A stretch of DNA of 64,000 nt, taken from assembly GCF_030063305.1 (NCBI RefSeq), contig NZ_JASISV010000003.1, positions 186,001-250,000 of the forward strand, given 5' to 3'. Shown here piece after piece: positions 1-64,000 of this stretch. This DNA is from Salinibacterium sp. G-O1 (GTDB lineage Bacteria > Actinomycetota > Actinomycetes > Actinomycetales > Microbacteriaceae). Numbering within the stretch: position 1 is the first letter of the stretch; each line of letters opens with the position of its first letter. The position numbers were made by a program, and so were the translations under genes. The notes under the pieces were generated by a model. The model had not been told where the DNA came from, made no database searches, and saw only the letters and a program-made list of their open reading frames with translations.

Positions 1-1199
1 GATCCGGCGAGCACGCCAACCTTGACGTGGTCGTCGGATTCGCTGCCGGCTCCGAATGACAGTTCGCCGACCAGCAGCGACACGGTGAATCCGACACCGG
101 CGACGAAGGCCATGCCGATGATGTCGATCCACTTCAGGCTGGCATCGATGGCGAGGCCGGGCAGTCGGGTGACAAGGAAGGTCGTCCCCGTGATGCCGAT
201 CGCCTTGCCGAGCACCAGTCCGGCGATGATCCCGAGGGCGATCGGGTCGCTGAACGCCTCTCCGAGCCCGGTGGCACCACCGACGGCAACTCCCGCGGCA
301 AAGAACGCGAAGATCGGCACAGCCACTGCGGACGACACCGAGCTCCAACGGTCCGCGAAGTGTGCGGCCAGGCCGTCGTAGACCGGTTCACCGGTGGAAT
401 CCACTCCCACTTTGACGCGTGCCCTGCGGGTGGCGATGACGGGCACGGCGAAGCCGAGCAGCACCCCAGCGACTGTGGCGTGGATGCCGGACGCATGCAC
501 GAGGCCCCAGGTGATGATGCCCAGCGGCAGCAGGATCCAGATGCTCCTGACGCCTCGCTGCACGGCCACGGCGAAGATTGCCAGGGGTACGAGCGCGAGC
601 AGCAGGATGAGAGGCTCAAGGTCGTCGGTGTAGAAGATGGCAATGATCGAGATCGCGAGCAGGTCATCCACCACGGCAAGGGTGAGCAGGAAGGTGCGCA
701 GCGCCGGCGGCAGGCTGCGGCCGACGACGGCGAGCACGGCCACGGCGAACGCGATGTCTGTTGCGGCGGGGATGGCCCAGCCACGCAGTCCGGCCTCACC
801 GACCGAGGAGACGACGGCAACGTAGATGAGGGCGGGGAGCGCGACACCGCCGATCGCCGCAGCAATCGGCAGGGCGGCCGTGCTGGGCTGCCGCAGTTTG
901 CCCGCGACGAATTCTTCTTTGAGTTCAAGCCCGACGACGAAGAAGAAGATCGCGAGGAGCCCATCCGCAGCCCACGATCCCACCGAGAGGTTCAGGTGCA
1001 GAGCCTCGGGGCCGAACGTGAATTCACGAACAGTCTCGTACAACCCGGCGGCAGGGGAGTTCGCCAGGATGAGGGCGAGCACGGTTGCGCCCAGCAGTAG
1101 CGCTCCACCGACGGTGTCTTGCTTAAGTGTCTGGTGGATGCCTCGCCACAGGGTGTGGGGCAACTGATGACGGTATGTGTCATCTGGTTCGTGAGCCAT
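1..1199 (-). CDS. nhaA: Na+/H+ antiporter NhaA (3' end outside window)
   Basis: Inner-membrane sodium/proton antiporter exporting Na+ in exchange for protons, important for salt and pH homeostasis. Reading the minus strand from the ATG at 1199 gives about 399 codons without a stop, so the C-terminus lies beyond base 1. Family signatures are visible: an early [13 protein letters not shown] segment, the paired aspartates in [11 protein letters not shown] (the counterpart of E. coli Asp163/Asp164) and near the end [13 protein letters not shown]. The start is preceded by AAAGGTG about 5 nt upstream. It lies in tandem with the TrkH gene behind it, about 105 bp away, which groups Na+ and K+ handling. 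Family assignment is firm; the true C-terminus cannot be seen. Confidence 0.95.
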
Positions 1200-1304
1200 G
1201 GAGCACCTTTCGAGAGCGGTCGTCGTAGTGGGCGACACCGCTGTCACCCGCCGACCCGACTTCCCGGCACACCACCTTCAGCTTATCCGACCCGCGGTTG
1301 TGAA

Positions 1305-2672
1305 CTAACCGATGATGGGGCGTTCCTCCGGCAGGCTGTAGAGCAGGGTGCGTTGCTTGAGGGCGAGTGCTGCCGCGAGTCCGATCGGCCCGATGCGCCC
1401 GGCGAGCATCAGCAGGCTGAGTACGAACTTTCCGAACGTGTCGAGCTCAGCAGACAGGCCCACAGACAGGCCGCAGGTCGCAAATGCCGAGATCACCTCG
1501 AACGCCACCCTGGCCAGTGAGATGGAGGGGTTCGCGGCAAGAATGAGTGCGGTGGCGACGAGCACGAGGGTGGCGCCGAGGAAGGTCACACTGATGGCAA
1601 CCCGGAGGCTCTCGCTGGGAATCGATCGACCTGCGACCCGGAGGTCCTTGTCGCCTCGAGCCTCCGCGATGATGGCGAGGAACAGCACGGCGAGGGTGGT
1701 GACCTTGATGCCTCCGGCTGTGGATGCCGAACCTCCGCCGACGAACATGAGGGCGTCGGTCAGCAGCAGTGTCACGGGGTGTGCCGCCGCCGTGTCGGTG
1801 AGGGTGAACCCGCCAGACCGCATCATGGTCGACGCGAAGAGGGCGTGCAGAATCTTGTCGAGAGGGGACTCGTCGCCCACCGTGCCCGGGTTGTTCCACT
1901 CTGACAATCCCCAGCCGATGGCACCGATGAGCAGGAGGCCCGTGGTCATGGCGAGCGTGAGCTTGGTGTGCAGCGTCCAGCGCTTACGGTTCCAGCGCTG
2001 AGTGATCAGGGTGAGAAAGACGGGGAATCCGAAACTGCCGACGAAGACGCCGAGCATGACGGGCCCGATGATCCAGACGTTGGTGCCGAGCGCCTGGAGA
2101 CCGCCCGGGTGCACCGAGAACCCCGCGTTGTTGAAGGAGGAGACCGCGTAGAAGAGGGCGTTTCCGACGCCCTCGTACCAGGTCGACTCCTCGATCAGGA
2201 ACGGGGGCAGCAGGAGGAGGAAAATGGTGCCCTCGATCGCGAAGGTCGTGAGCACCACGATGCGCAGCAGTGTGCCGACCTCGCCGATCTTGGAGGTGCC
2301 GATGCTCTGCTGCGCGAAGACCTTGCTCTGCACGCCGAGATGGCGGGTGACGGCTCGGGCAAGGAGCAGTGCGATTGTCACGATCCCCAGGCCACCGGTC
2401 TGGATTCCCACGAGGATGACGATCTCACCGAACAGCGACCAGTGGGTGGCGGTGTCGACTGTCGTGAGCCCGGTCACGGTCACCGCTGAAACCCCGGTGA
2501 AGATCGCGTCGATGAGAGGGGTGCCGTTGGGGTCGTCTGTAGAGATCGGAAGGGCCAGCAGCGCACTGAAGAACGCGGCCGCGAGCACGAAGACGAGTGC
2601 TGCCGCGCGGGCGGGTGAGGAGCGCGCGAGTTCCCGGAACGGGTGGCTCGGCACAGATCGCTCCGTAGGCAC
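1305..2672 (-). CDS. TrkH/KtrB-family potassium uptake membrane subunit
   Basis: Membrane subunit of a Ktr/Trk-type K+ uptake system, expected to pair with a cytoplasmic KtrA/TrkA ring subunit that is not in this window. The 455-aa product shows the four pore-loop repeats of the superfamily: SAVTVTGLTTVD, SSFNNAGFSVHPG, TMMRSGGFTLTD and SAFATCGLSVGLS, each separated by hydrophobic helices. An open frame extends to 2849, but I chose the GTG at 2672 because GAGGAG lies 6 nt upstream and because the extra 59 residues do not look like a membrane protein. It is probably in the same direction and unit as nhaA. KtrB is the closer subtype, but TrkH cannot be excluded. Confidence 0.93.
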   Translation of the reverse strand: MPTERSVPSHPFRELARSSPARAAALVFVLAAAFFSALLALPISTDDPNGTPLIDAIFTGVSAVTVTGLTTVDTATHWSLFGEIVILVGIQTGGLGIVTIALLLARAVTRHLGVQSKVFAQQSIGTSKIGEVGTLLRIVVLTTFAIEGTIFLLLLPPFLIEESTWYEGVGNALFYAVSSFNNAGFSVHPGGLQALGTNVWIIGPVMLGVFVGSFGFPVFLTLITQRWNRKRWTLHTKLTLAMTTGLLLIGAIGWGLSEWNNPGTVGDESPLDKILHALFASTMMRSGGFTLTDTAAAHPVTLLLTDALMFVGGGSASTAGGIKVTTLAVLFLAIIAEARGDKDLRVAGRSIPSESLRVAISVTFLGATLVLVATALILAANPSISLARVAFEVISAFATCGLSVGLSAELDTFGKFVLSLLMLAGRIGPIGLAAALALKQRTLLYSLPEERPIIG

Positions 2673-2779
2673 GTCAACTCCTCGCGATAGACGGCTGGTG
2701 ATTATGCGCCGCGCGTGAAATTCGACTCTAGGGCACTGCTCGCGTGCGATCGCATCGAGCGGAAGTTTTGGTTTGCCGG

Positions 2780-3082
2780 CTACGCGGGTTCTGGCGTCAG
2801 GGCGAGCCCGGAAACTGTCGATGCCAGCTGTGAGAGCTCGTCGAGCCACGCCCGGTTCATGTCCTGCGGGGCAGTGTCATTGAACACGAATTGCAGGGGG
2901 ATCTCTCGGGAGACCCACACACTCGATCGACCGCCGCCCTCTGTCTCCGGAATGTCCCAAGAGAACGTGAATGGTTCACCGCGGCGAAGCTTGGTCACCA
3001 TGACGTACTTCAGGTGAGCGAGCTCGCGGTCGCTGATGGTTACAGCGACTCGGCTGCCATCGGCGTAGTACAGGGTTCCCAC
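2780..3082 (-). CDS. DUF7882-like small conserved protein
   Basis: A 100-aa soluble protein starting MGTLYYADGS with a GTG start. The central part (DRELAHLKYVMVTKLRRGE, then GGGRSSVWVS and IPLQFVFND) and the C-terminal LTPEPA match, from memory, a small protein family abundant in Microbacteriaceae (DUF7882) whose members are frequently mislabelled as ATP-dependent DNA ligase. No catalytic motif of a ligase is present and the length is far too short, so no enzymatic function should be inferred. Several paralogues per genome are common in this family. It is transcribed toward the TrkH gene and separated from it by about 107 bp. Confidence 0.8.
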   Translation of the reverse strand: MGTLYYADGSRVAVTISDRELAHLKYVMVTKLRRGEPFTFSWDIPETEGGGRSSVWVSREIPLQFVFNDTAPQDMNRAWLDELSQLASTVSGLALTPEPA

Positions 3083-3142
3083 GAGACTCGATTCCGCTCT
3101 TCGGGGTTTGAGGAGACGATTGGTGCAAGCGTACCCGCACCG

Positions 3143-3979
3143 CTATCGGATGATAGCAACCGTGGTGGGCATCGCGAGGATGAGCTCTTCGCTCGTCGAT
3201 CCCAGCCAGGCTTTCTCGAACCCCTGCCGTCCGTGACTGCCGACCACGAGCATCGTGGCGCCCTCGGATGCGGAGAAGAGCGTGCTGGCCGCCCGCCCGA
3301 ACGCGACTTCCGCTTGCACCTTCAGGTCAGGATAGGTCTGCGCCAGCCCCGCGGTCGCCTCGGCGAGGATGCGGCGCGCTTCGTCTTCGGGCTCGGCCGG
3401 CCACCCGTCAAATTGGCCGTCGGTCCACGGGCGGGGTGCGTACCAGGAATAGATGACCCTCAGCGGCTCGCCGGTGCGGTCGGCTTCCCGAGCCGCGAAG
3501 GCCAGCGGGGCCGCCGACAACTCCGATCCGTCAACGCCCACCACGATTCCCTTTCCCGGCACGACCGTGTTGGGAACCACCACGGTCGACACGCCAGCCT
3601 TGCTGGCCACCCGCGTCGCCCGGGTGTTGAACAGCAACTGTCCGAGGTTTTCCTTCCGGCGCGTTCCGAGTACGAGCATGGCTGCACTGGCAGCGTGCTC
3701 CACGAGCAGTCTGGTGGGATGCCCGACCAGCACCGTCGCGTGCACCGGCAGACCCGTACGGGCGGCGCGCTGGGTCGCGATGTCGCGCAGCTCGCGCTCG
3801 GCGGCGAGCAGCGCCGCCTCGGCGAACGTCGCGGGGGTGGATCGCCAACTCATGTCCACGATGTGAACGAGTTCGACCTCGGCGTTCAGGCTCTGCGCGT
3901 ACGAGAGAGCCCATTCGATGGCTGGGTCGTTGAGGGTCGGTCCGCTCACACCGACCACGACTGACGGTTGATTGCTCAT
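3143..3979 (-). CDS. Universal stress protein, tandem UspA domains
   Basis: A 278-aa protein with two UspA folds: domain 1 starts at SVVVGVSGPT and domain 2 at KGIVVGVDGS. Domain 2 ends in a canonical ATP-binding motif of the G-2x-G-9x-G(S/T) type (GSHGRQGF...GST), while the equivalent loop in domain 1 (LGTRRKENLG) departs from it, so only the second domain may bind ATP. I start at the ATG at 3979 because GGAGGA lies about 9 nt upstream; the longer frame to 4045 adds unconserved residues. It is divergent from the P-type ATPase at 4087, with about 107 bp between starts. Confidence 0.92.
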   Translation of the reverse strand: MSNQPSVVVGVSGPTLNDPAIEWALSYAQSLNAEVELVHIVDMSWRSTPATFAEAALLAAERELRDIATQRAARTGLPVHATVLVGHPTRLLVEHAASAAMLVLGTRRKENLGQLLFNTRATRVASKAGVSTVVVPNTVVPGKGIVVGVDGSELSAAPLAFAAREADRTGEPLRVIYSWYAPRPWTDGQFDGWPAEPEDEARRILAEATAGLAQTYPDLKVQAEVAFGRAASTLFSASEGATMLVVGSHGRQGFEKAWLGSTSEELILAMPTTVAIIR

Positions 3980-4086
3980 GACACCACTGTCCTCCGGCCC
4001 GCCCTGATGCCACAGGGCCGAAAGTCCTCCGCCCAGTGGGACCATCGACCCTGTTCGCGCAGCCTCAACCGTGGTTGCCTTGAGCG

Positions 4087-5943
4087 ATGTCGACCCCCGG
4101 CGCGCGCGTAGCCCTCGTGGCGCTCATGATGCGCTATCCCATCGTCATCCTGACCGTCGTCTGGGGGCTGCTGGGCGGTGCCGTGTGGCTCGCAGGCTTC
4201 GAGGTCGTGGCGCGGTGGGGTTTCGGCATCTTCGCCCTGGTGATAGCGGGCATCGAAGCCGTGCGGATGATCCGGGAACTCCGCCAGAAACGGGTGGGAA
4301 TCGACATCCTCGCCATCATCGCGATTTTGGCGACCGTCGCCGTCGGCGAAGTGATCGCCAGCATGATCATCGTGCTGATGGTGTCGGGCGGGAAGGCCCT
4401 CGAAGATTTCGCGCAGGGACGCGCTCAGCGGGAGCTGAGCGCCCTGTTGCGCCGGGAACCGCAGACGGCACATCGGGTGGTGACCGGGTCGTCGCTCGTG
4501 GACGACATCAGTGCCACGGATGTGGCGATCGGTGATGTGCTGCTGGTGCGGTCAGGCGAGGTTGTGCCCGTCGACGGAACTCTCACCTCGACCACGGCGT
4601 CGTTCGATGAGTCATCGTTGACCGGCGAGAGTCTTCCGCGCAACCGGCGCGAGGGCGACACGGTGTTGAGTGGGAGTGTCAACGGCAACACCGCGGCAAC
4701 CATCGTCGCCTCAGCGCTCGCCGAGAACAGCCAGTATCAGGCGATCGTCGCGCTCGTGAAACAGGCATCCACCAATCGCGCGCCCGTGGTGCGTCTCGCC
4801 GACCGATACGCGATCCCCTTCACCGTGGTGTCGCTGCTGCTCGCGGGGGCGGCCTGGGCGCTCTCCGGAGATCCGGTGCGATTCGCCGAGGTTCTAGTGC
4901 TCGCCACCCCCTGCCCCCTGCTGCTGGCGGCCCCGGTCGCCTTCATGGGCGGGATGAGCCGAGCCGCCCACGAGGGCATCATCGTGAAGGGCGGGGGAGT
5001 GCTTGAGCAACTCGCCCGAGCGCGCACCGCGGTATTCGACAAGACGGGCACGCTGACGCACGGGGTGCCCACCATCGCGCGGATAGACGCGCTGCCGCCC
5101 CTCGACGAGCAGGCCCTGCTCGTGCTGGTCGCCTCCGCCGAACAGTTCTCCTCCCACGTGCTAGCGGCCTCGATCGTCACGGCCGCCCGCGAGCGGGGTC
5201 TCACCCTCCACCTCGTCACCGAGTCCAGCGAGGTCGCCGCGCGTGGTGTTGTCGCGACGGTGAATGACCGGGTTGTGGCGGTCGGCACTCTGGCGTTCAT
5301 CCGGAGTATGGCGTCCGATGCGGTCGAGTCGCCGCTGTCCGGTGGCGAGCTGGCGATCTACGTTGCGCTCGACGGGCAGTTTGCCGGAAGCATCATTGCC
5401 ACGGATGCCGTGCGCACCAACGCGGTCACCACGATCGAAGGGCTTCGGAGCCGCGGGGTGGCTCGCATCCTTATGCTGACCGGTGATGCGCAGGCGACGG
5501 CAGATCACGTCGCGGACGTCACCGGCATCACCGAGGTGCAGGCGAACTGCCTCCCCATCGACAAGGTCAACGCTGTGAAGGTCATCCAGCAGCGCCCCGT
5601 CATCATGGTCGGCGACGGCGTCAACGACTCACCGGTGCTCGCCTCGGCCGAGGTGGGAATCGCGATGGGTGCTCGCGGGGCGTCGGCCGCGAGCGAGGCG
5701 GCGTCAGCCGTCATTCTGGTCGACGACATCTCCCGGGTCGAGCGGGCCGTCGAGATCGGTCAGGACACCGTGCGGATCGCGCTGCAGAGCATCTGGCTCG
5801 GTATCGGCCTCAGCCTGGGTCTCATGGTGATTGCCGCCCTCGGCTACATCCCCGCGACACTGGGGGCGGGGATTCAGGAGGTCGTCGACCTTGCGACGAT
5901 CTTCAACGCGCTGCGAGCGCTTCGGCGGCGAGACGACCGTTGA
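4087..5943 (+). CDS. Heavy-metal P1B-type ATPase with CPL motif
   Basis: A 618-aa integral membrane pump using ATP to move a metal ion across the membrane. It has the order expected for P1B ATPases: N-terminal helices without any HMA metal-binding domain, actuator motif LTGES, the transmembrane metal motif C276-P277-L278 (in ATPCPLLLAAPVA), phosphorylation site DKTGTLT with D318, and the hinge GDGVNDSP. Classic Cu, Zn or Co pumps carry CPC, CPH or SPC at that position, so the substrate cannot be read from the motif. The start is ATG with only a weak TTGAG upstream. The stop directly abuts the stop of the convergent methyltransferase gene. Confidence 0.92.
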   Translation: MSTPGARVALVALMMRYPIVILTVVWGLLGGAVWLAGFEVVARWGFGIFALVIAGIEAVRMIRELRQKRVGIDILAIIAILATVAVGEVIASMIIVLMVSGGKALEDFAQGRAQRELSALLRREPQTAHRVVTGSSLVDDISATDVAIGDVLLVRSGEVVPVDGTLTSTTASFDESSLTGESLPRNRREGDTVLSGSVNGNTAATIVASALAENSQYQAIVALVKQASTNRAPVVRLADRYAIPFTVVSLLLAGAAWALSGDPVRFAEVLVLATPCPLLLAAPVAFMGGMSRAAHEGIIVKGGGVLEQLARARTAVFDKTGTLTHGVPTIARIDALPPLDEQALLVLVASAEQFSSHVLAASIVTAARERGLTLHLVTESSEVAARGVVATVNDRVVAVGTLAFIRSMASDAVESPLSGGELAIYVALDGQFAGSIIATDAVRTNAVTTIEGLRSRGVARILMLTGDAQATADHVADVTGITEVQANCLPIDKVNAVKVIQQRPVIMVGDGVNDSPVLASAEVGIAMGARGASAASEAASAVILVDDISRVERAVEIGQDTVRIALQSIWLGIGLSLGLMVIAALGYIPATLGAGIQEVVDLATIFNALRALRRRDDR

Positions 5944-6585
5944 TCACGCGGATCCCAGGCGTGCGGTGCCCGAGATGTGTGCAAATGCCGGCGCGGCCGG
6001 GTGCGGAGAGAAACCGAACCGGTCAACGGACTCGATCTCGAACCCGGCCGACGTGATCGCGGCCAGAGTGTCGCGGTTGGGGTGGCATCCACCGGCCAGG
6101 GCGGACCATGCGGGCGTGAGCGCATCCTGCATCGTCGCAATGACCGGATGATTCGAGCGCACGTGCTCGTAGAACGCAAGGCGGCCGCCCGGCCTCAGCA
6201 CCCGAGCGAACTCCGCGAAAGCTGCGCGTTGATCGGGGACAGTGCAGAGCACGAGGCTGCACACGACCCAATCGCAACTGCCGGATGCGACCGGCAGCGT
6301 TTCGGCGGTGCCGTCGGTGACCGTGATGGTTGCGTCGGCCGAGCGCGCAGCGGTCTCGGCGATGGCCCGCAGCTCGGCATCAGGCTCGACGGCCACAACG
6401 GAATCCACCGCCGCGCCGTAGTGGCGGAACGACGTGCCGGTGCCCGCCCCAACCTCGACCACGGTGCCGGACACCGCGCCCAGAAGGTGCGCGCGATGGG
6501 CATCGCCACCACGCGCATCCATGATCGGTGACAGTTTGACGAACCCGCGGCGGAAGAAGGATTCGCGCCATTCACTCTTAACCAT
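5944..6585 (-). CDS. Class I SAM-dependent methyltransferase (UbiE/METTL7-like)
   Basis: A 213-aa Rossmann-fold methyltransferase. Motif I is VVEVGAGTGTSF, the acidic end of strand 2 is VAVEPD, and the post-motif region DWVVCSLVLCTV followed by RVLRPGGRLAFYEHV is typical of the UbiE/MenG and METTL7-like groups. The substrate is not evident. The C-terminal GGCHPNRDT is shared with thiol or lipid methyltransferases of this group, so a small hydrophobic thiol is possible but unproven. The gene converges on the P-type ATPase with zero intergenic bases and diverges from the Cys-rich/rhodanese unit. Confidence 0.88.
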   Translation of the reverse strand: MVKSEWRESFFRRGFVKLSPIMDARGGDAHRAHLLGAVSGTVVEVGAGTGTSFRHYGAAVDSVVAVEPDAELRAIAETAARSADATITVTDGTAETLPVASGSCDWVVCSLVLCTVPDQRAAFAEFARVLRPGGRLAFYEHVRSNHPVIATMQDALTPAWSALAGGCHPNRDTLAAITSAGFEIESVDRFGFSPHPAAPAFAHISGTARLGSA

Positions 6586-6674
6586 GGTCTGCTGCCTTTC
6601 CGGCCGGATGTGGCATCCGGGCCGTGCTGCGGTGCTCAGAGGTCATTGACAGCATTATGTCCTATGATGGTGAA

Positions 6675-6690
6675 TACCCCCCGGGGTATA
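6675..6690. promoter_or_regulatory. CsoR/CstR-type operator palindrome
   Basis: A perfect inverted repeat, ATACCCC-CC-GGGGTAT, lies 34 bp upstream of the 52-aa gene. This C-tract/G-tract architecture is the known recognition pattern of the CsoR/RcnR/CstR repressor family. Because the downstream gene pair ends in a rhodanese, the persulfide-sensing CstR branch is the most likely reader. TTGACA (6646-6651) and TATGAT (6664-6669) lie just upstream but only 12 bp apart, so the exact promoter is uncertain. No csoR/cstR gene lies in the window. Confidence 0.75.
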
Positions 6691-6723
6691 TGGTTGTTCG
6701 ATTGAGAGTGGAGAGGGAAGCCA

Positions 6724-6882
6724 ATGTGCAGTGCGCTGACGTGTGAGGTTTGTGGGAAGACGACGTGGGCAGGCTGTGGTGAGCATGTCGACCAGGTGAT
6801 GCAGAACGTTCCGCGCAGCGAGCAGTGCGAGGGTCACGACTCTCGCTCGGACGCGACGTCGTCCACGCTGTCCAACCGCTAG
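6724..6882 (+). CDS. Small Cys-rich (zinc-ribbon-like) protein
   Basis: A 52-aa product starting MCSALTCEVCGKTTWAGCGE, with Cys at positions 2, 7, 10 and 18 and a further C-G-H near residue 38. This is a recognisable small protein type found widely in bacteria, but its function is unknown to me. The ATG has a good GAGAGGGAAG ribosome site. The stop TAG is followed after 2 nt by the ATG of the rhodanese lipoprotein, implying translational coupling. Position just behind the CstR-type operator suggests a role in reactive sulfur or metal stress (inference). Confidence 0.8.
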   Translation: MCSALTCEVCGKTTWAGCGEHVDQVMQNVPRSEQCEGHDSRSDATSSTLSNR

Positions 6883-6884
6883 CG

Positions 6885-7247
6885 ATGAAGAGAGTCATCG
6901 CCAGGATCGCCCTCGCCGCCGCCGTTCTCGTCGGTCTGGCCGGATGCGCGCCGGCGTCGATCGAGATGACGCCGGACACGGTCGTCGTGGATGTGCGTAC
7001 GAGCGATGAATACTCCGCGGGTCATCTCGATGGTGCGGTCAACATCGACGTGCGCGCGGCCGACTTCGACACTCGAGTGTCCGAGCTGCCGCAGGACGGG
7101 CGCTACGTCGTCTACTGCGCCTCGGGCAATCGCTCGGCCTCCGCCGTCTCGCGCATGGCCAACCTCGGTTTCACCGACCTCGTGGATGCCGGCGGCATGT
7201 CGAGTGCGTCGTCATCGACGGGACTCGCGGTCGTCACCACCGGGTAG
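6885..7247 (+). CDS. Rhodanese-domain lipoprotein
   Basis: A 120-aa exported sulfurtransferase-like protein. The N-terminus MKRVIARIALAAAVLVGLAG-C21 is a lipoprotein signal with lipobox LAGC, so the mature protein would be anchored to the outside of the membrane. A single rhodanese domain follows (VVVDVRTSDEYSAGHLDGA) with the catalytic loop C78-ASGNRS, so the active cysteine is intact. It forms a two-gene unit with the Cys-rich protein. I start at 6885 rather than at the in-frame codon at 6825 because the upstream residues are the other gene read in another frame. Likely role: handling of persulfide or thiosulfate sulfane sulfur at the cell surface. Confidence 0.9.
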   Translation: MKRVIARIALAAAVLVGLAGCAPASIEMTPDTVVVDVRTSDEYSAGHLDGAVNIDVRAADFDTRVSELPQDGRYVVYCASGNRSASAVSRMANLGFTDLVDAGGMSSASSSTGLAVVTTG

Positions 7248-7295
7248 TTGCAGCGCTGCCGCCGCCCACGGACGGCTAAGGGCACCGCCAAACCG

Positions 7296-8222
7296 CTAGA
7301 CCAGGTTCTCCAGAGGCGCACCCGCGGTCAGGTTGCGAAGGTTGGTCGCGACGAGCGTGCTCGCCCCACGAGGGCGGTTGCCTGCGGCATGAGGGGTGAT
7401 GATCAGGTTGGGCGTCGTCCACAGCGGTGACGACGACGGCAGCGGCTCCTCTTGCATCACGTCAATGGCGGCGGCCCGCAGGCGACCTGAGCGCAGGGCA
7501 TCCATCAGGTCAGTTTCATTGACAGTCGCGCCGCGGCCCACGTTCACGAACAGGGCGGTGGGCTTCATCGCCGAAATGAGTGACGCGTCGAAGGCGTTCC
7601 TGGTCTGCGGGCTCGCGGGCAGGAGCGAGATGAGCACGTCGGTGGTTGCCAGCTGGGCGGGCAGCTGCTCTGTCGAGACAACGGGATAGCCGTGGCGTGT
7701 GCCGGCGGTCGACGCGACCCCGGTCACCCGTGCGCCGAGCAGTTCGAGCATCGGCGCGAGGGTTGCAGCGATCGAACCGAAGCCCCAAATCAGCACCTCC
7801 GCACCCGACAGCGTGTACAGGTGGTCGGTCTCGGGGGTGCGCTGGGCGGTGAGGAAGCCGTCGTCCCACCGTGACTCGCGCTGCGCGTCGCCGAGGGTGT
7901 CGAGTCGACGCACCAGGGCGAGGGTCAGTGCGAGCGCGTGCTCCGCGACAGGGGCGTCGTGCAGCGAGCGTCCAGACGCAACGGGAACCGCACCGAAGCC
8001 GGCATTCAGCACTGCATCCGGGCCGGCCGCGAGAGTCTGCACGAGGCGCAGCGAGGTGAGGCGTTTGGCGGCGTCCTGAAGGTTCGCCGCGCTGTTCGCC
8101 CAGACAACGAGAACCTCGGCGTCGATGTGCCCGTCGGCGATGGGCTCGTCTGCCGCGTACTCCACGAGGGTGTATTCATCGGGAAGCTTAAGTTCTATGG
8201 TGTTGGGGATCAGCACTTTCAT
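7296..8222 (-). CDS. D-isomer-specific 2-hydroxyacid dehydrogenase
   Basis: A 308-aa NAD(P)-dependent dehydrogenase of the D-2-hydroxyacid family. The nucleotide-binding stretch is EVLIWGFGSIAATLAP, where the third glycine of the usual GxGxxG is replaced. The catalytic triad is visible: Arg in VNVGRGATVNE, Glu in DVMQEEPLP and His in ITPHAAGNR. Substrate is not predictable; hydroxypyruvate/glyoxylate reductase or phosphoglycerate-dehydrogenase-like members look alike. It is divergent from the F420-type reductase gene, with only 44 bp between their starts. Confidence 0.9.
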   Translation of the reverse strand: MKVLIPNTIELKLPDEYTLVEYAADEPIADGHIDAEVLVVWANSAANLQDAAKRLTSLRLVQTLAAGPDAVLNAGFGAVPVASGRSLHDAPVAEHALALTLALVRRLDTLGDAQRESRWDDGFLTAQRTPETDHLYTLSGAEVLIWGFGSIAATLAPMLELLGARVTGVASTAGTRHGYPVVSTEQLPAQLATTDVLISLLPASPQTRNAFDASLISAMKPTALFVNVGRGATVNETDLMDALRSGRLRAAAIDVMQEEPLPSSSPLWTTPNLIITPHAAGNRPRGASTLVATNLRNLTAGAPLENLV

Positions 8223-8266
8223 CGCCTCCGAAGTTTACTGAACCGGTACCGCGAAGGAGCACGCTC

Positions 8267-8728
8267 ATGAATAAGTCTGACAAGACCCCAAAACTCCCGC
8301 CGAGATGGTTCATTCGCGTCGCCTGGCGGATCCATCGCGCCATCTACCGGATCACCGGCGGTCGCCGCGGGTTATGGCTGGCGCAGCCCGACAAGTGGGG
8401 AGCGATGCGCGTCACGACGATCGGTCGTCGCACCGGCAAGCTGCGCAGCGTCATCCTGGGCTATTTCGAAGACGGCCCGAACCTCGTCACCATGGCGATG
8501 AATGGATGGGGCGAGGGTGAACCGGCCTGGTGGCTCAACCTGCTTGCGCACCCTGAGGCGACGGTCGTGTTGGCGAACGATCGACGGATCGTGAGAGCGG
8601 CTGCAGCGGAAGGTGACGAGCGCGCGCGTCTCTGGGAACGGTGGCGCGAGCTGAACAAGGACCTCGATGAGTTTGCCGAGCTGCGCTCAACCGAGACCGC
8701 CGTGGTGGTGCTCAGCCCGCGACGCTAG
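8267..8728 (+). CDS. Deazaflavin (F420)-dependent nitroreductase-family protein
   Basis: A 153-aa split-barrel protein of the DDN/F420H2-dependent reductase type. It contains the characteristic VTTIGRRTGKLRSVILGYFEDG segment followed by EPAWWLNLLAHPEATV, the family's hallmark. Such proteins use reduced F420 (common in actinobacteria) to reduce quinones or nitro compounds; the substrate here is unknown. RBS AAGGAG precedes the ATG. Its TAG stop overlaps the TAG stop of the decayed TusA-DsrE remnant on the opposite strand. Confidence 0.9.
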   Translation: MNKSDKTPKLPPRWFIRVAWRIHRAIYRITGGRRGLWLAQPDKWGAMRVTTIGRRTGKLRSVILGYFEDGPNLVTMAMNGWGEGEPAWWLNLLAHPEATVVLANDRRIVRAAAAEGDERARLWERWRELNKDLDEFAELRSTETAVVVLSPRR

Positions 8729-9002
8729 ATAAACAGCGTGGTGGTCGACTCCGCAGCCTCGCCGAGGAATGTGGCAACACCGCCGAGTTCGACCCCGTCG
8801 ATGAGATCGGATTCGGCGATCCCCATTCGTGGCAGTTGCGCCGCACCCAGGCCGGGGGCGTCGCTGGCGAAACCGGGTCTGAGGCGTGCACCACAATCTC
8901 GTCGCCGACATTGAGGCCCTTCCTCTCGGTGGCGAGCTTCATGATCGGGCCGGGCGGACGAGCCCGGTGCAGTCGAGGTTCACCGAGACGCCGGACATCG
9001 AT
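8725..9002 (-). pseudogene. Frameshifted TusA-DsrE sulfur-transfer remnant
   Basis: On the minus strand three frames together read like the C-terminal part of a rhodanese-TusA-DsrE protein. First comes VNLDCTGLV at 8983 downward, then a frame break, then PIMKLATERKGLNVGDEIVV (TusA core, ATG at 8942). A lost G in the CCCGGTTTCGCC stretch breaks the frame again, and finally LIDGVELGGVATFLGEA...LFI ends at the TAG 8727-8725, like DsrE-family C-termini. The catalytic TusA Cys (expected in LVCPGP) reads CGC (Arg). Most of the DsrE domain is missing. No intact ORF spans it, and it fills the otherwise empty 371-bp gap between the F420-type gene and the ADH gene. Confidence 0.7.
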
Positions 9003-9099
9003 GACCTGGCCCGTAAGGTTGTGTCATGGTCTGGTCGCGCATTCACGGATCCAAGTGGAGAGCGACCTCAGCCGCAGGTTTATTTCGTGAGGAAACCCT

Positions 9100-10140
9100 A
9101 TGAAGGCAGCATTTCTCTACGGCGCGGGCGACGTCCGAGTGGAGTCGGTAGCGGACCCGGTGATCCAACACAAGACAGACGCCATTGTCCGGGTGGTTCG
9201 TGCGTGTGTCTGCGGGTCGGACCTGCACCCGTATCACACGCGTAAGCCGGGGCCGATCGGTGCTCCGATGGGCCACGAGATGCTCGGGATAGTCGAGGAA
9301 GTCGGCTCTGAGGTATCCACTGTAAAACGGGGAGATTTGGTCGTCGCCACGTTTACGTACCAGGACAATACCTGCATCTTTTGCCGAGAAGGGTTCCACA
9401 CATCCTGCCTCCACGGCGGCTTTTACAATAAGCCCGACGTCGGCGGCTTCCAGGCAGAGTATGCGCGGGTGCCGCAGGCAGACGGCAGCCTGGTGACAGT
9501 GCCGGGCGTCGACGAGAAAAGTGAGCTGCTTCCGTCGCTCCTCGCCCTGTCCGATGTCTATCTCACTGGTTACCACGCCGCGCATATGGGGCGGGTCGGT
9601 GCGGGCAAGACTGTGACGGTGATTGGCGACGGCGCCGTAGGGCTGTCGGCCGTGCTGGCGTCAAAAAAGCTGGGGGCCGAGCGGGTCATCCTCATGGGTC
9701 GGCACCAGTCGCGCACTGATATCGGTGTCGAGTTCGGGGCGGACGAGATCGTGTCCGAGCGCGGAGAAGAGGGAGTCGCCAGGGTGCGCGAACTCACCCG
9801 TGGCGAGGGTAGTCACGTCGTCATCGAGGCGGTCGGTCACTTTCCGGCGTACCAGCAAGCACTGGGGTCCGTCCGCGCGGGCGGCACCATCTCGCGGGTC
9901 GGCGTTCCACAGTATTCCGAGGCTCCGATCGGCTGGGGTTCGCTCTTCAGCCGCAACATAACGCTCACGGGTGGACCTGCCCCCGTGCGCGCCTACATCG
10001 AATCCGCGCTCAAAGACGTGCTTGACGGCTCGATCGTTCCGGGTCGCGTCTTCGATCGCGTCGTGGGCATCGACGAGGTAGCGCTGGGATACACCGCCAT
10101 GGACACCCGCGAAAGCCTCAAGGTGATGATCGCCTTCTAA
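9100..10140 (+). CDS. Zinc-dependent alcohol dehydrogenase (MDR family)
   Basis: A 346-aa medium-chain dehydrogenase. Catalytic zinc ligands are in ACVCGSDLHPYH and GAPMGHEMLG. The structural zinc region is degenerate (CIFCREGFHTSCLHGG), with three cysteines in a shortened loop. The Rossmann motif is VTVIGDGAVGLSAV. GAGGAAACCCT precedes the ATG. It most resembles the threonine-dehydrogenase-like, zinc-binding oxidoreductases of unknown substrate common in soil actinobacteria. It converges with the aminotransferase gene. Confidence 0.92.
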   Translation: MKAAFLYGAGDVRVESVADPVIQHKTDAIVRVVRACVCGSDLHPYHTRKPGPIGAPMGHEMLGIVEEVGSEVSTVKRGDLVVATFTYQDNTCIFCREGFHTSCLHGGFYNKPDVGGFQAEYARVPQADGSLVTVPGVDEKSELLPSLLALSDVYLTGYHAAHMGRVGAGKTVTVIGDGAVGLSAVLASKKLGAERVILMGRHQSRTDIGVEFGADEIVSERGEEGVARVRELTRGEGSHVVIEAVGHFPAYQQALGSVRAGGTISRVGVPQYSEAPIGWGSLFSRNITLTGGPAPVRAYIESALKDVLDGSIVPGRVFDRVVGIDEVALGYTAMDTRESLKVMIAF

Positions 10141-10159
10141 GACCTGAGCTGTTCTCTGG

Positions 10160-11275
10160 TCAGCGGGCCCAAGACCGTAGGGCGCTGATCGCCCGGTCGA
10201 GGTACTCATCCCGAACCGTCACGGCAAACCGCACGAATTCCGCGCCGCTCGGGCCGTAAAACTCGCCCGGTGAGACGAGGACGCCGATGTCGGCCAGTTC
10301 CATGGCAGTATCGACTCCACTTTCGCCCAGCGTGGCCCAGAGGTACAGGCCGCTTTCCGACCCGTGAATCTGGAATCCGGCAGCCTCGACGGCCGATCGG
10401 AGACGCTCGAGTCGGGAGGTATAGAGGGCGCGCTGCTCGGCCACATGCCCGTCATCGGACAGGACTGCGCTGAGCACCTGCTGCACGGGCGCAGGGACCA
10501 TGAGACCTAGGTTGCGGCGCTGCGATGCGATTTTTCCGATCAGCTGCTCGTCCCCGGCTACCATGCCGGCCCGGTATCCAGCCATGTTCGACTGCTTGCT
10601 GACCGAATAGCTGGCGAGGATCTGGCTCATGTCGTCGCCAACCACTCTCGGATCCAGGATGGAAGGTATCCGCTCCCCGTTGACCTCATTCAACACGGCG
10701 TAACACTCGTCGCCGACTATCACAGCACCGAGCTCACGAGCTCGGGCGACAGCACGACGCAACTCTTCAATGGTCAGGGTCTGGCCGTCGGGGTTGCGCG
10801 GGGAGTTCAGCCAAATGAGTTTGGTCGCTTCAGGCCACTCAGCTGGATCGTCCTCAGCCACGACGCTGGCACCCACGGCAACCGCCCCCGCTTCATAGGC
10901 CGGATAGGCCAGCGACGGGCGAACCACGACGTCGCCAGGACCCAGACCGAGCAAGAACGGCAGCAAGCCCAACAACTCTTTAGACCCGATCGTGGGTAGC
11001 ACACCCGCTCGATTGAGGGTGACGCCGCGTACGCGATCGAACCAGTGCACCATCGCGTCGCGCAACTCGACGACCCCGATGGTCAAGGGATAACCCGGCG
11101 CGCCGCCCGCTGCTGCCAGCGCATCGACGAAGACTTGCGGCGTCGGGTCAACGGGGGAGGCGGTGGCGAGGTCTGCGAACCCGCCCGGATGGGCGATTGC
11201 GCGACGACGAAGCTCTGCCAGCACATCCTTCGCTGAAGGGCGCAGAGGAGTCGGAGACGACGCGGCGGCGGTCAC
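10160..11275 (-). CDS. dapC: PLP aminotransferase, probable succinyldiaminopimelate transaminase (DapC type)
   Basis: A 371-aa fold-type I aminotransferase. The PLP lysine lies in ASYSVSKQSNMAGYRAG, preceded by GDECYAVLNE and WLNSPRNPDGQTL, and the N-terminal GGFADLATASPVDPTP with PGYPLTIG is typical of actinobacterial DapC (lysine and peptidoglycan diaminopimelate synthesis). I chose the GTG at 11275 (VTAAASSPTPLRP) because GGAG sits 7 nt upstream and similarity begins there; the frame extends to 11461 without conserved sequence. The usual neighbour, ferredoxin fdxA, is absent. The tRNA-Thr gene lies 195 bp upstream on the same strand. Confidence 0.85.
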   Translation of the reverse strand: MTAAASSPTPLRPSAKDVLAELRRRAIAHPGGFADLATASPVDPTPQVFVDALAAAGGAPGYPLTIGVVELRDAMVHWFDRVRGVTLNRAGVLPTIGSKELLGLLPFLLGLGPGDVVVRPSLAYPAYEAGAVAVGASVVAEDDPAEWPEATKLIWLNSPRNPDGQTLTIEELRRAVARARELGAVIVGDECYAVLNEVNGERIPSILDPRVVGDDMSQILASYSVSKQSNMAGYRAGMVAGDEQLIGKIASQRRNLGLMVPAPVQQVLSAVLSDDGHVAEQRALYTSRLERLRSAVEAAGFQIHGSESGLYLWATLGESGVDTAMELADIGVLVSPGEFYGPSGAEFVRFAVTVRDEYLDRAISALRSWAR

Positions 11276-11469
11276 GCGACAACTCCGGAGCGATGAATCG
11301 AGAGAATCGATACGGCCCGGGAATGGGGCGATCGGGCTCCGGTGTAATTGAAGAAGGCATCCATGTTTACCCATGAAACCAGCGCTTCCTATGAAACCCA
11401 TGGGCGTTGACAGGCCCGACGGTTGCACCGCGATGGATCTATCACCGACGGCCTTCGACATCTTTACTG

Positions 11470-11543
11470 GGCCCCCTGTCGGATTCGAACCGACGACCCC
11501 CGCTTTACAAGAGCGGTGCTCTGGCCAACTGAGCTAAGGGGGC
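11470..11543 (-). tRNA. tRNA-Thr (anticodon TGT)
   Basis: Read on the minus strand, the acceptor stem GCCCCCT pairs with AGGGGGC, the D-stem is GCTC/GAGC, the anticodon stem CCGCT/AGCGG encloses the loop CTTGTAA with anticodon TGT, and the T-arm is GTCGG-TTCGAAT-CCGAC. No CCA is encoded. A TATTAT -10-like box lies 16-21 bp upstream of the 5' end (11559-11564). Confidence 0.96.
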
Positions 11544-11594
11544 AAATCAACCTCGTCCATAATAGGGGACTCCCGGTACGACTAGCGTTGTCCC

Positions 11595-12578
11595 GTGTCG
11601 ATACTTGAGCTGAAGCATCCGGAACCCAGGGTTCTGGTGCCCGGGGTGCTGGGCGCCCTGCTCTGTGGCGCGGGCATCGCGGTGCAGGCGCGCATCAACG
11701 GCCAGCTGGGTGCGGAGCTCGGTGACGGCTATGTCGCCTCCGTGATCTCCTTCGGGACCGGGATGATCCTGATGCTGCTGATCCTGGCGATCTCCAAGCC
11801 GGGGCGCAGAGGTATCCGCATCATCCACGACGACCTGCGGGCTGGGCGGATGCCGTGGTGGATGGTCATGGGTGGCGCGTCAGGCGCACTCTTCGTGCTG
11901 TCGCAGGGGCTGTCGGCCGGGCTGCTCGGCATTGCAGTGTTCACCGTCGCGGTGGTGTTCGGGCAGACCCTCAGCGGGCTCGCCGTCGACCGGCGCGGCA
12001 TCGGGTCAACGCCCCCGCGCGCCATCACCACGGCCCGCATCGCAGGCTCCGCCATGATGCTCGTCGCGGTGGTGCTGGTGGTGTCGACCCAGTTTCTCGG
12101 AACCGTGCCCCTGTGGCTTGTGGTGCTTCCCTTCCTTGCCGGCCTCGCCATCCCGTGGCAGCAGGCCGCCAACGGCGAGGTGCGGGTCATCTCGGGTTCA
12201 CCCGTGACGGCGACCGTGCTGAACTTCGTCGTCGGACTCACCCTGTTGGTGGGGGTGACGGCCGTTCACTCCATGTACGCCGGGCTCCCCGCCCTGTATC
12301 CAACCAACCCAGTGCTTTACCTCGGCGGCGTGATCGGCGCTGGTTTCATCGGACTCGGCGCGATCCTGGCGCCGCGCATCGGTGTGCTGCTGCTGGCGCT
12401 CGGAACGATCTCGGGGCAACTCATTGTGGCGCTGCTTCTCGACATCGTGACACCGGCCGCCGGGCATCCACTCGCCTGGACGACCGTCGTGGGCACCGCC
12501 ATCACCCTCGTCGCGCTCGCCGTCGCCATGGTGCCGTCACACGTGCTCAGGGGGCCGAAAGGTACTCGGAAACCGTGA
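11595..12578 (+). CDS. DMT-superfamily transporter, tandem YdcZ/DUF606
   Basis: A 327-aa integral membrane protein with about ten hydrophobic segments arranged as two DUF606 (YdcZ) halves: the first begins GVLGALLCGAGIAVQARING and the second around LPFLAGLAIPWQQAANGEV. Both halves share the helix-NG(x)-helix signature of this family. Substrate is unknown. It starts with GTG and no Shine-Dalgarno is visible; an AT-rich box (CATAATAG) lies about 30 bp upstream, so a short leader or leaderless mRNA is possible. The 3' end overlaps the convergent nitroreductase gene by 32 bp. Confidence 0.87.
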   Translation: MSILELKHPEPRVLVPGVLGALLCGAGIAVQARINGQLGAELGDGYVASVISFGTGMILMLLILAISKPGRRGIRIIHDDLRAGRMPWWMVMGGASGALFVLSQGLSAGLLGIAVFTVAVVFGQTLSGLAVDRRGIGSTPPRAITTARIAGSAMMLVAVVLVVSTQFLGTVPLWLVVLPFLAGLAIPWQQAANGEVRVISGSPVTATVLNFVVGLTLLVGVTAVHSMYAGLPALYPTNPVLYLGGVIGAGFIGLGAILAPRIGVLLLALGTISGQLIVALLLDIVTPAAGHPLAWTTVVGTAITLVALAVAMVPSHVLRGPKGTRKP

Positions 12579-13065
12579 TCTTCGATCGCTTCGGCGACTT
12601 CGACTTCGCCGGTTTGCCGCCCACATAAAGCCAGCCCATGAGCTTCTCGTTCTTCGCGAGCTTGTGCATCTTCGCGACCCGCTTGTTGCGCGTCAGATCT
12701 CCGGAGCGCCAGAAAACGCCCCAGCCCGCCTCATCCAGCAGCAGGCTCATCATGTAGGCGACACCGGATGCCACGGCTTCTTGCTCCCACTTCGGCTTGC
12801 TCTTCGACCGGTGTATCGCCACCACGGCGATCAGAAGCGACGCACGCAGGGGTTTGTCTGCCGAGCCGCCCTCCTTGGCGAAGGCCTTGCCGAGCGCTAC
12901 CCGGTCATCACCGCGCAACTCGATCAACCGCCAGGGTTTCAGCGAGCCGTGATCGGCGATCGTGGCTGCGGCCTCGACGAAGGGCACCAGTTGTTCGTGG
13001 GTGGGGGCGTCGGCAGTGACCTGGGGGTACGACTGCCGGCGCAGTACGGCGTGAAGGGCAGACAA
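12547..13065 (-). CDS. Nitroreductase-family protein
   Basis: A 172-aa short nitroreductase-like flavoprotein. DHGSLKPWRLIELRGDDR corresponds to the FMN-binding and substrate loop of the family, and GVAYMMSLLLDEAGWGVFWRSGD to the conserved helix before the C-terminal arm; a Lys/Ser-rich tail follows. It starts with TTG, directly adjacent to the TGA stop of msrB (TGATTG), so it probably depends on translational coupling with msrB. The 3' end overlaps the YdcZ-type gene. Substrate is unknown. Confidence 0.85.
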   Translation of the reverse strand: MSALHAVLRRQSYPQVTADAPTHEQLVPFVEAAATIADHGSLKPWRLIELRGDDRVALGKAFAKEGGSADKPLRASLLIAVVAIHRSKSKPKWEQEAVASGVAYMMSLLLDEAGWGVFWRSGDLTRNKRVAKMHKLAKNEKLMGWLYVGGKPAKSKSPKRSKITVSEYLSAP

Positions 13066-13461
13066 TCAGTCTTCCTTGAAGCCGAGCGAGAGCGAGTTCA
13101 TGCAGTACCGGTCACCGGTGGGGGTCTGGTACGCGTCGTCGAACAGGTGCCCGAGGTGGGATCCGCAGGTGCCGCAGACGACCTCGGTGCGGATCATGCC
13201 GAGCGACTTGTCGCGCTTCAGTTCCACCGCGTCAGGGTCGACCGACTCGAAGAAGCTCGGCCAGCCCGATCCGGAATCGAATTTCGCGCCACTTTTGAAC
13301 AGCTCGGCATTGCACGCCCCGCAGGTGTATGTGCCGTCGCGCTTCTCATCGAGCAACGCCCCGGACCATGGGCGCTCGGTGGCAGCCTCACGCAGGATCG
13401 AGTAACGGTCGCCGAGCTCATCGCGCCACTGCTGCTCGGTCTTCTCAACCTTGTACGTCAT
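13066..13461 (-). CDS. msrB: Peptide-methionine (R)-S-oxide reductase MsrB
   Basis: A 131-aa repair enzyme reducing methionine-R-sulfoxide in oxidised proteins. Zinc ligands C47, C50 (TCGACN) and C96, C99 (CGTCG) and the catalytic C120 (DRYCMNSLSLGF) are all present; SGSGWPSFFE and SHLGHLFDDA are family hallmarks. I start at the ATG at 13461 with GGAGAG upstream; the longer frame to 13557 runs through the promoter region. It is the first gene of a two-gene unit with the nitroreductase and is divergent from the GNAT gene 53 bp away. Confidence 0.97.
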   Translation of the reverse strand: MTYKVEKTEQQWRDELGDRYSILREAATERPWSGALLDEKRDGTYTCGACNAELFKSGAKFDSGSGWPSFFESVDPDAVELKRDKSLGMIRTEVVCGTCGSHLGHLFDDAYQTPTGDRYCMNSLSLGFKED

Positions 13462-13500
13462 TAGTCTCTCCTTCATACGGGGATGCGGTACTCCCTGTAT

Positions 13501-13513
13501 TAAACTCGGGACC
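13501..13513 (+). promoter_or_regulatory. Putative -10 box of a leaderless GNAT transcript
   Basis: TAAACT at 13501-13506 is followed by 7 nt and then the GTG start at 13514, the spacing at which transcription would begin on the start codon. No Shine-Dalgarno is present. No convincing -35 box is seen. Confidence 0.4.
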
Positions 13514-13975
13514 GTGTCTGAATGTTCCGTAGTCTCACGCTCATGGAGCGAACTCACAACTAGCGAACTCTACGACGTTCTGAAATTGAGAACGGATGTG
13601 TTCTTCGTCGAGCAGAAGGTCGACGAGGAAGAACTCGACAACCGTGACCAGGAGCCGGGCACCCGCCACTACTGGATTGCCGACTCGTCCGGCACAGCGG
13701 CATACCTGCGGGTGCTGGTCAACGAGCAGCCAGAACACCTGGATGCGCGCCACATCATCGGGCGGGTGGTCGTGCGCACGGACCGTCGCGGTGAGGGCCT
13801 CGCCCAGAAGCTCATGGATCAGGTACTCAAAGACTTCGCCGGGACGCCCACAATGCTGCACGCCCAGCAGTACGTGGCACCCCTCTACGCGAAGTTCGGG
13901 TTCGTGGCCTTCGGCGAGCCGTACGAGGAAGCCACCATCATGCACATCTCGATGTATCGGGCTGGCACGAACTAG
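13514..13975 (+). CDS. GNAT acetyltransferase, ElaA-like
   Basis: A 153-aa acetyltransferase. The N-terminus (SELTTSELYDVLKLRTDVFFVEQ...) and the coenzyme A loop IGRVVVRTDRRGEGLAQKLMD match the ElaA subgroup of GNAT proteins, followed by LHAQQYVAPLYAKFGF. The acceptor is unknown. The GTG at 13514 is preferred over the frame start at 13451, which would overlap msrB's 5' end. A leaderless mRNA is suggested by the adjacent -10-like box. Confidence 0.88.
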   Translation: MSECSVVSRSWSELTTSELYDVLKLRTDVFFVEQKVDEEELDNRDQEPGTRHYWIADSSGTAAYLRVLVNEQPEHLDARHIIGRVVVRTDRRGEGLAQKLMDQVLKDFAGTPTMLHAQQYVAPLYAKFGFVAFGEPYEEATIMHISMYRAGTN

Positions 13976-14058
13976 CCGCGCGAGGTTGCCGACGAGCGAG
14001 TCACCTCCCGGCCGAGTGGTGATCGCGGCCTAAGATGACAGCGACTTGGAGGTGAGGA

Positions 14059-14385
14059 ATGAGCTCGCAGCAGCAGCCAGCTAACGATTCGGCCTCCGGC
14101 CTGTCTGCACGGGATGCCTCGATCCTCGATTTCGAGCGCGAGTGGTGGCGGCACGCTGGGGCGAAGGAAGAGGCGATTCGTTCACAGTTTTCACTGTCCA
14201 CCGCCCGTTACTATCAGGTTCTGAATGCAGTGATCGATCTGCCCGCAGCCGTGCGACACGATCCCATGCTGGTGGGAAGGTTGCAGCGAGCTCGCGACGC
14301 GCGAACATCCTCGCGAGCAGCACGGGCATTCTCAAGTCCAGACACTGGCGCCGCTGCGCACCACGACGAAGAAACGACCTACTGA
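14059..14385 (+). CDS. DUF3263 protein
   Basis: A 108-aa soluble protein with the DUF3263 core: LSARDASILDFEREWWRHAG followed by KEEAIRSQFSLSTARYYQVLNAVID, a short helix-turn-helix-like all-helical domain ubiquitous in actinobacteria and usually encoded beside a LytR-C-terminal-domain protein, as here. The C-terminal 30 residues are low complexity. A strong GGAGGTGAGGA ribosome site precedes the ATG. It lies 3 bp upstream of the next gene, so they form an operon. Its molecular role is unknown. Confidence 0.9.
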   Translation: MSSQQQPANDSASGLSARDASILDFEREWWRHAGAKEEAIRSQFSLSTARYYQVLNAVIDLPAAVRHDPMLVGRLQRARDARTSSRAARAFSSPDTGAAAHHDEETTY

Positions 14386-14388
14386 CCT

Positions 14389-14970
14389 ATGGCGTATCCC
14401 AAAGACCGGTTCGATCAGCTCCCCGAAGACCTTCAGCGCGTCGGCGCACACCGCAGCCCCGCCCAGCGCGGACGCGGCTGGATCGCGTTCGCCTGGGCTG
14501 CGCTGGCCACACTGCTGCTGGTGGTGGGCGGCATCGCCGGACTTAAGGCGTTCACGGGCATCGACATCGATATACCGTTTTTGTCGGCCGAGTCCACCCC
14601 GGCCCCGATCGTCCCGCAGACACCGACGGCGACCGCTGAGCCTGTACTCGATCCGGCCACCATCGACCCTGCCCGCAACATCACCATCTCGATCTACAAC
14701 GGCACCACGACGGCCGAGCTTCAGAACACGGTCGGGGATGCGCTCGCCGCCGCGGGCTGGACGATCGATGCCCGCGCACGCGCGTCGACCAGCGATGTCG
14801 GGAAGACGACCGTCTACTACAGCGATCCAGCGAATGAGGATGTCGCGCGTGGGCTGGTCATCGCTCTCGGCGCAGGCGAGATCCAGCTGGTGTCGGCAGA
14901 AACCTTCCCCGGTAACCCACTGAACATCGTCATCGGCTCCGACTACCCGGGCGCAACGCCCGCTGGCTAA
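14389..14970 (+). CDS. LytR C-terminal-domain membrane protein
   Basis: A 193-aa single-pass protein: cytoplasmic N-terminus (PKDRFDQLPEDLQRVGAHRS), one transmembrane helix (AFAWAALATLLLVVGGIAGL), a Pro/Thr/Ala-rich linker and an external LytR_C domain (ITISIYNGTTTAELQNTVGD ... LNIVIGSDY). The domain occurs at the end of LytR-CpsA-Psr wall ligases, but the catalytic LCP domain is absent, so this is an isolated LytR_C protein, perhaps binding wall polymer. It is co-transcribed with DUF3263. Confidence 0.9.
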   Translation: MAYPKDRFDQLPEDLQRVGAHRSPAQRGRGWIAFAWAALATLLLVVGGIAGLKAFTGIDIDIPFLSAESTPAPIVPQTPTATAEPVLDPATIDPARNITISIYNGTTTAELQNTVGDALAAAGWTIDARARASTSDVGKTTVYYSDPANEDVARGLVIALGAGEIQLVSAETFPGNPLNIVIGSDYPGATPAG

Positions 14971-15129
14971 ACGGGGTCAAAAACCGCGTATCTGCGGCCA
15001 GTGTTTCGGCTGTGTTTAATCTGTGCGGCAGTGCTGTTGCCAACCCCCGGTGAGGCTGATCTGCCCCGTTACGATCTGAAAATGCGGCCACCTTTCCGGC
15101 CTCAGCCAGTTCATAGCAGGGAGAAAGTC

Positions 15130-15333
15130 ATGGCACACGGAGTCGTCAAATGGTTCAACGCCGAGAAGGGCTACGGCTTCATCACCATCGATGAGGGCGG
15201 TCAGGATGTGTTTGTGCACTACTCATCCATCGACATGGGCGGATACAAGGTTCTCGAGGAGGGCCAGCGCGTCATCTTCGAGGTCGGCACCGGCGCCAAG
15301 GGCCCACAGGCAGACGCCGTTCGGCCCGCTTAG
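15130..15333 (+). CDS. Cold-shock protein CspA family
   Basis: A 67-aa single CSD protein binding single-stranded nucleic acid. RNP1 (KGYGFITI) and RNP2 (VFVHYSSI) are intact. I use the ATG at 15130 ([14 protein letters not shown]) preceded by AGGGAGA; the open frame from 15001 is untranslated leader. The region from 14971 to 15129 is about 160 bp of leader/promoter, compatible with the long structured 5' UTRs of csp genes, though no specific element was recognised. A hairpin follows the stop. Confidence 0.94.
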
Positions 15334-15354
15334 CCGCGCGACTGGACCGCGACG

Positions 15355-15382
15355 GACGTCGCCCACCTCGGTGGGCGACGTC
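15355..15382 (+). terminator. Terminator-like hairpin after csp
   Basis: GACGTCGCCCAC pairs with GTGGGCGACGTC around a CTCG loop, 22 bp after the csp stop. There is no clear T-tract, so it may be a weak intrinsic terminator separating csp from groEL. Confidence 0.6.
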
Positions 15383-15420
15383 GCGTGCGTTAACGATGCA
15401 TCCGGGGCATTCTGGCTGTC

Positions 15421-15449
15421 TTGCACTCGACCCCGTCGAGTGCTAATTT
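15421..15449 (+). promoter_or_regulatory. groEL promoter overlapped by CIRCE element 1
   Basis: TTGCAC (15421-15426), a 17-bp spacer and TAATTT (15444-15449) form a sigma-A-type promoter. Superimposed is a CIRCE inverted repeat, GCACTC-N9-GAGTGC followed by TAA (15423-15446), the HrcA repressor site. The repressor would cover both -35 and -10. Confidence 0.88.
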
Positions 15450-15454
15450 AGCCT

Positions 15455-15481
15455 CTGGCACTCGCATGTTTCGAGTGCTAA
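15455..15481 (+). promoter_or_regulatory. CIRCE element 2
   Basis: A second HrcA site: CTGGCACTC, 9 bp, then GAGTGCTAA (15473-15481). It lies immediately downstream of the promoter in the 5' leader, giving double HrcA control of groEL as known for actinobacterial groEL genes. Confidence 0.88.
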
Positions 15482-17152
<1,671 letters not shown>

Positions 17153-17169
17153 GTCCACGTAACACGCAC

Positions 17170-17203
17170 AAACGGCCGGTCTCCTTCGGGAGGCCGGCCG
17201 TTT
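17170..17203. terminator. Strong bidirectional terminator after groEL
   Basis: A 15-bp stem starts with AAACGGCCGG and closes on a TTCG tetraloop (17185-17188), with the mirrored arm ending GCCGTTT. It lies between the groEL stop and the convergent WXG100 gene, whose 3' end is 16 bp away, and could serve both. Confidence 0.88.
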
Positions 17204-17218
17204 CGCTGTTCCTGCGCC

Positions 17219-17509
17219 CTAGCGGCTGAACAGCCGGGCGTTGGCTGCCTCGATCTCTGCGTACTGCTGGCCAGCCTGGGTGAGGGCCTGGTTGATCGCG
17301 GCGAGGTTCTCTTCGACCCGCTGCTGCGTGGTCTTCCACTCGGAGACGACACCGGTGAACGCCGAGGCGGCCTGGCCGGTCCACGAGGATTGCAGGTTGG
17401 TCAGCTGGCCGTGAAGGCCCGCCACTTCGGACTGGATGCGGGTGATGGATGACCGCACAGCGCCTGTGGCGCTGATGACGGCTTCACTGTCTACTTGATA
17501 ACGGGTCAT
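17219..17509 (-). CDS. WXG100-family (ESAT-6-like) protein
   Basis: A 96-aa helical-hairpin protein with the W-x-G turn in LQSSWTGQAASAFTG and a C-terminal YAEIEAANARLF segment, the expected secretion-signal region. Such proteins are exported by type VII (ESX) systems as dimers. No ESX secretion gene is in the window, so this is an orphan substrate here. The ATG at 17509 is chosen since similarity starts at MTRYQVDSE; the longer frame to 17785 lies inside the kinase gene. No strong ribosome site is seen. Confidence 0.88.
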   Translation of the reverse strand: MTRYQVDSEAVISATGAVRSSITRIQSEVAGLHGQLTNLQSSWTGQAASAFTGVVSEWKTTQQRVEENLAAINQALTQAGQQYAEIEAANARLFSR

Positions 17510-17543
17510 GGGCGAGACGTTATCCGGGGCAGGGGAGCGGGTG

Positions 17544-19253
17544 TTACTCCTGCGGCGCGACGGGGAGGGCCGGGGCATCCACTGCGCTGGGGAGGAGGGG
17601 AAGGCTGATCCGGAAGGTCGCCCCACCGCCGGAGGTCTCGACAATGTCGACATCTCCGCCGTGCGCCTCGACGATGGCCGCGACGATCGCCAGCCCGAGT
17701 CCGCTTCCGCCGGTGGCGCGCTGCCGCGAACTGTCTGCACGGTAGAAGCGCTCGAAGATCCGGCCGCGAATCTGGGGAGGGACACCTTCGCCGTGGTCGA
17801 TGACCGAGATCATCGCACGTCGGCGGGCTGAATCAACGCCCACTCCGATCTCGAGCGGGCTGCCCTCCGGGGTGAACCGCATAGCGTTGCCGATGAGGTT
17901 GGCGACCACTTGGCGGATCTTGTTCTCCTCGGCAAGCACGACGGCGCGAAGGGCCACATTCGGAGGCTCGGTCGCTGGCGCAACCCCGCCGAGGTCTTCG
18001 CGGGCACGGGAGCGGCGAGCGACCAGCCGGGCGAGGGTGGCTCCGGCGAACGCGATGGGGCCGGTGGCCAGACTGGGCACGCTGCGCGACGACGTCGACG
18101 ACTCGGTGTCGGGGAGGATGAGCTCGCGCGTCGGCGGGTCGATGTCATCCAGATCGAGGTCGGGTTCCGCGGCGATGTCGATCCCCACGACGGTAACGAC
18201 ACGATCGGGCGCCGAGGCCATCGCGTCGAGCGCGGCGTCGCGCGCCAGCGGCACCAGGTCGACCTCGGTGAGCTGCAGAGGTTTCGCTTCGTCGAGCCTG
18301 GCCAGTTCGAGCAGATCCTCGACCAGCTCGCCCATGCGGATCGCCTCTTTTTCGATGCGCTCCATGGCTTGGGCGACATCCTCGGACGTCGTCAGGGCGC
18401 CCATCCTGTACAGCTCTGCGTAGCCCCGTACCGAGACGAGCGGTGTGCGCAGTTCGTGGCTGGCGTCGCCCACAAACCGGCGCATCTGGTCGATGGTGCG
18501 CGCCCGGTCGGCGAACGCACTGTCGATCGTGCCCAGCATGGAGTTGAGCGAGCGGTTGAGCCGCCCGACCTCGGTGTTGGGGGTCGCGCCCGCGATGCGC
18601 TGGTTGAAGTCGCCCTCGGCGAAGCGCGCGGCCGTAGCCTCGACTTCCCTCAACGGAGTGAAGGTGGATGTCACCAGCAGTCGTGTCAGCGCGCCGCCGA
18701 AGATCACGACGGTCAGCCCGAAGAACAGGAAGATCGCGGCCAGCCGGGAGATGGTCGCGTTCGATGCGCCAAGGTCGAGGCCGATGACGGCAGTGTACGA
18801 GCCGGCCGTGCCGTTGGCCGTGACCGGGTTGGCGACGACCCGCCACTGGCCGCCCAGCGAGGAGCTCGGCAGGGTGAGCTTGACGGTGCCCTCATGCTCA
18901 TCCATGAACGGGCTGGCGAGGGAGGTCACGACGGGCTGCTTGGCGTTGTTGGAGGCGTTGCTGCACAGCAGCTCACCGTCGCTCTGCACGATCGCCAGGA
19001 AGAAGTCGGTCGGCAGGGTAAGCACAGTGCAGTGCAGGTCGTCGTCGGTGCCCGTGAAGCTGATGGTGCGGTCGGGCAGCGCCTCGACGGCGGAGTCGAT
19101 CTTCTTGTCGACTTCCTCGAGGAGGTAGTTGCGCAGCACCGTCATCGTGCCGACGCCGGCGACCAGGAGGCCCATTGTGAGTAGCAGAACCGTCACGCCA
19201 GTGATTTTGGTGCGGAGCGAGATCCGGTTCCACCACTCGGTGAGAGCGTGCAT
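17544..19253 (-). CDS. Sensor histidine kinase (TcrY/TrcS-like)
   Basis: A 569-aa membrane histidine kinase: TM1 (TGVTVLLLTMGLLVAGVGTM), an extracytoplasmic sensor of about 130 residues with two cysteines, TM2 (AAIFLFFGLTVVIFGGAL), HAMP, HisKA with the phosphoacceptor in GDASHELRTPLVSVRGY, and HATPase_c with N-box NLIGNAMRFTPEG, G1 DHGEGVP and G2 GGSGLGLAIV. An insertion of about 80 residues, partly Asp-rich and partly Arg-rich, sits between HisKA and the N-box, unusual for this family. It follows its response regulator with 12 bp between. The stimulus is unknown. Confidence 0.94.
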   Translation of the reverse strand: MHALTEWWNRISLRTKITGVTVLLLTMGLLVAGVGTMTVLRNYLLEEVDKKIDSAVEALPDRTISFTGTDDDLHCTVLTLPTDFFLAIVQSDGELLCSNASNNAKQPVVTSLASPFMDEHEGTVKLTLPSSSLGGQWRVVANPVTANGTAGSYTAVIGLDLGASNATISRLAAIFLFFGLTVVIFGGALTRLLVTSTFTPLREVEATAARFAEGDFNQRIAGATPNTEVGRLNRSLNSMLGTIDSAFADRARTIDQMRRFVGDASHELRTPLVSVRGYAELYRMGALTTSEDVAQAMERIEKEAIRMGELVEDLLELARLDEAKPLQLTEVDLVPLARDAALDAMASAPDRVVTVVGIDIAAEPDLDLDDIDPPTRELILPDTESSTSSRSVPSLATGPIAFAGATLARLVARRSRAREDLGGVAPATEPPNVALRAVVLAEENKIRQVVANLIGNAMRFTPEGSPLEIGVGVDSARRRAMISVIDHGEGVPPQIRGRIFERFYRADSSRQRATGGSGLGLAIVAAIVEAHGGDVDIVETSGGGATFRISLPLLPSAVDAPALPVAPQE

Positions 19254-19265
19254 CAGGTAACTAGG

Positions 19266-19958
19266 TTAAACCCTTGCTGCCTTAAGCATGTATCCGAAGC
19301 CACGCTTGGTCTGGATGACGGGCTCGTCAGAGAACTGGTCGAGCTTGCGGCGGAGGTAGGAGATGTAGCTCTCTACGATGCCGGCGTCTCCGTTGAAGTC
19401 GTACTCCCAGACGTGGTCGAGAATTTGCGCCTTCGACAGCACGCGGTTGGGGTTGAGCATGAGGTAGCGCAGCAGCTTGAACTCCGTGGGGCTCAGCTCG
19501 ATTTGCTCGGAACCGATGGTCACCTCGTGGGTGTCCTGGTCCATCGTCAGCTCGCCGGCGCGGATGACCGCTTCCTCGTCGTCCTGCATCGTGCGACGCA
19601 GGATCGCCTTGATGCGGGCGACGATCTCGTCAAGGCTGAACGGCTTCGTCACGTAGTCATCGCCACCGACGGTGAGGCCGGTGATCTTGTCTTCCGTGTC
19701 ATCCTTCGCTGTGAGGAACAGGATGGGCGCGGTGTAGCCGGATGCCCGGAGGCGCTTGGTCACGCCGAAACCGTTCATATCGGGCAGCATCACGTCGAGG
19801 ATGATGAGGTCGGGTTCTTCCTCGAGCACGGCAGAGATCGCCTGTGCACCATTTCCGACCGCTCGCACAGCGAATCCTGCGAAGCGCAGGCTCGTGGTGA
19901 GGAGGTCGCGAATGTTGGGTTCGTCGTCGACAATCAGAATCTTCGGTCCGTCAGCCAT
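19266..19958 (-). CDS. OmpR/PhoB-family response regulator
   Basis: A 230-aa regulator: receiver domain with acidic pair D11/D12, phosphoacceptor D55 (LIILDVMLPD) and the KPFSLDE switch, followed by a winged-helix DNA-binding domain (SPTEFKLLRYLMLNPNRVLSK ... YISYLRRKLD ... TKRGFGYML). It is the partner of the adjacent histidine kinase. Closest well-known relatives are TcrX/TrcR of mycobacteria. Targets are not known. Confidence 0.95.
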   Translation of the reverse strand: MADGPKILIVDDEPNIRDLLTTSLRFAGFAVRAVGNGAQAISAVLEEEPDLIILDVMLPDMNGFGVTKRLRASGYTAPILFLTAKDDTEDKITGLTVGGDDYVTKPFSLDEIVARIKAILRRTMQDDEEAVIRAGELTMDQDTHEVTIGSEQIELSPTEFKLLRYLMLNPNRVLSKAQILDHVWEYDFNGDAGIVESYISYLRRKLDQFSDEPVIQTKRGFGYMLKAARV

Positions 19959-20020
19959 GGAGCAAGTATCTGCATGTCACCTGTGAGATAACTGGGAGTC
20001 GGGTGACCTCCGGCTCGGGG

Positions 20021-20079
20021 CGCGCCGAGCGCTGCGGGCGACAGGGCCCGCTCAGCGCCGAGCGCTGCCCCTCGGCGCG
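20021..20079. repeat. GC-rich inverted and direct repeats
   Basis: Within the gap (19959-20147) between the response regulator and the XPB gene, CGCGCCGAG (20021-20029) is the reverse complement of CTCGGCGCG (20071-20079). The 13-mer GCGCCGAGCGCTG occurs twice directly (20022 and 20055). The stretch is visibly GC-richer than its surroundings and could fold as a large hairpin terminating the minus-strand XPB transcript. Confidence 0.5.
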
Positions 20080-20147
20080 AGCGCGCGCGGGCGCACAGCC
20101 GCGCCCGAGCCGAACGGGCGCGGTCGACCGTGGTGACGCGCGGCAGG

Positions 20148-21800
20148 CTATCCCGCCAGGTCGTGGGCGTCGAGGATCGTGTAGCTGTAGCCCTGCTCCG
20201 CGAGGAACCGCTGGCGGTTCTGCGCGAAATCCTGGTCGACGGTGTCGCGTGCGACGAGCGTGTAGAAGTTCGCGGGCAGCCCGCTCTCCTTCGGGCGCAG
20301 GAGACGACCGAGCCGCTGCGCCTCCTCCTGACGGGAGCCGAACGACCCGCTCACCTGGATGGCAACCGTCGCCTCCGGTAGGTCTACCGAGAAGTTCGCG
20401 ACCTTGGACACCACGAGCACCGTGAGGCTGCCTTCGCGGAACGCCTGATACAGCCGTTCCCGCTCGTCTATCGGTGTCGAGCCCGTCAGTTGGGGCGCAT
20501 CCAGAGCATCGGCAAGCTGGTCGATCTGGTCGAGGTATTGCCCGATCACCAATATGCGCTCACCGGCATGTTTCTTGACGAGCTCACGAACGACCCCGAG
20601 TTTCGCGGGCGCCGTCGCTGCCAGCCGGTACCGCTCGTCGTCGGCGGATGCCGCGTACTCGAGCCGATCGCCCTCGGGCAGGTCGATGCGCACCTCGTAG
20701 CAGGAGGCGGGGGAGATGAAGCCCTGAGCCTCGATCTCCTTCCAGGGTGCGTCGAACCGTTTGGGGCCGATGAGGCTGAAGACATCACCTTCGCGACCAT
20801 CCTCGCGCACCAGCGTTGCGGTGAGTCCGAGTCGGCGGCGCGCCTGCAGGTCGGCTGTCAGCTTGAAGACGGGTGCTGGCAGGAGGTGAACCTCGTCATA
20901 GATCACGAGCCCCCAGTCGAGGGCGTCGAGCAGCGCGAGGTGGGCGTACTCGCCCTTCCGGCGCGCAGTCAGGATCTGGTAAGTCGCGATGGTCACCGGG
21001 CGCACCTGCTTGACCTGGCCGGAGTACTCGCCGATGTCATCCTCGGTCAGGGTGGTGCGCTTGAGCAGCTCTGCCCGCCACTGCCGGGCGGAGACCGTGT
21101 TGGTGACGAGGATGAGCGTGGTCGTCTTTCCGGCGGCCATCGCCCCCAGTCCGACGAGGGTCTTGCCGGCACCGCAGGGCAGAACCACGACACCGGAGCC
21201 GTGCGCGTAGAAGTTGTCGATCGCCTGGTGCTGGTATGGGCGCAGGTGCCAGCCGCCGTCGTCGGTCAGGTCGATCTCGTGCGGGGTTCCCGGCGTGTAG
21301 CCGGCGAGGTCTTCGGCGGGCCAGCCGAGCTTCAGAAGTTCCTGCTTGAGCTGACCGCGAGCCCACGCCTGCACGACGTAGGTGTGCGGGCCGCGCTTCT
21401 CGAACAGCAACCCCGCGACCTTGCGCGCGCGCGTGATCTCGGAAAGCACGGCGGCATCCGTCGCGGTGAGGGTGAGGGCGCCATCGTCGGCGCGTTCGAT
21501 CACCAGGCGGCCGTACCTACCGACCGTCTCGGTGATGTCGACCGTGACCGACTGCGGTATCGAGAACTTCGAATACTTCTCGAGGGTTGCGATCATGTCG
21601 ACGGCATCGTGGCCAGCGGCTCGCGCATTCCACAGCCCGAGCCGGGTGATGCGGTAGGTGTGGATGTGCTCCGGCGCACGCTCGAGTTCGGCGAAGACGG
21701 CAAGATCGTGGCGGGCATCCTCGGCGTCCGGGTGCGCCACCTCCAGCAGCACCGTGCGGTCGGACTGCACGATAAGGGGACCGTTCGGAGCCGGATTCAC
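20148..21800 (-). CDS. XPB/Rad25-type DNA repair helicase
   Basis: A 550-aa SF2 helicase, the bacterial XPB homologue, 3'-5' DNA unwinding in repair. Walker A is LPCGAGKT, Walker B YDEVHLLP, motif III LGLTATLVRED containing the RED motif typical of XPB, and motif VI AQRLGRLLRPK. The N-terminal domain (PLIVQSDRTVLLEV) is the XPB damage-recognition-like region. It lies downstream of, and in the same direction as, the helicase-associated gene, 45 bp apart. Confidence 0.95.
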   Translation of the reverse strand: MNPAPNGPLIVQSDRTVLLEVAHPDAEDARHDLAVFAELERAPEHIHTYRITRLGLWNARAAGHDAVDMIATLEKYSKFSIPQSVTVDITETVGRYGRLVIERADDGALTLTATDAAVLSEITRARKVAGLLFEKRGPHTYVVQAWARGQLKQELLKLGWPAEDLAGYTPGTPHEIDLTDDGGWHLRPYQHQAIDNFYAHGSGVVVLPCGAGKTLVGLGAMAAGKTTTLILVTNTVSARQWRAELLKRTTLTEDDIGEYSGQVKQVRPVTIATYQILTARRKGEYAHLALLDALDWGLVIYDEVHLLPAPVFKLTADLQARRRLGLTATLVREDGREGDVFSLIGPKRFDAPWKEIEAQGFISPASCYEVRIDLPEGDRLEYAASADDERYRLAATAPAKLGVVRELVKKHAGERILVIGQYLDQIDQLADALDAPQLTGSTPIDERERLYQAFREGSLTVLVVSKVANFSVDLPEATVAIQVSGSFGSRQEEAQRLGRLLRPKESGLPANFYTLVARDTVDQDFAQNRQRFLAEQGYSYTILDAHDLAG

Positions 21801-21845
21801 CCCGTTAGCTTAGTTCGACTAACTGGGAGCGGCTGCCAGTCCCCG

Positions 21846-23696
21846 CTATTTGGCAGGGCTGACCGAGAGGATTCTGGCGAGCGGAAGCGTGCGCTCGATG
21901 TCGGCCTTGCGATCGAGTGCCCTCAGCCTGCCGCCGGCCACACTGGCCGGTTCGAGTTGGTAGTTGGCGGTCGAGCCGTCGCCCAGCTGCACGGTCACGG
22001 TGATGGTCACCTTGCCCTTGATGGCGACATCCAACTGCCGGGTCAGCCAGGCGGCGCCGGTGACATCGGGGTCTGATGAGCTGCCGAGCCGAAGCCGCTC
22101 GATGAGGCTGGCGGTGGTGTCGACGCTTTCGCTCGTGTTCGAGCGGCTTGCGGTGGGCCGCTTCAACACGATCACCTCACCGTCGCTGTTCTCGGCGGTG
22201 ACCGGGTATCTGGCCTCGCTGAGCGTCCAGAACACGATGTCCTGGTTGAACCTGCTGATGAGCCCATCGCCCGCACGCGTGAGCCCGAGGGCAGAAATGC
22301 CGTGGTCGACGAGAAGAGTTCGCAGCATCGCGTCATCAGTCGACCGAACGGATGCCCGCCCGCCGTCGACGGCCGCGACCCGCACGAGACCGTAGCGGGA
22401 TCCGGCCTCAGCGAGGAGGTATTCGAGCGGCTGCGGGATGCCCGTGAGCGAGATCTCCGACAGGAACCGCCTGATCGTCGACACCGTCTCGCCCCCCGCC
22501 ATTGCACGGTAGATGCTGGCCGTTGACACCCGGTAGCTGGAGGCCAGGGCGCGACCCTCTACGTCTGCGATGGTGCGCAGCCGTGCGTCGATTCGTGGGG
22601 CGAGCGGGCCGGGGGAAACGATGGATAGGTCGTGCTGCAGGTAGACCTGCGTGACCTCGGCGGGGAACAGCGCGACCATCGCGGCGGCGGCCTGCACCGG
22701 CCCCTCGGTGATCAGCGCCGTGCCGGGGGTGCTGGGAACGTGCTCGGAGGTGATGCCCAGCAGCTGCGCGTCGCGCGTGTAGACCAGCACGCGTTCGTGC
22801 ATCCGTTCGCCGCCGGCCGGGAACAGCCAGTCGACGTAATTCTGCAGTTGTTCGCCCCAGACGGCGTGCGCGCGATGGCCGAGAATCTCGCGAATGTCGC
22901 GCGGCAGCCTCTGCAGCCAGGCGGCCGCGAGGCGGGCCCAGCGTTCACCCGAGGTGCCGGACAGCCAGCTTGCGCTCGCCGAGGTCGGCATCCAGCGGCC
23001 AGAATCGAGGGCAACCAGCCCGGCGCGTGACGCGATCTCGAGCAACTCGGGCACGCGCTCGATGTCAACGCTCATGGATGCCGCGAGCCGTTTGCTGTCC
23101 GGAAGCGCCACGCCCCCGCGCGCGAGTTCCCGCGCAGACTCATGCTGCAGCTCCGAGATCAGTTCTGCGATGGAGGTCGACGTGGCGAAGGCATGCTCGG
23201 CGGAGCCGGCGTCGGTGACGCGCACCTCCGTCTGGCTCACCGGCACGAGGGCGGCGGGTGGTGGCGTTGAGGCGAGTTCGTCGAGACCGGGCAGTCCGAG
23301 GGTCGGCCACTGCTCGAGCTGTCGCGAGACCGAGGGGGGTACGGCGTAGTGCCCGTCGGCATGAGTGACGATCGCGATCTCGGTGGCGGCGGCGAGGTGC
23401 TGGGCGACCGCGGCGGGCTCTGCGCCCCATTCGGAGACGAGCGCAGCGGCATCCTGAGCGGATAGCGGCACCGTCGATGTGCCGAGCGCACCGATTGTGA
23501 TCAGCGCCGTCCGGTCGAGTCGCCCGAGTGCGTTCTGGATCGAGTCGGGATCGAGCAGGGCGTCTGCCAGGTCGAAGAAGTCTTTGATTGACGATCCGCG
23601 CACGTCACGAGCGGTGAGCAGCGCACTCAGCTCGTGGTCGCTGAGCGCTCGCAGCTGGGCTGCCAGCGCGAGCGTTGACTCGTCAGTTGCCGGCAT
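21846..23696 (-). CDS. Helicase-associated (XPB N-terminal/Helicase_C_3) protein
   Basis: A 616-aa protein regularly encoded beside XPB in actinobacteria. It starts MPATDESTLALAAQLRALSD, resembling the helicase C-terminal-associated winged-helix domain, and carries a domain around GPLAPRIDARLRTIADVEGR ... ILSV typical of Helicase_C_3. It has no Walker motifs, so it is not itself an ATPase. A GTG 12 bp earlier (23708) is the alternative start. The 5' end overlaps the 3' end of the small membrane-protein gene by 14 bp (stop at 23683), implying coupling. Confidence 0.85.
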   Translation of the reverse strand: MPATDESTLALAAQLRALSDHELSALLTARDVRGSSIKDFFDLADALLDPDSIQNALGRLDRTALITIGALGTSTVPLSAQDAAALVSEWGAEPAAVAQHLAAATEIAIVTHADGHYAVPPSVSRQLEQWPTLGLPGLDELASTPPPAALVPVSQTEVRVTDAGSAEHAFATSTSIAELISELQHESARELARGGVALPDSKRLAASMSVDIERVPELLEIASRAGLVALDSGRWMPTSASASWLSGTSGERWARLAAAWLQRLPRDIREILGHRAHAVWGEQLQNYVDWLFPAGGERMHERVLVYTRDAQLLGITSEHVPSTPGTALITEGPVQAAAAMVALFPAEVTQVYLQHDLSIVSPGPLAPRIDARLRTIADVEGRALASSYRVSTASIYRAMAGGETVSTIRRFLSEISLTGIPQPLEYLLAEAGSRYGLVRVAAVDGGRASVRSTDDAMLRTLLVDHGISALGLTRAGDGLISRFNQDIVFWTLSEARYPVTAENSDGEVIVLKRPTASRSNTSESVDTTASLIERLRLGSSSDPDVTGAAWLTRQLDVAIKGKVTITVTVQLGDGSTANYQLEPASVAGGRLRALDRKADIERTLPLARILSVSPAK

Positions 23697-23949
23697 CCCG
23701 CGTTTCACGACCCCGACGAAGGCCGCTCTTGACGATCAGGACGATCATCAGGATCAGCCCGATGGGCAGCCCGATTGATGGCAGCACGATGGCCACCGGC
23801 CAGAGACCTTCACCGAAGTTTGTGACCCCGGTTGCTGTGCCGATGATGATCGTGAGGAAGGCGATGATCGACAGCCCGACGGCGGATGCGATCATGAAGG
23901 CGAGGATGCGTTCGCCGCGGTTGTCGCTAATGGGAGTATCTTGTGCCAC
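23683..23949 (-). CDS. Small two-helix membrane protein
   Basis: An 88-aa protein with two transmembrane helices (ILAFMIASAVGLSIIAFLTI and a second from WPVAIVLPSIG to LIV), separated by a short GTATGVTNFGEG loop and with an Arg-rich C-terminus. It is conserved upstream of this helicase pair in related bacteria as far as I recall, but its function is unknown. It starts with GTG (VAQDTPISDN) and no clear ribosome site. The start region is shared with the divergent CSD gene. Confidence 0.75.
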   Translation of the reverse strand: MAQDTPISDNRGERILAFMIASAVGLSIIAFLTIIIGTATGVTNFGEGLWPVAIVLPSIGLPIGLILMIVLIVKSGLRRGRETRDAGN

Positions 23950-24014
23950 GGATCAAGGATACGGGTCGCCGCGAGTCCTCTAGGCTTGATGCACCAGCAA
24001 TAAGGAGTATCACG

Positions 24015-24398
24015 ATGCCCACCGGCAAGGTTAAGTTCTACGACGACGAGAAAGGCTTCGGCTTCATCAGCTCTGATGACGGCCAGGAAGTCTTCCTTCA
24101 CGCGTCCGCCCTGCCCGCAGGCACCACGGGTATCAAGGCAGGCACAAAGCTCGAATTCGGTATCGCCGACGGCAAGAAGGGTGCGCAGGCGCTTTCCGTT
24201 CGCGTGCTCGAGTCTCCGCCGTCACTGGCGAAGTTGAACCGCAAGCCAGCAGACGACATGGCGATCATCATTGAAGATCTCGTCAAGTTGATGGATGGCA
24301 TCGGCACCAACCTCAAGCGTGGCCGCTACCCCGACAAGTCGCACAGCACCAAGATCGCAGCGATGCTGCGCAAGGTCGCGGACGAACTGGATGCCTGA
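24015..24398 (+). CDS. CSD protein with C-terminal extension
   Basis: A 127-aa protein: cold-shock domain at residues 1-65 (KVKFYDDEKGFGFISSDDGQ, VFLHASAL) plus a helical extension of about 55 residues (PADDMAIIIEDLVKLMDGIG ... KIAAMLRKVADELDA). This is the actinobacterial CspA-like form that is always next to a DUF3027 gene. AAGGAG sits 8 nt before the ATG at 24015, and TAGGCT about 30 bp upstream is a plausible -10. Its stop overlaps the start of DUF3027. Confidence 0.92.
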   Translation: MPTGKVKFYDDEKGFGFISSDDGQEVFLHASALPAGTTGIKAGTKLEFGIADGKKGAQALSVRVLESPPSLAKLNRKPADDMAIIIEDLVKLMDGIGTNLKRGRYPDKSHSTKIAAMLRKVADELDA

Positions 24399-24993
24399 GT
24401 CGGCTTTCGAAAGCCTCGCTCGCACCGCTCTGCTCGAAATCACGCCAGCCGAGAACGTCGGGGCGTACTTCGACGAGGTTGATGAGGGCGACGGAGTCGT
24501 TTCCGTGCGCTTCGACTCGGCCATGCCCGGATATCCGGACTGGAAGTGGATTGTCTCCATCGCCCACGTTGAGGGTCTTGAGCCGTCGGTTCTCGAGGCC
24601 GAGCTGATGCCCAGTGAGGGCGCGCTGCTCTCACCGGACTGGGTGCCGTGGTCTGACCGCCTCGCCGAGTACAAGGCGGCCCAGGCCGCCGCAGACGGTG
24701 ATGAGTCCGATGACGAGTCGGACGACGACTCCGACGACGATTCGGATGACGACGACGATAACGACTCCGAGGATGACGACGACGAGTCCGATGACGAGGA
24801 TTCCGACGACGACGACGACGAGTCGGACGACGACGATGACGACGACCTGAACAACGACGTCCTTCACGGCGGCGACCTCGACGGTGTCGACATCGACTCG
24901 CTCGACGACGCTGGCTCAGACGACGTTGACTCCGACGACGACTCTGACGCAGACGACGATTCAGACGACGACGAGCAGGAAAAGTCCTACTAG
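24391..24993 (+). CDS. DUF3027 protein with long acidic tail
   Basis: A 200-aa protein. Residues 1-95 are the DUF3027 core (AENVGAYFDEVDEGDGVVSV ... GYPDWKWIVSIA ... LSPDWVPWSDRLAEYKAA). The remaining 100 or so are almost purely Asp, Ser and Glu in DDDS-type runs, ending DEQEKSY. The ATG at 24391 overlaps the TGA of the CSD gene by 8 bp, so translation is coupled. The tail is intrinsically disordered and strongly anionic, and could mimic nucleic acid or bind the basic CSD partner (inference). The repetitive GAC/GAT coding suggests slippage-driven length change. Confidence 0.9.
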   Translation: MPESAFESLARTALLEITPAENVGAYFDEVDEGDGVVSVRFDSAMPGYPDWKWIVSIAHVEGLEPSVLEAELMPSEGALLSPDWVPWSDRLAEYKAAQAAADGDESDDESDDDSDDDSDDDDDNDSEDDDDESDDEDSDDDDDESDDDDDDDLNNDVLHGGDLDGVDIDSLDDAGSDDVDSDDDSDADDDSDDDEQEKSY

Positions 24994-25013
24994 CGGCCCT
25001 GCCTCCACAACGT

Positions 25014-25069
25014 TCTGGTAGCTCAGCACATTCGTAAAGGACTCACACAAATGTGCTGAGATGCCAGAG
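25014..25069. terminator. Convergent hairpin between DUF3027 and serC
   Basis: An 11-bp perfect stem CTCAGCACATT (25022-25032) / AATGTGCTGAG (25050-25060) with a 17-nt loop, extended beyond a 3-nt mismatch by TCTGG / CCAGA. No T-tract, but it occupies the 117-bp gap between two convergent genes, the usual place for a shared terminator. Confidence 0.55.
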
Positions 25070-25110
25070 GTAGCCGGGCGCCCCGTTCCGTTGACCGGGA
25101 GTCGAGCGGG

Positions 25111-26247
<1,137 letters not shown>

Positions 26248-26248
26248 T

Positions 26249-26260
26249 TAGGCTGAGAAC
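26249..26260 (+). promoter_or_regulatory. Likely -10 box for leaderless ideR
   Basis: TAGGCT at 26249-26254 is 6 nt upstream of the ATG at 26261, so transcription would start at or next to the start codon. No ribosome-binding site exists between. The surrounding GGTTAGGCTGAG weakly resembles half of an iron box, which would allow autoregulation, but this is only suggestive. Confidence 0.45.
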
Positions 26261-26953
26261 ATGACAGATCTCGTGGACACAACCGAGATGTACCTGCGTA
26301 CCATCCTTGATCTCGAAGAAGAGCACATCGTGCCACTTCGGGCGCGAATCTCCGAGCGTCTCGGCCACTCCGGTCCCACCGTCTCGCAGACGATCGGCCG
26401 CATGGAACGCGACGGCCTCGTCGTTGTTGAGGGCGACCGTCACCTCGAACTCACCATCGAGGGCCGCCGTCGCGCCGTGCACGTCATGCGCAAGCACCGC
26501 CTGGCCGAGCGACTGCTCGCCGACGTCATCGGACTCGACTGGGCCTTCGTTCACGACGAGGCCTGCCGGTGGGAGCACGTCATGAGCGAGCAGGTCGAGC
26601 GTCGCCTGCTCGAGATGCTCGACCACCCGACCGAAAGCCCGTATGGCAATCCGATCCCGGGGCTGGAAGAGCTCGGCGACCCAGCGGCGCCCGCCTTCAT
26701 GGATGGGGTCATCAACCTCGTGGATGCCGTCGGCGCAAGCACGACGCCCATCAGCGCGGTCATCCGTCGCCTCGGCGAACCCGTGCAGTTCGAGCCGGAA
26801 CTGCTGCAGCAGCTGCAGGCAGCCGGCGTGATGCCGGGAGCCGTGGCATCCATCTCTGCCGCCGGATCGTACGTCTCGGTGCAGGTCGACGGGTTCGGCG
26901 ACGGGCTGGAGCTGCCCAGCGAGGTGGCCGTGCACATTTTCGTCGCGAAATAG
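26261..26953 (+). CDS. ideR: Iron-dependent repressor IdeR/DtxR
   Basis: A 230-aa DtxR-family metalloregulator with winged helix (residues 1-70, recognition helix SGPTVSQTIGRMERDGLV), dimerisation domain and C-terminal SH3-like FeoA domain. The metal ligands fall on the canonical positions: M10, C102, E105, H106 (primary) and H79, H98 (ancillary), so Fe2+ sensing should be intact. It likely controls iron uptake and storage genes elsewhere; none lie in this window. Confidence 0.95.
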   Translation: MTDLVDTTEMYLRTILDLEEEHIVPLRARISERLGHSGPTVSQTIGRMERDGLVVVEGDRHLELTIEGRRRAVHVMRKHRLAERLLADVIGLDWAFVHDEACRWEHVMSEQVERRLLEMLDHPTESPYGNPIPGLEELGDPAAPAFMDGVINLVDAVGASTTPISAVIRRLGEPVQFEPELLQQLQAAGVMPGAVASISAAGSYVSVQVDGFGDGLELPSEVAVHIFVAK

Positions 26954-27045
26954 CTCGCACGCCGCACCACTGTGGCGCGACGGTCGTCCGCGAATTCCGC
27001 GGTACTCTGAAGCTCTTGGAGTTCACGAGTGAACCGGAGAGTCGA

Positions 27046-27147
27046 ATGTCGAGAGTGCACAGCATCCAAACCGTGGACGCGCGTGCGCACCTTTACATAC
27101 GACGCAGCAGCAAGCGATGCGAGATAGTTCGCGTCCGTAACGCCTAG
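27046..27147 (+). CDS. Possible 33-aa peptide
   Basis: ATG at 27046 opens a 33-codon frame rich in Arg (MSRVHSIQTVDARAHLYIRR, then SSKRCEIVRVRNA), preceded by GGAGAG at proper spacing. Its TAG stop is embedded in the first base of a perfect intrinsic terminator, so the region is clearly a short transcript of its own. I do not recognise the peptide; it could be a basic small protein or the ORF of a regulatory RNA. Confidence 0.45.
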   Translation: MSRVHSIQTVDARAHLYIRRSSKRCEIVRVRNA

Positions 27148-27179
27148 GCACTGTCTTACGACAGTGCCTTTTGTGTTTT
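27147..27179 (+). terminator. Intrinsic terminator
   Basis: GGCACTGTC-TTAC-GACAGTGCC, a perfect 9-bp stem (27147-27168), is followed by TTTTGTGTTTT. This is the most canonical rho-independent terminator in the window. Confidence 0.93.
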
Positions 27180-27252
27180 CTGCCCTCTCCACAACGGGAT
27201 TCCTGGAGCGTGATTGCCTGCAAGCCGTGCAGGCACTTTCGAGAGGATGACT

Positions 27253-27750
27253 ATGCGAACCCTTGTCCTGAATGCCGGCTACGAGCCGCTCGCCATCGTG
27301 TCGTTCAAACGAGCCCTGGTGCTTGTGATGAACCAAAAGGCAACGATCATTGCCGCCGATGTCGGGCATCCCGTCTGGGCCGCCGCTGGGGCATGGGATC
27401 GCCCGTCGGTCATCATCCTGCGCAACTACGTGCGCATCCCCAGCGGTCGGCACATGCCCGTCTCGCGGCGCGGCGTGCTGCGGCGCGACAACAACCGCTG
27501 CGGGTACTGCGGTGGCTCGGCCACCACGATCGATCACGTGATGCCCAGGTCGCGCGGCGGCAAAGACAGCTGGGAGAACCTGATGGCTTGCTGCCTCCGC
27601 TGCAACAACATCAAAGGCGACCGCACGCCGGCCGAGATGGGGTGGAATCTGAGGATGACACCCCGACCGCCACACACAACCGGATGGCTGATTCGGGGCG
27701 TCGAAAGGGCGCTTCCGGACTGGGAGGAGTACCTCGCCCCGGCCGCATAG
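27253..27750 (+). CDS. HNH endonuclease-domain protein
   Basis: A 165-aa protein starting MRTLVLNAGYEPLAIVSFKR. The HNH core contains C-x2-C (RCGYCGG), the catalytic TIDHVMPRSRGGKDSWEN and a second C-x2-C (CLRCNN). This family is broadly conserved in actinobacteria as a single-copy chromosomal gene, and its role is probably housekeeping rather than defence. The ATG at 27253 is chosen since GAGAGG abuts an earlier ATG at 27247. A hairpin TGCCTGCA/TGCAGGCA (27215-27235) lies just upstream in the leader. Confidence 0.9.
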   Translation: MRTLVLNAGYEPLAIVSFKRALVLVMNQKATIIAADVGHPVWAAAGAWDRPSVIILRNYVRIPSGRHMPVSRRGVLRRDNNRCGYCGGSATTIDHVMPRSRGGKDSWENLMACCLRCNNIKGDRTPAEMGWNLRMTPRPPHTTGWLIRGVERALPDWEEYLAPAA

Positions 27751-27752
27751 TT

Positions 27753-27804
27753 TGTTACCAATTTGTGACAAAGAGTGGACAGCGTGCCATGGGTCGGGTA
27801 ATCT
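27753..27804 (+). promoter_or_regulatory. CHAP-1 promoter with 11-bp-spaced direct repeat
   Basis: TGGACA (27776-27781), 17 bp, TAATCT (27799-27804) form a sigma-A-type promoter. Directly upstream TGTTAC (27753) and TGTGAC (27764) repeat with an 11-bp period, an arrangement expected for an OmpR-family activator such as MtrA, which controls wall hydrolases in other actinobacteria (inference). Confidence 0.6.
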
Positions 27805-27840
27805 CGTTCACGTCCTGACCCCCGGAAGGTATACGAAACT

Positions 27841-28674
27841 TTGGTAAAATTGACGAAATCCAGTGAACTGGATCTTTCGGTCAACCCAGAACCTTCGGCC
27901 TCAGGCTCGTCAGTTTCTCGTGGTTCCCGCTCCGCCGCTCGCAAGGCCGAGGCCGCCCGCGCAGGCAGGAAGAACCCGCTGGCAGTGCTGTTCACGATGC
28001 TGGCCGTCGGTGGCATGTTCGCCGTTATCGGGCTCCCCGCGTACGCAGTCAATCCCGTCGATTCGGCCACGACCACCGATGTGAGCAGCCTTCCCGCGCA
28101 GTCCGTTGTAGCGGCATCCGTTGGTGCAGACACCGTCGTGTCTGCTCGGGACGGCTTCACCGCGACCACCCCAGAAGAGCTGGCGGCCGAGAAGCTCGCC
28201 GCCGAGACCCTGGCCGCGCAGCAGGCGTCAGCCGCAGCGCTCGTCTCGAGCTACGTCTACAACGACCCGGGTGTTCGCGCAGCCGGCGACGACTACCCCT
28301 TCAATGGCATGGGCACGGGGCTGTCAGCGCTTCGTTACTACATGGGCGAGTGCACCGACTTCGTCGCGTGGCGCCTGAACCGCGACGCCGGCTCGACTGG
28401 CGCCCCGTGGAAGTGGGACTGGTCGAACCTCACCCCGGGCGGCGGAAGCGCCAACCAGTGGATCAGCGCCTGGAACAGCCACGGGTGGCCCGTGAGCGGC
28501 ACTCCGGTCGCTGGCGCTGTGGCCGTAACCGAATACATGCATGTCGCCTACGTCAAAGAGGTACGCGGCGACGGTACAGTTCTGATCGAGGAATACAACT
28601 TCGGCAACTACCACCAGTACGGCCAGCGCGTCATCTCTGCGGGCAGTGCGACCTATCTCTACCCCCCTGGTTGA
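27841..28674 (+). CDS. CHAP-domain cell-wall hydrolase (paralogue 1)
   Basis: A 277-aa protein with a charged cytoplasmic tail, one transmembrane/signal helix (PLAVLFTMLAVGGMFAVIGL) ending in AYA, a Ser/Ala-rich spacer and a C-terminal CHAP domain. Catalytic Cys lies in MGECTDFVAWRLNRDAG and His in EYMHVAYVKEV; GTVLIEEYNF and YGQRVI are further signatures. CHAP enzymes cut peptidoglycan peptides. The start is TTG at 27841 with GGAAGG upstream, and a second in-frame TTG lies at 27850. It is paralogous to the next gene, which has a longer N-terminus. Confidence 0.88.
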   Translation: MVKLTKSSELDLSVNPEPSASGSSVSRGSRSAARKAEAARAGRKNPLAVLFTMLAVGGMFAVIGLPAYAVNPVDSATTTDVSSLPAQSVVAASVGADTVVSARDGFTATTPEELAAEKLAAETLAAQQASAAALVSSYVYNDPGVRAAGDDYPFNGMGTGLSALRYYMGECTDFVAWRLNRDAGSTGAPWKWDWSNLTPGGGSANQWISAWNSHGWPVSGTPVAGAVAVTEYMHVAYVKEVRGDGTVLIEEYNFGNYHQYGQRVISAGSATYLYPPG

Positions 28675-28685
28675 CCCCCGCTATC

Positions 28686-28734
28686 TGTCATTCTTCTGTG
28701 ATTGTTAGACAAATCGCAGTACTTCCCCTAACCT
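28686..28734 (+). promoter_or_regulatory. CHAP-2 promoter with 11-bp-spaced direct repeat
   Basis: TAGACA (28706-28711), 17 bp, TAACCT (28729-28734), preceded by TGTCATTCTT (28686) and TGTGATTGTT (28697), again 11 bp apart. The arrangement copies that upstream of CHAP-1, so both genes are likely co-regulated. Confidence 0.58.
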
Positions 28735-28771
28735 CGTTGAGGTTTGAAAAATCTGAAGGAATTATCTAAAC

Positions 28772-29911
28772 GTGGTTGATGTCATGCCATCCAGCAACAT
28801 GGATGACCTGTTCGACACGGCCGCACCCGGTGCCGCTGTGCCTGCTGATGCACCCGCCGCGCCGCAGCAGTTCCTCACCCGCCGCGAGATGCGTGCCGCT
28901 GAGGCCGCCGCGGCAGCCGCTCAGGCACCCGCAGTCGAGACCGTTGCCGCCGACGAGGTTGTGGCCGATCTGGTCGTGACCGAGGTCGCCGTAACCCCGG
29001 CTGACGTGACTCCGGCGGCTGCTGAGCCGCACTTCAACGACCTGCTCGGCCTGTCGGTGTCGGTTCCCGACTTCTCGGCCGGCGGCATCCAGATTTCTGC
29101 TCCGTCTGTTCAGGATGCGCCCACCCGCCGCTCGACGAACGCTCGTGCCGCTGCTGCGCCACGCAAGCTGCGTCGTGCCGAGGTGCGTCACATCCACGCT
29201 GGCACCGCCGCCCCCAAGGCGCCCCGCAAGCACCCAGTGAGCGTGCTGGCCACGATGGCTGTCGTCGGTGGGCTGTTCGCCGTTGCTGGCCTTCCCGCCT
29301 ACGCAATCTCGACCCCCGAAACTGATGGCGTGAGTGCCGTCGCCGCGATCCAGTCCGTGACCGTCAACGGCGAATCGTCGTCGGTCGCCACTGTGCGTGA
29401 CAGCTACGAGGCCACCTCCGCTGAGCAGATCGCCGCGGCGACCCGGGATGACGTGCGGGCCGCTAACAACGCCAAGTACCTGCTCTCTGGCGCTCGCGAA
29501 CTCGGTGACGACTACCCATGGTTCTACGAGCTGGGCGAGGAGCAGGGCGGCGGCCTTTCGGAGCTCAACTACTACTACCGCCAGTGCACCGACTTCGTGG
29601 CGTGGCGCATCAACCGCGACGCCGGCTCGTACAAGGCTCCGTTCAAGTGGGTCTGGTCGAACATGACCCCCACCGGCGGCAACGCCAGCCAGTGGAAGTA
29701 CGCCTGGCAGCAGCACGGCTGGCCGATCAACGACACCCCCACCGTCGGTGACGTCGCCTGGTTCGGTTCGCAGAACCACGTCGCGTACGTGAAGACCGTT
29801 CTCGACGGCGGATACATCGTCATCGAGGAGTACAACTACGTGCAGAGCTCGTACGGGCAGCGCACCATCCTCGCCTCGACTGTGGAAGCGTTCCTCGGCG
29901 CACCTTTCTAA
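28772..29911 (+). CDS. CHAP-domain cell-wall hydrolase (paralogue 2)
   Basis: A 379-aa paralogue of the preceding protein. The N-terminal 150 residues are Ala/Pro-rich with RREMRAAEAAAAAAQAP, then KHPVSVLATMAVVGGLFAVA forms the membrane/signal helix ending PAYA. The CHAP domain has Cys in YRQCTDFVAWRINRDAG, His in QNHVAYVKTV, and ends IVIEEYNYVQSSYGQRTI. GTG at 28772 has GAAGGA 11 nt upstream; ATG at 28784 is the alternative. The long cytoplasmic head might bind division or wall-synthesis proteins (inference). Confidence 0.88.
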   Translation: MVDVMPSSNMDDLFDTAAPGAAVPADAPAAPQQFLTRREMRAAEAAAAAAQAPAVETVAADEVVADLVVTEVAVTPADVTPAAAEPHFNDLLGLSVSVPDFSAGGIQISAPSVQDAPTRRSTNARAAAAPRKLRRAEVRHIHAGTAAPKAPRKHPVSVLATMAVVGGLFAVAGLPAYAISTPETDGVSAVAAIQSVTVNGESSSVATVRDSYEATSAEQIAAATRDDVRAANNAKYLLSGARELGDDYPWFYELGEEQGGGLSELNYYYRQCTDFVAWRINRDAGSYKAPFKWVWSNMTPTGGNASQWKYAWQQHGWPINDTPTVGDVAWFGSQNHVAYVKTVLDGGYIVIEEYNYVQSSYGQRTILASTVEAFLGAPF

Positions 29912-29937
29912 AAGGTTCGGCTAGGCTTTCCACGCCA

Positions 29938-30009
29938 GCCTCTGTAGCTCAATGGAAGAGCAGTTCCGTCCTAAGGAAACGGTTGGGGGTTCGAGTCCCT
30001 CCAGGGGCA
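29938..30009 (+). tRNA. tRNA-Arg (anticodon CCT)
   Basis: Acceptor GCCTCTG/CAGGGGC, D-stem GCTC/GAGC, anticodon loop GTCCTAA with CCT, T-arm GGGGG-TTCGAGT-CCCTC, discriminator A, no encoded CCA. The anticodon stem has one mismatched end pair (G-A). The 3' end serves as attachment site of the island that follows, and integration has kept the tRNA intact. Confidence 0.94.
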
Positions 30010-30010
30010 C
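29989..30010 (+). repeat. attL-like copy: 22 bp at tRNA-Arg 3' end
   Basis: The last 21 bases of the tRNA plus one are repeated exactly at 46073-46094 and, for 20 bp, at 46277-46296. The core TCGAGTCCCTCCAGGGGCAC spans the T-arm and acceptor stem, the classic tyrosine-recombinase target. Confidence 0.9.
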
Positions 30011-30419
30011 ACGTCAAAAATGCTGGTCAGAGGCACTATTTAGTCCATTGTTTGGCTGCCATAAGCCCCAATTGCCCACAATTGAGCGGCACATGCCATC
30101 AATTTCGGGTCTATCGGCCACCGGTCGCCCACGTTTCACGAGACTCTCTTCGTGCGCGCTGATAGCGGCGCGCAACCGAACAGCTACCCCAAAGTTCTCG
30201 AAGGTGTCCAGCAGCTAACGGCTGACACCGAGATAAGGGTAAGCAGAGGCGACACAAGGTTGCGATAGTCGCCGGGGTGGCGACGACCCGCTCTCCCAGA
30301 GGCCGCTCTCCGTCGGTCGGCCATGCTGGAGGACCAGTGGGTCGCAGAGTAAAAAATCTAAGTGTCTCAGCGGGATAGTTCATGGCGATTCAGGCTCCGC
30401 CGACGTAAATTTTAGCCAG
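30010..30419. other. Left-end island DNA without intact gene
   Basis: About 410 bp with no recognisable gene. On the minus strand 30014-30214 is an open frame with a plausible protein-like reading (FENFGVAVRLRAAISAHEES, then LVKRGRPVADRPEID) ending 4 bp inside the att repeat, but it begins right after a stop and has no start, so it is at best the tail of a deleted gene, perhaps the former integrase. An AATTGCCCACAATT motif lies at 30070-30083. Confidence 0.5.
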
Positions 30420-30926
30420 CTACAAGGAAAGGTACCTGCAATGATGCCCGCTCAGCCCGATCCCGAGGATGGCGCAGGTCGTGACCCCAAGCAGGAAGAC
30501 CCAGGCGAACGTGAGCCACGCAGAGGGTTCGGTCGGCAGGTTCACGCCGAACGCGAAGTGGGCGATCAGGATAAGTGCGGCCGCCTGCAGCGCTCCGGTC
30601 ACGAGCACCTGCGCGATCTTTCCGGCGAAGTAGCTGATCACTGAGAGTGGCGTACCGGCAAGGCGTTTGAGCGTTCCGTCGCTCTTTTCCATCGCAATGT
30701 CGATCGACATGTGTTGCAGACCGCTCAGGAGCACCCCCGCGGCGAGCATGCCCGGAAGGTAGTAGCTGGCTGCGTTGACCACATGACCCGCCGCATCCAC
30801 ACCGAAGCTTTGTTCGCTGAATGCGACCGAGAATATGGTCAACATCACCACCGGAAAGAGGAAGGTGAAAAACACCGCGTCACCCTGCCGGAAGTACCCG
30901 AGCACTTCGTAGCGAATGCGGGACAA
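30420..30926 (-). pseudogene. ABC-2 type permease fragment
   Basis: A 168-codon frame covering the first part of an ABC-2 membrane subunit (drug/polysaccharide exporter family): IRYEVLGYFRQGDAVFFTFL, a conserved middle LPGMLAAGVLLSGLQHMSID and TFAWVFLLGVTTCAILGIGL. The reading then breaks into unrelated GHHCRYLSL and stops, whereas family members run about 80-100 residues further with two more helices. The start is only a TTG and the usual N-terminal part is short, so both ends are probably lost. No ATPase partner is nearby. Confidence 0.75.
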
Positions 30927-30967
30927 GCGGGACCGTAGTCAATTGGACTCTGGCGGCGAACGTCTGC

Positions 30968-31672
30968 TCAGGAATCTGTAGGTCTATCGATACCGTGCCC
31001 TGCCCTCGTTTCATCAAGTTCGGCACGACGAACAATCTGCTCCGCAAAGTGCTGCGCGTCCACTACGGAGCCTTGCTCGATGGCTTCGGCCAACGCCACA
31101 TGAATATCAAGGGCGCTGTCTTGAGAAGTTCCCTCAATGGAAAGATCCCGTACACGAAGGCCCACCAGGATGACCTCTTGAACTGGGACCAGGAAGTCGT
31201 TGTAGGAGGCGCGCGCAATCGCTCGATGAAACTCTACATCCGCGTTCGCCGCCGATGCGGCGTCTCCAATACTTTCCCTCATCGCGGACAATGCACTAGA
31301 GAGGGCAACAATATCGCTCTCCTGTCGACGTTCGGCGGCTAGGCCAGCGACGAGCGGCTCTATAACCCGTCGTACTTCAGTGAGATCTTGCCTGGCATGA
31401 TTGCGGGTCTCGACGTCCCACTGCAGTACCTGAAGGTCTAAAAGATTCCATTCAGAGCGAGGACGAACCATCGTTCCCCGCTTTGGTTTGGCGTCGACAA
31501 GATTTTTTTCTGAGAGGGCGAGGATCGCGTCGCGAACTAAGGTGCGACTTACGCCGAATTCCGTCTCTAGGCTCGCCACGTCAATTATCGGCCCAATCGT
31601 TCCCTGAACGATCTGGCGCCCGATCGTTTCGACGATCTGTTCTCGCGGGTTGAGGTATTGGCGGTAGCTCAT
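30968..31672 (-). CDS. GntR-family (FadR/FCD) regulator of the sugar locus
   Basis: A 234-aa transcription factor: N-terminal winged helix (IVETIGRQIVQGTIGPIIDV, SRTLVRDAILALSEKNLVDA) and a C-terminal FCD ligand-binding domain (RRVIEPLVAGLAAERR, DVEFHRAIARASYNDFLV). Such regulators of galactonate/gluconate loci sense the sugar acid (compare DgoR). It is encoded downstream of dgoD on the same strand (111 bp between) and is the probable reader of the AT-rich palindrome at 32961. RBS GAGGAGACC precedes the ATG. Confidence 0.9.
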   Translation of the reverse strand: MSYRQYLNPREQIVETIGRQIVQGTIGPIIDVASLETEFGVSRTLVRDAILALSEKNLVDAKPKRGTMVRPRSEWNLLDLQVLQWDVETRNHARQDLTEVRRVIEPLVAGLAAERRQESDIVALSSALSAMRESIGDAASAANADVEFHRAIARASYNDFLVPVQEVILVGLRVRDLSIEGTSQDSALDIHVALAEAIEQGSVVDAQHFAEQIVRRAELDETRAGHGIDRPTDS

Positions 31673-31783
31673 GGTCTCCTCGATTAGCTTGAGCCCGACT
31701 TTACAGGCTTACACATTGCCATAGCGCGTCTGCGTTTCTCAGAGACTCCCGACCTCGGAAGTTCAGGGCGGACGAAGGGCGGT

Positions 31784-32929
31784 TCACCATTCTATGAAAG
31801 CCCCGTCCTTTCCCCGCCAGATAGGGTTCCGCCACGAGTGCCCAGTGCGATCTGCCGCTCGTACAGCGGCTTCATCGACTTTGATCCCGAGCCCGACCTC
31901 AGTGGAAAGCGTCGCATAGCCATCGATGAAATCGAACGGGGTCGGATCTGCCACGACGTCAAAAAATTCCGTGCTGTCGTGATAGTGGATACCGACGCTC
32001 TGTTCTTGAATCAGAAAGCTCGGGGTAGAAAATGAGACTTGAAGACTCGCGGCTAAGGAAATGGGGCCTAGTGGGCTGTGTGGCGCAAACAACGCACCAA
32101 AGGTCTCGGATAGGGCGACTATGCGCGTTACCTCCGAGATTCCGCCTGCGTGAGATAGATCCGGTTGAACAACAGCGACACCGCTTTGCAGCACGGGCAG
32201 AAACTCGGAGCGGCTAAAAAGCCGCTCCCCCAGCGCGATTGGAATGGATGTCGAGTCGATGACGCGAGGTAGCGCCACGTTTAACTCGGGGGGGAGCGGT
32301 TCCTCGACGAACATGGGCCGGACTGCCTCTAATGCACGCACCAGAGCTATCGCGTTCGGTACGTTGACCCGCCCGTGGAAGTCAATGGCGAAATCTCTCT
32401 CGGGGCCGAGCAAATTTCGGACGTGCTCTGCGCGGCCGACGACAGCGTTCAATTCGGCAACGGTAGCAATTGGCGACATTTTGTCGGTTGCATTCATTTT
32501 GACGGCCGTGAAGCCAAGTTGTAGTCGTTCAGCCACGGCGTCCTCAAGTTCGTGCGGCGAGTCACCGCCGACCCATGAATAAACCCGAACTCGATCACGT
32601 ACCGCGCCGCCAAGCAGCGAAGATACAGGCAATCCCGCCGACTTTCCAGCGATGTCCCAGAGCGCCTGATCCAATCCGGCCACCGCACTCGACAGCACTG
32701 GGCCGCCTCGGTAGAAGCCGCCCTTCGACATGACCTGCCAGTGATCAGCAATCCGCAGAGGATCAGCTCCAAGCAAGTATTCGGCCAATGTTTCTACGGC
32801 AGTTCGGACGACTTCAGCGCGTCCCTCTACGATTGGCTCCCCCCAACCGACAATGCCCGAGTCGGTTTCTATGCGGCAAAAGAGCCACCGAGGTGGAACC
32901 AAGAATGTTTCGATGCGATCAATTTTCAT
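31784..32929 (-). CDS. dgoD: D-galactonate dehydratase
   Basis: A 381-aa enolase-superfamily enzyme converting D-galactonate to 2-keto-3-deoxy-D-galactonate. It follows E. coli DgoD closely: PPRWLFCRIETDSGIVGWGE, GGFYRGGPVLSSAVAG, VYSWVGGDSP, the metal/catalytic FAIDFHGRVN, MFVEEPLPPE, ALGERLFSR, VVQPDLSHAGGISE, FAPHSPLGPI with the catalytic His, and SWRNPIWR near the C-terminus. Length is normal. It is transcribed divergently from the ABC transporter operon, sharing a 126-bp control region. Confidence 0.94.
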   Translation of the reverse strand: MKIDRIETFLVPPRWLFCRIETDSGIVGWGEPIVEGRAEVVRTAVETLAEYLLGADPLRIADHWQVMSKGGFYRGGPVLSSAVAGLDQALWDIAGKSAGLPVSSLLGGAVRDRVRVYSWVGGDSPHELEDAVAERLQLGFTAVKMNATDKMSPIATVAELNAVVGRAEHVRNLLGPERDFAIDFHGRVNVPNAIALVRALEAVRPMFVEEPLPPELNVALPRVIDSTSIPIALGERLFSRSEFLPVLQSGVAVVQPDLSHAGGISEVTRIVALSETFGALFAPHSPLGPISLAASLQVSFSTPSFLIQEQSVGIHYHDSTEFFDVVADPTPFDFIDGYATLSTEVGLGIKVDEAAVRAADRTGHSWRNPIWRGKDGAFIEW

Positions 32930-32960
32930 TAGAGCCCCATTGCCGATAAACCGAATATGT

Positions 32961-32978
32961 GTATATTATATGATAATC
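32961..32978. promoter_or_regulatory. Candidate GntR operator in the dgoD/ABC divergent promoter
   Basis: GTATATTATATGATAATC contains the interrupted palindrome ATTAT-ATG-ATAAT (32965-32977) in an otherwise GC-rich genome. ATATTATAT(G/A)A reappears 46 bp upstream of the GH16 gene (41681-41690), suggesting a common regulator. It could also double as a -10 box. Confidence 0.5.
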
Positions 32979-33055
32979 AAGTGGAAGCTCACAAAAATCC
33001 ACTTGTGTTTTCGGCACACCCCGAAAACCTCTATCTCAAAGAGGAGAACAGCAGC

Positions 33056-34288
33056 ATGGAAAGCAAAAACCTTAGGATAGTGATGGCCGCCGGCACGGTA
33101 CTGTCGCTTCTCGCCGTCACGGGCTGCGCTTCGGGAGGAGCGAGTTCTGGCACGTCGAGTGAAGCAGCAACCTCAATTACCGTCCTGGACTATCGGGTCG
33201 GCGAAGCCGAATCGGCGGCAACCGTCGCGGCGATGGATACGTGCTCGGCTCAGACGGGTATCAAGATCGACCGCCAAGCCACGCCGCCCGATCAGCTCGT
33301 CACCAAAGTCCTTCAACTTGCAGCGACGAAAACTCTTCCGAGCTTGCTGATGCTCGACAATCCCGACATGCCCTCCATTGCAGCGTCAGGGGTCCTGGTG
33401 CCATTGAAGGACGTGGGTGTGGATGCCCAGGGGTTCAGCGACGGCGCATTGTCGATTGGTTCATACCAGAACAATCTTTATGGCCTTCCCTGGTCAGTGA
33501 ATAATCTGGCGCTGTTTTACAACAAAGATCTCTTCAGCGCGGCCGGAATCCAGCCCCCGACGACGTGGGACGAACTGAAGTCTGCCGCGGCGACTTTGTC
33601 CAAAGGAAATGTCAAGGGAATTGCGTTCAGCGCCGCAGCGGACGGCGGCGCTACGTGGCAGTTTCTGCCGTGGTTCTGGTCAAACGGCGCAGAGCTGGAC
33701 AAGCTGAACTCTCCTCAGGCGGTTGAAGCGCTGCAGCTGTGGATCGACCTGGTCCAGAGCGGAGGTGCTTCCCAGTCGGTCACCACTTATGGCGACGGCG
33801 ATATTGCAAGTGATTTCGCTGCAGGCAATGTAGCGATGGCCGAAACCGGACCGTGGAACATCCCGACCTTTGACGCAGCCGCTGGTTTGAACTGGGGTAC
33901 CACTACTATCCCGACCCCGAAGGTTGGGGATGCACCGGTCGTGCCGCTTGGCGGAGAGGTCTGGACCGTCCCCACAACGAATACGGCCGAGCAGAACGCA
34001 GCGGGCAAGGTTCTGGCTTGTCTCGTCTCTCCGGAGGTCATGACAACCTTCAACGACACGATTGCAGGGATCCCCTCGCTGACGGATCTTGGGGCAAAGG
34101 TCGCGTCCACTAGCCCCGCTCTCGCCCCGTTCGTAACGCAGATTCAGACTGCAAAGTCGCGTGCTGGCCTTGTCGGCGACGCGTGGCCAACCGTCAGCCA
34201 GGCATTGTGGACAGCCATCCAATCTGCGCTCACCGGGCAGCAGACAGCACAGGAAGCGCTCGACGCAGCTCAGGCCTCCGTGAAATAA
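33056..34288 (+). CDS. ABC sugar-binding lipoprotein
   Basis: A 410-aa solute-binding protein of the family-1 (MalE-like) type. The signal MESKNLRIVMAAGTVLSLLA continues VTGC, a lipobox, so the protein is membrane-anchored outside. Fold markers: ALFYNKDLFSAAGIQPPTTW, GIAFSAA, MAETGPWNI. GAGGAG is 9 nt upstream of the ATG at 33056; the frame opens at 32957 in the promoter. First gene of the plus-strand operon, followed by two permeases. No ATPase gene is present, so a shared MsiK-like ATPase encoded elsewhere is likely. Confidence 0.93.
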   Translation: MESKNLRIVMAAGTVLSLLAVTGCASGGASSGTSSEAATSITVLDYRVGEAESAATVAAMDTCSAQTGIKIDRQATPPDQLVTKVLQLAATKTLPSLLMLDNPDMPSIAASGVLVPLKDVGVDAQGFSDGALSIGSYQNNLYGLPWSVNNLALFYNKDLFSAAGIQPPTTWDELKSAAATLSKGNVKGIAFSAAADGGATWQFLPWFWSNGAELDKLNSPQAVEALQLWIDLVQSGGASQSVTTYGDGDIASDFAAGNVAMAETGPWNIPTFDAAAGLNWGTTTIPTPKVGDAPVVPLGGEVWTVPTTNTAEQNAAGKVLACLVSPEVMTTFNDTIAGIPSLTDLGAKVASTSPALAPFVTQIQTAKSRAGLVGDAWPTVSQALWTAIQSALTGQQTAQEALDAAQASVK

Positions 34289-34380
34289 CTCCCAGCTCGA
34301 TTATCGAGCGAACTCGTTTCAGACTGGTGGTCGGCTAGCGCCGGCCACCAATCCTTCTTCCGAAAGTGAACTGACCACAG

Positions 34381-35292
34381 ATGACTCGCAATCCCTCAGC
34401 CGCGAGGCGGCAACTGATCTATAAGTGGCTGTTTCTGCTTCCCGTCATCTGTTATGTCTCGATGTTCTTTTTCTTCCCCGTCTTGACAAACTTGGAGCAG
34501 AGTTTCCGCGGCTCGACAATTCAAACCTTTCTAAGGGGCAACGCTCCGTTTATCGGGTTTGACAACTACGCAGCAATATTCAATGAGCCCCTATTCTGGC
34601 GAGCTGTTGCGAACACAGCAATATTCACGGTCGTGTCACTCGTCGGCCAATTCGTAATTGGGTTCACATTTGCCGTCTACTTCAATCGGCGGTTTGCCTT
34701 GAACCGTTTGTTTCGGGCGCTCCTTCTTCTTCCTTGGCTTCTGCCGCTCGTTGTCTCGGGCACTATCTTCCGGTGGGCACTCGATCAGGACCATGGAGTT
34801 TTCAATGCGATTCTCGTTAATGTCGGGCTTGCATCCGAGGGAGTCCCATGGCTGTCTGACCCTCAGATCGCCCTACTTTCCGTCACTCTGGTCAATATCT
34901 GGGTCGGCATCCCATTCGTCTTCGTGACGCTGTATGGCGGATTGCAAGGAATCCCAGACGACGTGATTGAGGCTGCGAAAATTGACGGCGCGGGGGCAAT
35001 TCGGGTTTTTTGGTCGATTACATTGCCACTGCTTCGACCGGTGATCCTTGTTGTGCAGCTTCTCGGTCTTATTTACACGATACGTGCGTTCGACCTCATC
35101 ATTTTGTTGACCCAGGGTGGGCCCGCTAATTCAACTCAGACGCTAGCTACGCTTTCCTATTTCAGGTCCTTCACCACATTCGACTTCGGGCAAGGCAGTG
35201 CCATCAGCAACATCCTCATTGTGGTTGCGATGGTCTTCGCCCTTCTCTACATTCGGGTGACCAACAGCGAGAAATGGAAGGTGTCCCAGTGA
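34381..35292 (+). CDS. ABC sugar permease, MalF-like
   Basis: A 303-aa permease with six transmembrane helices and the EAA loop EAAKIDGAGAIRVFWSITLP, docking site of the ATPase. The starting LPVICYVSMFFFFPVLTNLE and IGFDNYAAIFNEPLFWRAVA are typical of the CUT1 family for oligosaccharides. It overlaps the next permease (GTGA overlap at 35289). Confidence 0.93.
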   Translation: MTRNPSAARRQLIYKWLFLLPVICYVSMFFFFPVLTNLEQSFRGSTIQTFLRGNAPFIGFDNYAAIFNEPLFWRAVANTAIFTVVSLVGQFVIGFTFAVYFNRRFALNRLFRALLLLPWLLPLVVSGTIFRWALDQDHGVFNAILVNVGLASEGVPWLSDPQIALLSVTLVNIWVGIPFVFVTLYGGLQGIPDDVIEAAKIDGAGAIRVFWSITLPLLRPVILVVQLLGLIYTIRAFDLIILLTQGGPANSTQTLATLSYFRSFTTFDFGQGSAISNILIVVAMVFALLYIRVTNSEKWKVSQ

Positions 35293-36110
35293 AACGAATT
35301 CGTGGCGCCGGTGTGGCCTATACGGTCGGTGCAGCAATGATTATTTTGATCATGCTTTTCCCGCTGTATTGGATGTTCAACACGTCCGTTCAACAGGCAA
35401 GCGATCTGTTCCGGATCCCGCCGTCTTGGTTTCCAAGCGTGCCGAACTGGGCCGGATATGAAAGCGCCTTCCGTGTTCAGGGTGCCTCCATCGCTACCAG
35501 CGTCGTAGTGGCACTCGGAGTGGTCCTCCTGACTCTGGCCATTGCAGCACCAGCCGCCTATGCGCTGGCCCAATTCAAGCTTCGAGGCGGGATGGCGGTA
35601 AGCATCGTAATTCTTGTTGTGCAGTTGATTCCGGGCATCGTCATGGCGAACGCCCTCTACTCGATCTTCAGTCAGCTGGGGGTGCTGGATAATTTATTCG
35701 TGCTTATCCTCGCCGATAGCACGGCAAGTGTTCCCTTCGCGGTGATCATCATTACGGCATTCATGTCGACACTGCCGCCAGCGCTTATTGAGGCTGCGGA
35801 AGTTGATGGTGCTTCCAGATTCCGCGTGTTCTGGTCGATAGTTCTTCCGCTCAGCCGAAACGCCCTTGTTACGGCAGGTCTCTTTGCCTTTCTGTCCGGT
35901 TGGGGGGATTTTCTGTTCGCCGTGACGCTGAATTCCGGCGGAAAGTTTGTGCCACTAACTGTCGGGCTATATCAATTCATCGGCGTAAACGCGACGGACT
36001 GGAATGCAGTGATGGCGACGGCTGTCATCAGCTCCATCCCTGCGATTGTCCTCTTAGTCTTTGCGCAGCGCTTCATTTCGGCGGGCGTCACAGCAGGATC
36101 GGTCAAATGA
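35289..36110 (+). CDS. ABC sugar permease, MalG-like
   Basis: A 273-aa partner permease with six helices and EAA loop EAAEVDGASRFRVFWSIVLP, ending in the standard FISAGVTAGSVK. GTG at 35289 is chosen since GAAGGTG lies 5 nt upstream and it overlaps the TGA of the first permease. Its own TGA overlaps the ATG of the SDR gene (ATGA), so the operon is fully coupled. Confidence 0.93.
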   Translation: MKRIRGAGVAYTVGAAMIILIMLFPLYWMFNTSVQQASDLFRIPPSWFPSVPNWAGYESAFRVQGASIATSVVVALGVVLLTLAIAAPAAYALAQFKLRGGMAVSIVILVVQLIPGIVMANALYSIFSQLGVLDNLFVLILADSTASVPFAVIIITAFMSTLPPALIEAAEVDGASRFRVFWSIVLPLSRNALVTAGLFAFLSGWGDFLFAVTLNSGGKFVPLTVGLYQFIGVNATDWNAVMATAVISSIPAIVLLVFAQRFISAGVTAGSVK

Positions 36111-36925
36111 ACACTGCAGGGAAACCGGAATTGTCGCCCTCCCGATCCGTCCACCACTCCATTCCGACTAAGGCAATTGTGACAGGCGGCCTAGGTGGTA
36201 TCGGGCGCGCCACAGCCCAAGCGATGTTGGACGCAGGCATGAGAGTAGCCACGCTTGACTTGACTGAAGGCGAACTCCTCCACAACGGCGAGAAGGCACT
36301 TTCGCGTGTCTGCGACCTTCGCGACAGTGAGGCGGTTCGGAGCGCGATCGGGTCGGCAGCTGCGGATTTGGACGGGATAGACATTCTCGTGAACTGCGCA
36401 GGTATCAATGCAAACGACAGCGCCGAGACCGCTGATGAAAAGGCGTGGAATGAGGTGATGGACATCGACCTGAAAGCGAGTTGGCTGACTTTTCAGAGTG
36501 CCCTGCCTTTCCTCCGCCTCAGTAAACGAGCGAGCGTCGTAAACGTTAGTTCGGTTCACGCGCGCATGACCTCCCGGCAATCATTTCCCTATGCTGCTGC
36601 AAAAGCAGCTATCGAGGCAATGACAAGGGGAATCGCCATCGATTTTGGCCTTGAGGGCGTGCGAGCCAATTGTGTTGCACCGGGCTGGACAACTACGCGT
36701 CTGGTCGAGTCTTGGCTGTCACGGCAAGCCGACCCGACCGCCGCCGCCGCCGCCGTGGCCCGACTGCACCCGTTAGGCCGGATGGTTTCACCCGCTGAAG
36801 TAGCGCAAGCCATTCTTTTCCTAGCCGATGAGCGGTCGTCGGGCATTACAGGGATCACGTTGACAGTAGACGGCGGGCTTAGCGCTCAGCTGCCCCATAT
36901 CGAGGAGCCGTCAATTCGTGCATGA
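36107..36925 (+). CDS. SDR dehydrogenase, candidate D-galactose 1-dehydrogenase
   Basis: A 272-aa short-chain dehydrogenase: cofactor motif VTGGLGGIGRA, NCAGIN, and the catalytic Ser in NVSSVHARMTSRQSFPYAAAK with Tyr and Lys in the YxxxK order; the C-terminal ITGITLTVDGGLS is usual. SDRs oxidise galactose, fucose or other sugars at C1 in De Ley-Doudoroff-type pathways; since the neighbours complete that pathway, galactose dehydrogenase is the best guess, but a gluconate-5-dehydrogenase-like activity is possible. The start overlaps the permease stop. Confidence 0.88.
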   Translation: MNTAGKPELSPSRSVHHSIPTKAIVTGGLGGIGRATAQAMLDAGMRVATLDLTEGELLHNGEKALSRVCDLRDSEAVRSAIGSAAADLDGIDILVNCAGINANDSAETADEKAWNEVMDIDLKASWLTFQSALPFLRLSKRASVVNVSSVHARMTSRQSFPYAAAKAAIEAMTRGIAIDFGLEGVRANCVAPGWTTTRLVESWLSRQADPTAAAAAVARLHPLGRMVSPAEVAQAILFLADERSSGITGITLTVDGGLSAQLPHIEEPSIRA

Positions 36926-37589
36926 CTCCGAAAAAGGATCGGTCCGAGACCCCGTGGACGCTCTCGGGGCACTTGTGGAGAGTCGACTGCTTGCCATTGT
37001 TCGCGCTTCACGAGTCGACATCGCCTCGCACATGGTCGAATCGCTTGTTCGAGGCAACGTAAGGGTAATCGAGGTTTCCCTCACCACACCTGACGCGGAG
37101 GATACGATCGCCCGATACCGCTCTGATAACTCCACCGCATACATCTTGGGGGCGGGGACTGTTCTTTCGGCCGACGACGCTCGAAGGGCACACTCAGCCG
37201 GTGCGGCGTTCGTTGTAACCCCAGCATTATGCCCTGCAATAGAAGTTGCGCGCGAACTAGGAATGCAGGTTTTCGCTGGAGCCGTCACGCCGACGGAAGT
37301 ATTTGAAGCGCACCGCAGAGGCGCTACAGCGGTAAAGCTGTTCCCAGCTAATTGGGGTGGCAGCGGGCTGCTTCGTCAGCTTCGGGCACCCTTTCCCGAT
37401 ATTTCCTTCGTTCCAGTCGGGGGCATTGACGCCGCCAGCGTGGCGGATTACTTGTCGGCGGGCGCGACCGCTGTAGGCGTCGGGAGTCCTCTCGTTGGAT
37501 CGGGCGCCGCTCGGCTGGACAGTGTCGAGATCCATCGTCGCTTGAATGAATACCGCGCCGCCGTTGCTGATTTTGGCCATGATGAGTGA
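36918..37589 (+). CDS. dgoA: 2-dehydro-3-deoxy-phosphogluconate/galactonate aldolase
   Basis: A 223-aa class I aldolase of the KDPG/KDPGal family that yields pyruvate and glyceraldehyde 3-phosphate. Features: LLAIVRASRVD, RVIEVSLTTPDAEDTI, GAGTVLSADDARRAHSAGAA, FVVTPALCP, AVTPTEVFEAHRRGATAVKL with the Schiff-base Lys followed by FPAN, and FVPVGGI. KDPG versus KDPGal specificity cannot be separated by eye, but dgoD supports KDPGal. It starts with GTG overlapping the SDR stop by 8 bp. Confidence 0.9.
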   Translation: MHDSEKGSVRDPVDALGALVESRLLAIVRASRVDIASHMVESLVRGNVRVIEVSLTTPDAEDTIARYRSDNSTAYILGAGTVLSADDARRAHSAGAAFVVTPALCPAIEVARELGMQVFAGAVTPTEVFEAHRRGATAVKLFPANWGGSGLLRQLRAPFPDISFVPVGGIDAASVADYLSAGATAVGVGSPLVGSGAARLDSVEIHRRLNEYRAAVADFGHDE

Positions 37590-38556
37590 GTCGACGGCGC
37601 GCCATGGGTTCGATCTCGTAGCCATTGGTGAACCTCTCGTTGGACTCCGGAGTGGCGGCTCTATAGCTGCAGGAGAGGCGGTGATGCTCGCAGCGGTTGG
37701 CGCTGAACTCAACGTGGCGATCGGAATGGCTCGGCTGGGCCACAAGGTGGGCCTGGTCGGCGTTGTCGGATCTGATCCGTTCGGTGACCTCGTCCTGAGG
37801 ACCTTGCGTGCTGAGGGAGTCGATGTAGAGGATATTCGTGTCATCGACGAGGCCAACACCGGCCTGATTACGTTCGACAGGCCGGCCGGGAACGTATTGA
37901 GTGTGAACTACTTCCGGCACGGATCCGCTGGTTCATTCCTCGGCAAGGTCGACGGAGAGAAGGTTTCGGAAAGGGCACCGCGAATCGTTCACGTGACTGG
38001 AGTGACCGCAGCCCTCTCAGATTCTGCTCGGGCGGCGACCGATGTAGCGATGCGGGCAGCTCGAGCAAGCGGGGCCCTCGTTAGCCTCGATCTCAACTAT
38101 CGGGCAAAGCTCTGGTCCCGCAAAGATGCCGGCATCGCGCTGCGGGATTTGGCTCGCAACGCAGACATCATATTTGCCTCCGAAGAAGAGTTGGATCTGC
38201 TCCTTGAGGGGCCTGGTGATGACGCTCTGGAGCGAATCCAGCGAGAGCTTCCCTCTTTCGGTGTAGAAGAATTAATCGTGACGCGAGGCGCTCTTGGTGC
38301 GTCCGCATTCGTGCAGGGTAGCGAGGTGACAGTCGACGCTTTTCCCGCAGTCGCAGTCGATACCATCGGTGCTGGGGATGCATTCGTTGCGGGCTATCTG
38401 TCAGCTCTTGTAGACGGCGCGAGTGTCACGGAACGGATGGCACGCGCTCGGGTATTCGCCGCTTTCGCCGTCACCCGCTCGGGCGACTGGGAAGGTCTGC
38501 CGTCCCGAGCGCAATTGGACGCGGCGACACAAGCATCTGAACACATCCAGAGGTAG
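37579..38556 (+). CDS. PfkB-family 2-keto-3-deoxy-sugar-acid kinase
   Basis: A 325-aa ribokinase-fold kinase. AVGAELNVAIGMARLGHKVG is the N-terminal sugar site and VAVDTIGAGDAFVAGYLSAL holds the catalytic GAGD. In this operon it would phosphorylate 2-keto-3-deoxygalactonate. Start: adjacent ATGs at 37579/37582 overlap the aldolase stop; no separate ribosome site, so it is coupled. Note that enterobacterial DgoK is of a different fold, so this is a non-orthologous KDG-kinase type. Confidence 0.9.
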   Translation: MMSESTARHGFDLVAIGEPLVGLRSGGSIAAGEAVMLAAVGAELNVAIGMARLGHKVGLVGVVGSDPFGDLVLRTLRAEGVDVEDIRVIDEANTGLITFDRPAGNVLSVNYFRHGSAGSFLGKVDGEKVSERAPRIVHVTGVTAALSDSARAATDVAMRAARASGALVSLDLNYRAKLWSRKDAGIALRDLARNADIIFASEEELDLLLEGPGDDALERIQRELPSFGVEELIVTRGALGASAFVQGSEVTVDAFPAVAVDTIGAGDAFVAGYLSALVDGASVTERMARARVFAAFAVTRSGDWEGLPSRAQLDAATQASEHIQR

Positions 38557-38571
38557 AAGGAGAGAATGACT

Positions 38572-40590
38572 ATGGTCCGATTTCGGCAAGTGGACAACGC
38601 CCTAGAGGTGCGGCATCAACATGAAGTGATGCTCATCCAGCCTTGGGGGGATGGCTCCGTGCGTGTGAGGTCGGCCCCCTACCGACTTCCACACGGAGAA
38701 CACGGGGCTCTGGCCGTCGAGGCGCCTCGAACCAAATCTGAAGTAGAAATTCTTGACTCTTGGGCTCGCATCACTGTAGGCGAGTTGTGCGTTAATGTCT
38801 CGTTCGACGTCGCGTCAAAGTTCCCCGAGCCTCTATTGCGTTTTACCAGCCTGGCAACGGGAGAAGAGCTGCTCGCTGAGCAGAGAGAGCATTTCTGGGT
38901 GCCGGGAGCAAGGGTCTACATCGGCAATCGCGCAGGAAGCTACGAGACGCGTCAACAGTTCGCAGCTTATGAAGGCGAGCGTCTCTATGGCATGGGTCAG
39001 TACACCCATGGACGACTCGACCTCAAAGGCATGTCGATCGATCTTCAGCAGCGCAATGGCGAGGTTTCAATACCTTTCGTCTTGTCGAGTCGCGGCTATG
39101 GGATGTTGTGGAATAACCCGGCGTTGGGGAGCGTCGCATTCAGCCAGGACCATACTCGCTGGAGGTCAGACCAAGCGCTGGGCGTCGATTACTGGTTCAC
39201 CGCTTCGCCAGACCCACAGAGGATTCTCGGCCGCTATGCCGATGCGACAGGGCACACCCCTGAACTCCCTGAATGGGCCAGCGGATTCTGGCAATCCAAA
39301 CTGCGATATCGAACACAGGACGAACTGCTCGAAGTCGTTCGCGAGCATAAGTCGCGCGGATTGCCAATGTCCGTGATCGTCATCGACTACTTTCACTGGA
39401 CAGCGATGGGCGACTTCCGATTCGACGAGACGGAGTGGCCCGATGTAGCAGGGATGGTAACCGAGCTTGACAACCTCGGTGTGAAAATTATGGTGTCAGT
39501 CTGGCCCACGGTCTCACCACTTTCAGAGAACTATAAGGACTTTCGTGACCGTGGGCTGTTGATTGGCGCCGATCAGGGCGTGGAATTCTTCCAGACAATC
39601 AGGGACAAGGGTATGGCCGAATCGATGGCGGTCGCGTACTACGATCCAACCAACCCAGAGACGCGAGCGACGGTCTGGGACCGTGTGAGGCAAAATTACG
39701 TGGATAAGGGCATCAGCGTCTTTTGGCTGGACGCTTCCGAACCTGAAATCAACCCGGCAACACCTGCAAACACAAGGTACTTCGCTGGTCCTGGCGCACA
39801 AGTCACCAATATCTATCCGCGTGAAAACGCAAGACTGTTCTCAGATGGGATGGCGGCCGCCGGGCTTGACCAGACGGTCTTGCTTGCGCGGTCCGCGTGG
39901 GCAGGTTCGCAACGATACGGAGTGGCAGTCTGGTCGGGTGACATTGCGTCGACATGGGAGTCGTTGCGTGCGCAGATCTCGGCCGGGCTCAGTATTGCTA
40001 TTGCGGGAATTCCTTGGTGGACAACTGATGTTGGTGGCTTCCATGGCGGGAATGTTGAAGATCCCGCGTTTGCTGAGTTGGTGGTCCGTTGGTTTCAGTA
40101 TGGAGTCTTTTGTCCAATTTTCCGTACACACGGCAACAGAGACCCAAGAATGCCGACGGGTCACACTCAAACTGGCGGGCCCAACGAAGTTTGGTCGTTC
40201 GGGGAAGAAGCGTACGAACATATCTCGGCTGCCCTCCACTTGCGAGAGAAGTTGCGACCGTACATCCATGATCAGATGCGGATTGCCGCCCGCGACGGGG
40301 TACCACCAATGCGGCCGATCTTCGTGGACTTCCCCGACGATGATCGGGTTTGGCAAGTTGAAGACCAGTTCCTTTTTGGATCTGACCTTTTGGTCGCGCC
40401 GGTGTATGAGAGCGGGCAAAAGAATCGGCAAGTGTATCTGCCGTCAGGATCAGAGTGGGAGTGTGCTTACACCGGGAAGTTTTGGCCAGGTGGTTCGGAG
40501 ATCAGTGTTGAGGTGCGGCTGGATCGAATCCCAGTCTTCTTGCGAGAAGGAGCCCGATCACGCGTCGGGGCATTCCCGCTCCAGCCCTAA
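38572..40590 (+). CDS. Glycoside hydrolase family 31
   Basis: A 672-aa retaining alpha-glycosidase. The catalytic nucleophile is D387 in VFWLDASEPE and the acid/base D457 in VWSGDIASTW; IPWWTTDVGGFHGG and FCPIFRTHGNRDPRMP are family hallmarks. There is no signal peptide, so it acts inside the cell on imported oligosaccharides. GH31 includes alpha-glucosidases, alpha-xylosidases and alpha-galactosidases; the pathway context favours a galactoside. AAGGAG is 9 nt before the ATG at 38572 (an ATG at 38566 is too close). 15 bp after the kinase. Confidence 0.93.
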   Translation: MVRFRQVDNALEVRHQHEVMLIQPWGDGSVRVRSAPYRLPHGEHGALAVEAPRTKSEVEILDSWARITVGELCVNVSFDVASKFPEPLLRFTSLATGEELLAEQREHFWVPGARVYIGNRAGSYETRQQFAAYEGERLYGMGQYTHGRLDLKGMSIDLQQRNGEVSIPFVLSSRGYGMLWNNPALGSVAFSQDHTRWRSDQALGVDYWFTASPDPQRILGRYADATGHTPELPEWASGFWQSKLRYRTQDELLEVVREHKSRGLPMSVIVIDYFHWTAMGDFRFDETEWPDVAGMVTELDNLGVKIMVSVWPTVSPLSENYKDFRDRGLLIGADQGVEFFQTIRDKGMAESMAVAYYDPTNPETRATVWDRVRQNYVDKGISVFWLDASEPEINPATPANTRYFAGPGAQVTNIYPRENARLFSDGMAAAGLDQTVLLARSAWAGSQRYGVAVWSGDIASTWESLRAQISAGLSIAIAGIPWWTTDVGGFHGGNVEDPAFAELVVRWFQYGVFCPIFRTHGNRDPRMPTGHTQTGGPNEVWSFGEEAYEHISAALHLREKLRPYIHDQMRIAARDGVPPMRPIFVDFPDDDRVWQVEDQFLFGSDLLVAPVYESGQKNRQVYLPSGSEWECAYTGKFWPGGSEISVEVRLDRIPVFLREGARSRVGAFPLQP

Positions 40591-40615
40591 GTTCGACTGC
40601 GAACGAAGTTAGAAC

Positions 40616-41626
40616 GTGCTGTGGGTCGGGTCCCACTCGTCAGAGATGGGTGGAGTGGGTCAAGGCATCTCAATCCTGTCGACTGACGCCGACTTGGTGG
40701 TGCAAGCGGAGTTGGCTAGGTTCAAGATGGCATCGCCTTCATTTCTTTCTTGGCACCCTACGATTTCAGTGCTCTATGCCGTGTCGGAGTCGGAAAATAC
40801 GGTGGCCGCTTTTCGCAGAGAAGGCTCGCGGTTGAGACAGATAGGCTTTCGCCGTTCAAGCGGTTCAGGTCCCTGCCACATCGCCATCCATCCTAAGGGC
40901 GACCTCGCGGTCGTAAGTTGCTGGGGCGACGGGACTGTGTCGACCTATTCGCTCGGCTCGGATGGCGCGCTCGGTAAAAGGTGCGACCTTAAGCCTGTTG
41001 CGGCACTTCGGGAGAACGGCCTGGCAGCTGAGAGGGCTCAGTCACGGGCGCATCACGCCGCATTCCAAGGGGATGGCAGGCTCATAACGACCGATCTCGG
41101 CTTGGATCTCATTCTCTTTTGGACGAAGCAATTCGGCAGACTTGAGCTTGAGTACGAGGTGTCACTGCCGCGTGGGACCGGGCCTAGGCATCTGGTGGTA
41201 AATCAGACATCTGGACATATCTACGTGGTGACGGAGCACTCAATTGAGGTCTACATGCTTGCACGAAGTCATTCGACCGATCGCTACGAAGTAGTTCACG
41301 TGACTCCAGTATTCGGCTCCACTCCGGATGAGAGTTCAGCAGCGGAAATATCCCTCGCTGGCCGCGCCATATACGTGACTGTCCGAGGTGTTGACCGCGT
41401 GGCGGTACTTTTGATCGACGAGGTTACGGGGCAACCATCGCCGCTCACGAGTGTCGCGAGCGGCGGAGAATGGCCTCGTCACCACTTGGTGCGAGGAGCC
41501 GTACTCTATGTGGCGAACGAACGGTCACACGATATATCGACTTTTCGTCTGGACTCGCATGGCATCCCTCGGTTCCAAAGCAACTTCTCCACGGGATCTC
41601 CTACTTGCATAACCACGCCCATTTGA
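40616..41626 (+). CDS. Beta-propeller lactonase
   Basis: A 336-aa seven-bladed propeller of the 6-phosphogluconolactonase/lactonase family. It begins MLWVGSHSSEMGGVGQGISI and has the repeated blade strands SFLSWHPTISVLYAVSESEN, CHIAIHPKGDLAVVSCWGDG and LDLILFW. In this operon it would hydrolyse D-galactono-lactone to galactonate, linking the SDR and DgoD. It starts with GTG 25 bp after the GH31 stop, and has no strong ribosome site. No signal peptide. Substrate is inferred. Confidence 0.88.
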   Translation: MLWVGSHSSEMGGVGQGISILSTDADLVVQAELARFKMASPSFLSWHPTISVLYAVSESENTVAAFRREGSRLRQIGFRRSSGSGPCHIAIHPKGDLAVVSCWGDGTVSTYSLGSDGALGKRCDLKPVAALRENGLAAERAQSRAHHAAFQGDGRLITTDLGLDLILFWTKQFGRLELEYEVSLPRGTGPRHLVVNQTSGHIYVVTEHSIEVYMLARSHSTDRYEVVHVTPVFGSTPDESSAAEISLAGRAIYVTVRGVDRVAVLLIDEVTGQPSPLTSVASGGEWPRHHLVRGAVLYVANERSHDISTFRLDSHGIPRFQSNFSTGSPTCITTPI

Positions 41627-41680
41627 TTGGCTCATGCCAGAGCGAAAACTGCAACGCTATCGAAACGGTTAGATTTAGCA

Positions 41681-41692
41681 TATTATATAACT
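41681..41692 (+). promoter_or_regulatory. AT-rich operator/promoter of GH16
   Basis: TATTATATAACT lies 45 bp upstream of the GH16 start and repeats the core ATATTATAT of the dgoD/ABC region. Flanking TTTAG (41673-41677) and CTAAA (41691-41695) are inverted. Probably a combined -10 and repressor site. Confidence 0.45.
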
Positions 41693-41736
41693 AAACAAGC
41701 CGCGAAAAAGTCGCGGTCCCAACCGAAGGAATGGCA

Positions 41737-43560
41737 ATGGAGCGTAGTACGACGGTAAAAAAACTCGGCAATCTCCGCCGCCCAGTGAGCGGCGCACTAG
41801 CGGTCGCTCTGGCATTTGGTGCGCTCACTGTCGCGGGGGTCGAGACAGCGCCCAGCGCCACGGCCGCGGCGCCATCGGGCTATTCGCAGATTTGGGCTGA
41901 CGAATTCAGTGGGACAGCGCTGGACACCACCAAATGGAACACCAACTGGCCCGACGTTCTCCCTGGTGGGCAGTTTGGAGTCGACAAGACGGCCTATAAC
42001 TCAAGCTACGTATCGGTCCATGACGGATACGCGTGGCTAAAAGTGGACGATACAGCTACGACCATTAACGGCGTGACTTTCCCTTATCAAACCGGATTCT
42101 TATCAACAAAGGATAAGTTCGAGGCCAAATATGGGTATGCAGAGATTCGCTTGCGGCACGCTAGTGCTCCAACCACTTCCGCTTCGGTTCACACCGGGAT
42201 GGGCAGTTACCACTCGTTTTGGATGGATCCTCATTATAATGATTCCTCATCAACGACTGCGGGTTCGCCGTCATTCTCGGGCCTCGATGTGAACGGTGCG
42301 AATGGTCGTGGAACCGAAGTGGACATCACTGAATGGGGTGGGCAAAAGAACGCGAGCGGTCAGGACATCGTTAATCTGTCAAACATCTGGGGAGGGTATG
42401 GTAGCGGCTTTCACAGCGACACAACTCAACCTGCAGTAACCAACCCCCAGGATTGGCACACATACGGCTTGGAGTGGACGCCCACCAAATTGGTGTGGTA
42501 CCAGGACGGGGTCGCTTTGAAGACTATTCAACGGGGGGGAGCCACCCCCATTCCGTTCTACCCAGAGTTCTTGATGGTTCAAGCTGGGGTTGTGAACTGG
42601 CAAGCAGCGGTGACCAACGTCCCCGACTACCTTCAGGTGGACTACGTCCGCTACTCGCAGCTACCGAACGTTACCTATCAGTTCGAAGATGGGGCGCTGG
42701 CCGGCAATGCCCAGGTCAACAACAATCACGCTGGGTTCACAGGTACCGGTTTCGTTGACAACTTCGCCTCGAACAGCTCGGCCTCGGCGGCCGTTTCCAT
42801 AGACAGTGGGACAACCTCCACCAAGTCGGTCACGATCCGATACTCCGCGGGGCCGCTCGCTGGAACGCCCACGAATCGTGTACTTGGCCTATACCTAAAT
42901 GGAGTCAAACTTCGGGATGTTACCTTTAGCGGCACGGCCAACTGGGATACATGGGCGAACCAGGTAGAGAACATCTCTTTCCCGGGTGGATACAACAACC
43001 AGGTCACACTCAAGGGTGAACGGTCGGACTACTCGGACGGAGTGAATCTAGACTCGATCACGCTTGCCAATGATACGGACGTGGTTTCGGGCAACTATGT
43101 GGTTAACCCGCAGTTCTCGGATACCGTGAAGTCATTCGGTACTTACACTCCTGCTATCCCAGCCGCGGCCCCTTCTGGCTGGAATACGTGGTCACCAAGT
43201 GGAGCGTATGATAGTGCCTCCTTCATTCAGTACGACACGTCTGACTATGCAAACCTGTGGGGCGGGGCACATTGGAGCGCAAGCCCTTATCAGGTCTATA
43301 CCGGTCAAACGATTAACATTCCCAACGGTACCTATACGTTATCTGCTTGGGTGAGGTCGAGTGGGGGACAGGCCCAGGCTTACCTGGAAGCGAAGGACTA
43401 TGGCGCGGTTTCGCAGAAAAACATCACTGCCACCTCTACGTGGACTCGTATTTCGATCACATTTACTGCCACAACCGGCCTCGTGAACGTTGGATTCTAT
43501 TCAAACGCCAGCGGAAATCAGTGGATCGGTTTTGACAACGTTCAGTTGTTGCGCCAGTAA
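41737..43560 (+). CDS. Secreted GH16 glycanase with two CBM-like domains
   Basis: A 607-aa exoenzyme. Signal peptide: residues 1-45 (KKLGNLRRPVSGALAVALAF ... ATAAAPSG). GH16 domain about 50-310 with catalytic E194, D196 and E199 in GTEVDITEW (ExDxxE). Then a CBM35/CBM6-like domain (YQFEDGALAGNAQVNNNHAG) and a C-terminal CBM4/9-like domain (TYTLSAWVRSSGGQAQAYLE ... FDNVQLLR). GH16 covers laminarinases, agarases, carrageenases and endo-galactanases. The galactonate locus argues for a galactan (inference). The ATG at 41737 has AAGGA 6 nt upstream. Confidence 0.93.
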   Translation: MERSTTVKKLGNLRRPVSGALAVALAFGALTVAGVETAPSATAAAPSGYSQIWADEFSGTALDTTKWNTNWPDVLPGGQFGVDKTAYNSSYVSVHDGYAWLKVDDTATTINGVTFPYQTGFLSTKDKFEAKYGYAEIRLRHASAPTTSASVHTGMGSYHSFWMDPHYNDSSSTTAGSPSFSGLDVNGANGRGTEVDITEWGGQKNASGQDIVNLSNIWGGYGSGFHSDTTQPAVTNPQDWHTYGLEWTPTKLVWYQDGVALKTIQRGGATPIPFYPEFLMVQAGVVNWQAAVTNVPDYLQVDYVRYSQLPNVTYQFEDGALAGNAQVNNNHAGFTGTGFVDNFASNSSASAAVSIDSGTTSTKSVTIRYSAGPLAGTPTNRVLGLYLNGVKLRDVTFSGTANWDTWANQVENISFPGGYNNQVTLKGERSDYSDGVNLDSITLANDTDVVSGNYVVNPQFSDTVKSFGTYTPAIPAAAPSGWNTWSPSGAYDSASFIQYDTSDYANLWGGAHWSASPYQVYTGQTINIPNGTYTLSAWVRSSGGQAQAYLEAKDYGAVSQKNITATSTWTRISITFTATTGLVNVGFYSNASGNQWIGFDNVQLLRQ

Positions 43561-43646
43561 GGTTCGACGCTGCGGCAGGCATATCGATCCCGCTGCCCTG
43601 TGAGTGACGCTTAGCGGCGCTGGACCGTAACGCATCGCCAACGACC

Positions 43647-43701
43647 GAAGGCTTCCTGTTGTCCGATGGATGATTATCCACTTCGACAACAGGAGGCCTT
43701 C
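43647..43701 (+). terminator. Inverted repeat after GH16
   Basis: A 17-bp arm (43647-43663, GAAGGCTTCCTGTTGTC) pairs with 43685-43701 with one mismatch and a 21-nt loop. Either the operon's terminator or an IS end; no T-tract longer than three follows. The rest of 43561-43745 holds no gene. Confidence 0.45.
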
Positions 43702-43745
43702 GTGTCTTTGGGGGCGTGGTGAGCGTTTGGGTCTGAGGGCTGCTG

Positions 43746-43910
43746 AGGCACCCGGTGATCGACCGACTCGTCGATGCCGGGATGCCCCCGAAAGTGTGCT
43801 GTCGCATCCTCGGGGTCAGTAGCCCCGGCTACTACCGTTACCGGAACCGGCCTCTTTCGAGGACGCAGATGCGCCGGCAGTGGCTCACCGGTCTGATCCG
43901 CGAGGTCCAT
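43746..43910 (+). pseudogene. IS3-family transposase OrfB fragment
   Basis: The reading HPVIDRLVDAGMPPKVCCRI continues into LGVSSPGYYRYRNRPLS and RRQWLTGLIREVH, the N-terminal stretch of IS3-type OrfB transposases. It is cut at 43910 by an IS21 end, and the integrase DDE core is missing. No OrfA is recognisable upstream. Confidence 0.78.
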
Positions 43911-44075
43911 TGTCAGCGCTCTTCGAAAACTAGGCCAGTAACGCTCTTCGAAAACTGGGCCACCCGGACACGATTGGGTGGGTGATTAGCGTGCAGGATT
44001 GGGCAGAGATACGGCATCTTCACGTCAGTGAGGGTTTGTCCGTTAGGGCGATATCTGGTCGGCTTGGGTTGCGGG
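43911..44075 (+). pseudogene. IS21-family left end and istA fragment
   Basis: The segment starts with TGT and two direct copies of CGCTCTTCGAAAACT(A/G)GGCC (43918 and 43942), the repeated terminal pattern of IS21 elements. It continues into VISVQDWAEIRHLHVSEGLS, the helix-turn-helix start of IstA (from 43982). The frame is lost after about 30 residues, where the next truncated gene begins. IS21 had inserted into the IS3 copy, then both were deleted on one side. Confidence 0.78.
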
Positions 44076-44564
44076 ACTCCACTCGAGGTCAACGCAAGCC
44101 GAGCGCTACTTCCCATCGTCGCTGCACTGGCGGAGCAACTCGACGAGATCGTCACGTCGCCTCAGATCGACGATCCCCGCGTGACGCGCAAGTCAACGCG
44201 TTTAGACGGCCGCATCCTGACGCCCTTGTCGCAGCAGCACGGCGAACCGCAAGCATTCAAGATCACCATCGCGGCAACCGATCGCGAACCGACCCTGCGC
44301 ACACTCGAAGGCTACGAGTGGATCTACGTGCTATCGGGCCGACTTCGGCTACTGCTCGGCGAGCACGACATCGTGATGCGCGCGGGCGAGGCCGCCGAGT
44401 TCGACACAAAGGACCCGCACTGGTTCGGCGCAGCCGGCGGGAACCGCGGCCCCGTGGAAATTCTCAGCATGTTCGGCAAGCAAGGGGAGCGGATCCACGT
44501 GCGGACGCGATCGAAGGGTGCGGCCGAGGCCCTCGCATCCAAGGTCGTTCCACAGGTGAAGTAA
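44076..44564 (+). pseudogene. 5'-truncated XRE/cupin transcriptional regulator
   Basis: From about 44076 the frame reads ALLPIVAALAEQLDEIV, the end of an XRE helix-turn-helix, followed by a full cupin_2 sensor domain (EWIYVLSGRLRLLLGEHDIV, DTKDPHWFGAAGG) and a stop at 44564. The first 30-40 residues of the HTH were replaced by IS21 sequence, so DNA binding is probably lost, although an in-frame GTG/ATG from the IS could still give a fused product. Confidence 0.75.
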
Positions 44565-44580
44565 ACGCCGGGAAGTTCAT

Positions 44581-45270
44581 TCAGAGACGTGGGCGCACAT
44601 CTTGGGTTTGCGGAGCCCGCAGTTGCAGCTCGAGAACCCACGATTTCTTTGCCGCAACGACAAGATTTTGGTCGGCCTTCGACAGCCGGATGATGTTCCC
44701 GATCAAGTCGAAGGCCTCACCGATCAAGGGCGGCAGTTCTTTGATATCGACCGTCGACGCCCGGTGAAGGACCTCTGCCGCAACGGCCGGGTCGAGACCG
44801 TCGAGTTTCAGTAAAGCGAGGATCTCGCGGGCATCCTTCTGGCCCTTCTCGGAGAAGTGACGGTCGAGGAGGGCCGCCATCTTGGTGGCGATGTGTGCTT
44901 CGAGTCGCAGCAGTGTCCACCTCTCGAACGAGAGCTCGTCGGGGTACTCCGCCAGCACTTCGACCTTGAGGCGAAGCTTGCTGCCGAGTTGGGACTCGAA
45001 CGGCAGGTAGATGTCGAGGTGCACGTCGTCGATGATCGCCCGCAGCTTCCGACCCTGGTGATTATGGCTGGGGGAGAGGTCCGTCATCAAACTCTCAAGC
45101 TTGTGGCGGCTCTCCTGGGAGGTAATGAGGTCGATATCGAGACTGATCTCGCCGCCGACTCGAACGAAGGTTGCCCATCCACCGATGAGGATCGACGGCT
45201 CGAGATCGTGTCCAAGCCGGTCGACCAAGGCGCGGATGACACCGGTCTCGTCTTCGTAGAGGCTAGGCAC
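44581..45270 (-). CDS. AbiEii-like nucleotidyltransferase toxin
   Basis: A 229-aa protein with a minimal nucleotidyltransferase signature: ILIGGWATFVR (Gly30-Gly31) and SLDIDL (D45, D47), then a helical C-terminal part with KMAALLDRHFSEKGQKDARE. This matches type IV toxin-antitoxin toxins (AbiEii/AbiGii family), which transfer nucleotides to tRNA or similar targets. The GTG start at 45270 overlaps the TAG stop of the upstream gene (GTGCCTAG). The longer frame to 45816 is the antitoxin region read in another frame. Confidence 0.82.
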   Translation of the reverse strand: MPSLYEDETGVIRALVDRLGHDLEPSILIGGWATFVRVGGEISLDIDLITSQESRHKLESLMTDLSPSHNHQGRKLRAIIDDVHLDIYLPFESQLGSKLRLKVEVLAEYPDELSFERWTLLRLEAHIATKMAALLDRHFSEKGQKDAREILALLKLDGLDPAVAAEVLHRASTVDIKELPPLIGEAFDLIGNIIRLSKADQNLVVAAKKSWVLELQLRAPQTQDVRPRL

Positions 45271-45874
45271 TGGTTCGCTGCTCCCAATCGGCCTCGGCGA
45301 ACAGCGTTGCCTTGAGTGCGCGGGTGAACTCGGCTGCTTGCCAGCCTGGGCTCGCCCAGAGGTCAGCGTAGGTCTGCGCGAGGCTGGCGTACCCGGATGT
45401 CCAGGTGCGTGCCGCCACCGGATCTTCGCGGAGGATGATGACCTCGTCGCCCTCGGGGAAGTCAGCCTGAGACAGTGTTCTAGTCGAATAGACGATCCGC
45501 CGGCCGAGGTCGGAGACTGTGTTTCGGCCGCCGAGGTAGTGCACCGCGGCACTGCTGCCGCTGAGCGCGTAGTCGACCTCGACATCGTCGAGGTAGCCTT
45601 GGGCGGCAGACAATGTCGTGGAAACCATGGTGTCGGCGCGGAGGTTGCGGTGCGCAGCGAACGCTTCGAGGAGCTTCTCCGGCGAGACCACGGTGTACCC
45701 GCGACGCGAGTTGGGGCGGACGGCACCAATGTCAACGAGCCGCCCGAGCGCCTGGTAGGTAGTCGATGGCGCGACCGACGCAGCATCAGCGATGTCGCCG
45801 ATACTGTTCCAGTCACGCTGATTGTCGAGCGCGGCGTCGGCCAAAGTGCGCCACACTATTTCCACGTTCTTCAT
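45263..45874 (-). CDS. AbiEi-like HTH antitoxin
   Basis: A 203-aa protein: N-terminal winged helix (DWNSIGDIADAASVAPSTTY, LGRLVDIGAVRPNSRRGY) plus an AbiEi-like C-terminal domain (VDYALSGSSAAVHYLGGRN, GRRIVYS). Together with the overlapping toxin this is a typical abortive-infection or plasmid/island-stabilising pair. ATG at 45874 is chosen as homology starts at MKNVEIVWRTLAD; the frame to 45913 runs through the operator. It sits next to the right att copy, where maintenance modules are often found. Confidence 0.8.
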   Translation of the reverse strand: MKNVEIVWRTLADAALDNQRDWNSIGDIADAASVAPSTTYQALGRLVDIGAVRPNSRRGYTVVSPEKLLEAFAAHRNLRADTMVSTTLSAAQGYLDDVEVDYALSGSSAAVHYLGGRNTVSDLGRRIVYSTRTLSQADFPEGDEVIILREDPVAARTWTSGYASLAQTYADLWASPGWQAAEFTRALKATLFAEADWEQRTSA

Positions 45875-45902
45875 TGCACTATGCTCGCAGATTTCATATA
45901 AA

Positions 45903-45934
45903 TATGGAAGCACGAATCCATGTTTTTATGGAAG
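45903..45934 (-). promoter_or_regulatory. Direct-repeat operator upstream of the antitoxin
   Basis: TATGGAAG occurs at 45903-45910 and 45927-45934 (24-bp period) with an intervening inverted TCCAT, in an AT-rich stretch 29-60 bp upstream of the antitoxin start. AbiEi-type antitoxins autorepress from such repeats. Confidence 0.5.
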
Positions 45935-45947
45935 GTGAGAATTGTGC

Positions 45948-45981
45948 TTGCCCACCGTTTGCCCACAACCGTGGGCAAACG
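45948..45981. repeat. TTGCCCAC repeats near right end (putative integrase arm sites)
   Basis: TTGCCCAC (45948), GTTTGCCCAC (45957) and its inverse GTGGGCAAAC (45971) surround an AACC loop, an 11-bp stem. AATTGCCCACAATT at the left end (30070) shares the core. Together they look like arm-type sites of the missing integrase, though the hairpin could also be a terminator. Confidence 0.45.
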
Positions 45982-46072
45982 AACCAGAACGTACACGGTC
46001 AGATTCAACGATTACCGTTGATTTTCCGGGGATCTTGAGCATTTTCCGCGTGAATACACGGCTGAGAAGGGA

Positions 46073-46094
46073 GTTCGAGTCCCTCCAGGGGCAC
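46073..46094 (+). repeat. attR-like copy of tRNA-Arg 3' end
   Basis: Exact 22-bp repeat of 29989-30010, preceded by unrelated sequence, marking the right boundary of the island. Confidence 0.88.
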
Positions 46095-46105
46095 GAATGT
46101 GAAGT

Positions 46106-46130
46106 AGCCCCGCCATCGCGCGGGGCTTTG
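46106..46130 (+). terminator. Terminator-like hairpin behind attR
   Basis: AGCCCCGC-N6-GCGGGGCT followed by TTG, 11 bp after the att repeat. Probably the original tRNA-Arg terminator, displaced 16 kb by island insertion. Confidence 0.7.
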
Positions 46131-46276
46131 CTATTCGTGCGGGCTGCTTCGCATTCGTGCCCATGGGTGGCACCTCGAATCCCGGGGGTCCCCGCGCGCG
46201 CAGTCCGACGCATTGCGCCCGACGTGGACATCATTGATGCGCGCGGCCGCGCGATGTGTCGGCGGCTCGGGTGGGG

Positions 46277-46296
46277 CGTCGAGTCCCTCCAGGGGC
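46277..46296 (+). repeat. Third copy of the att core
   Basis: TCGAGTCCCTCCAGGGGCAC again, 202 bp after attR. The 46095-46276 stretch between holds the hairpin above and two ATTCGTGC copies but no gene. It may be the scar of an earlier element at the same tRNA. Confidence 0.8.
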
Positions 46297-46500
46297 ACTC
46301 TCGATCAGTGCCAAACTTCCCAGTAAATAGGCGGAAGTTGGCCCCCTCAGATCTCTTGATACTGGGTTGTTCGGGCAGGATGTGCTCGATCTCGAGATTC
46401 CGATAGGGCGTGAGGTCTTGCACGCTTGCATCCCCGTGTTGTGGCGGCGGAGCAGGGCGTGCTCTGCCCTCCCTGGCGCGGCATTCGATACCGATCTACA
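46297..46500 (-). pseudogene. DUF1524/HNH nuclease remnant
   Basis: On the minus strand QDLTPYRNLEIEHILPEQP is the conserved catalytic region of DUF1524 (GmrSD/DUF262-type restriction nucleases, I-E-H motif). Upstream residues ALLRRHNTGMQA appear in another frame, showing a frameshift, and the reading runs into the att copy at 46296. Only about 65 codons survive. It lies directly downstream of the giant defence gene. Confidence 0.6.
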
Positions 46501-46529
46501 CACAAATCTCGAGATCTTCTAGAGAGCAA

Positions 46530-49500
46530 TTAGCCGGGCACCGAGATGACGCCCACCCCTGTCAATTCGAGACGCCCGGTTTCAAGAGCAACCTTCAGGG
46601 CCGCGTCCAGGAGTGCCGCCATGTTCGCCGTCATCCGAACAACGCCGAACATGCGCAGGGTCTCGCGACGAAGTTCATCCTCAAACAAACCTCCGTCGCG
46701 GATACACATCGCGACCATCGCGTTGGCGATTTCCGTTGGGTGGACATGTTCGAGTGGTCGATCACTTCCCATCGCGCTGCGGCGGAATAGATGCCAGTCA
46801 GTGGGATCCACATTCGGAGGCCAGAGGTAAACCCGGTCGTTCTTGACGCGGAGATCAGATGGTATGCATTGGACGATCCTCACCATTCGGCTCTGCGCAA
46901 CTCGTTCCAAGCCGAACGCCGAGGCAGTCAGCTTCGCAAGTCTGACGAGATGGACGGGGCCTTCAGTGTGGACGATCTCCCGGATGACTTCTTCCACGCG
47001 GGCTGTCGCATCCCCTGAGGGAAGTCGGTCCAGCGTGTCTACTCCTCCTGCCGCCCTGGCGAGCCAAGGTTCGAACTCGCGCTGGTTCGCAGAAGTGACT
47101 GAAGGCACCCGCAACGTCGAAGCTTCGGTTCGCGTATCGGTAGTACTCGACTGCGACTCCTCCATGACACTCTCAAAAGGCTCATCTGGCATCTGGGCTG
47201 AGAGCTCCAGCTTGTCCAGTGCCGCCCTGTCGGAGGCCCGCTGAAACTCCGCTACCAACTGATCGACAACCAGGTTTGGATCTGCAATCCACGCGGGCAT
47301 CCAAACGCGGCTCACTCCTGGCCACTTCATCAAGTTGCGAAGCACTGCGGTAGGGAGGCCATCCCGATCAGCGACGGTTCTGCGTTCTGCCCAGCTGCTG
47401 TTGTCTAAAAGCACTGCCATGATGGGCGACTCGGGATTCTCTTGATCCGCAAGGCTGAGGTCCACTTTAAAGTCCGAGAGCCCAACGTCGGTAGTCACCG
47501 ACAACCCGCGTTGGCGGAGCCGGTCTGCGATCTGTTCCCTGTGCCTATCTACCGACTTCGCGCCAAACCTCCGGGCGGCGCTCGACGATCGCCCTGCGGC
47601 CATTTCGAGGTAGGCCTTCAGGTGTCTCAGGCCGACGGAGCTGCTCTCTTCAGCCCGAAGTTCCGAGGGTTCGAAGCTGCTGAACAGGATCACCTGTCGA
47701 CGCGCTCGTGTTATCGCCACGTTAAGTCGGCGCTCTCCACCGGCCTGGCTCACAGGACCGAAGTTGAGCGGAAGAATCCCCCGATCATTCACGCTAAAAG
47801 CGGTCGAGAACAGGATTGTGTCGCGTTCGTCTCCTTGAACATTTTCGAGGTTCTTCACGAAGAGTCCTTCGTCGGGCGCCTCGAGCGCTTCAATGATTCG
47901 CGTGTCGCCAGCGTCCCGCAGAAGGGATTCGATGAGAGCTCGTTGCTGGGCATTGAAGGTCACCACCCCGAGGGATGGATAGGAATTTGGAGATGCCCAG
48001 AAGCGTCGCTGAATTTCGTCGACGATGGCCCTCGCCTCGACGGGATTAGTGCGAAGGTCTTTGCCGGTAGCGGAACGGAGAAAGCGACCATTTAGCTGAA
48101 CGAGGCTGATGCCATGGCCTTCGAGCCCATCGTCGCGAACCCCGTGCAGCGGCGATGGAAAGGTGGAGAGGTTGCCGTAGTAGTGCTCGTTGCTGAATTG
48201 GATTAGCGACTCGTCCTGGCTCCGATAGTGCCAGGTCAAAGCGAGCGAAGGCACTTGTGCAGATACGCATTCAGAGAGAATGGACTCCTCATCCTGAACG
48301 CTTCCGGGCTCCCGCGATTCGCTCTCGTCACTTATTGTGGCCTCGGCGAAGCTCGTTGGAGGCATCTGCTTGCTGTCGCCAACAACGACGACGGACCGTG
48401 CTCGCCCCATAGCTCCAATCGCGTCGGCGACTCGGATCTGGGATGCCTCGTCAAAGACCACGATGTCGAACATGCTGCTTCGAGCGCCGTAGAAACGCGC
48501 AACTGACTCGGGGCTCATGAGCACGCAGGGCAGGATCTCAGCGATGAGAGGGCCGAACTGATCTAGTAGTGCTCGCACGCCTAAGCCACCGCGTTGGCGG
48601 TCCAGCTGGCGGCTGAGATTGCCCATTTGACCGCTCGTAGAGCTCGCGCTGAACGAACGTCCATTGAGGATGTCGCTGGGTATCGAAGTGACGAGGCTTT
48701 CTCTTACAAGATCGGATGAGTCGACATACCGCAAGACTGCCTTCTCATGAGCCGACGCGTCGAAGGTATCCAGCGTCGTCGAGGAAGCTCGTTCGTCGAG
48801 TGAGGCCTGCGCAATTGCGAGGTCGAACGCCGGCAGAGCGACCTCCGACGCAATAACTCCAGCCAAGATGTCGACTCGATTGGCGTGCAGACCTGCGTCT
48901 CGAAGCGGCTCGACGTATTCCAGGAGGTCTGCCCAACGCTTCAGTCCGGTGCTGGCGGAGGTGCCGAGATCCCGTCGGTCTCGGGTTGCTATCCACTGCG
49001 GTACCGGTTCTTGAGCTCCTCTCCACGCGTCCAGCAATCCAGCCGAAGTCCCGGCGCTACTTTGCAGTTCGATCCAGCTCGAGGCAATCTCCTTGAGCGG
49101 CGGCGCAAGTTCTGCACCTACGTCTCGCGACTGGTAAAGGACTCTCAAGGCCAGTGCGTAAGAGTCGTTCTCTGCGACGGGAAGACTCAACGTTGCACCC
49201 AGCCACTTCAGCCATCCGATGCGGTGTGAAGCAGGATCGGGTGAGAACGGCAACCAGGGGTTTTCTGGCGCGCTCCCCTCGAGACCAGTGATCGTGTCAA
49301 GTGCTTCTTGAGCGGCTCGCAACCGTTGCGCTGTTGTGGACAGCCCGAGAATCACCCCGCTCAATTTCCGCGGGTGGGGCAGCGTGTCGGCGAGAAAATA
49401 GCTCTCAACCCGAGACCGCACGGCAATCCTGCGCTTCTTCCGTCCGAAGAAGCGACTTGTGTCGGCGGCAAGGGCGTCCGCATGTATCTGATCGAGGTCT

Positions 49501-52500
49501 TCGTCGAAAATGGCAGGGTCGATATCCGGGTGGTCAGTACGCGCACCTTGGCTCTCCGCGCTGAGCGCATCAAGTGCGGCTATTGCAGCAGTTGACCAGT
49601 CGGGGGCCGCGACCGTGTCGATCGTCTCGAGCTGTACGGCTGGCGCCAACATCAAGCTCGAGAGCAGAGTGATCGCGCCGGAGTGCGGAGCAAGGCGCAG
49701 CACCTCTAAGGTCCGCGGACTGCGTTCGACGCGCGCGATTGCGGAGTCGATGGTTCCGGCGAGCTGCAGCATACGTTCCTGATCGAGCCCCGCCGCGCTG
49801 TCGATGAATCCCCATGGGTGATTTATTGACGGACGGGCCGGATCTGCGGTGTCCGGTAGTTGGCGCAAGCAATCCCGCAATACTTCGATCTGGTCAGCCG
49901 ACGAGGTCACCAGCGTTCGAGGGATCTCAACAGGCGGTAAAGCTTCGTCTGAGGCCAGAAGGCGCTCCCGCGCGGAATAGTACGAAAGCCCCGCCGCATT
50001 CTTCTCATGGAGCCTGGTCGCGTATCTATCAAGGGTTCGACGACTGGACTGGAGCGTCTCGGTTGCCGTGCGAAGACCGTCTGGGTCTGCCGCAACGCGG
50101 TGTTGAAGTGCAGCCTTTATCTGTGCGCGCACCGCCGCTGGCCGGCTTCCCTTGTCGTGGATGTCGAGCGCGAACGCTCCGAGTCCCACTTCCTCTAGAC
50201 GCCGTTGCACCACTTGCAGGGCGGCTTTCTTCTCAGCCACAAACAGAACCTTCTTGCCCTCGGCAACAGCGCGAACGAGCAAATTGGTGATCGTCTGTGA
50301 CTTCCCGGTGCCGGGGGGACCTTCTAACACGAACGTCTGCCCCGCGGATGCTGCGGCGACCGCAGCGAGTTGTGACGAGTCGGCCGGCACAGGTACCAGC
50401 GGAATGACATTGTCCAGGTTGGTGTGATCGTCGGCTGAGACCGGGTCGATGAATTGGGCTGTCGGCGTGTGGATCAGGTGAGACACCAGCGGATTCTTCG
50501 CGAATTCCTCCCAGTTGTCATCCAGGTCCTTCCAGAGACGAAACTTTGCGAATTGAAGTATCGAAAGATCCGCTGTGGCCTCGACGCGGAAGGGCAGCCG
50601 TGCCCGTTCCAATGCTTCTCTCGTCGAGCGGAATGCGGCGTCAAGGTCTATGCCGGACGCGTCCTCAGTAGGTTCGGCCAGACCTCCGATAGTCAGACCG
50701 TGAACTTGTCGAAGTTTCTCAAGCAGACAGTAGTTTGGTGTCGAACTTCCGGACTCGTCCAAAACGATTCGGTACTTGCCTCCGCGCCCAATCTCCAAGC
50801 GGACTGGCACGAGAATGAGCGGAGATCGAAGTTCTCTTCCGTTGAAGTCCCAGAGAAGGGTTCCGAAAGCCAAGTACAGGTTGTTCGCGCCTGTCTCCTG
50901 TTCGATCGTTTTAGCCTTGTATGCCAGGCCTCGAAGGCGAGTAAGGTACGCCGCATCTGTCACATCGACGAAGGCGCTCCCTTTCTCACGCAGCATCATC
51001 GAGCGATCGCTCTCGCTGAGATCCCTGCCGTAGCGTATGCCCCGTGCCCTCATGACTTGAGGAATTTCGTCGGAGGGAATCAACGTGATGCTTTTGTTGT
51101 CGTTGACAATGTCCTCTGCGTATCCGGCATCAGCATCAGCAATTGCCAGACTCAGCTTCCCTCGTTCGCCGAAATTGATCAGCCGGTTACGCAGGCTGAG
51201 GTCCAGAAGGGAGTTTTTCCATTGTGCGACGCGGTAGGGAGTGGTTTTGGCGCTGCGGGTGGCACCGTCCCCCTTTCCGTATTCTGTCGAAAGAACCGCA
51301 GCCCCGGCGGCAGGTCGGTACTCGGTGACAGTGACACTGTTGTCATCATTGACAGTCCTAGCGGGCAATGGGATTATGCGGGCACGTCGTGCTTCAACGA
51401 CGTCAGTGATGCCGAGAATGTCGTCCGGTCGGCCCTGGAGCCGTGATGTCTCTGGAGAGCGTCTTGCCTCCTCGAACGTGGTATCTGGGTGGGCCGTAGT
51501 GATCATCGTGGTTTCGATTACTCCGATGTAACCAAGGTCTACGAGGTTGATAGCCTCGAGGGCTTCGGAGTTGGCCGCGGCACCCAGGCTTGCTTCCTGA
51601 CGCCAGTATCCGACAAATGCGTGTCCCTCAAGCAGCCATAGGAGAGGGTGAATTCCGGCTTGCTCCAGCGCCGCCGCGAAGACGACCGTCGTGTCCAGAC
51701 ACGTGCCCACTCGTCCTTCGAGCACCTCCTCGGGAGTCCGGATCTTTTGTCCGGAATCTCCCCAGCTCGCAGGTGGGTTGCTGTAACGGATCCCGCGGGC
51801 TTTCATCGCCTCGAAAATGGCCCGGGCGATCAGATCAACACGGTTCTCGTCTGACTGGTAGCCCTCAAGCGATCCATCGCCCGTCTCAGTCTCCAACCAT
51901 TCAGACGACTCAGAGAGCAGAGCGGCGATGGCCGGATGGTTCGGCTGAACGTGCGCAGCCAGGAGTTCGGTAGCAAGGTGTGCCGGCTGACGCACCCATT
52001 GATGGGCTGCCAGCAACTCGACTTCACGCCTCGCTTTGGCGAGAACGACCCCATCGTGCGTGAGGGTCGCGGTGATCGACGCGGGACGCGACTCCTCCAC
52101 CCGTAGCATGTGAGCGGCGTCGAGCAGCAGTTGCGCATCGCTCAGGGCAAATGTCGAGTCACTCGCGATATCGATCAAATGGTCTGAGGCGAGCGACAGA
52201 GGTCCAAGAGCGCTCGTTGCCTCCAGACTGAGAGTGACTCCCCGCCGGGCGCGTCCGGAGTTGGTGATGATCACGCTGTCTACAACTGGCAGGCGGTTGT
52301 GGGCTGCTGCGTAGCTGAGAATCGGTACGACCCCGAGCTCGATACCAAATTCATCTCGGCCGGCTTCCAAGATTGTCTCGGGCGCAGATGGCACCGTTTC
52401 TTCAGGCGTCGCAATCGCGGCGGGCGGTGTCCCTTTTAGCAGTCGCGCCTGATCCGCTTCAGTCTGAGCACCAACCGCTCGCAGGAGCCTTTCTGTTGTG

Positions 52501-52850
52501 TCCACTGCACGATAAACGTCATCGTCCGAAAACTCGTCGTGGTGTGCCCAACGATTGCGAACCTCGCGTAGTTCACTTGCCAAATTTTGGGCGAGTCGCG
52601 GCAGGGTAGACGAGAACGGAAATCCGAGACTGCCCATTCGCTCGGTCATCACTCGCAGCATGGCCTGAAGGTCGTTGCGATTGTAGGTCTTGTCCTGAAT
52701 TCCAGCGGCGTTGTCGCGGGCTTGGAGCAAAGATGTCCAGCTGACGCCCTCGGGGATAAGGGGAGCAAGAACTCGGCTCACATATGGCCCAAGCCCTGTG
52801 ATTGCGAGCTCAAGCGAGTCGGCGACTTTGTCCCGATTAGTCGCGTCCAT
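46530..52850 (-). CDS. Giant HEPN-DUF4011-helicase-Vsr defence protein (Hhe-like)
   Basis: A 2106-aa multidomain protein. Residues 1-130: Swt1-like HEPN with R98-x4-H103 (RNRWAH). About 340-450: transglutaminase-like domain with C384 (VGTCLDTT), H410 (LEGHAFVGYW) and D438 (NLVDLG). About 541-700: DUF4011 (WKNSLLDLSLRNRLINF). SF1 helicase with Walker A 844-852 (GPPGTGKSQ), Walker B 1464-1470 (VVFDEAS) and motif VI (RRLNVAITRAR). About 1765-1870: Vsr-like nuclease (DFKVDLSL ... MAVLLDNSSW). C-terminus: DUF3320. It resembles the single-gene Hhe anti-phage system. GGAGG sits 7 nt before the ATG at 52850; the longer frame to 52916 lacks one. Confidence 0.92.
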   Translation of the reverse strand: MDATNRDKVADSLELAITGLGPYVSRVLAPLIPEGVSWTSLLQARDNAAGIQDKTYNRNDLQAMLRVMTERMGSLGFPFSSTLPRLAQNLASELREVRNRWAHHDEFSDDDVYRAVDTTERLLRAVGAQTEADQARLLKGTPPAAIATPEETVPSAPETILEAGRDEFGIELGVVPILSYAAAHNRLPVVDSVIITNSGRARRGVTLSLEATSALGPLSLASDHLIDIASDSTFALSDAQLLLDAAHMLRVEESRPASITATLTHDGVVLAKARREVELLAAHQWVRQPAHLATELLAAHVQPNHPAIAALLSESSEWLETETGDGSLEGYQSDENRVDLIARAIFEAMKARGIRYSNPPASWGDSGQKIRTPEEVLEGRVGTCLDTTVVFAAALEQAGIHPLLWLLEGHAFVGYWRQEASLGAAANSEALEAINLVDLGYIGVIETTMITTAHPDTTFEEARRSPETSRLQGRPDDILGITDVVEARRARIIPLPARTVNDDNSVTVTEYRPAAGAAVLSTEYGKGDGATRSAKTTPYRVAQWKNSLLDLSLRNRLINFGERGKLSLAIADADAGYAEDIVNDNKSITLIPSDEIPQVMRARGIRYGRDLSESDRSMMLREKGSAFVDVTDAAYLTRLRGLAYKAKTIEQETGANNLYLAFGTLLWDFNGRELRSPLILVPVRLEIGRGGKYRIVLDESGSSTPNYCLLEKLRQVHGLTIGGLAEPTEDASGIDLDAAFRSTREALERARLPFRVEATADLSILQFAKFRLWKDLDDNWEEFAKNPLVSHLIHTPTAQFIDPVSADDHTNLDNVIPLVPVPADSSQLAAVAAASAGQTFVLEGPPGTGKSQTITNLLVRAVAEGKKVLFVAEKKAALQVVQRRLEEVGLGAFALDIHDKGSRPAAVRAQIKAALQHRVAADPDGLRTATETLQSSRRTLDRYATRLHEKNAAGLSYYSARERLLASDEALPPVEIPRTLVTSSADQIEVLRDCLRQLPDTADPARPSINHPWGFIDSAAGLDQERMLQLAGTIDSAIARVERSPRTLEVLRLAPHSGAITLLSSLMLAPAVQLETIDTVAAPDWSTAAIAALDALSAESQGARTDHPDIDPAIFDEDLDQIHADALAADTSRFFGRKKRRIAVRSRVESYFLADTLPHPRKLSGVILGLSTTAQRLRAAQEALDTITGLEGSAPENPWLPFSPDPASHRIGWLKWLGATLSLPVAENDSYALALRVLYQSRDVGAELAPPLKEIASSWIELQSSAGTSAGLLDAWRGAQEPVPQWIATRDRRDLGTSASTGLKRWADLLEYVEPLRDAGLHANRVDILAGVIASEVALPAFDLAIAQASLDERASSTTLDTFDASAHEKAVLRYVDSSDLVRESLVTSIPSDILNGRSFSASSTSGQMGNLSRQLDRQRGGLGVRALLDQFGPLIAEILPCVLMSPESVARFYGARSSMFDIVVFDEASQIRVADAIGAMGRARSVVVVGDSKQMPPTSFAEATISDESESREPGSVQDEESILSECVSAQVPSLALTWHYRSQDESLIQFSNEHYYGNLSTFPSPLHGVRDDGLEGHGISLVQLNGRFLRSATGKDLRTNPVEARAIVDEIQRRFWASPNSYPSLGVVTFNAQQRALIESLLRDAGDTRIIEALEAPDEGLFVKNLENVQGDERDTILFSTAFSVNDRGILPLNFGPVSQAGGERRLNVAITRARRQVILFSSFEPSELRAEESSSVGLRHLKAYLEMAAGRSSSAARRFGAKSVDRHREQIADRLRQRGLSVTTDVGLSDFKVDLSLADQENPESPIMAVLLDNSSWAERRTVADRDGLPTAVLRNLMKWPGVSRVWMPAWIADPNLVVDQLVAEFQRASDRAALDKLELSAQMPDEPFESVMEESQSSTTDTRTEASTLRVPSVTSANQREFEPWLARAAGGVDTLDRLPSGDATARVEEVIREIVHTEGPVHLVRLAKLTASAFGLERVAQSRMVRIVQCIPSDLRVKNDRVYLWPPNVDPTDWHLFRRSAMGSDRPLEHVHPTEIANAMVAMCIRDGGLFEDELRRETLRMFGVVRMTANMAALLDAALKVALETGRLELTGVGVISVPG

Positions 52851-52924
52851 AGGTGATCCTCCGTCATCAGAACTGGAGCGCAAACCGAGCCCAGAGTCAC
52901 ATGTAACCAGACACATGAGATGTG

Positions 52925-52953
52925 GTCATAAACCACTTGCTTTCGGCGTCCAA
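52925..52953 (-). promoter_or_regulatory. Promoter of the giant helicase gene
   Basis: On the minus strand TTGGAC (52953-52948), 17 bp, TATGAC (52930-52925) give a plausible sigma-A-type promoter about 75 bp upstream of the start, implying a single-gene transcript. Confidence 0.55.
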
Positions 52954-52957
52954 TTTC

Positions 52958-53176
52958 TTACTGCGGATTTTGTTCTAGGAAATATTCAAGTTCATCCAAA
53001 ACGGACCTTGCTGGCGCCTTAAAGCATGGTGTGTCCCAGAAGCTGCCCCTCGGTACGAGTTGTGACAGCGCCGGCCGGACCTGACGTCCGATGAGAACAC
53101 AGCGGGACCTGTCGTCGAGAACAATCCAACCGCTCGGCAAGATCCGCGGCGCGACTTTCATGGCTGCGGCCAGCAT
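52958..53176 (-). CDS. Unknown 72-aa ORF
   Basis: An open frame with protein-like composition (MLAAAMKVAPRILPSGWIVL; C-terminal RSVLDELEYFLEQNPQ) preceded by GAGAG at 9 nt. I do not recognise it. It lies in an eroded region between the helicase and sdaA, and may be a surviving fragment of a longer gene. Confidence 0.35.
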   Translation of the reverse strand: MLAAAMKVAPRILPSGWIVLDDRSRCVLIGRQVRPALSQLVPRGSFWDTPCFKAPARSVLDELEYFLEQNPQ

Positions 53177-53588
53177 CGACGAGAAGCTCTCAGCGGCGCG
53201 CTGTCAACTACTCGGATCCCTCGCGGCTATCGACGGCCCGCGAGCTCACGGGTGGTCGCGGAGTGGACGTTGCGCTGGACATCGGCGGAGGAGAGTTCTC
53301 GAGCAGGCGCTGCCGATCTCCCCGGAGTTCAACAAGAGCACCCCATGCGAAAACACCACGACACCCGGGATTTGCGACAAGCGCCGTCAGATTGGAATGC
53401 AGCTCCCTCGTGTTGCCCGTCACCCGTCCAAAGCGAGCCGGACTCCTGCGGTTGACTCGACCATGGGAAGCACCTCCCTGTCGCCGCCGAGGTAGGCTGC
53501 CGGAGGGAGCACCGCTGCTCGCGCTGGGCATCCCGACCACTCCGAACGGGGACCCGATGCACGAATATTCCGAACCTGAGCTGCCGCG
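53177..53588. other. Decayed region with MDR oxidoreductase scrap
   Basis: About 410 bp without an intact gene. On the plus strand ARELTGGRGVDVALDIGGGE (about 53238-53297), continuing after a frame shift as LEQALPIS, matches the cofactor-binding part of quinone-oxidoreductase-like MDR enzymes. The surrounding frames give no further match. Nothing else recognised. Confidence 0.5.
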
Positions 53589-54961
<1,373 letters not shown>

Positions 54962-54962
<1 letters not shown>

Positions 54963-55321
54963 TGGTGCTGAACACCGATGAATATCTCAGTGGGCTGCCC
55001 CCGGTTCAACAGGCCGCCCTTCAACAGTTGCGCGAGACCATTGCGTCGCTTGTGCCTGAAGCCATCGAAACGATCAGCACCAAGGTTCCGGCCTTTCGAT
55101 ATCGGGGCAAGTACCTCGTTAGTTTTAGCGCCGCCAAAGACCATCTTGCCCTGCTCGTGATGCAAGGCGACGCGATGAAAGCCCTTTCCGACGAGCTGAA
55201 AACTCACAATGTCGGGAGCAGGATCGTCCGGTTCACGCCAGAAAAGCCGTTGCAAATAAGTCTGGTTGAAAAGATAGTGCGATTTCGTCAGGCCGAGATT
55301 GACATGAAGGCTCGGCGTTAG
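54962..55321 (+). CDS. DUF1801 (YdhG-like) protein
   Basis: A 119-aa small alpha/beta protein of the DUF1801/iron-chaperone-like family: [40 protein letters not shown], and a C-terminal basic helix. Function unknown. The start overlaps the sdaA stop, so it is co-translated; a GTG 6 bp earlier is the alternative. Its use of rarer codons and lower GC than sdaA hints at acquisition. Confidence 0.87.
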
Positions 55322-55468
55322 ATTTCTCGCATCGGATTCAGCGGACACCACCGGGAGATGCACCCAGGCGGTCGCCCAGGCATGACTGCGCAACGTGCGC
55401 GCGGCTGACGGCCGCGTGACTCTGCGGGCGGGCCGTCGCCGTCGCTTGCCAAGAACATTCCCGGAATG

Positions 55469-55486
55469 TATATTACTAGTAATATA
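55469..55486. promoter_or_regulatory. Perfect 18-bp palindrome, probable MarR operator
   Basis: TATATTACTAGTAATATA lies 19 bp upstream of the marR ATG in a GC-rich background, flanked by near-inverted CCCGGAA/ATCCCGGG. MarR regulators bind such 16-20-bp palindromes in their own promoter. Confidence 0.78.
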
Positions 55487-55505
55487 AATCCCGGGAAGGT
55501 AAAAC

Positions 55506-55961
55506 ATGACATCCGAGGCGTTGTTCGCAGATCTCGTCGGCCTCGAGATCGAACTGTGGGGTGCGCTTGATGCCCGCCTGCGCGCCGAGCTCGGCCTGCC
55601 GCTGAGTGACTGCGAGGGGCTGAGAGTCATCGCGGCCCGTGGCAACTCCCGGGTCAACGACCTCGCGGATGACCTCGTCATCACCGTCGGAGGCGCGAGC
55701 AAGCTCGCGGATCGGCTCGAGCGAGCAGGACTCGTTACGCGGCAAGCTAACCCCGACGACCGGCGTTCCTCGGTACTCCAACTCACCGATACCGGGATAG
55801 CAGCGCGCGAGCGCGCGGCCGAGCTGGTGCGCGCCGAGCTGGCTATCCGGGTCGACGCCCGGCTCAGTGCCGACGAGCGGCGCGTGCTCGCCGAGGCACT
55901 GCACAAACTTCGGTTCCGCACCGCGGATACCGTCAAAACCACCTCGAAAGGAAATGACTAA
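55506..55961 (+). CDS. MarR-family transcriptional regulator
   Basis: A 151-aa winged-helix protein: LPLSDCEGLRVIAARGNSRV, recognition helix region DDLVITVGGASKLADRLERA and wing LVTRQANPDDRRSSVLQLTD are typical MarR. GGGAAGGT precedes the ATG. The TAA stop overlaps the ATG of the SnoaL gene (TAATG), so it most likely controls that gene and itself via the palindrome; the ligand is unknown. Confidence 0.93.
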   Translation: MTSEALFADLVGLEIELWGALDARLRAELGLPLSDCEGLRVIAARGNSRVNDLADDLVITVGGASKLADRLERAGLVTRQANPDDRRSSVLQLTDTGIAARERAAELVRAELAIRVDARLSADERRVLAEALHKLRFRTADTVKTTSKGND

Positions 55962-56794
55962 TGCCCTGGGATCCACAACTCTTCTCCGCCAAATTCCTCA
56001 GCGACGTTGCGCTCGCGCAAGAGACCGAGACCGTCGGAGCCGTGCCGTACTTTGCCGGACTCCTCTCCGACGACCCCGACGCTCTCGTGCGCTCCTTCGC
56101 CGGCGAGCCGCAGCTTCACCACCCCAGCCAGGGTCGGGTGAAGGGTGCCGCGGCGTTCACGCGCTACATGCGCCAGACCGCCGCCGACCTGAAGGCACGG
56201 AACGCAGAGGTGGAGCCCGTCGACCTCATCGTGACCGAGTCGCGCAGCATCGAAGAGGTAGTGCTGAGCTACGACGGTGACGACGGACGCATCCGTCTTC
56301 TCATGGCTATCGTCGCCGACCGCGAGCCTGGCGGGTTGATCGTCGAACTGCGGCTGTACCACAGCACCTGGCCGATCACCGGCGGGCATGCCATCCGGCA
56401 ACCGCTTCTGCAGGCCGACCCCGACCTGAACGAACCGCCCATCATCGCCGAGTACTTTCATGCCCTCGCCGCGGGCGACACTGAGCGCATTCTCGCGACG
56501 CTTGAACCGGATGCCTCGATCCGGGAGCCCGCTGGCGACCAGTTCGTGCACCGCGGTCTCGACGATCTGCGCGGGATGTACACGTTCTTCTTCTCGAACG
56601 GCGGCGGCGTCGTGCTCGAGCACTGCAGCATCACGGACGACGGTCGCGCGAGCGCTCTCGAGTACAACGTCGTGAAGTGGGGGACGACGGTGATGCCGCC
56701 CGAGGCCGGTATTGCGGTGTACGTGCTCGGCGATGGCGGCAAGATCGCGACCGTGCGCATCTACGACGACTCGAACCCGCCGCTCAAGTACTGA
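55961..56794 (+). CDS. Double SnoaL/NTF2-like protein
   Basis: A 277-aa protein with two NTF2-like cone folds: first around PYFAGLLSDDPDALVRSFAG, second around IIAEYFHALAAGDTERILAT ... REPAGDQFVHRGLDDLRGMY. Such domains act as small-molecule binding or isomerase/cyclase scaffolds; no catalytic residues can be assigned. Coupled to the MarR gene, so it may detoxify the MarR ligand (inference). Confidence 0.85.
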   Translation: MPWDPQLFSAKFLSDVALAQETETVGAVPYFAGLLSDDPDALVRSFAGEPQLHHPSQGRVKGAAAFTRYMRQTAADLKARNAEVEPVDLIVTESRSIEEVVLSYDGDDGRIRLLMAIVADREPGGLIVELRLYHSTWPITGGHAIRQPLLQADPDLNEPPIIAEYFHALAAGDTERILATLEPDASIREPAGDQFVHRGLDDLRGMYTFFFSNGGGVVLEHCSITDDGRASALEYNVVKWGTTVMPPEAGIAVYVLGDGGKIATVRIYDDSNPPLKY

Positions 56795-56846
56795 CGCCTC
56801 ACCGCACATCGAGTGCTGATCGTCCCGCACGCTGTCACGTCGACAG

Positions 56847-57479
56847 CTAGGCGTACGTCGTTGCGAGCAGCTGATCGATGATGCCGATTTCATAGTTCTG
56901 GATGCTCGCCATGCGTTCGGCGGTCGAGCGCACGGTCGCGATCGCCGCGCCCTCCCGCGCCATCTCGGCCATGTGCACGCCGCCGACATGGTGGGCTCTC
57001 ATCAAGCTGAGGAAGAGGCGACCCTGAGCCAGCCCCGTCGTGGTGGCGAGCGAGCTCATCTGTTCGTCAGTCGCCAATCCCATCATTTCTGATGCAGGCA
57101 TTTCCATGCCCATCCACCCCATCACCGTGGCGGGCGGGGCGGTGCTCTCGCCCCACACCGCCAACCAGGTGTGCATGACCCCGCGCTCGAACGATTGATT
57201 CTGCAGGATGTCTGCGGCCAGCGCCTGCACGGAGTCGCCGTTGTCCCTCCCGATGACCCGTTGACACATGGCGAGTGCCTGCTCGTGGTGCAGAGCCATG
57301 TCGGTGAAGAATCCGATGTCGACCTCGTTGGGTGATTCGGTGGTGCCGCTGCCGGTGGACCCATCGGTCGTTGTGCACGCGGTGAGTGCCGCGACCGCCA
57401 CGGCGAACGCCCCGAGGGCGAGAAAGTTTCGGCGGGCCGTGCTGGGAGCCGAGCTGGATGCGCGGCCGAGGCTGCGCAT
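56847..57479 (-). CDS. DUF305 lipoprotein
   Basis: A 210-aa ferritin-like, exported protein. The leader ARRNFLALGAFAVAVAALTAC has a twin-Arg-like RRNF and a lipobox ending at Cys. The DUF305 body has the His/Met-rich motifs DMALHHEQALAM, GWMGMEMPASEMMG and LMRAHHVGGVHMAEMA; these proteins are thought to bind copper or other metals. It follows the YHYH gene by 2 bp on the same strand. Confidence 0.9.
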   Translation of the reverse strand: MRSLGRASSSAPSTARRNFLALGAFAVAVAALTACTTTDGSTGSGTTESPNEVDIGFFTDMALHHEQALAMCQRVIGRDNGDSVQALAADILQNQSFERGVMHTWLAVWGESTAPPATVMGWMGMEMPASEMMGLATDEQMSSLATTTGLAQGRLFLSLMRAHHVGGVHMAEMAREGAAIATVRSTAERMASIQNYEIGIIDQLLATTYA

Positions 57480-57481
57480 AC

Positions 57482-58414
57482 TTAGCCGCCTATCCCGCCA
57501 GCTCCGGGACCGGGGCCTGCAGCATTGTTGCCGCCGAGCGCGCCGTCAGCGACGTTGCCGTAATAGCAGCCCAACAAATAGGGGAACGTAGTTGTCGAGT
57601 AGTAGCGGTACTGACCGTCGCTGTCGACGCGACCATTGCACTGATCGAGATCGCCTGACCCCTCGACGTAGCTATGGGCTGCCCAGGTGTCTGTGGCGAA
57701 CTGCGATTCGTCGGTGAGCTGCCAGCTGCTCGTGAGCTGAACAGTCGCGCTGCAGCCGGCATCCGCGCAAACGACGCCCGACATGATGGGGTAGCCGTCG
57801 GCTGCCCATCCGATGATGAGCGAGTCGCCGGTTGCAACCTCGTCGGCGCCGTAGAGGCAGTCGACGCCATCGGCGAAGCCGAACCAGTGGATGTGGAAGT
57901 CGGTGGGGCCGCTGTGGCTGCCGCACTCTGAGAGAGCGCCTTCGAGGGATTTCACATCACCGCCGGTGCCTTCGGTGGGCCCGTAAAGCGGAACACCGTC
58001 GACCGCAACACCAAGGGCGCCAAGCAGGGGCACCGCAGAGGGCTCATCGGCGACCGTGGGGTTCACCGGAATGGTCATCGTGACTTCGGAGACCCTGGGA
58101 GATCCCGGGGTGGTCGCGATATAGAGGTAATCGGGAATGCTGTTGCTCTGGATGATAAGACTGTCGCCATCGCAGGTCGCCGATAGTTCAGGGTCGACCA
58201 GGTCAGGATTCACACTTTCCACATTGCGCAGGGTCGCGGCCATTGCGTCGCAGTCGCCATTAGACGCCGCGAACGTTGCCACTACGGGCTCAGTTGTTGC
58301 CTCAGCCGTTGGAGTGGTCGTCTCAACCACTACGGGTTCGGCCGCAGTGCAGCCGGCGAGGGCCAGCATCAGCGCGCTCGTTGCGGCGGCGGTGATAATT
58401 CGTCGTCTCATCAT
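57482..58414 (-). CDS. YHYH-domain lipoprotein
   Basis: A 310-aa surface lipoprotein: signal RRRIITAAATSALMLALAGC, a Thr/Glu-rich linker, then the YHYH domain (LGVAVDGVPLYGPTEGTGGD, SGPTDFHIHWFGFADGV, GWAADGYPIMSG) where the name-giving motif is degenerate (DFHIHW). The C-terminus is Gly-rich. Two adjacent ATGs exist (58414 and 58411); AGGGAGAC favours the second. It precedes DUF305 in a two-gene unit. YHYH proteins often accompany CotH proteins, as here. Function is unknown. Confidence 0.83.
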   Translation of the reverse strand: MMRRRIITAAATSALMLALAGCTAAEPVVVETTTPTAEATTEPVVATFAASNGDCDAMAATLRNVESVNPDLVDPELSATCDGDSLIIQSNSIPDYLYIATTPGSPRVSEVTMTIPVNPTVADEPSAVPLLGALGVAVDGVPLYGPTEGTGGDVKSLEGALSECGSHSGPTDFHIHWFGFADGVDCLYGADEVATGDSLIIGWAADGYPIMSGVVCADAGCSATVQLTSSWQLTDESQFATDTWAAHSYVEGSGDLDQCNGRVDSDGQYRYYSTTTFPYLLGCYYGNVADGALGGNNAAGPGPGAGGIGG

Positions 58415-58558
58415 GTCTCCCTATAGTGATGTGCCCATCGTGGCGACTATTCCTATGAAACTCGTGTGGCGCGAGAGGTATCGGTCTCAGCGGCATCCAT
58501 AGGCGTTGCATAGCGTCCACACAGAGTCGGCCAAAGACCGACCGGCACGCTGGATGAC

Positions 58559-59887
58559 ATGATCACCCCATCCCGCACAGTGACCAGAAGCGTTGCGGCC
58601 TTCGTCGGCATCGGACTCGTGGCGGCGAGCCTCACCGCCTGCTCGGTATCCACGACAGCCACGACCGACACGAGCATCGCCCCAACCGGCGTCACGGCTG
58701 CGCTGTGGGATTCGAGCGCCGTGCACAGCATCGAACTCGTGGTCGACCCCGCAGAACTGCAGGGGCTCATCGACACCTACCTGGCCACGGGCGACAAGGA
58801 GTGGGTGAGCGCCACGGTCGTCATCGACGGGCAGACCTTCACCGACGTCGGCCTCAAGCTCAAGGGCAATTCGAGCCTGCGGGTGGTGACGGCTGACAGC
58901 GACCCGGCGTCGCTGCCGTGGGTGATCCGGCTCGACAAGTTCGTCGACGGCCAATCCCTGGACGGCGAGACCGAACTGGTGGTGCGGGGGAGCAGCACCG
59001 AGACCGCGATCAACGAGGCGGTTGCGCTGGAGATGCTGGCGCTGGCCGGGCTCGCGAGCGAGGAGGCCGTGTCATCCCGTTTCAGCATCAATGGCGGCAC
59101 CACCGAGCTGAGGCTCGTCATCCAGAACCCCAACGACGGCTGGGACGAGCAGGAATTCGGCGCCACCGGGCTGCTCTACAAGGCCGAGAGCGGCGGTGAC
59201 TACACCTACCGCGGCGACGACCCCGAAAGCTACACCGACATCTTCGATCAGGAAGCGGGAGACGACAACCTCGAGCCCCTGATCACCTTCCTGCAGTTCA
59301 TCAACGAGTCGGATGACGCGACCTTCGCTGCCGACCTCGACCAGTACCTCGACGTCGACGCGTTCGCCACCTACCTCGCGTACCAGGACCTCGTCGACAA
59401 CTTCGACGACATCGACGGAGCCGGCAACAACTCCTACCTGCACTACGACGAGACGACGGGGATCATGACGGTCGTGAACTGGGACCTGAACCTCGCCTTC
59501 GGCACGGCAAACGTCGACGGCGGAGGAGGGGCTCCCGGAGCGAACGGCGGCCAGCCCGGGCAGGGAGCTGTTCAAGGTCAGGGCGGCCCACCGGCGGGCG
59601 ACGCGCCCGCGGGCGGCGGGCAGGTCGGCGGGCAGGCCGGCGGCGGGCCGAGCAACGGCAACGTGCTCTCCGAGCGCTTCCTCGAGAACTCCGACTTCGC
59701 CGCACTGGTGACCGCAGCCAAAACCGAGCTGATCGCGACGCTGTACTCCAGCGGGGCGGCCGAGCAGGCCGTCACCGAGTGGGTCACCGTGTTCACGACC
59801 CAGGCCGACGACCTCGTGCCGACCGCCACGGTCGACCTCGAGGCGGATGCGGTGCGGGAGTCGTTCGCGCAATACCTCAGTAGCTAG
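58559..59887 (+). CDS. CotH-like kinase-fold lipoprotein
   Basis: A 442-aa exported protein: lipobox SLTAC after an Ala/Val-rich helix, then the CotH fold (DVGLKLKGNSSLRVVT, PWVIRLDKFVDGQSLDGETE, GLLYKAESGGDYTYRGDDPE, LAYQDLVDNFDDIDGAGNNS, VVNWDLNLAFG). NxSYLHYDE and WDLNLAFG carry the Asp residues of the atypical kinase site. A Gly/Gln/Pro-rich insertion (GGGGAPGANGGQPGQG ... GGGPSNGN) precedes the last helix. Divergent from the YHYH/DUF305 unit with 144 bp between. Target unknown. Confidence 0.88.
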   Translation: MITPSRTVTRSVAAFVGIGLVAASLTACSVSTTATTDTSIAPTGVTAALWDSSAVHSIELVVDPAELQGLIDTYLATGDKEWVSATVVIDGQTFTDVGLKLKGNSSLRVVTADSDPASLPWVIRLDKFVDGQSLDGETELVVRGSSTETAINEAVALEMLALAGLASEEAVSSRFSINGGTTELRLVIQNPNDGWDEQEFGATGLLYKAESGGDYTYRGDDPESYTDIFDQEAGDDNLEPLITFLQFINESDDATFAADLDQYLDVDAFATYLAYQDLVDNFDDIDGAGNNSYLHYDETTGIMTVVNWDLNLAFGTANVDGGGGAPGANGGQPGQGAVQGQGGPPAGDAPAGGGQVGGQAGGGPSNGNVLSERFLENSDFAALVTAAKTELIATLYSSGAAEQAVTEWVTVFTTQADDLVPTATVDLEADAVRESFAQYLSS

Positions 59888-59894
59888 GACTCTC

Positions 59895-59926
59895 GGGGCG
59901 GTGGGCCAAACGGCCCTACCGTCCCG
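59895..59926 (+). terminator. Possible hairpin after cotH
   Basis: GGTGGGCC-AAAC-GGCCC(T)ACC with outer GGG/CCC pairing, just behind the cotH stop. Without a T-tract, so only a candidate. Confidence 0.35.
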
Positions 59927-59951
59927 CGACCCGCCGTCCTACCGTGAGGCC

Positions 59952-62612
59952 ATGACAACGTGCGAGCCGGTAGTGCTGTGGCATGGGCTCGCGCCCTCCG
60001 AGGTTCTCGCTCGGCTGGGGGTGACCTCCGAGGGGCTGACGGCTCCGGAGGTGGTTGAACGCCGCGCCCGATTCGGACCGAACCAGCTGGAGGTTCGTAA
60101 GCGGGCGCCGCTGTGGGTGGTCGCGTTGCGGCAGTTCCGGTCGCCGCTGATCGCGATTCTGCTCATCGCGGGGGCGATCACCCTGGTGCTGCAGGACTGG
60201 ATCGATGCGACCGCGATCCTCATCGTGCTGGTGCTGAACGCATCGATCGGGTTCTGGCAGGAGACGCGCGCTGAGCGCGAGATGCTCGCGCTCGCCTCGA
60301 TGACCGTGCCGGCGGCGCGGGCTCTGCGCGACGGCCACGTCATCCCTCTGCCCGCGGTTGACCTGGTGCCCGGCGACATCGTCATGCTCGAGAGTGGGGA
60401 GCAGATCGCCGCAGACATCCGCGTGCTCGACGCTCATGTGCTGCAGGTAGACGAGTCGATGTTGACGGGCGAATCGGAGCAGGTGCAGAAGGTTCCGGCT
60501 GCCGTTTCCGAGCATGCCGGGTTGGGCGACCGCCTGGGGATGCTCTACAGCGGCACCTTCGTCACCTCCGGCCGGGGCCGGGGCGTGGTCGTGGCGACGG
60601 CCCGCGACACCGAGCTCGGTCGCATCAACGAACTGGTGCAGACGACCTCGGAGCGCACGCCACTGCAGCAGAGCATCCGCAGCCTGGAGCGCCGCATTGG
60701 CATCTTTGTCGCCGCCGTTGCCGCCACAGTAATCGTCACCGGACTCGTGCTGGGCGAAAACCTCGAGACGGTGTTCCTGTCGGCGATCGCCATGGCGGTG
60801 GCCACGATCCCCGAAGCTCTGCCGGTGGTGATGACGATCGCCCTCGCGATCGGGGTGCGCCGGATGGCCGCTCAGGGGGCAATCGTGCGCACACTGCCGG
60901 CCGCCGAGACTCTCGGCTCGACCACTGTCGTTGCGAGCGACAAGACGGGCACGCTGACCGAGAACCGGCTCACCGTCGAACGACTCTGGGTGCCCAGCGA
61001 CGGTGTTCTCGAGGTCTCCGGTCTCCCGCATCCACCGGCCGGGGTGCTGCGCAACCTGGTGGAAGCGGGAGCGCTCGTGAACGAGTCGCACGCCCCCGTC
61101 GATGAGGAGCACGGGTTCATCGGGGACTCGGTCGACGTGGCGCTCGCCACCCTGGCGCGCGCCCTCGGTGTGACTCGCGGTGGCAGCGAGCTGCCCGATC
61201 AGGTGGCGCACCTGCCGTACGAACCGCAAAACCGTTACTCACAATCGCTACGTCGGGACGGTGAGGGCAGCGCGCCGCTCACGCTCTATGTGAAGGGTGC
61301 CACAGAGCTCGTGCTCTCGATGTGCTCGTCGGAGGACGGGGGAGGGTCTCTCGACGATGCGGCACGCCAGAGGGTGCGTGACGCGCACGACCAGCTGGCT
61401 CGCGACGGGTATCGCGTGCTGGCGCTCGCTCGCCGCCATGTGACTGCCGACGAGATCTCGGTACCCGACCTGCCATCCCCCACCGGGCTGGCCCTGCTCG
61501 GGCTTGTCGCCCTCACCGACCCGCCCAGAGCGGAGGCGCTCGAGTCAGTCGCACTCTGCGTCGGTGCGGGGATGCGCGTGATCATGGTGACGGGCGACCA
61601 CCCTCTGACCGCGACGACGATCGCGCGACGGCTCGGCATCGCCCACTGCGACGACGTGATCACGGGCGACGAACTCAGCGGTCTGGATGACGCGGAACTG
61701 GCCAGGCGCGTCGCCCAGGTCGGCGTGGTCGCGCGGGTCTCGCCCTCCGACAAGCTGCGCGTCGTTCAGGCACTCCAGGCGAACGGTGAGACGGTCGCTG
61801 TCACCGGCGACGGCGTGAACGACGCGCCCGCGCTCAAGGCGGCCTCGATCGGCGTCGCCATGGGCAAGTCGGGCACCGACGTCGCCCGCGCAGCCTCGGA
61901 TGTGGTGCTCACCGACGACCGCTTCGCGACGGTCGTCGAGGCGGTGCGGCAGGGACGCATCGTGTTCTCGGCGATCCGCAAGGCCACGTTCTTCCTGCTG
62001 TCGACCGGGTTCGGCATCATGCTCGCCGTCTCCATCAGCTTCTTCCTCGAGCAACCACTGCTGTTGATTCCGGTGCAGGTGTTGTGGATCAACGTCGTCA
62101 CGAGCGGCCTGCAGGATGTGGCGCTCGCGTTCGAGCCTGCCGAGGGTGACGAGCTGACGCGACCTCCGCGGGCCGCGCGCGAGGGCATCCTCTCTCGCGA
62201 ACTGTGGCTGCGCACCGTCATCTCGGCGAGCTGGATGGCCGGCGTGCTGCTCATCACCTTCCAGCTGGCGCTCGCCGCAGGCTACGACATCGAGCGCGTG
62301 CGCACGATCACCATGACGGTGTTCGTCATCATGAGCTTCTTCCAATCGGGCAGCGCCCGAACCGAACGCCGCTCGCTCTTCACCGTCAGCCCGTTCAGCA
62401 ACCCGTTTCTCATCATCACGGCCCTCGGCGCCCTCGGGTTGCAGTGGCTGGCCATGACCTGGCCCGTCAGCGCGGCGGTGCTGGGGCTGGTGCCGCTCAC
62501 CCTCGGTCAGTGGGTGGGTTGCGCGCTCGCCGCGTCGAGCGTGCTGGGGCTCATCGAGGCCGAGAAGTTTGTGCGGCGCGTGCGTGCGTCGGCACGAGCC
62601 CGCGCCGAATAG
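59952..62612 (+). CDS. P2-type cation-transporting ATPase (PMA1/SERCA-like)
   Basis: An 886-aa pump: N-terminal cation-ATPase domain (GLAPSEVLARLGVTSEGLTA), helices, actuator ESMLTGES, PEALPVVMTIALAIGVRR (ion-binding M4), phosphorylation site D330 in SDKTGTLT, KGATEL, TGDHPLTA, TGDGVNDAPALKAA and a C-terminal Cation_ATPase_C region. PEALP in M4 fits Ca2+/Mn2+ or PMA1-type pumps; substrate undetermined. The ATG at 59952 is chosen since homology starts just behind; the frame opens at 59847 inside cotH. Confidence 0.94.
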   Translation: MTTCEPVVLWHGLAPSEVLARLGVTSEGLTAPEVVERRARFGPNQLEVRKRAPLWVVALRQFRSPLIAILLIAGAITLVLQDWIDATAILIVLVLNASIGFWQETRAEREMLALASMTVPAARALRDGHVIPLPAVDLVPGDIVMLESGEQIAADIRVLDAHVLQVDESMLTGESEQVQKVPAAVSEHAGLGDRLGMLYSGTFVTSGRGRGVVVATARDTELGRINELVQTTSERTPLQQSIRSLERRIGIFVAAVAATVIVTGLVLGENLETVFLSAIAMAVATIPEALPVVMTIALAIGVRRMAAQGAIVRTLPAAETLGSTTVVASDKTGTLTENRLTVERLWVPSDGVLEVSGLPHPPAGVLRNLVEAGALVNESHAPVDEEHGFIGDSVDVALATLARALGVTRGGSELPDQVAHLPYEPQNRYSQSLRRDGEGSAPLTLYVKGATELVLSMCSSEDGGGSLDDAARQRVRDAHDQLARDGYRVLALARRHVTADEISVPDLPSPTGLALLGLVALTDPPRAEALESVALCVGAGMRVIMVTGDHPLTATTIARRLGIAHCDDVITGDELSGLDDAELARRVAQVGVVARVSPSDKLRVVQALQANGETVAVTGDGVNDAPALKAASIGVAMGKSGTDVARAASDVVLTDDRFATVVEAVRQGRIVFSAIRKATFFLLSTGFGIMLAVSISFFLEQPLLLIPVQVLWINVVTSGLQDVALAFEPAEGDELTRPPRAAREGILSRELWLRTVISASWMAGVLLITFQLALAAGYDIERVRTITMTVFVIMSFFQSGSARTERRSLFTVSPFSNPFLIITALGALGLQWLAMTWPVSAAVLGLVPLTLGQWVGCALAASSVLGLIEAEKFVRRVRASARARAE

Positions 62613-62731
62613 CGTTGCCGAGCGTCGCACCGCCCGAGGACGTCGCTCTGTGATCTGCCATGCTGACGATTCGCAGACGGCTGACCTACCGTGGAGTACC
62701 ACCCGGAGCCGATCGACGCGGAGAAACTGCC

Positions 62732-64000
62732 ATGAGTGACATCCCGATTGCCGATCACGCGCTGCTCTCTGATCGGCATTCCGCAGCCCTGGTGACCCGG
62801 GATGGCTCGATCGACTGGTTGTGCTTCCCGCGGTTCGACAGCGAATCGGTGTTCGCGTCGATCCTTGACGACGATGCCGGGCACTGGTCGATCCGGCCCA
62901 CGGCGCCGAGCACGTCAACGCGCTCCTACGTGGAGGGATCGATGGTGCTGCAGACCACCTTCCACACCGATGAGGGAACCCTCGAACTGCTCGACGCCCT
63001 CGAGCTGGGCGACTCGACCGACCCACACAGCCTCGGCGAGAACGCCCCACATGCGCTGCTGCGCGGCGTTCACTGCACCGCCGGACGGGTCACCATCGAG
63101 ATGATCTGCCGGCCCCGCCCCGAATATGGGCTGGTGGTGCCGATTCTTGCCGAGATCGAATCCGGGGTCATCGCCACGGGCGGTTCGGGCCGGCTTACCC
63201 TGTCGCTTCCCGATGCGGCAACCATCATCGATGGTGAGGTCCGGATGCAGCTGACCCTCGACGCGGGACAACATCAGTACTTCGCGCTGCAGCGCACACC
63301 CCTCGGCGAGCCGCTGCCCGGCGCGCGTACCCAGGATGAGATCGCGGCCGGCCTGGCGACCACGACCGCGAGCTGGCAGGAGTGGTCCGAGATCCACCAG
63401 AGCTACGACGGACCCTGGCGCGAGCTGGTGCACCACTCCGGACGGGTGCTGCAGGCGCTGAGCTACCAGCCCACGGGGGCGATCGTGGCCGCAGCCACAA
63501 CATCCCTGCCCGAAGAGATCGGCGGCGAACGCAACTGGGACTACCGCTACGCCTGGGTTCGCGACGCCAGCTTCACCATGAAAGCCCTCTGGGTTGCTGC
63601 CTGCCCCGACGAGGCCCACGAGTTCTTCGCCTTCATGACGGCGGCCGCCGCGCACTCCCAACCCGACCGTCACCTGCAGATCATGTTTGGTGTCGGCGGT
63701 GAACACGACCTGTCTGAGCGGCTGCTTCCACAGCTCTCCGGATGGCGGGGGAGCGCACCGGTGCGGGTCGGCAACGGGGCCTGGGATCAGCCGCAACTGG
63801 ACGTCTACGGCGAACTGCTTGACGCGGCATTCCGACTGCGGGAACAACTGGGTGACATCGAGCCGGCCACGCGCACCTTCCTGGTCGCTCTCGCCGACGC
63901 GGCCGCAGCGCAGTGGGAGCAGCCCGACAACGGCATCTGGGAGGTTCGAGGTGAGCCGCGCCACTTTCTCTACTCGAAGCTCATGTGCTGGGTCGCTCTC
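62732..64000 (+). CDS. Glycoside hydrolase family 15 protein (partial, 3' end outside)
   Basis: The first 423 residues of a GH15 glucoamylase/trehalase-like protein. The N-terminal super-beta-sandwich starts IADHALLSDRHSAALVTRDG and SIDWLCFPRFDSESVFASIL; the catalytic (alpha/alpha)6 barrel begins around SGRVLQALSYQPTGAIVAAA and has GGERNWDYRYAWVRDASFTM, the typical GH15 motif. Actinobacterial members of this length are commonly trehalases. No signal peptide, so cytosolic. The frame is open at the window end. Confidence 0.93.
   Translation, partial: MSDIPIADHALLSDRHSAALVTRDGSIDWLCFPRFDSESVFASILDDDAGHWSIRPTAPSTSTRSYVEGSMVLQTTFHTDEGTLELLDALELGDSTDPHSLGENAPHALLRGVHCTAGRVTIEMICRPRPEYGLVVPILAEIESGVIATGGSGRLTLSLPDAATIIDGEVRMQLTLDAGQHQYFALQRTPLGEPLPGARTQDEIAAGLATTTASWQEWSEIHQSYDGPWRELVHHSGRVLQALSYQPTGAIVAAATTSLPEEIGGERNWDYRYAWVRDASFTMKALWVAACPDEAHEFFAFMTAAAAHSQPDRHLQIMFGVGGEHDLSERLLPQLSGWRGSAPVRVGNGAWDQPQLDVYGELLDAAFRLREQLGDIEPATRTFLVALADAAAAQWEQPDNGIWEVRGEPRHFLYSKLMCWVAL

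Follow-up and report, generated by a model that had tools for sequence, protein, structure and literature searches.

A probable single-gene anti-phage giant of the ProA family in Salinibacterium sp. G-O1, with an apparently active transglutaminase-like module

What does the very long open frame on the minus strand of the Salinibacterium sp. G-O1 DNA studied here (contig NZ_JASISV010000003.1, positions 186,001 to 250,000, a stretch of 64,000 nucleotides that we call the window) encode, and which parts of its product are likely to act? The frame is single and unbroken, 46530-52916 (-), with its first ATG at 52916. The ATG at 52850 is preceded by GGAGG 7 bases upstream and is therefore the better choice of start; the product, 46530-52850 (-), then has 2106 aa. 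An earlier note on this DNA had described one intact gene of this size, and both the unbroken frame and the GGAGG motif agree with it. The domains follow one another in the order HEPN, Ig-like, transglutaminase-like, DUF4011, SF1 helicase, Vsr REase and DUF3320/wHTH. Single residues are numbered on the 2106-aa product and domain ranges in P0001 numbering, which is the residue numbering + 22. We consider it likely that this is a horizontally acquired, single-gene anti-phage protein of the ProA type (PDC-S37, MTES_1575-like) that works by the mechanism proposed below. Judged from sequence, its family membership, its domain order and the intactness of its catalytic motifs are established.

The NCBIfam model NF058533 (‘anti-phage protein ProA’) is matched over its whole length (model 1-1903 of 1903, residues 201-2094) with 1681.7 bits, the cut-off being 1500, and this curated cut-off places the gene in the ProA family. 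The model begins behind the HEPN domain (P0001 201), which thus lies outside it. The original paper for the name ProA was not found in a literature search from which subscription journals were mostly missing. PADLOC PDC-S37 is also matched nearly completely (868 bits, for which no PADLOC cut-off is shown; model positions 9-1540 of 1550), and this model spans only the part from DUF4011 onward (P0001 562-2118).

The architecture has been described before. The available part of Anantharaman et al. (2013; PMC3710099) presents ‘giant proteins’ composed of a Swt1-family HEPN, a transglutaminase-like peptidase, an SF-I helicase, a Vsr REase and a wHTH, which occur without accompanying modification genes; MTES_1575 from Microbacterium testaceum is an example. 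The authors propose that the wHTH is the likely DNA recogniser, that the HEPN is a suicidal RNase and that the transglutaminase may add another line of defence by cleaving proteins; the third catalytic residue is not named in that part of the paper. The same components are found in one chain here, the transglutaminase part by weak matches only, and no methylase families were among the Pfam matches of the 28 neighbouring frames searched. A protein of M. testaceum StLB037 (L023) has 47% identity to the window protein, and from its species and length we infer that it is MTES_1575 itself. Since this architecture and the protein-cleavage proposal were both printed in 2013, the protein-modifying or proteolytic module that the earlier note had presented as an addition is not a novelty, although conservation does support an active Cys-His-acid module (see below).

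Motifs were compared in two sets of relatives. The first comprises 25 proteins, the best full-length matches obtained at that stage. The second is a deduplicated set of 49 rows, from which main frames of < 1600 aa were left out. Also removed were shorter helicase paralogues, fragments, small HEPN-DUF3320 proteins, the window's own copy (L004), L100 (internal stop), L114, 15 of 21 Clostridia lacking the transglutaminase-like domain, and four rows > 95% identical to another (L041, L095, L096 and L108; L108, from the window's family, is > 95% identical to L031 from Klugiella). Frames were read from stop to stop, with N-termini that may be slightly long, and L102 was read only to the first stop.

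The helicase-nuclease part is preceded by DUF4011 (50712..51209 (-), P0001 570-735, Pfam 2.5e-29). The SF1 helicase lies in two parts (47679..50381 (-), P0001 846-1746; Pfam AAA_11 3.8e-15, AAA_12 1.2e-16) with the Walker A motif GPPGTGKS and the Walker B motif VVFDEASQ; K850, D1467 and E1468 are present in all 49 rows. The MTES_1575 Vsr-type REase (47250..47537 (-), P0001 1794-1889, Pfam PF18741 1.6e-11) carries D1797, D1816 and D1828. At these positions all 25 relatives of the first set have D; among the 49 rows, D is found in 48, 49 and 43, respectively. The exceptions are E for D1797 in one row and, for D1828, S in five rows and E in one. A structure model of the C-terminal part (25 sequences, pLDDT 84.9, pTM 0.54) resembles, over its residues ∼ 24-132, the catalytic domain of I-Bth0305I (3r3p; Z 10.3, rmsd 2.8, 94 aligned), 3hrl (Z 10.0, rmsd 2.3, 91 aligned) and Vsr (1vsr; Z 8.1, rmsd 3.2, 98 aligned). 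The chain ends in a DUF3320 and winged-helix region (46557..47051 (-), P0001 1956-2120, Pfam DUF3320 1.4e-7), where winged-helix folds are matched at a modest Z of ∼ 7-9 (cullin WHB ∼ 8). DUF4011, the SF1 helicase, the Vsr-like nuclease and DUF3320 had all been recognized earlier from the letters alone, and Pfam matches to each of them confirm that reading.

Ahead of DUF4011, an Ig-like beta-sandwich (51996..52346 (-), P0001 191-307) was recognized by AlphaFold and VIA-align. Its AlphaFold blocks mostly have pLDDT > 90, and the VIA-align rows fall on model residues 1-117 (best Z 11.4, rmsd 2.4, 104 aligned). The transglutaminase-like domain that follows (51477..51899 (-), P0001 340-480) contains C384, H410 and E446 and is identified from profile matches, the model and conservation. 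Transglut_core (PF01841) matches the whole protein at E 0.011 (16.5 bits) and the domain alone at E 3.5e-4 (21.2 bits, below the Pfam gathering cut-off of 23). When 26 members (the window protein and the 25 relatives) were scanned singly at E up to 1, DUF553, which is transglutaminase-like, was matched in 20 and Transglut_core in 15. Eight transglutaminase domains taken from related genomes were compared with it by profile: P0001 364-427, which includes only the Cys side, aligned at E 7e-5 with a probability of 63. In a longer alignment, whose probability is low (5), E446 faces the position of the acid (EPT in one domain), but the histidines do not align. The sole match in a PDB-sequence profile search with the domain was 3kd4, a putative protease, at E 0.54. 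Fold searches (PDB, VIA-align, viral) were filled by matches of ∼ 100-140 residues, and the VIA-align rows belong to the Ig-like part, so that the absence of a transglutaminase core from them is uninformative.

Which residues would form the active site? The earlier note had taken C384, H410 and D438 as a complete Cys-His-Asp set. In the first set C384 and H410 are each kept in 23 of the 25 relatives, whereas D438 is D in only seven. Among the 39 domain-bearing rows of the 49 (deduplicated, window included), 36 retain C384 and H410; position 446 is E in 37 and D in the other two, and position 438 is D in 11. An AlphaFold model (26 sequences, mean pLDDT 85.7, pTM 0.83) places C384 at the start of a helix, H410 at the start of a strand and E446 directly after the next strand; D438 ends a helix. 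A Cys at a helix, a His at a strand and an acid after a strand are the layout typical of transglutaminase-like and papain-like enzymes. The Cys and His of the original assignment therefore stand, and its Asp is not confirmed: the catalytic set is likely to be Cys384-His410-Glu446, the acid being most probably E446 rather than D438. Conservation and modelled secondary structure together suggest that the domain is likely to be active, and an apparently active protease-like part with E446 as its third residue would be the new detail added here.

The alternative that survives best is that only the helicase, the nuclease and the HEPN act, and that folding alone has preserved the residues of the transglutaminase-like domain, which would then be a relic with a structural or peptide-binding role. 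Some relatives have no such domain at all (L109-L112, one clade within the window's family; many Clostridia; L060), and three proteins have a dead site (L054 with R/E, L059 with P/K and L107 with S/G in place of C384/H410). These dead-site and domain-less proteins keep Walker A and most of the Vsr aspartates (the third is also changed in five Clostridia and L060), so some lineages can do without the domain. However, 36 of the 39 domain-bearing rows retain all three of C, H and E, and the three exceptions have lost both C and H, which is the pattern that an active site should show. We regard the relic explanation as unlikely, if still the most serious of the alternatives, and retain that of an active hydrolase.

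The Swt1-like HEPN (52437..52835 (-), P0001 28-160, Pfam PF18731 HEPN_Swt1 1.2e-27) carries the motif R98-x4-H103. The R-x4-H motif is kept in every HEPN-bearing protein (21/21 in the 49-row set, one of which reads RTDWAH, and 15/15 in an earlier count), so the domain and its R98/H103 pair were correctly named at the outset. The nearest row to the window protein, L101 (62% over the core), is one of those without HEPN, and no separate HEPN gene was found near the HEPN-less relatives within flanks of ∼ 1.4 kb for genome-search loci and ≤ 10 kb for the others. The core tree requires five HEPN changes, a number already imposed by its starred branches; it was built by a quick method (LG+G4 without mixture) and has long branches (such as L060, L113 and L006) that make such counts rough. 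By its distribution (21 of the 49 rows) and its changes on the tree, HEPN is an exchangeable cap. Since relatives without HEPN or without the transglutaminase-like domain exist, neither is needed for the core; on this comparison DUF4011, helicase and Vsr nuclease are the fixed core, to which HEPN and the transglutaminase-like domain are joined as modules in some lineages and not in others. In 38 domain-bearing relatives, the median identity to the window protein is 65 and 67% for the helicase parts, 59% for Vsr, 55% for both the transglutaminase-like domain and DUF4011, and 34% for the Ig-like domain; in fewer rows (number in brackets) it is 44% for HEPN (21), 42% for the wHTH (34) and 20% for the HEPN linker (26). 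By this measure the transglutaminase-like domain ranks level with DUF4011 and close to Vsr, ahead of HEPN and the wHTH, a point in favour of the explanation preferred here.

The two modules tend to occur together. An intact triad accompanies HEPN in 21 of 21 rows versus 15 of the 28 rows without HEPN, and all 13 rows with a dead or missing triad also lack HEPN. We do not claim a coupling between them: an independent-pairs test (five pairs) has no power to reach significance, and with this powerless tree test and 15 proteins that have the triad but no HEPN, shared descent may explain the co-occurrence.

The gene is patchily distributed. Among 27 genomes of the genus, the ProA cut-off is exceeded only in the window's own; the others show a shorter related SF1 helicase, which is present in all 27 (in the window genome at G000:C3:290286-293603). 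Of 249 genomes of the family, 13 lie above the ProA cut-off and 24 match at E ≤ 1e-200; for 149 genomes of the phylum the numbers are 3 and 7, the window's own being included in both samples. Loose ProA matches (E ≤ 0.001) occur in 60/60 relatives and also in 7/14 control genomes, and 2/14 controls match at E ≤ 1e-200, but none is above the ProA cut-off; because controls match at both E values, the cut-off counts are safer. The protein is matched by 486 plasmid records, but in none of them does a single site account for 80% of its length, and no near-identical DNA was found for 44500-53200.

GC content is low over a stretch of ∼ 30-53 kb that starts at tRNA-Arg 29938-30010 and includes the gene. 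The other genes there are mainly for sugar uptake and breakdown (Pfam on neighbouring frames), not listed defence genes, so the stretch does not look like the usual defence island with several systems. Two further statements about the surroundings were not confirmed. A tRNA integration hotspot had been placed beside the gene, but the nearest of the two tRNA genes of the window is this same tRNA-Arg, 16.5 kb away at the far edge of the low-GC stretch; and for the supposed adjoining DUF1524 nuclease scrap, Pfam searches of two frames gave no match with E of 0.1 or less. All that the letters show at ∼ 46.4 kb is NLEIEHILPEQ, a short HNH-like string. The serine dehydratase adjoining the gene is matched in 19 of the 27 genus genomes, mostly at partial length.

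A helicase joined to a Vsr-type nuclease, with a related shorter SF1 helicase in every genome of the genus, would also suit general DNA repair or plasmid exclusion instead of phage defence. The patchy spread, the lower GC and the HEPN cap argue against such a role, as do two family libraries, in which the family is entered as anti-phage or as a defence candidate, and we think it quite improbable. That the gene belongs to the Hhe system, as the earlier note suggested from its general build, is very unlikely: the likeness is real in part, since NCBIfam NF042953 matches two stretches (the better, P0001 1297-1928, being the second helicase part plus Vsr) and the PADLOC Hhe model scores 360 bits, but the 544.9 bits reached fall far below the cut-off of 2000, so that the protein is not a member by that measure, and the ProA cut-off is passed instead across the whole model.

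For an anti-phage protein of the ProA type we propose the following mechanism. The winged helix and the SF1 helicase would engage invading phage DNA or processing intermediates, and the Vsr-type nuclease would cut the phage DNA so engaged; this helicase-nuclease with its winged-helix end would be sensor and first effector, and the HEPN and the transglutaminase-like hydrolase would be added effectors. On engagement, or on failure, the N-terminal HEPN RNase would halt the cell. The transglutaminase-like domain (Cys384-His410-Glu446) would be a hydrolase of the papain type and most probably a protease, whose substrate may be a phage protein, a host protein or the giant itself. We speculate further, and with little confidence, that the Cys-His-Glu protease could form a built-in proteolytic trigger: once the helicase-nuclease has met phage DNA, the protease would cut the variable HEPN linker (or some protein of the host or the phage), and this cut would fire the HEPN RNase. 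The joint occurrence of HEPN and an intact triad would fit such a trigger, with the reservation about shared descent made above.

The gene can now be placed in a named family, and the residue to mutate is corrected from D438 to E446. The presence or absence of HEPN and transglutaminase-like modules around one helicase-nuclease core may provide natural variants for probing what each effector contributes.

The giant ProA-family gene (46530-52850, minus strand) shares its low-GC stretch with a cluster for sugar uptake and breakdown (30420-44564) that comprises an ABC importer, a KDPG aldolase, a PfkB kinase, GH31, a lactonase, GH16 and a mandelate racemase-like enzyme, together with a cupin and a GntR regulator. 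Two small frames adjoin the giant (44581-45913, minus strand) and, read by eye, resemble an HTH protein and a nucleotidyltransferase, an AbiE-like pair. Pfam gave weak HTH matches for the first frame and no match for the second; a PADLOC search of both frames returned no match.

Three Microbacterium chocolatum plasmid records of 14-19 kb (NZ_CP015811, NZ_CP015812 and NZ_CP015813) match 60-69% of the giant protein at 39-41% identity, in each case distributed over several annotated genes. Among relatives from other genomes, those at loci L054, L059 and L107 retain the transglutaminase-like domain, yet both its Cys and its His (C384 and H410 in the giant) are substituted.

A two-gene unit, in which the frame of a PLD-SNF2 helicase gene overlaps that of a small gene, is present at five actinobacterial loci (L064-L068; all five such matches). 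Pfam domains were checked for both genes at L064 (6420-11038) and for the helicase at L067, the others being assigned via similarity. Relative to the L064 copies, identity is 92-93% for the helicase (the L066 and L068 copies are partial) and 77-82% for the small partner, which at L068 is split across two overlapping frames. The small protein is a Swt1-HEPN fused directly to DUF3320, that is, ProA without its middle. Since it is encoded beside a PLD-SNF2 helicase, the same HEPN-wHTH cassette as in ProA is here combined with a different helicase-nuclease.
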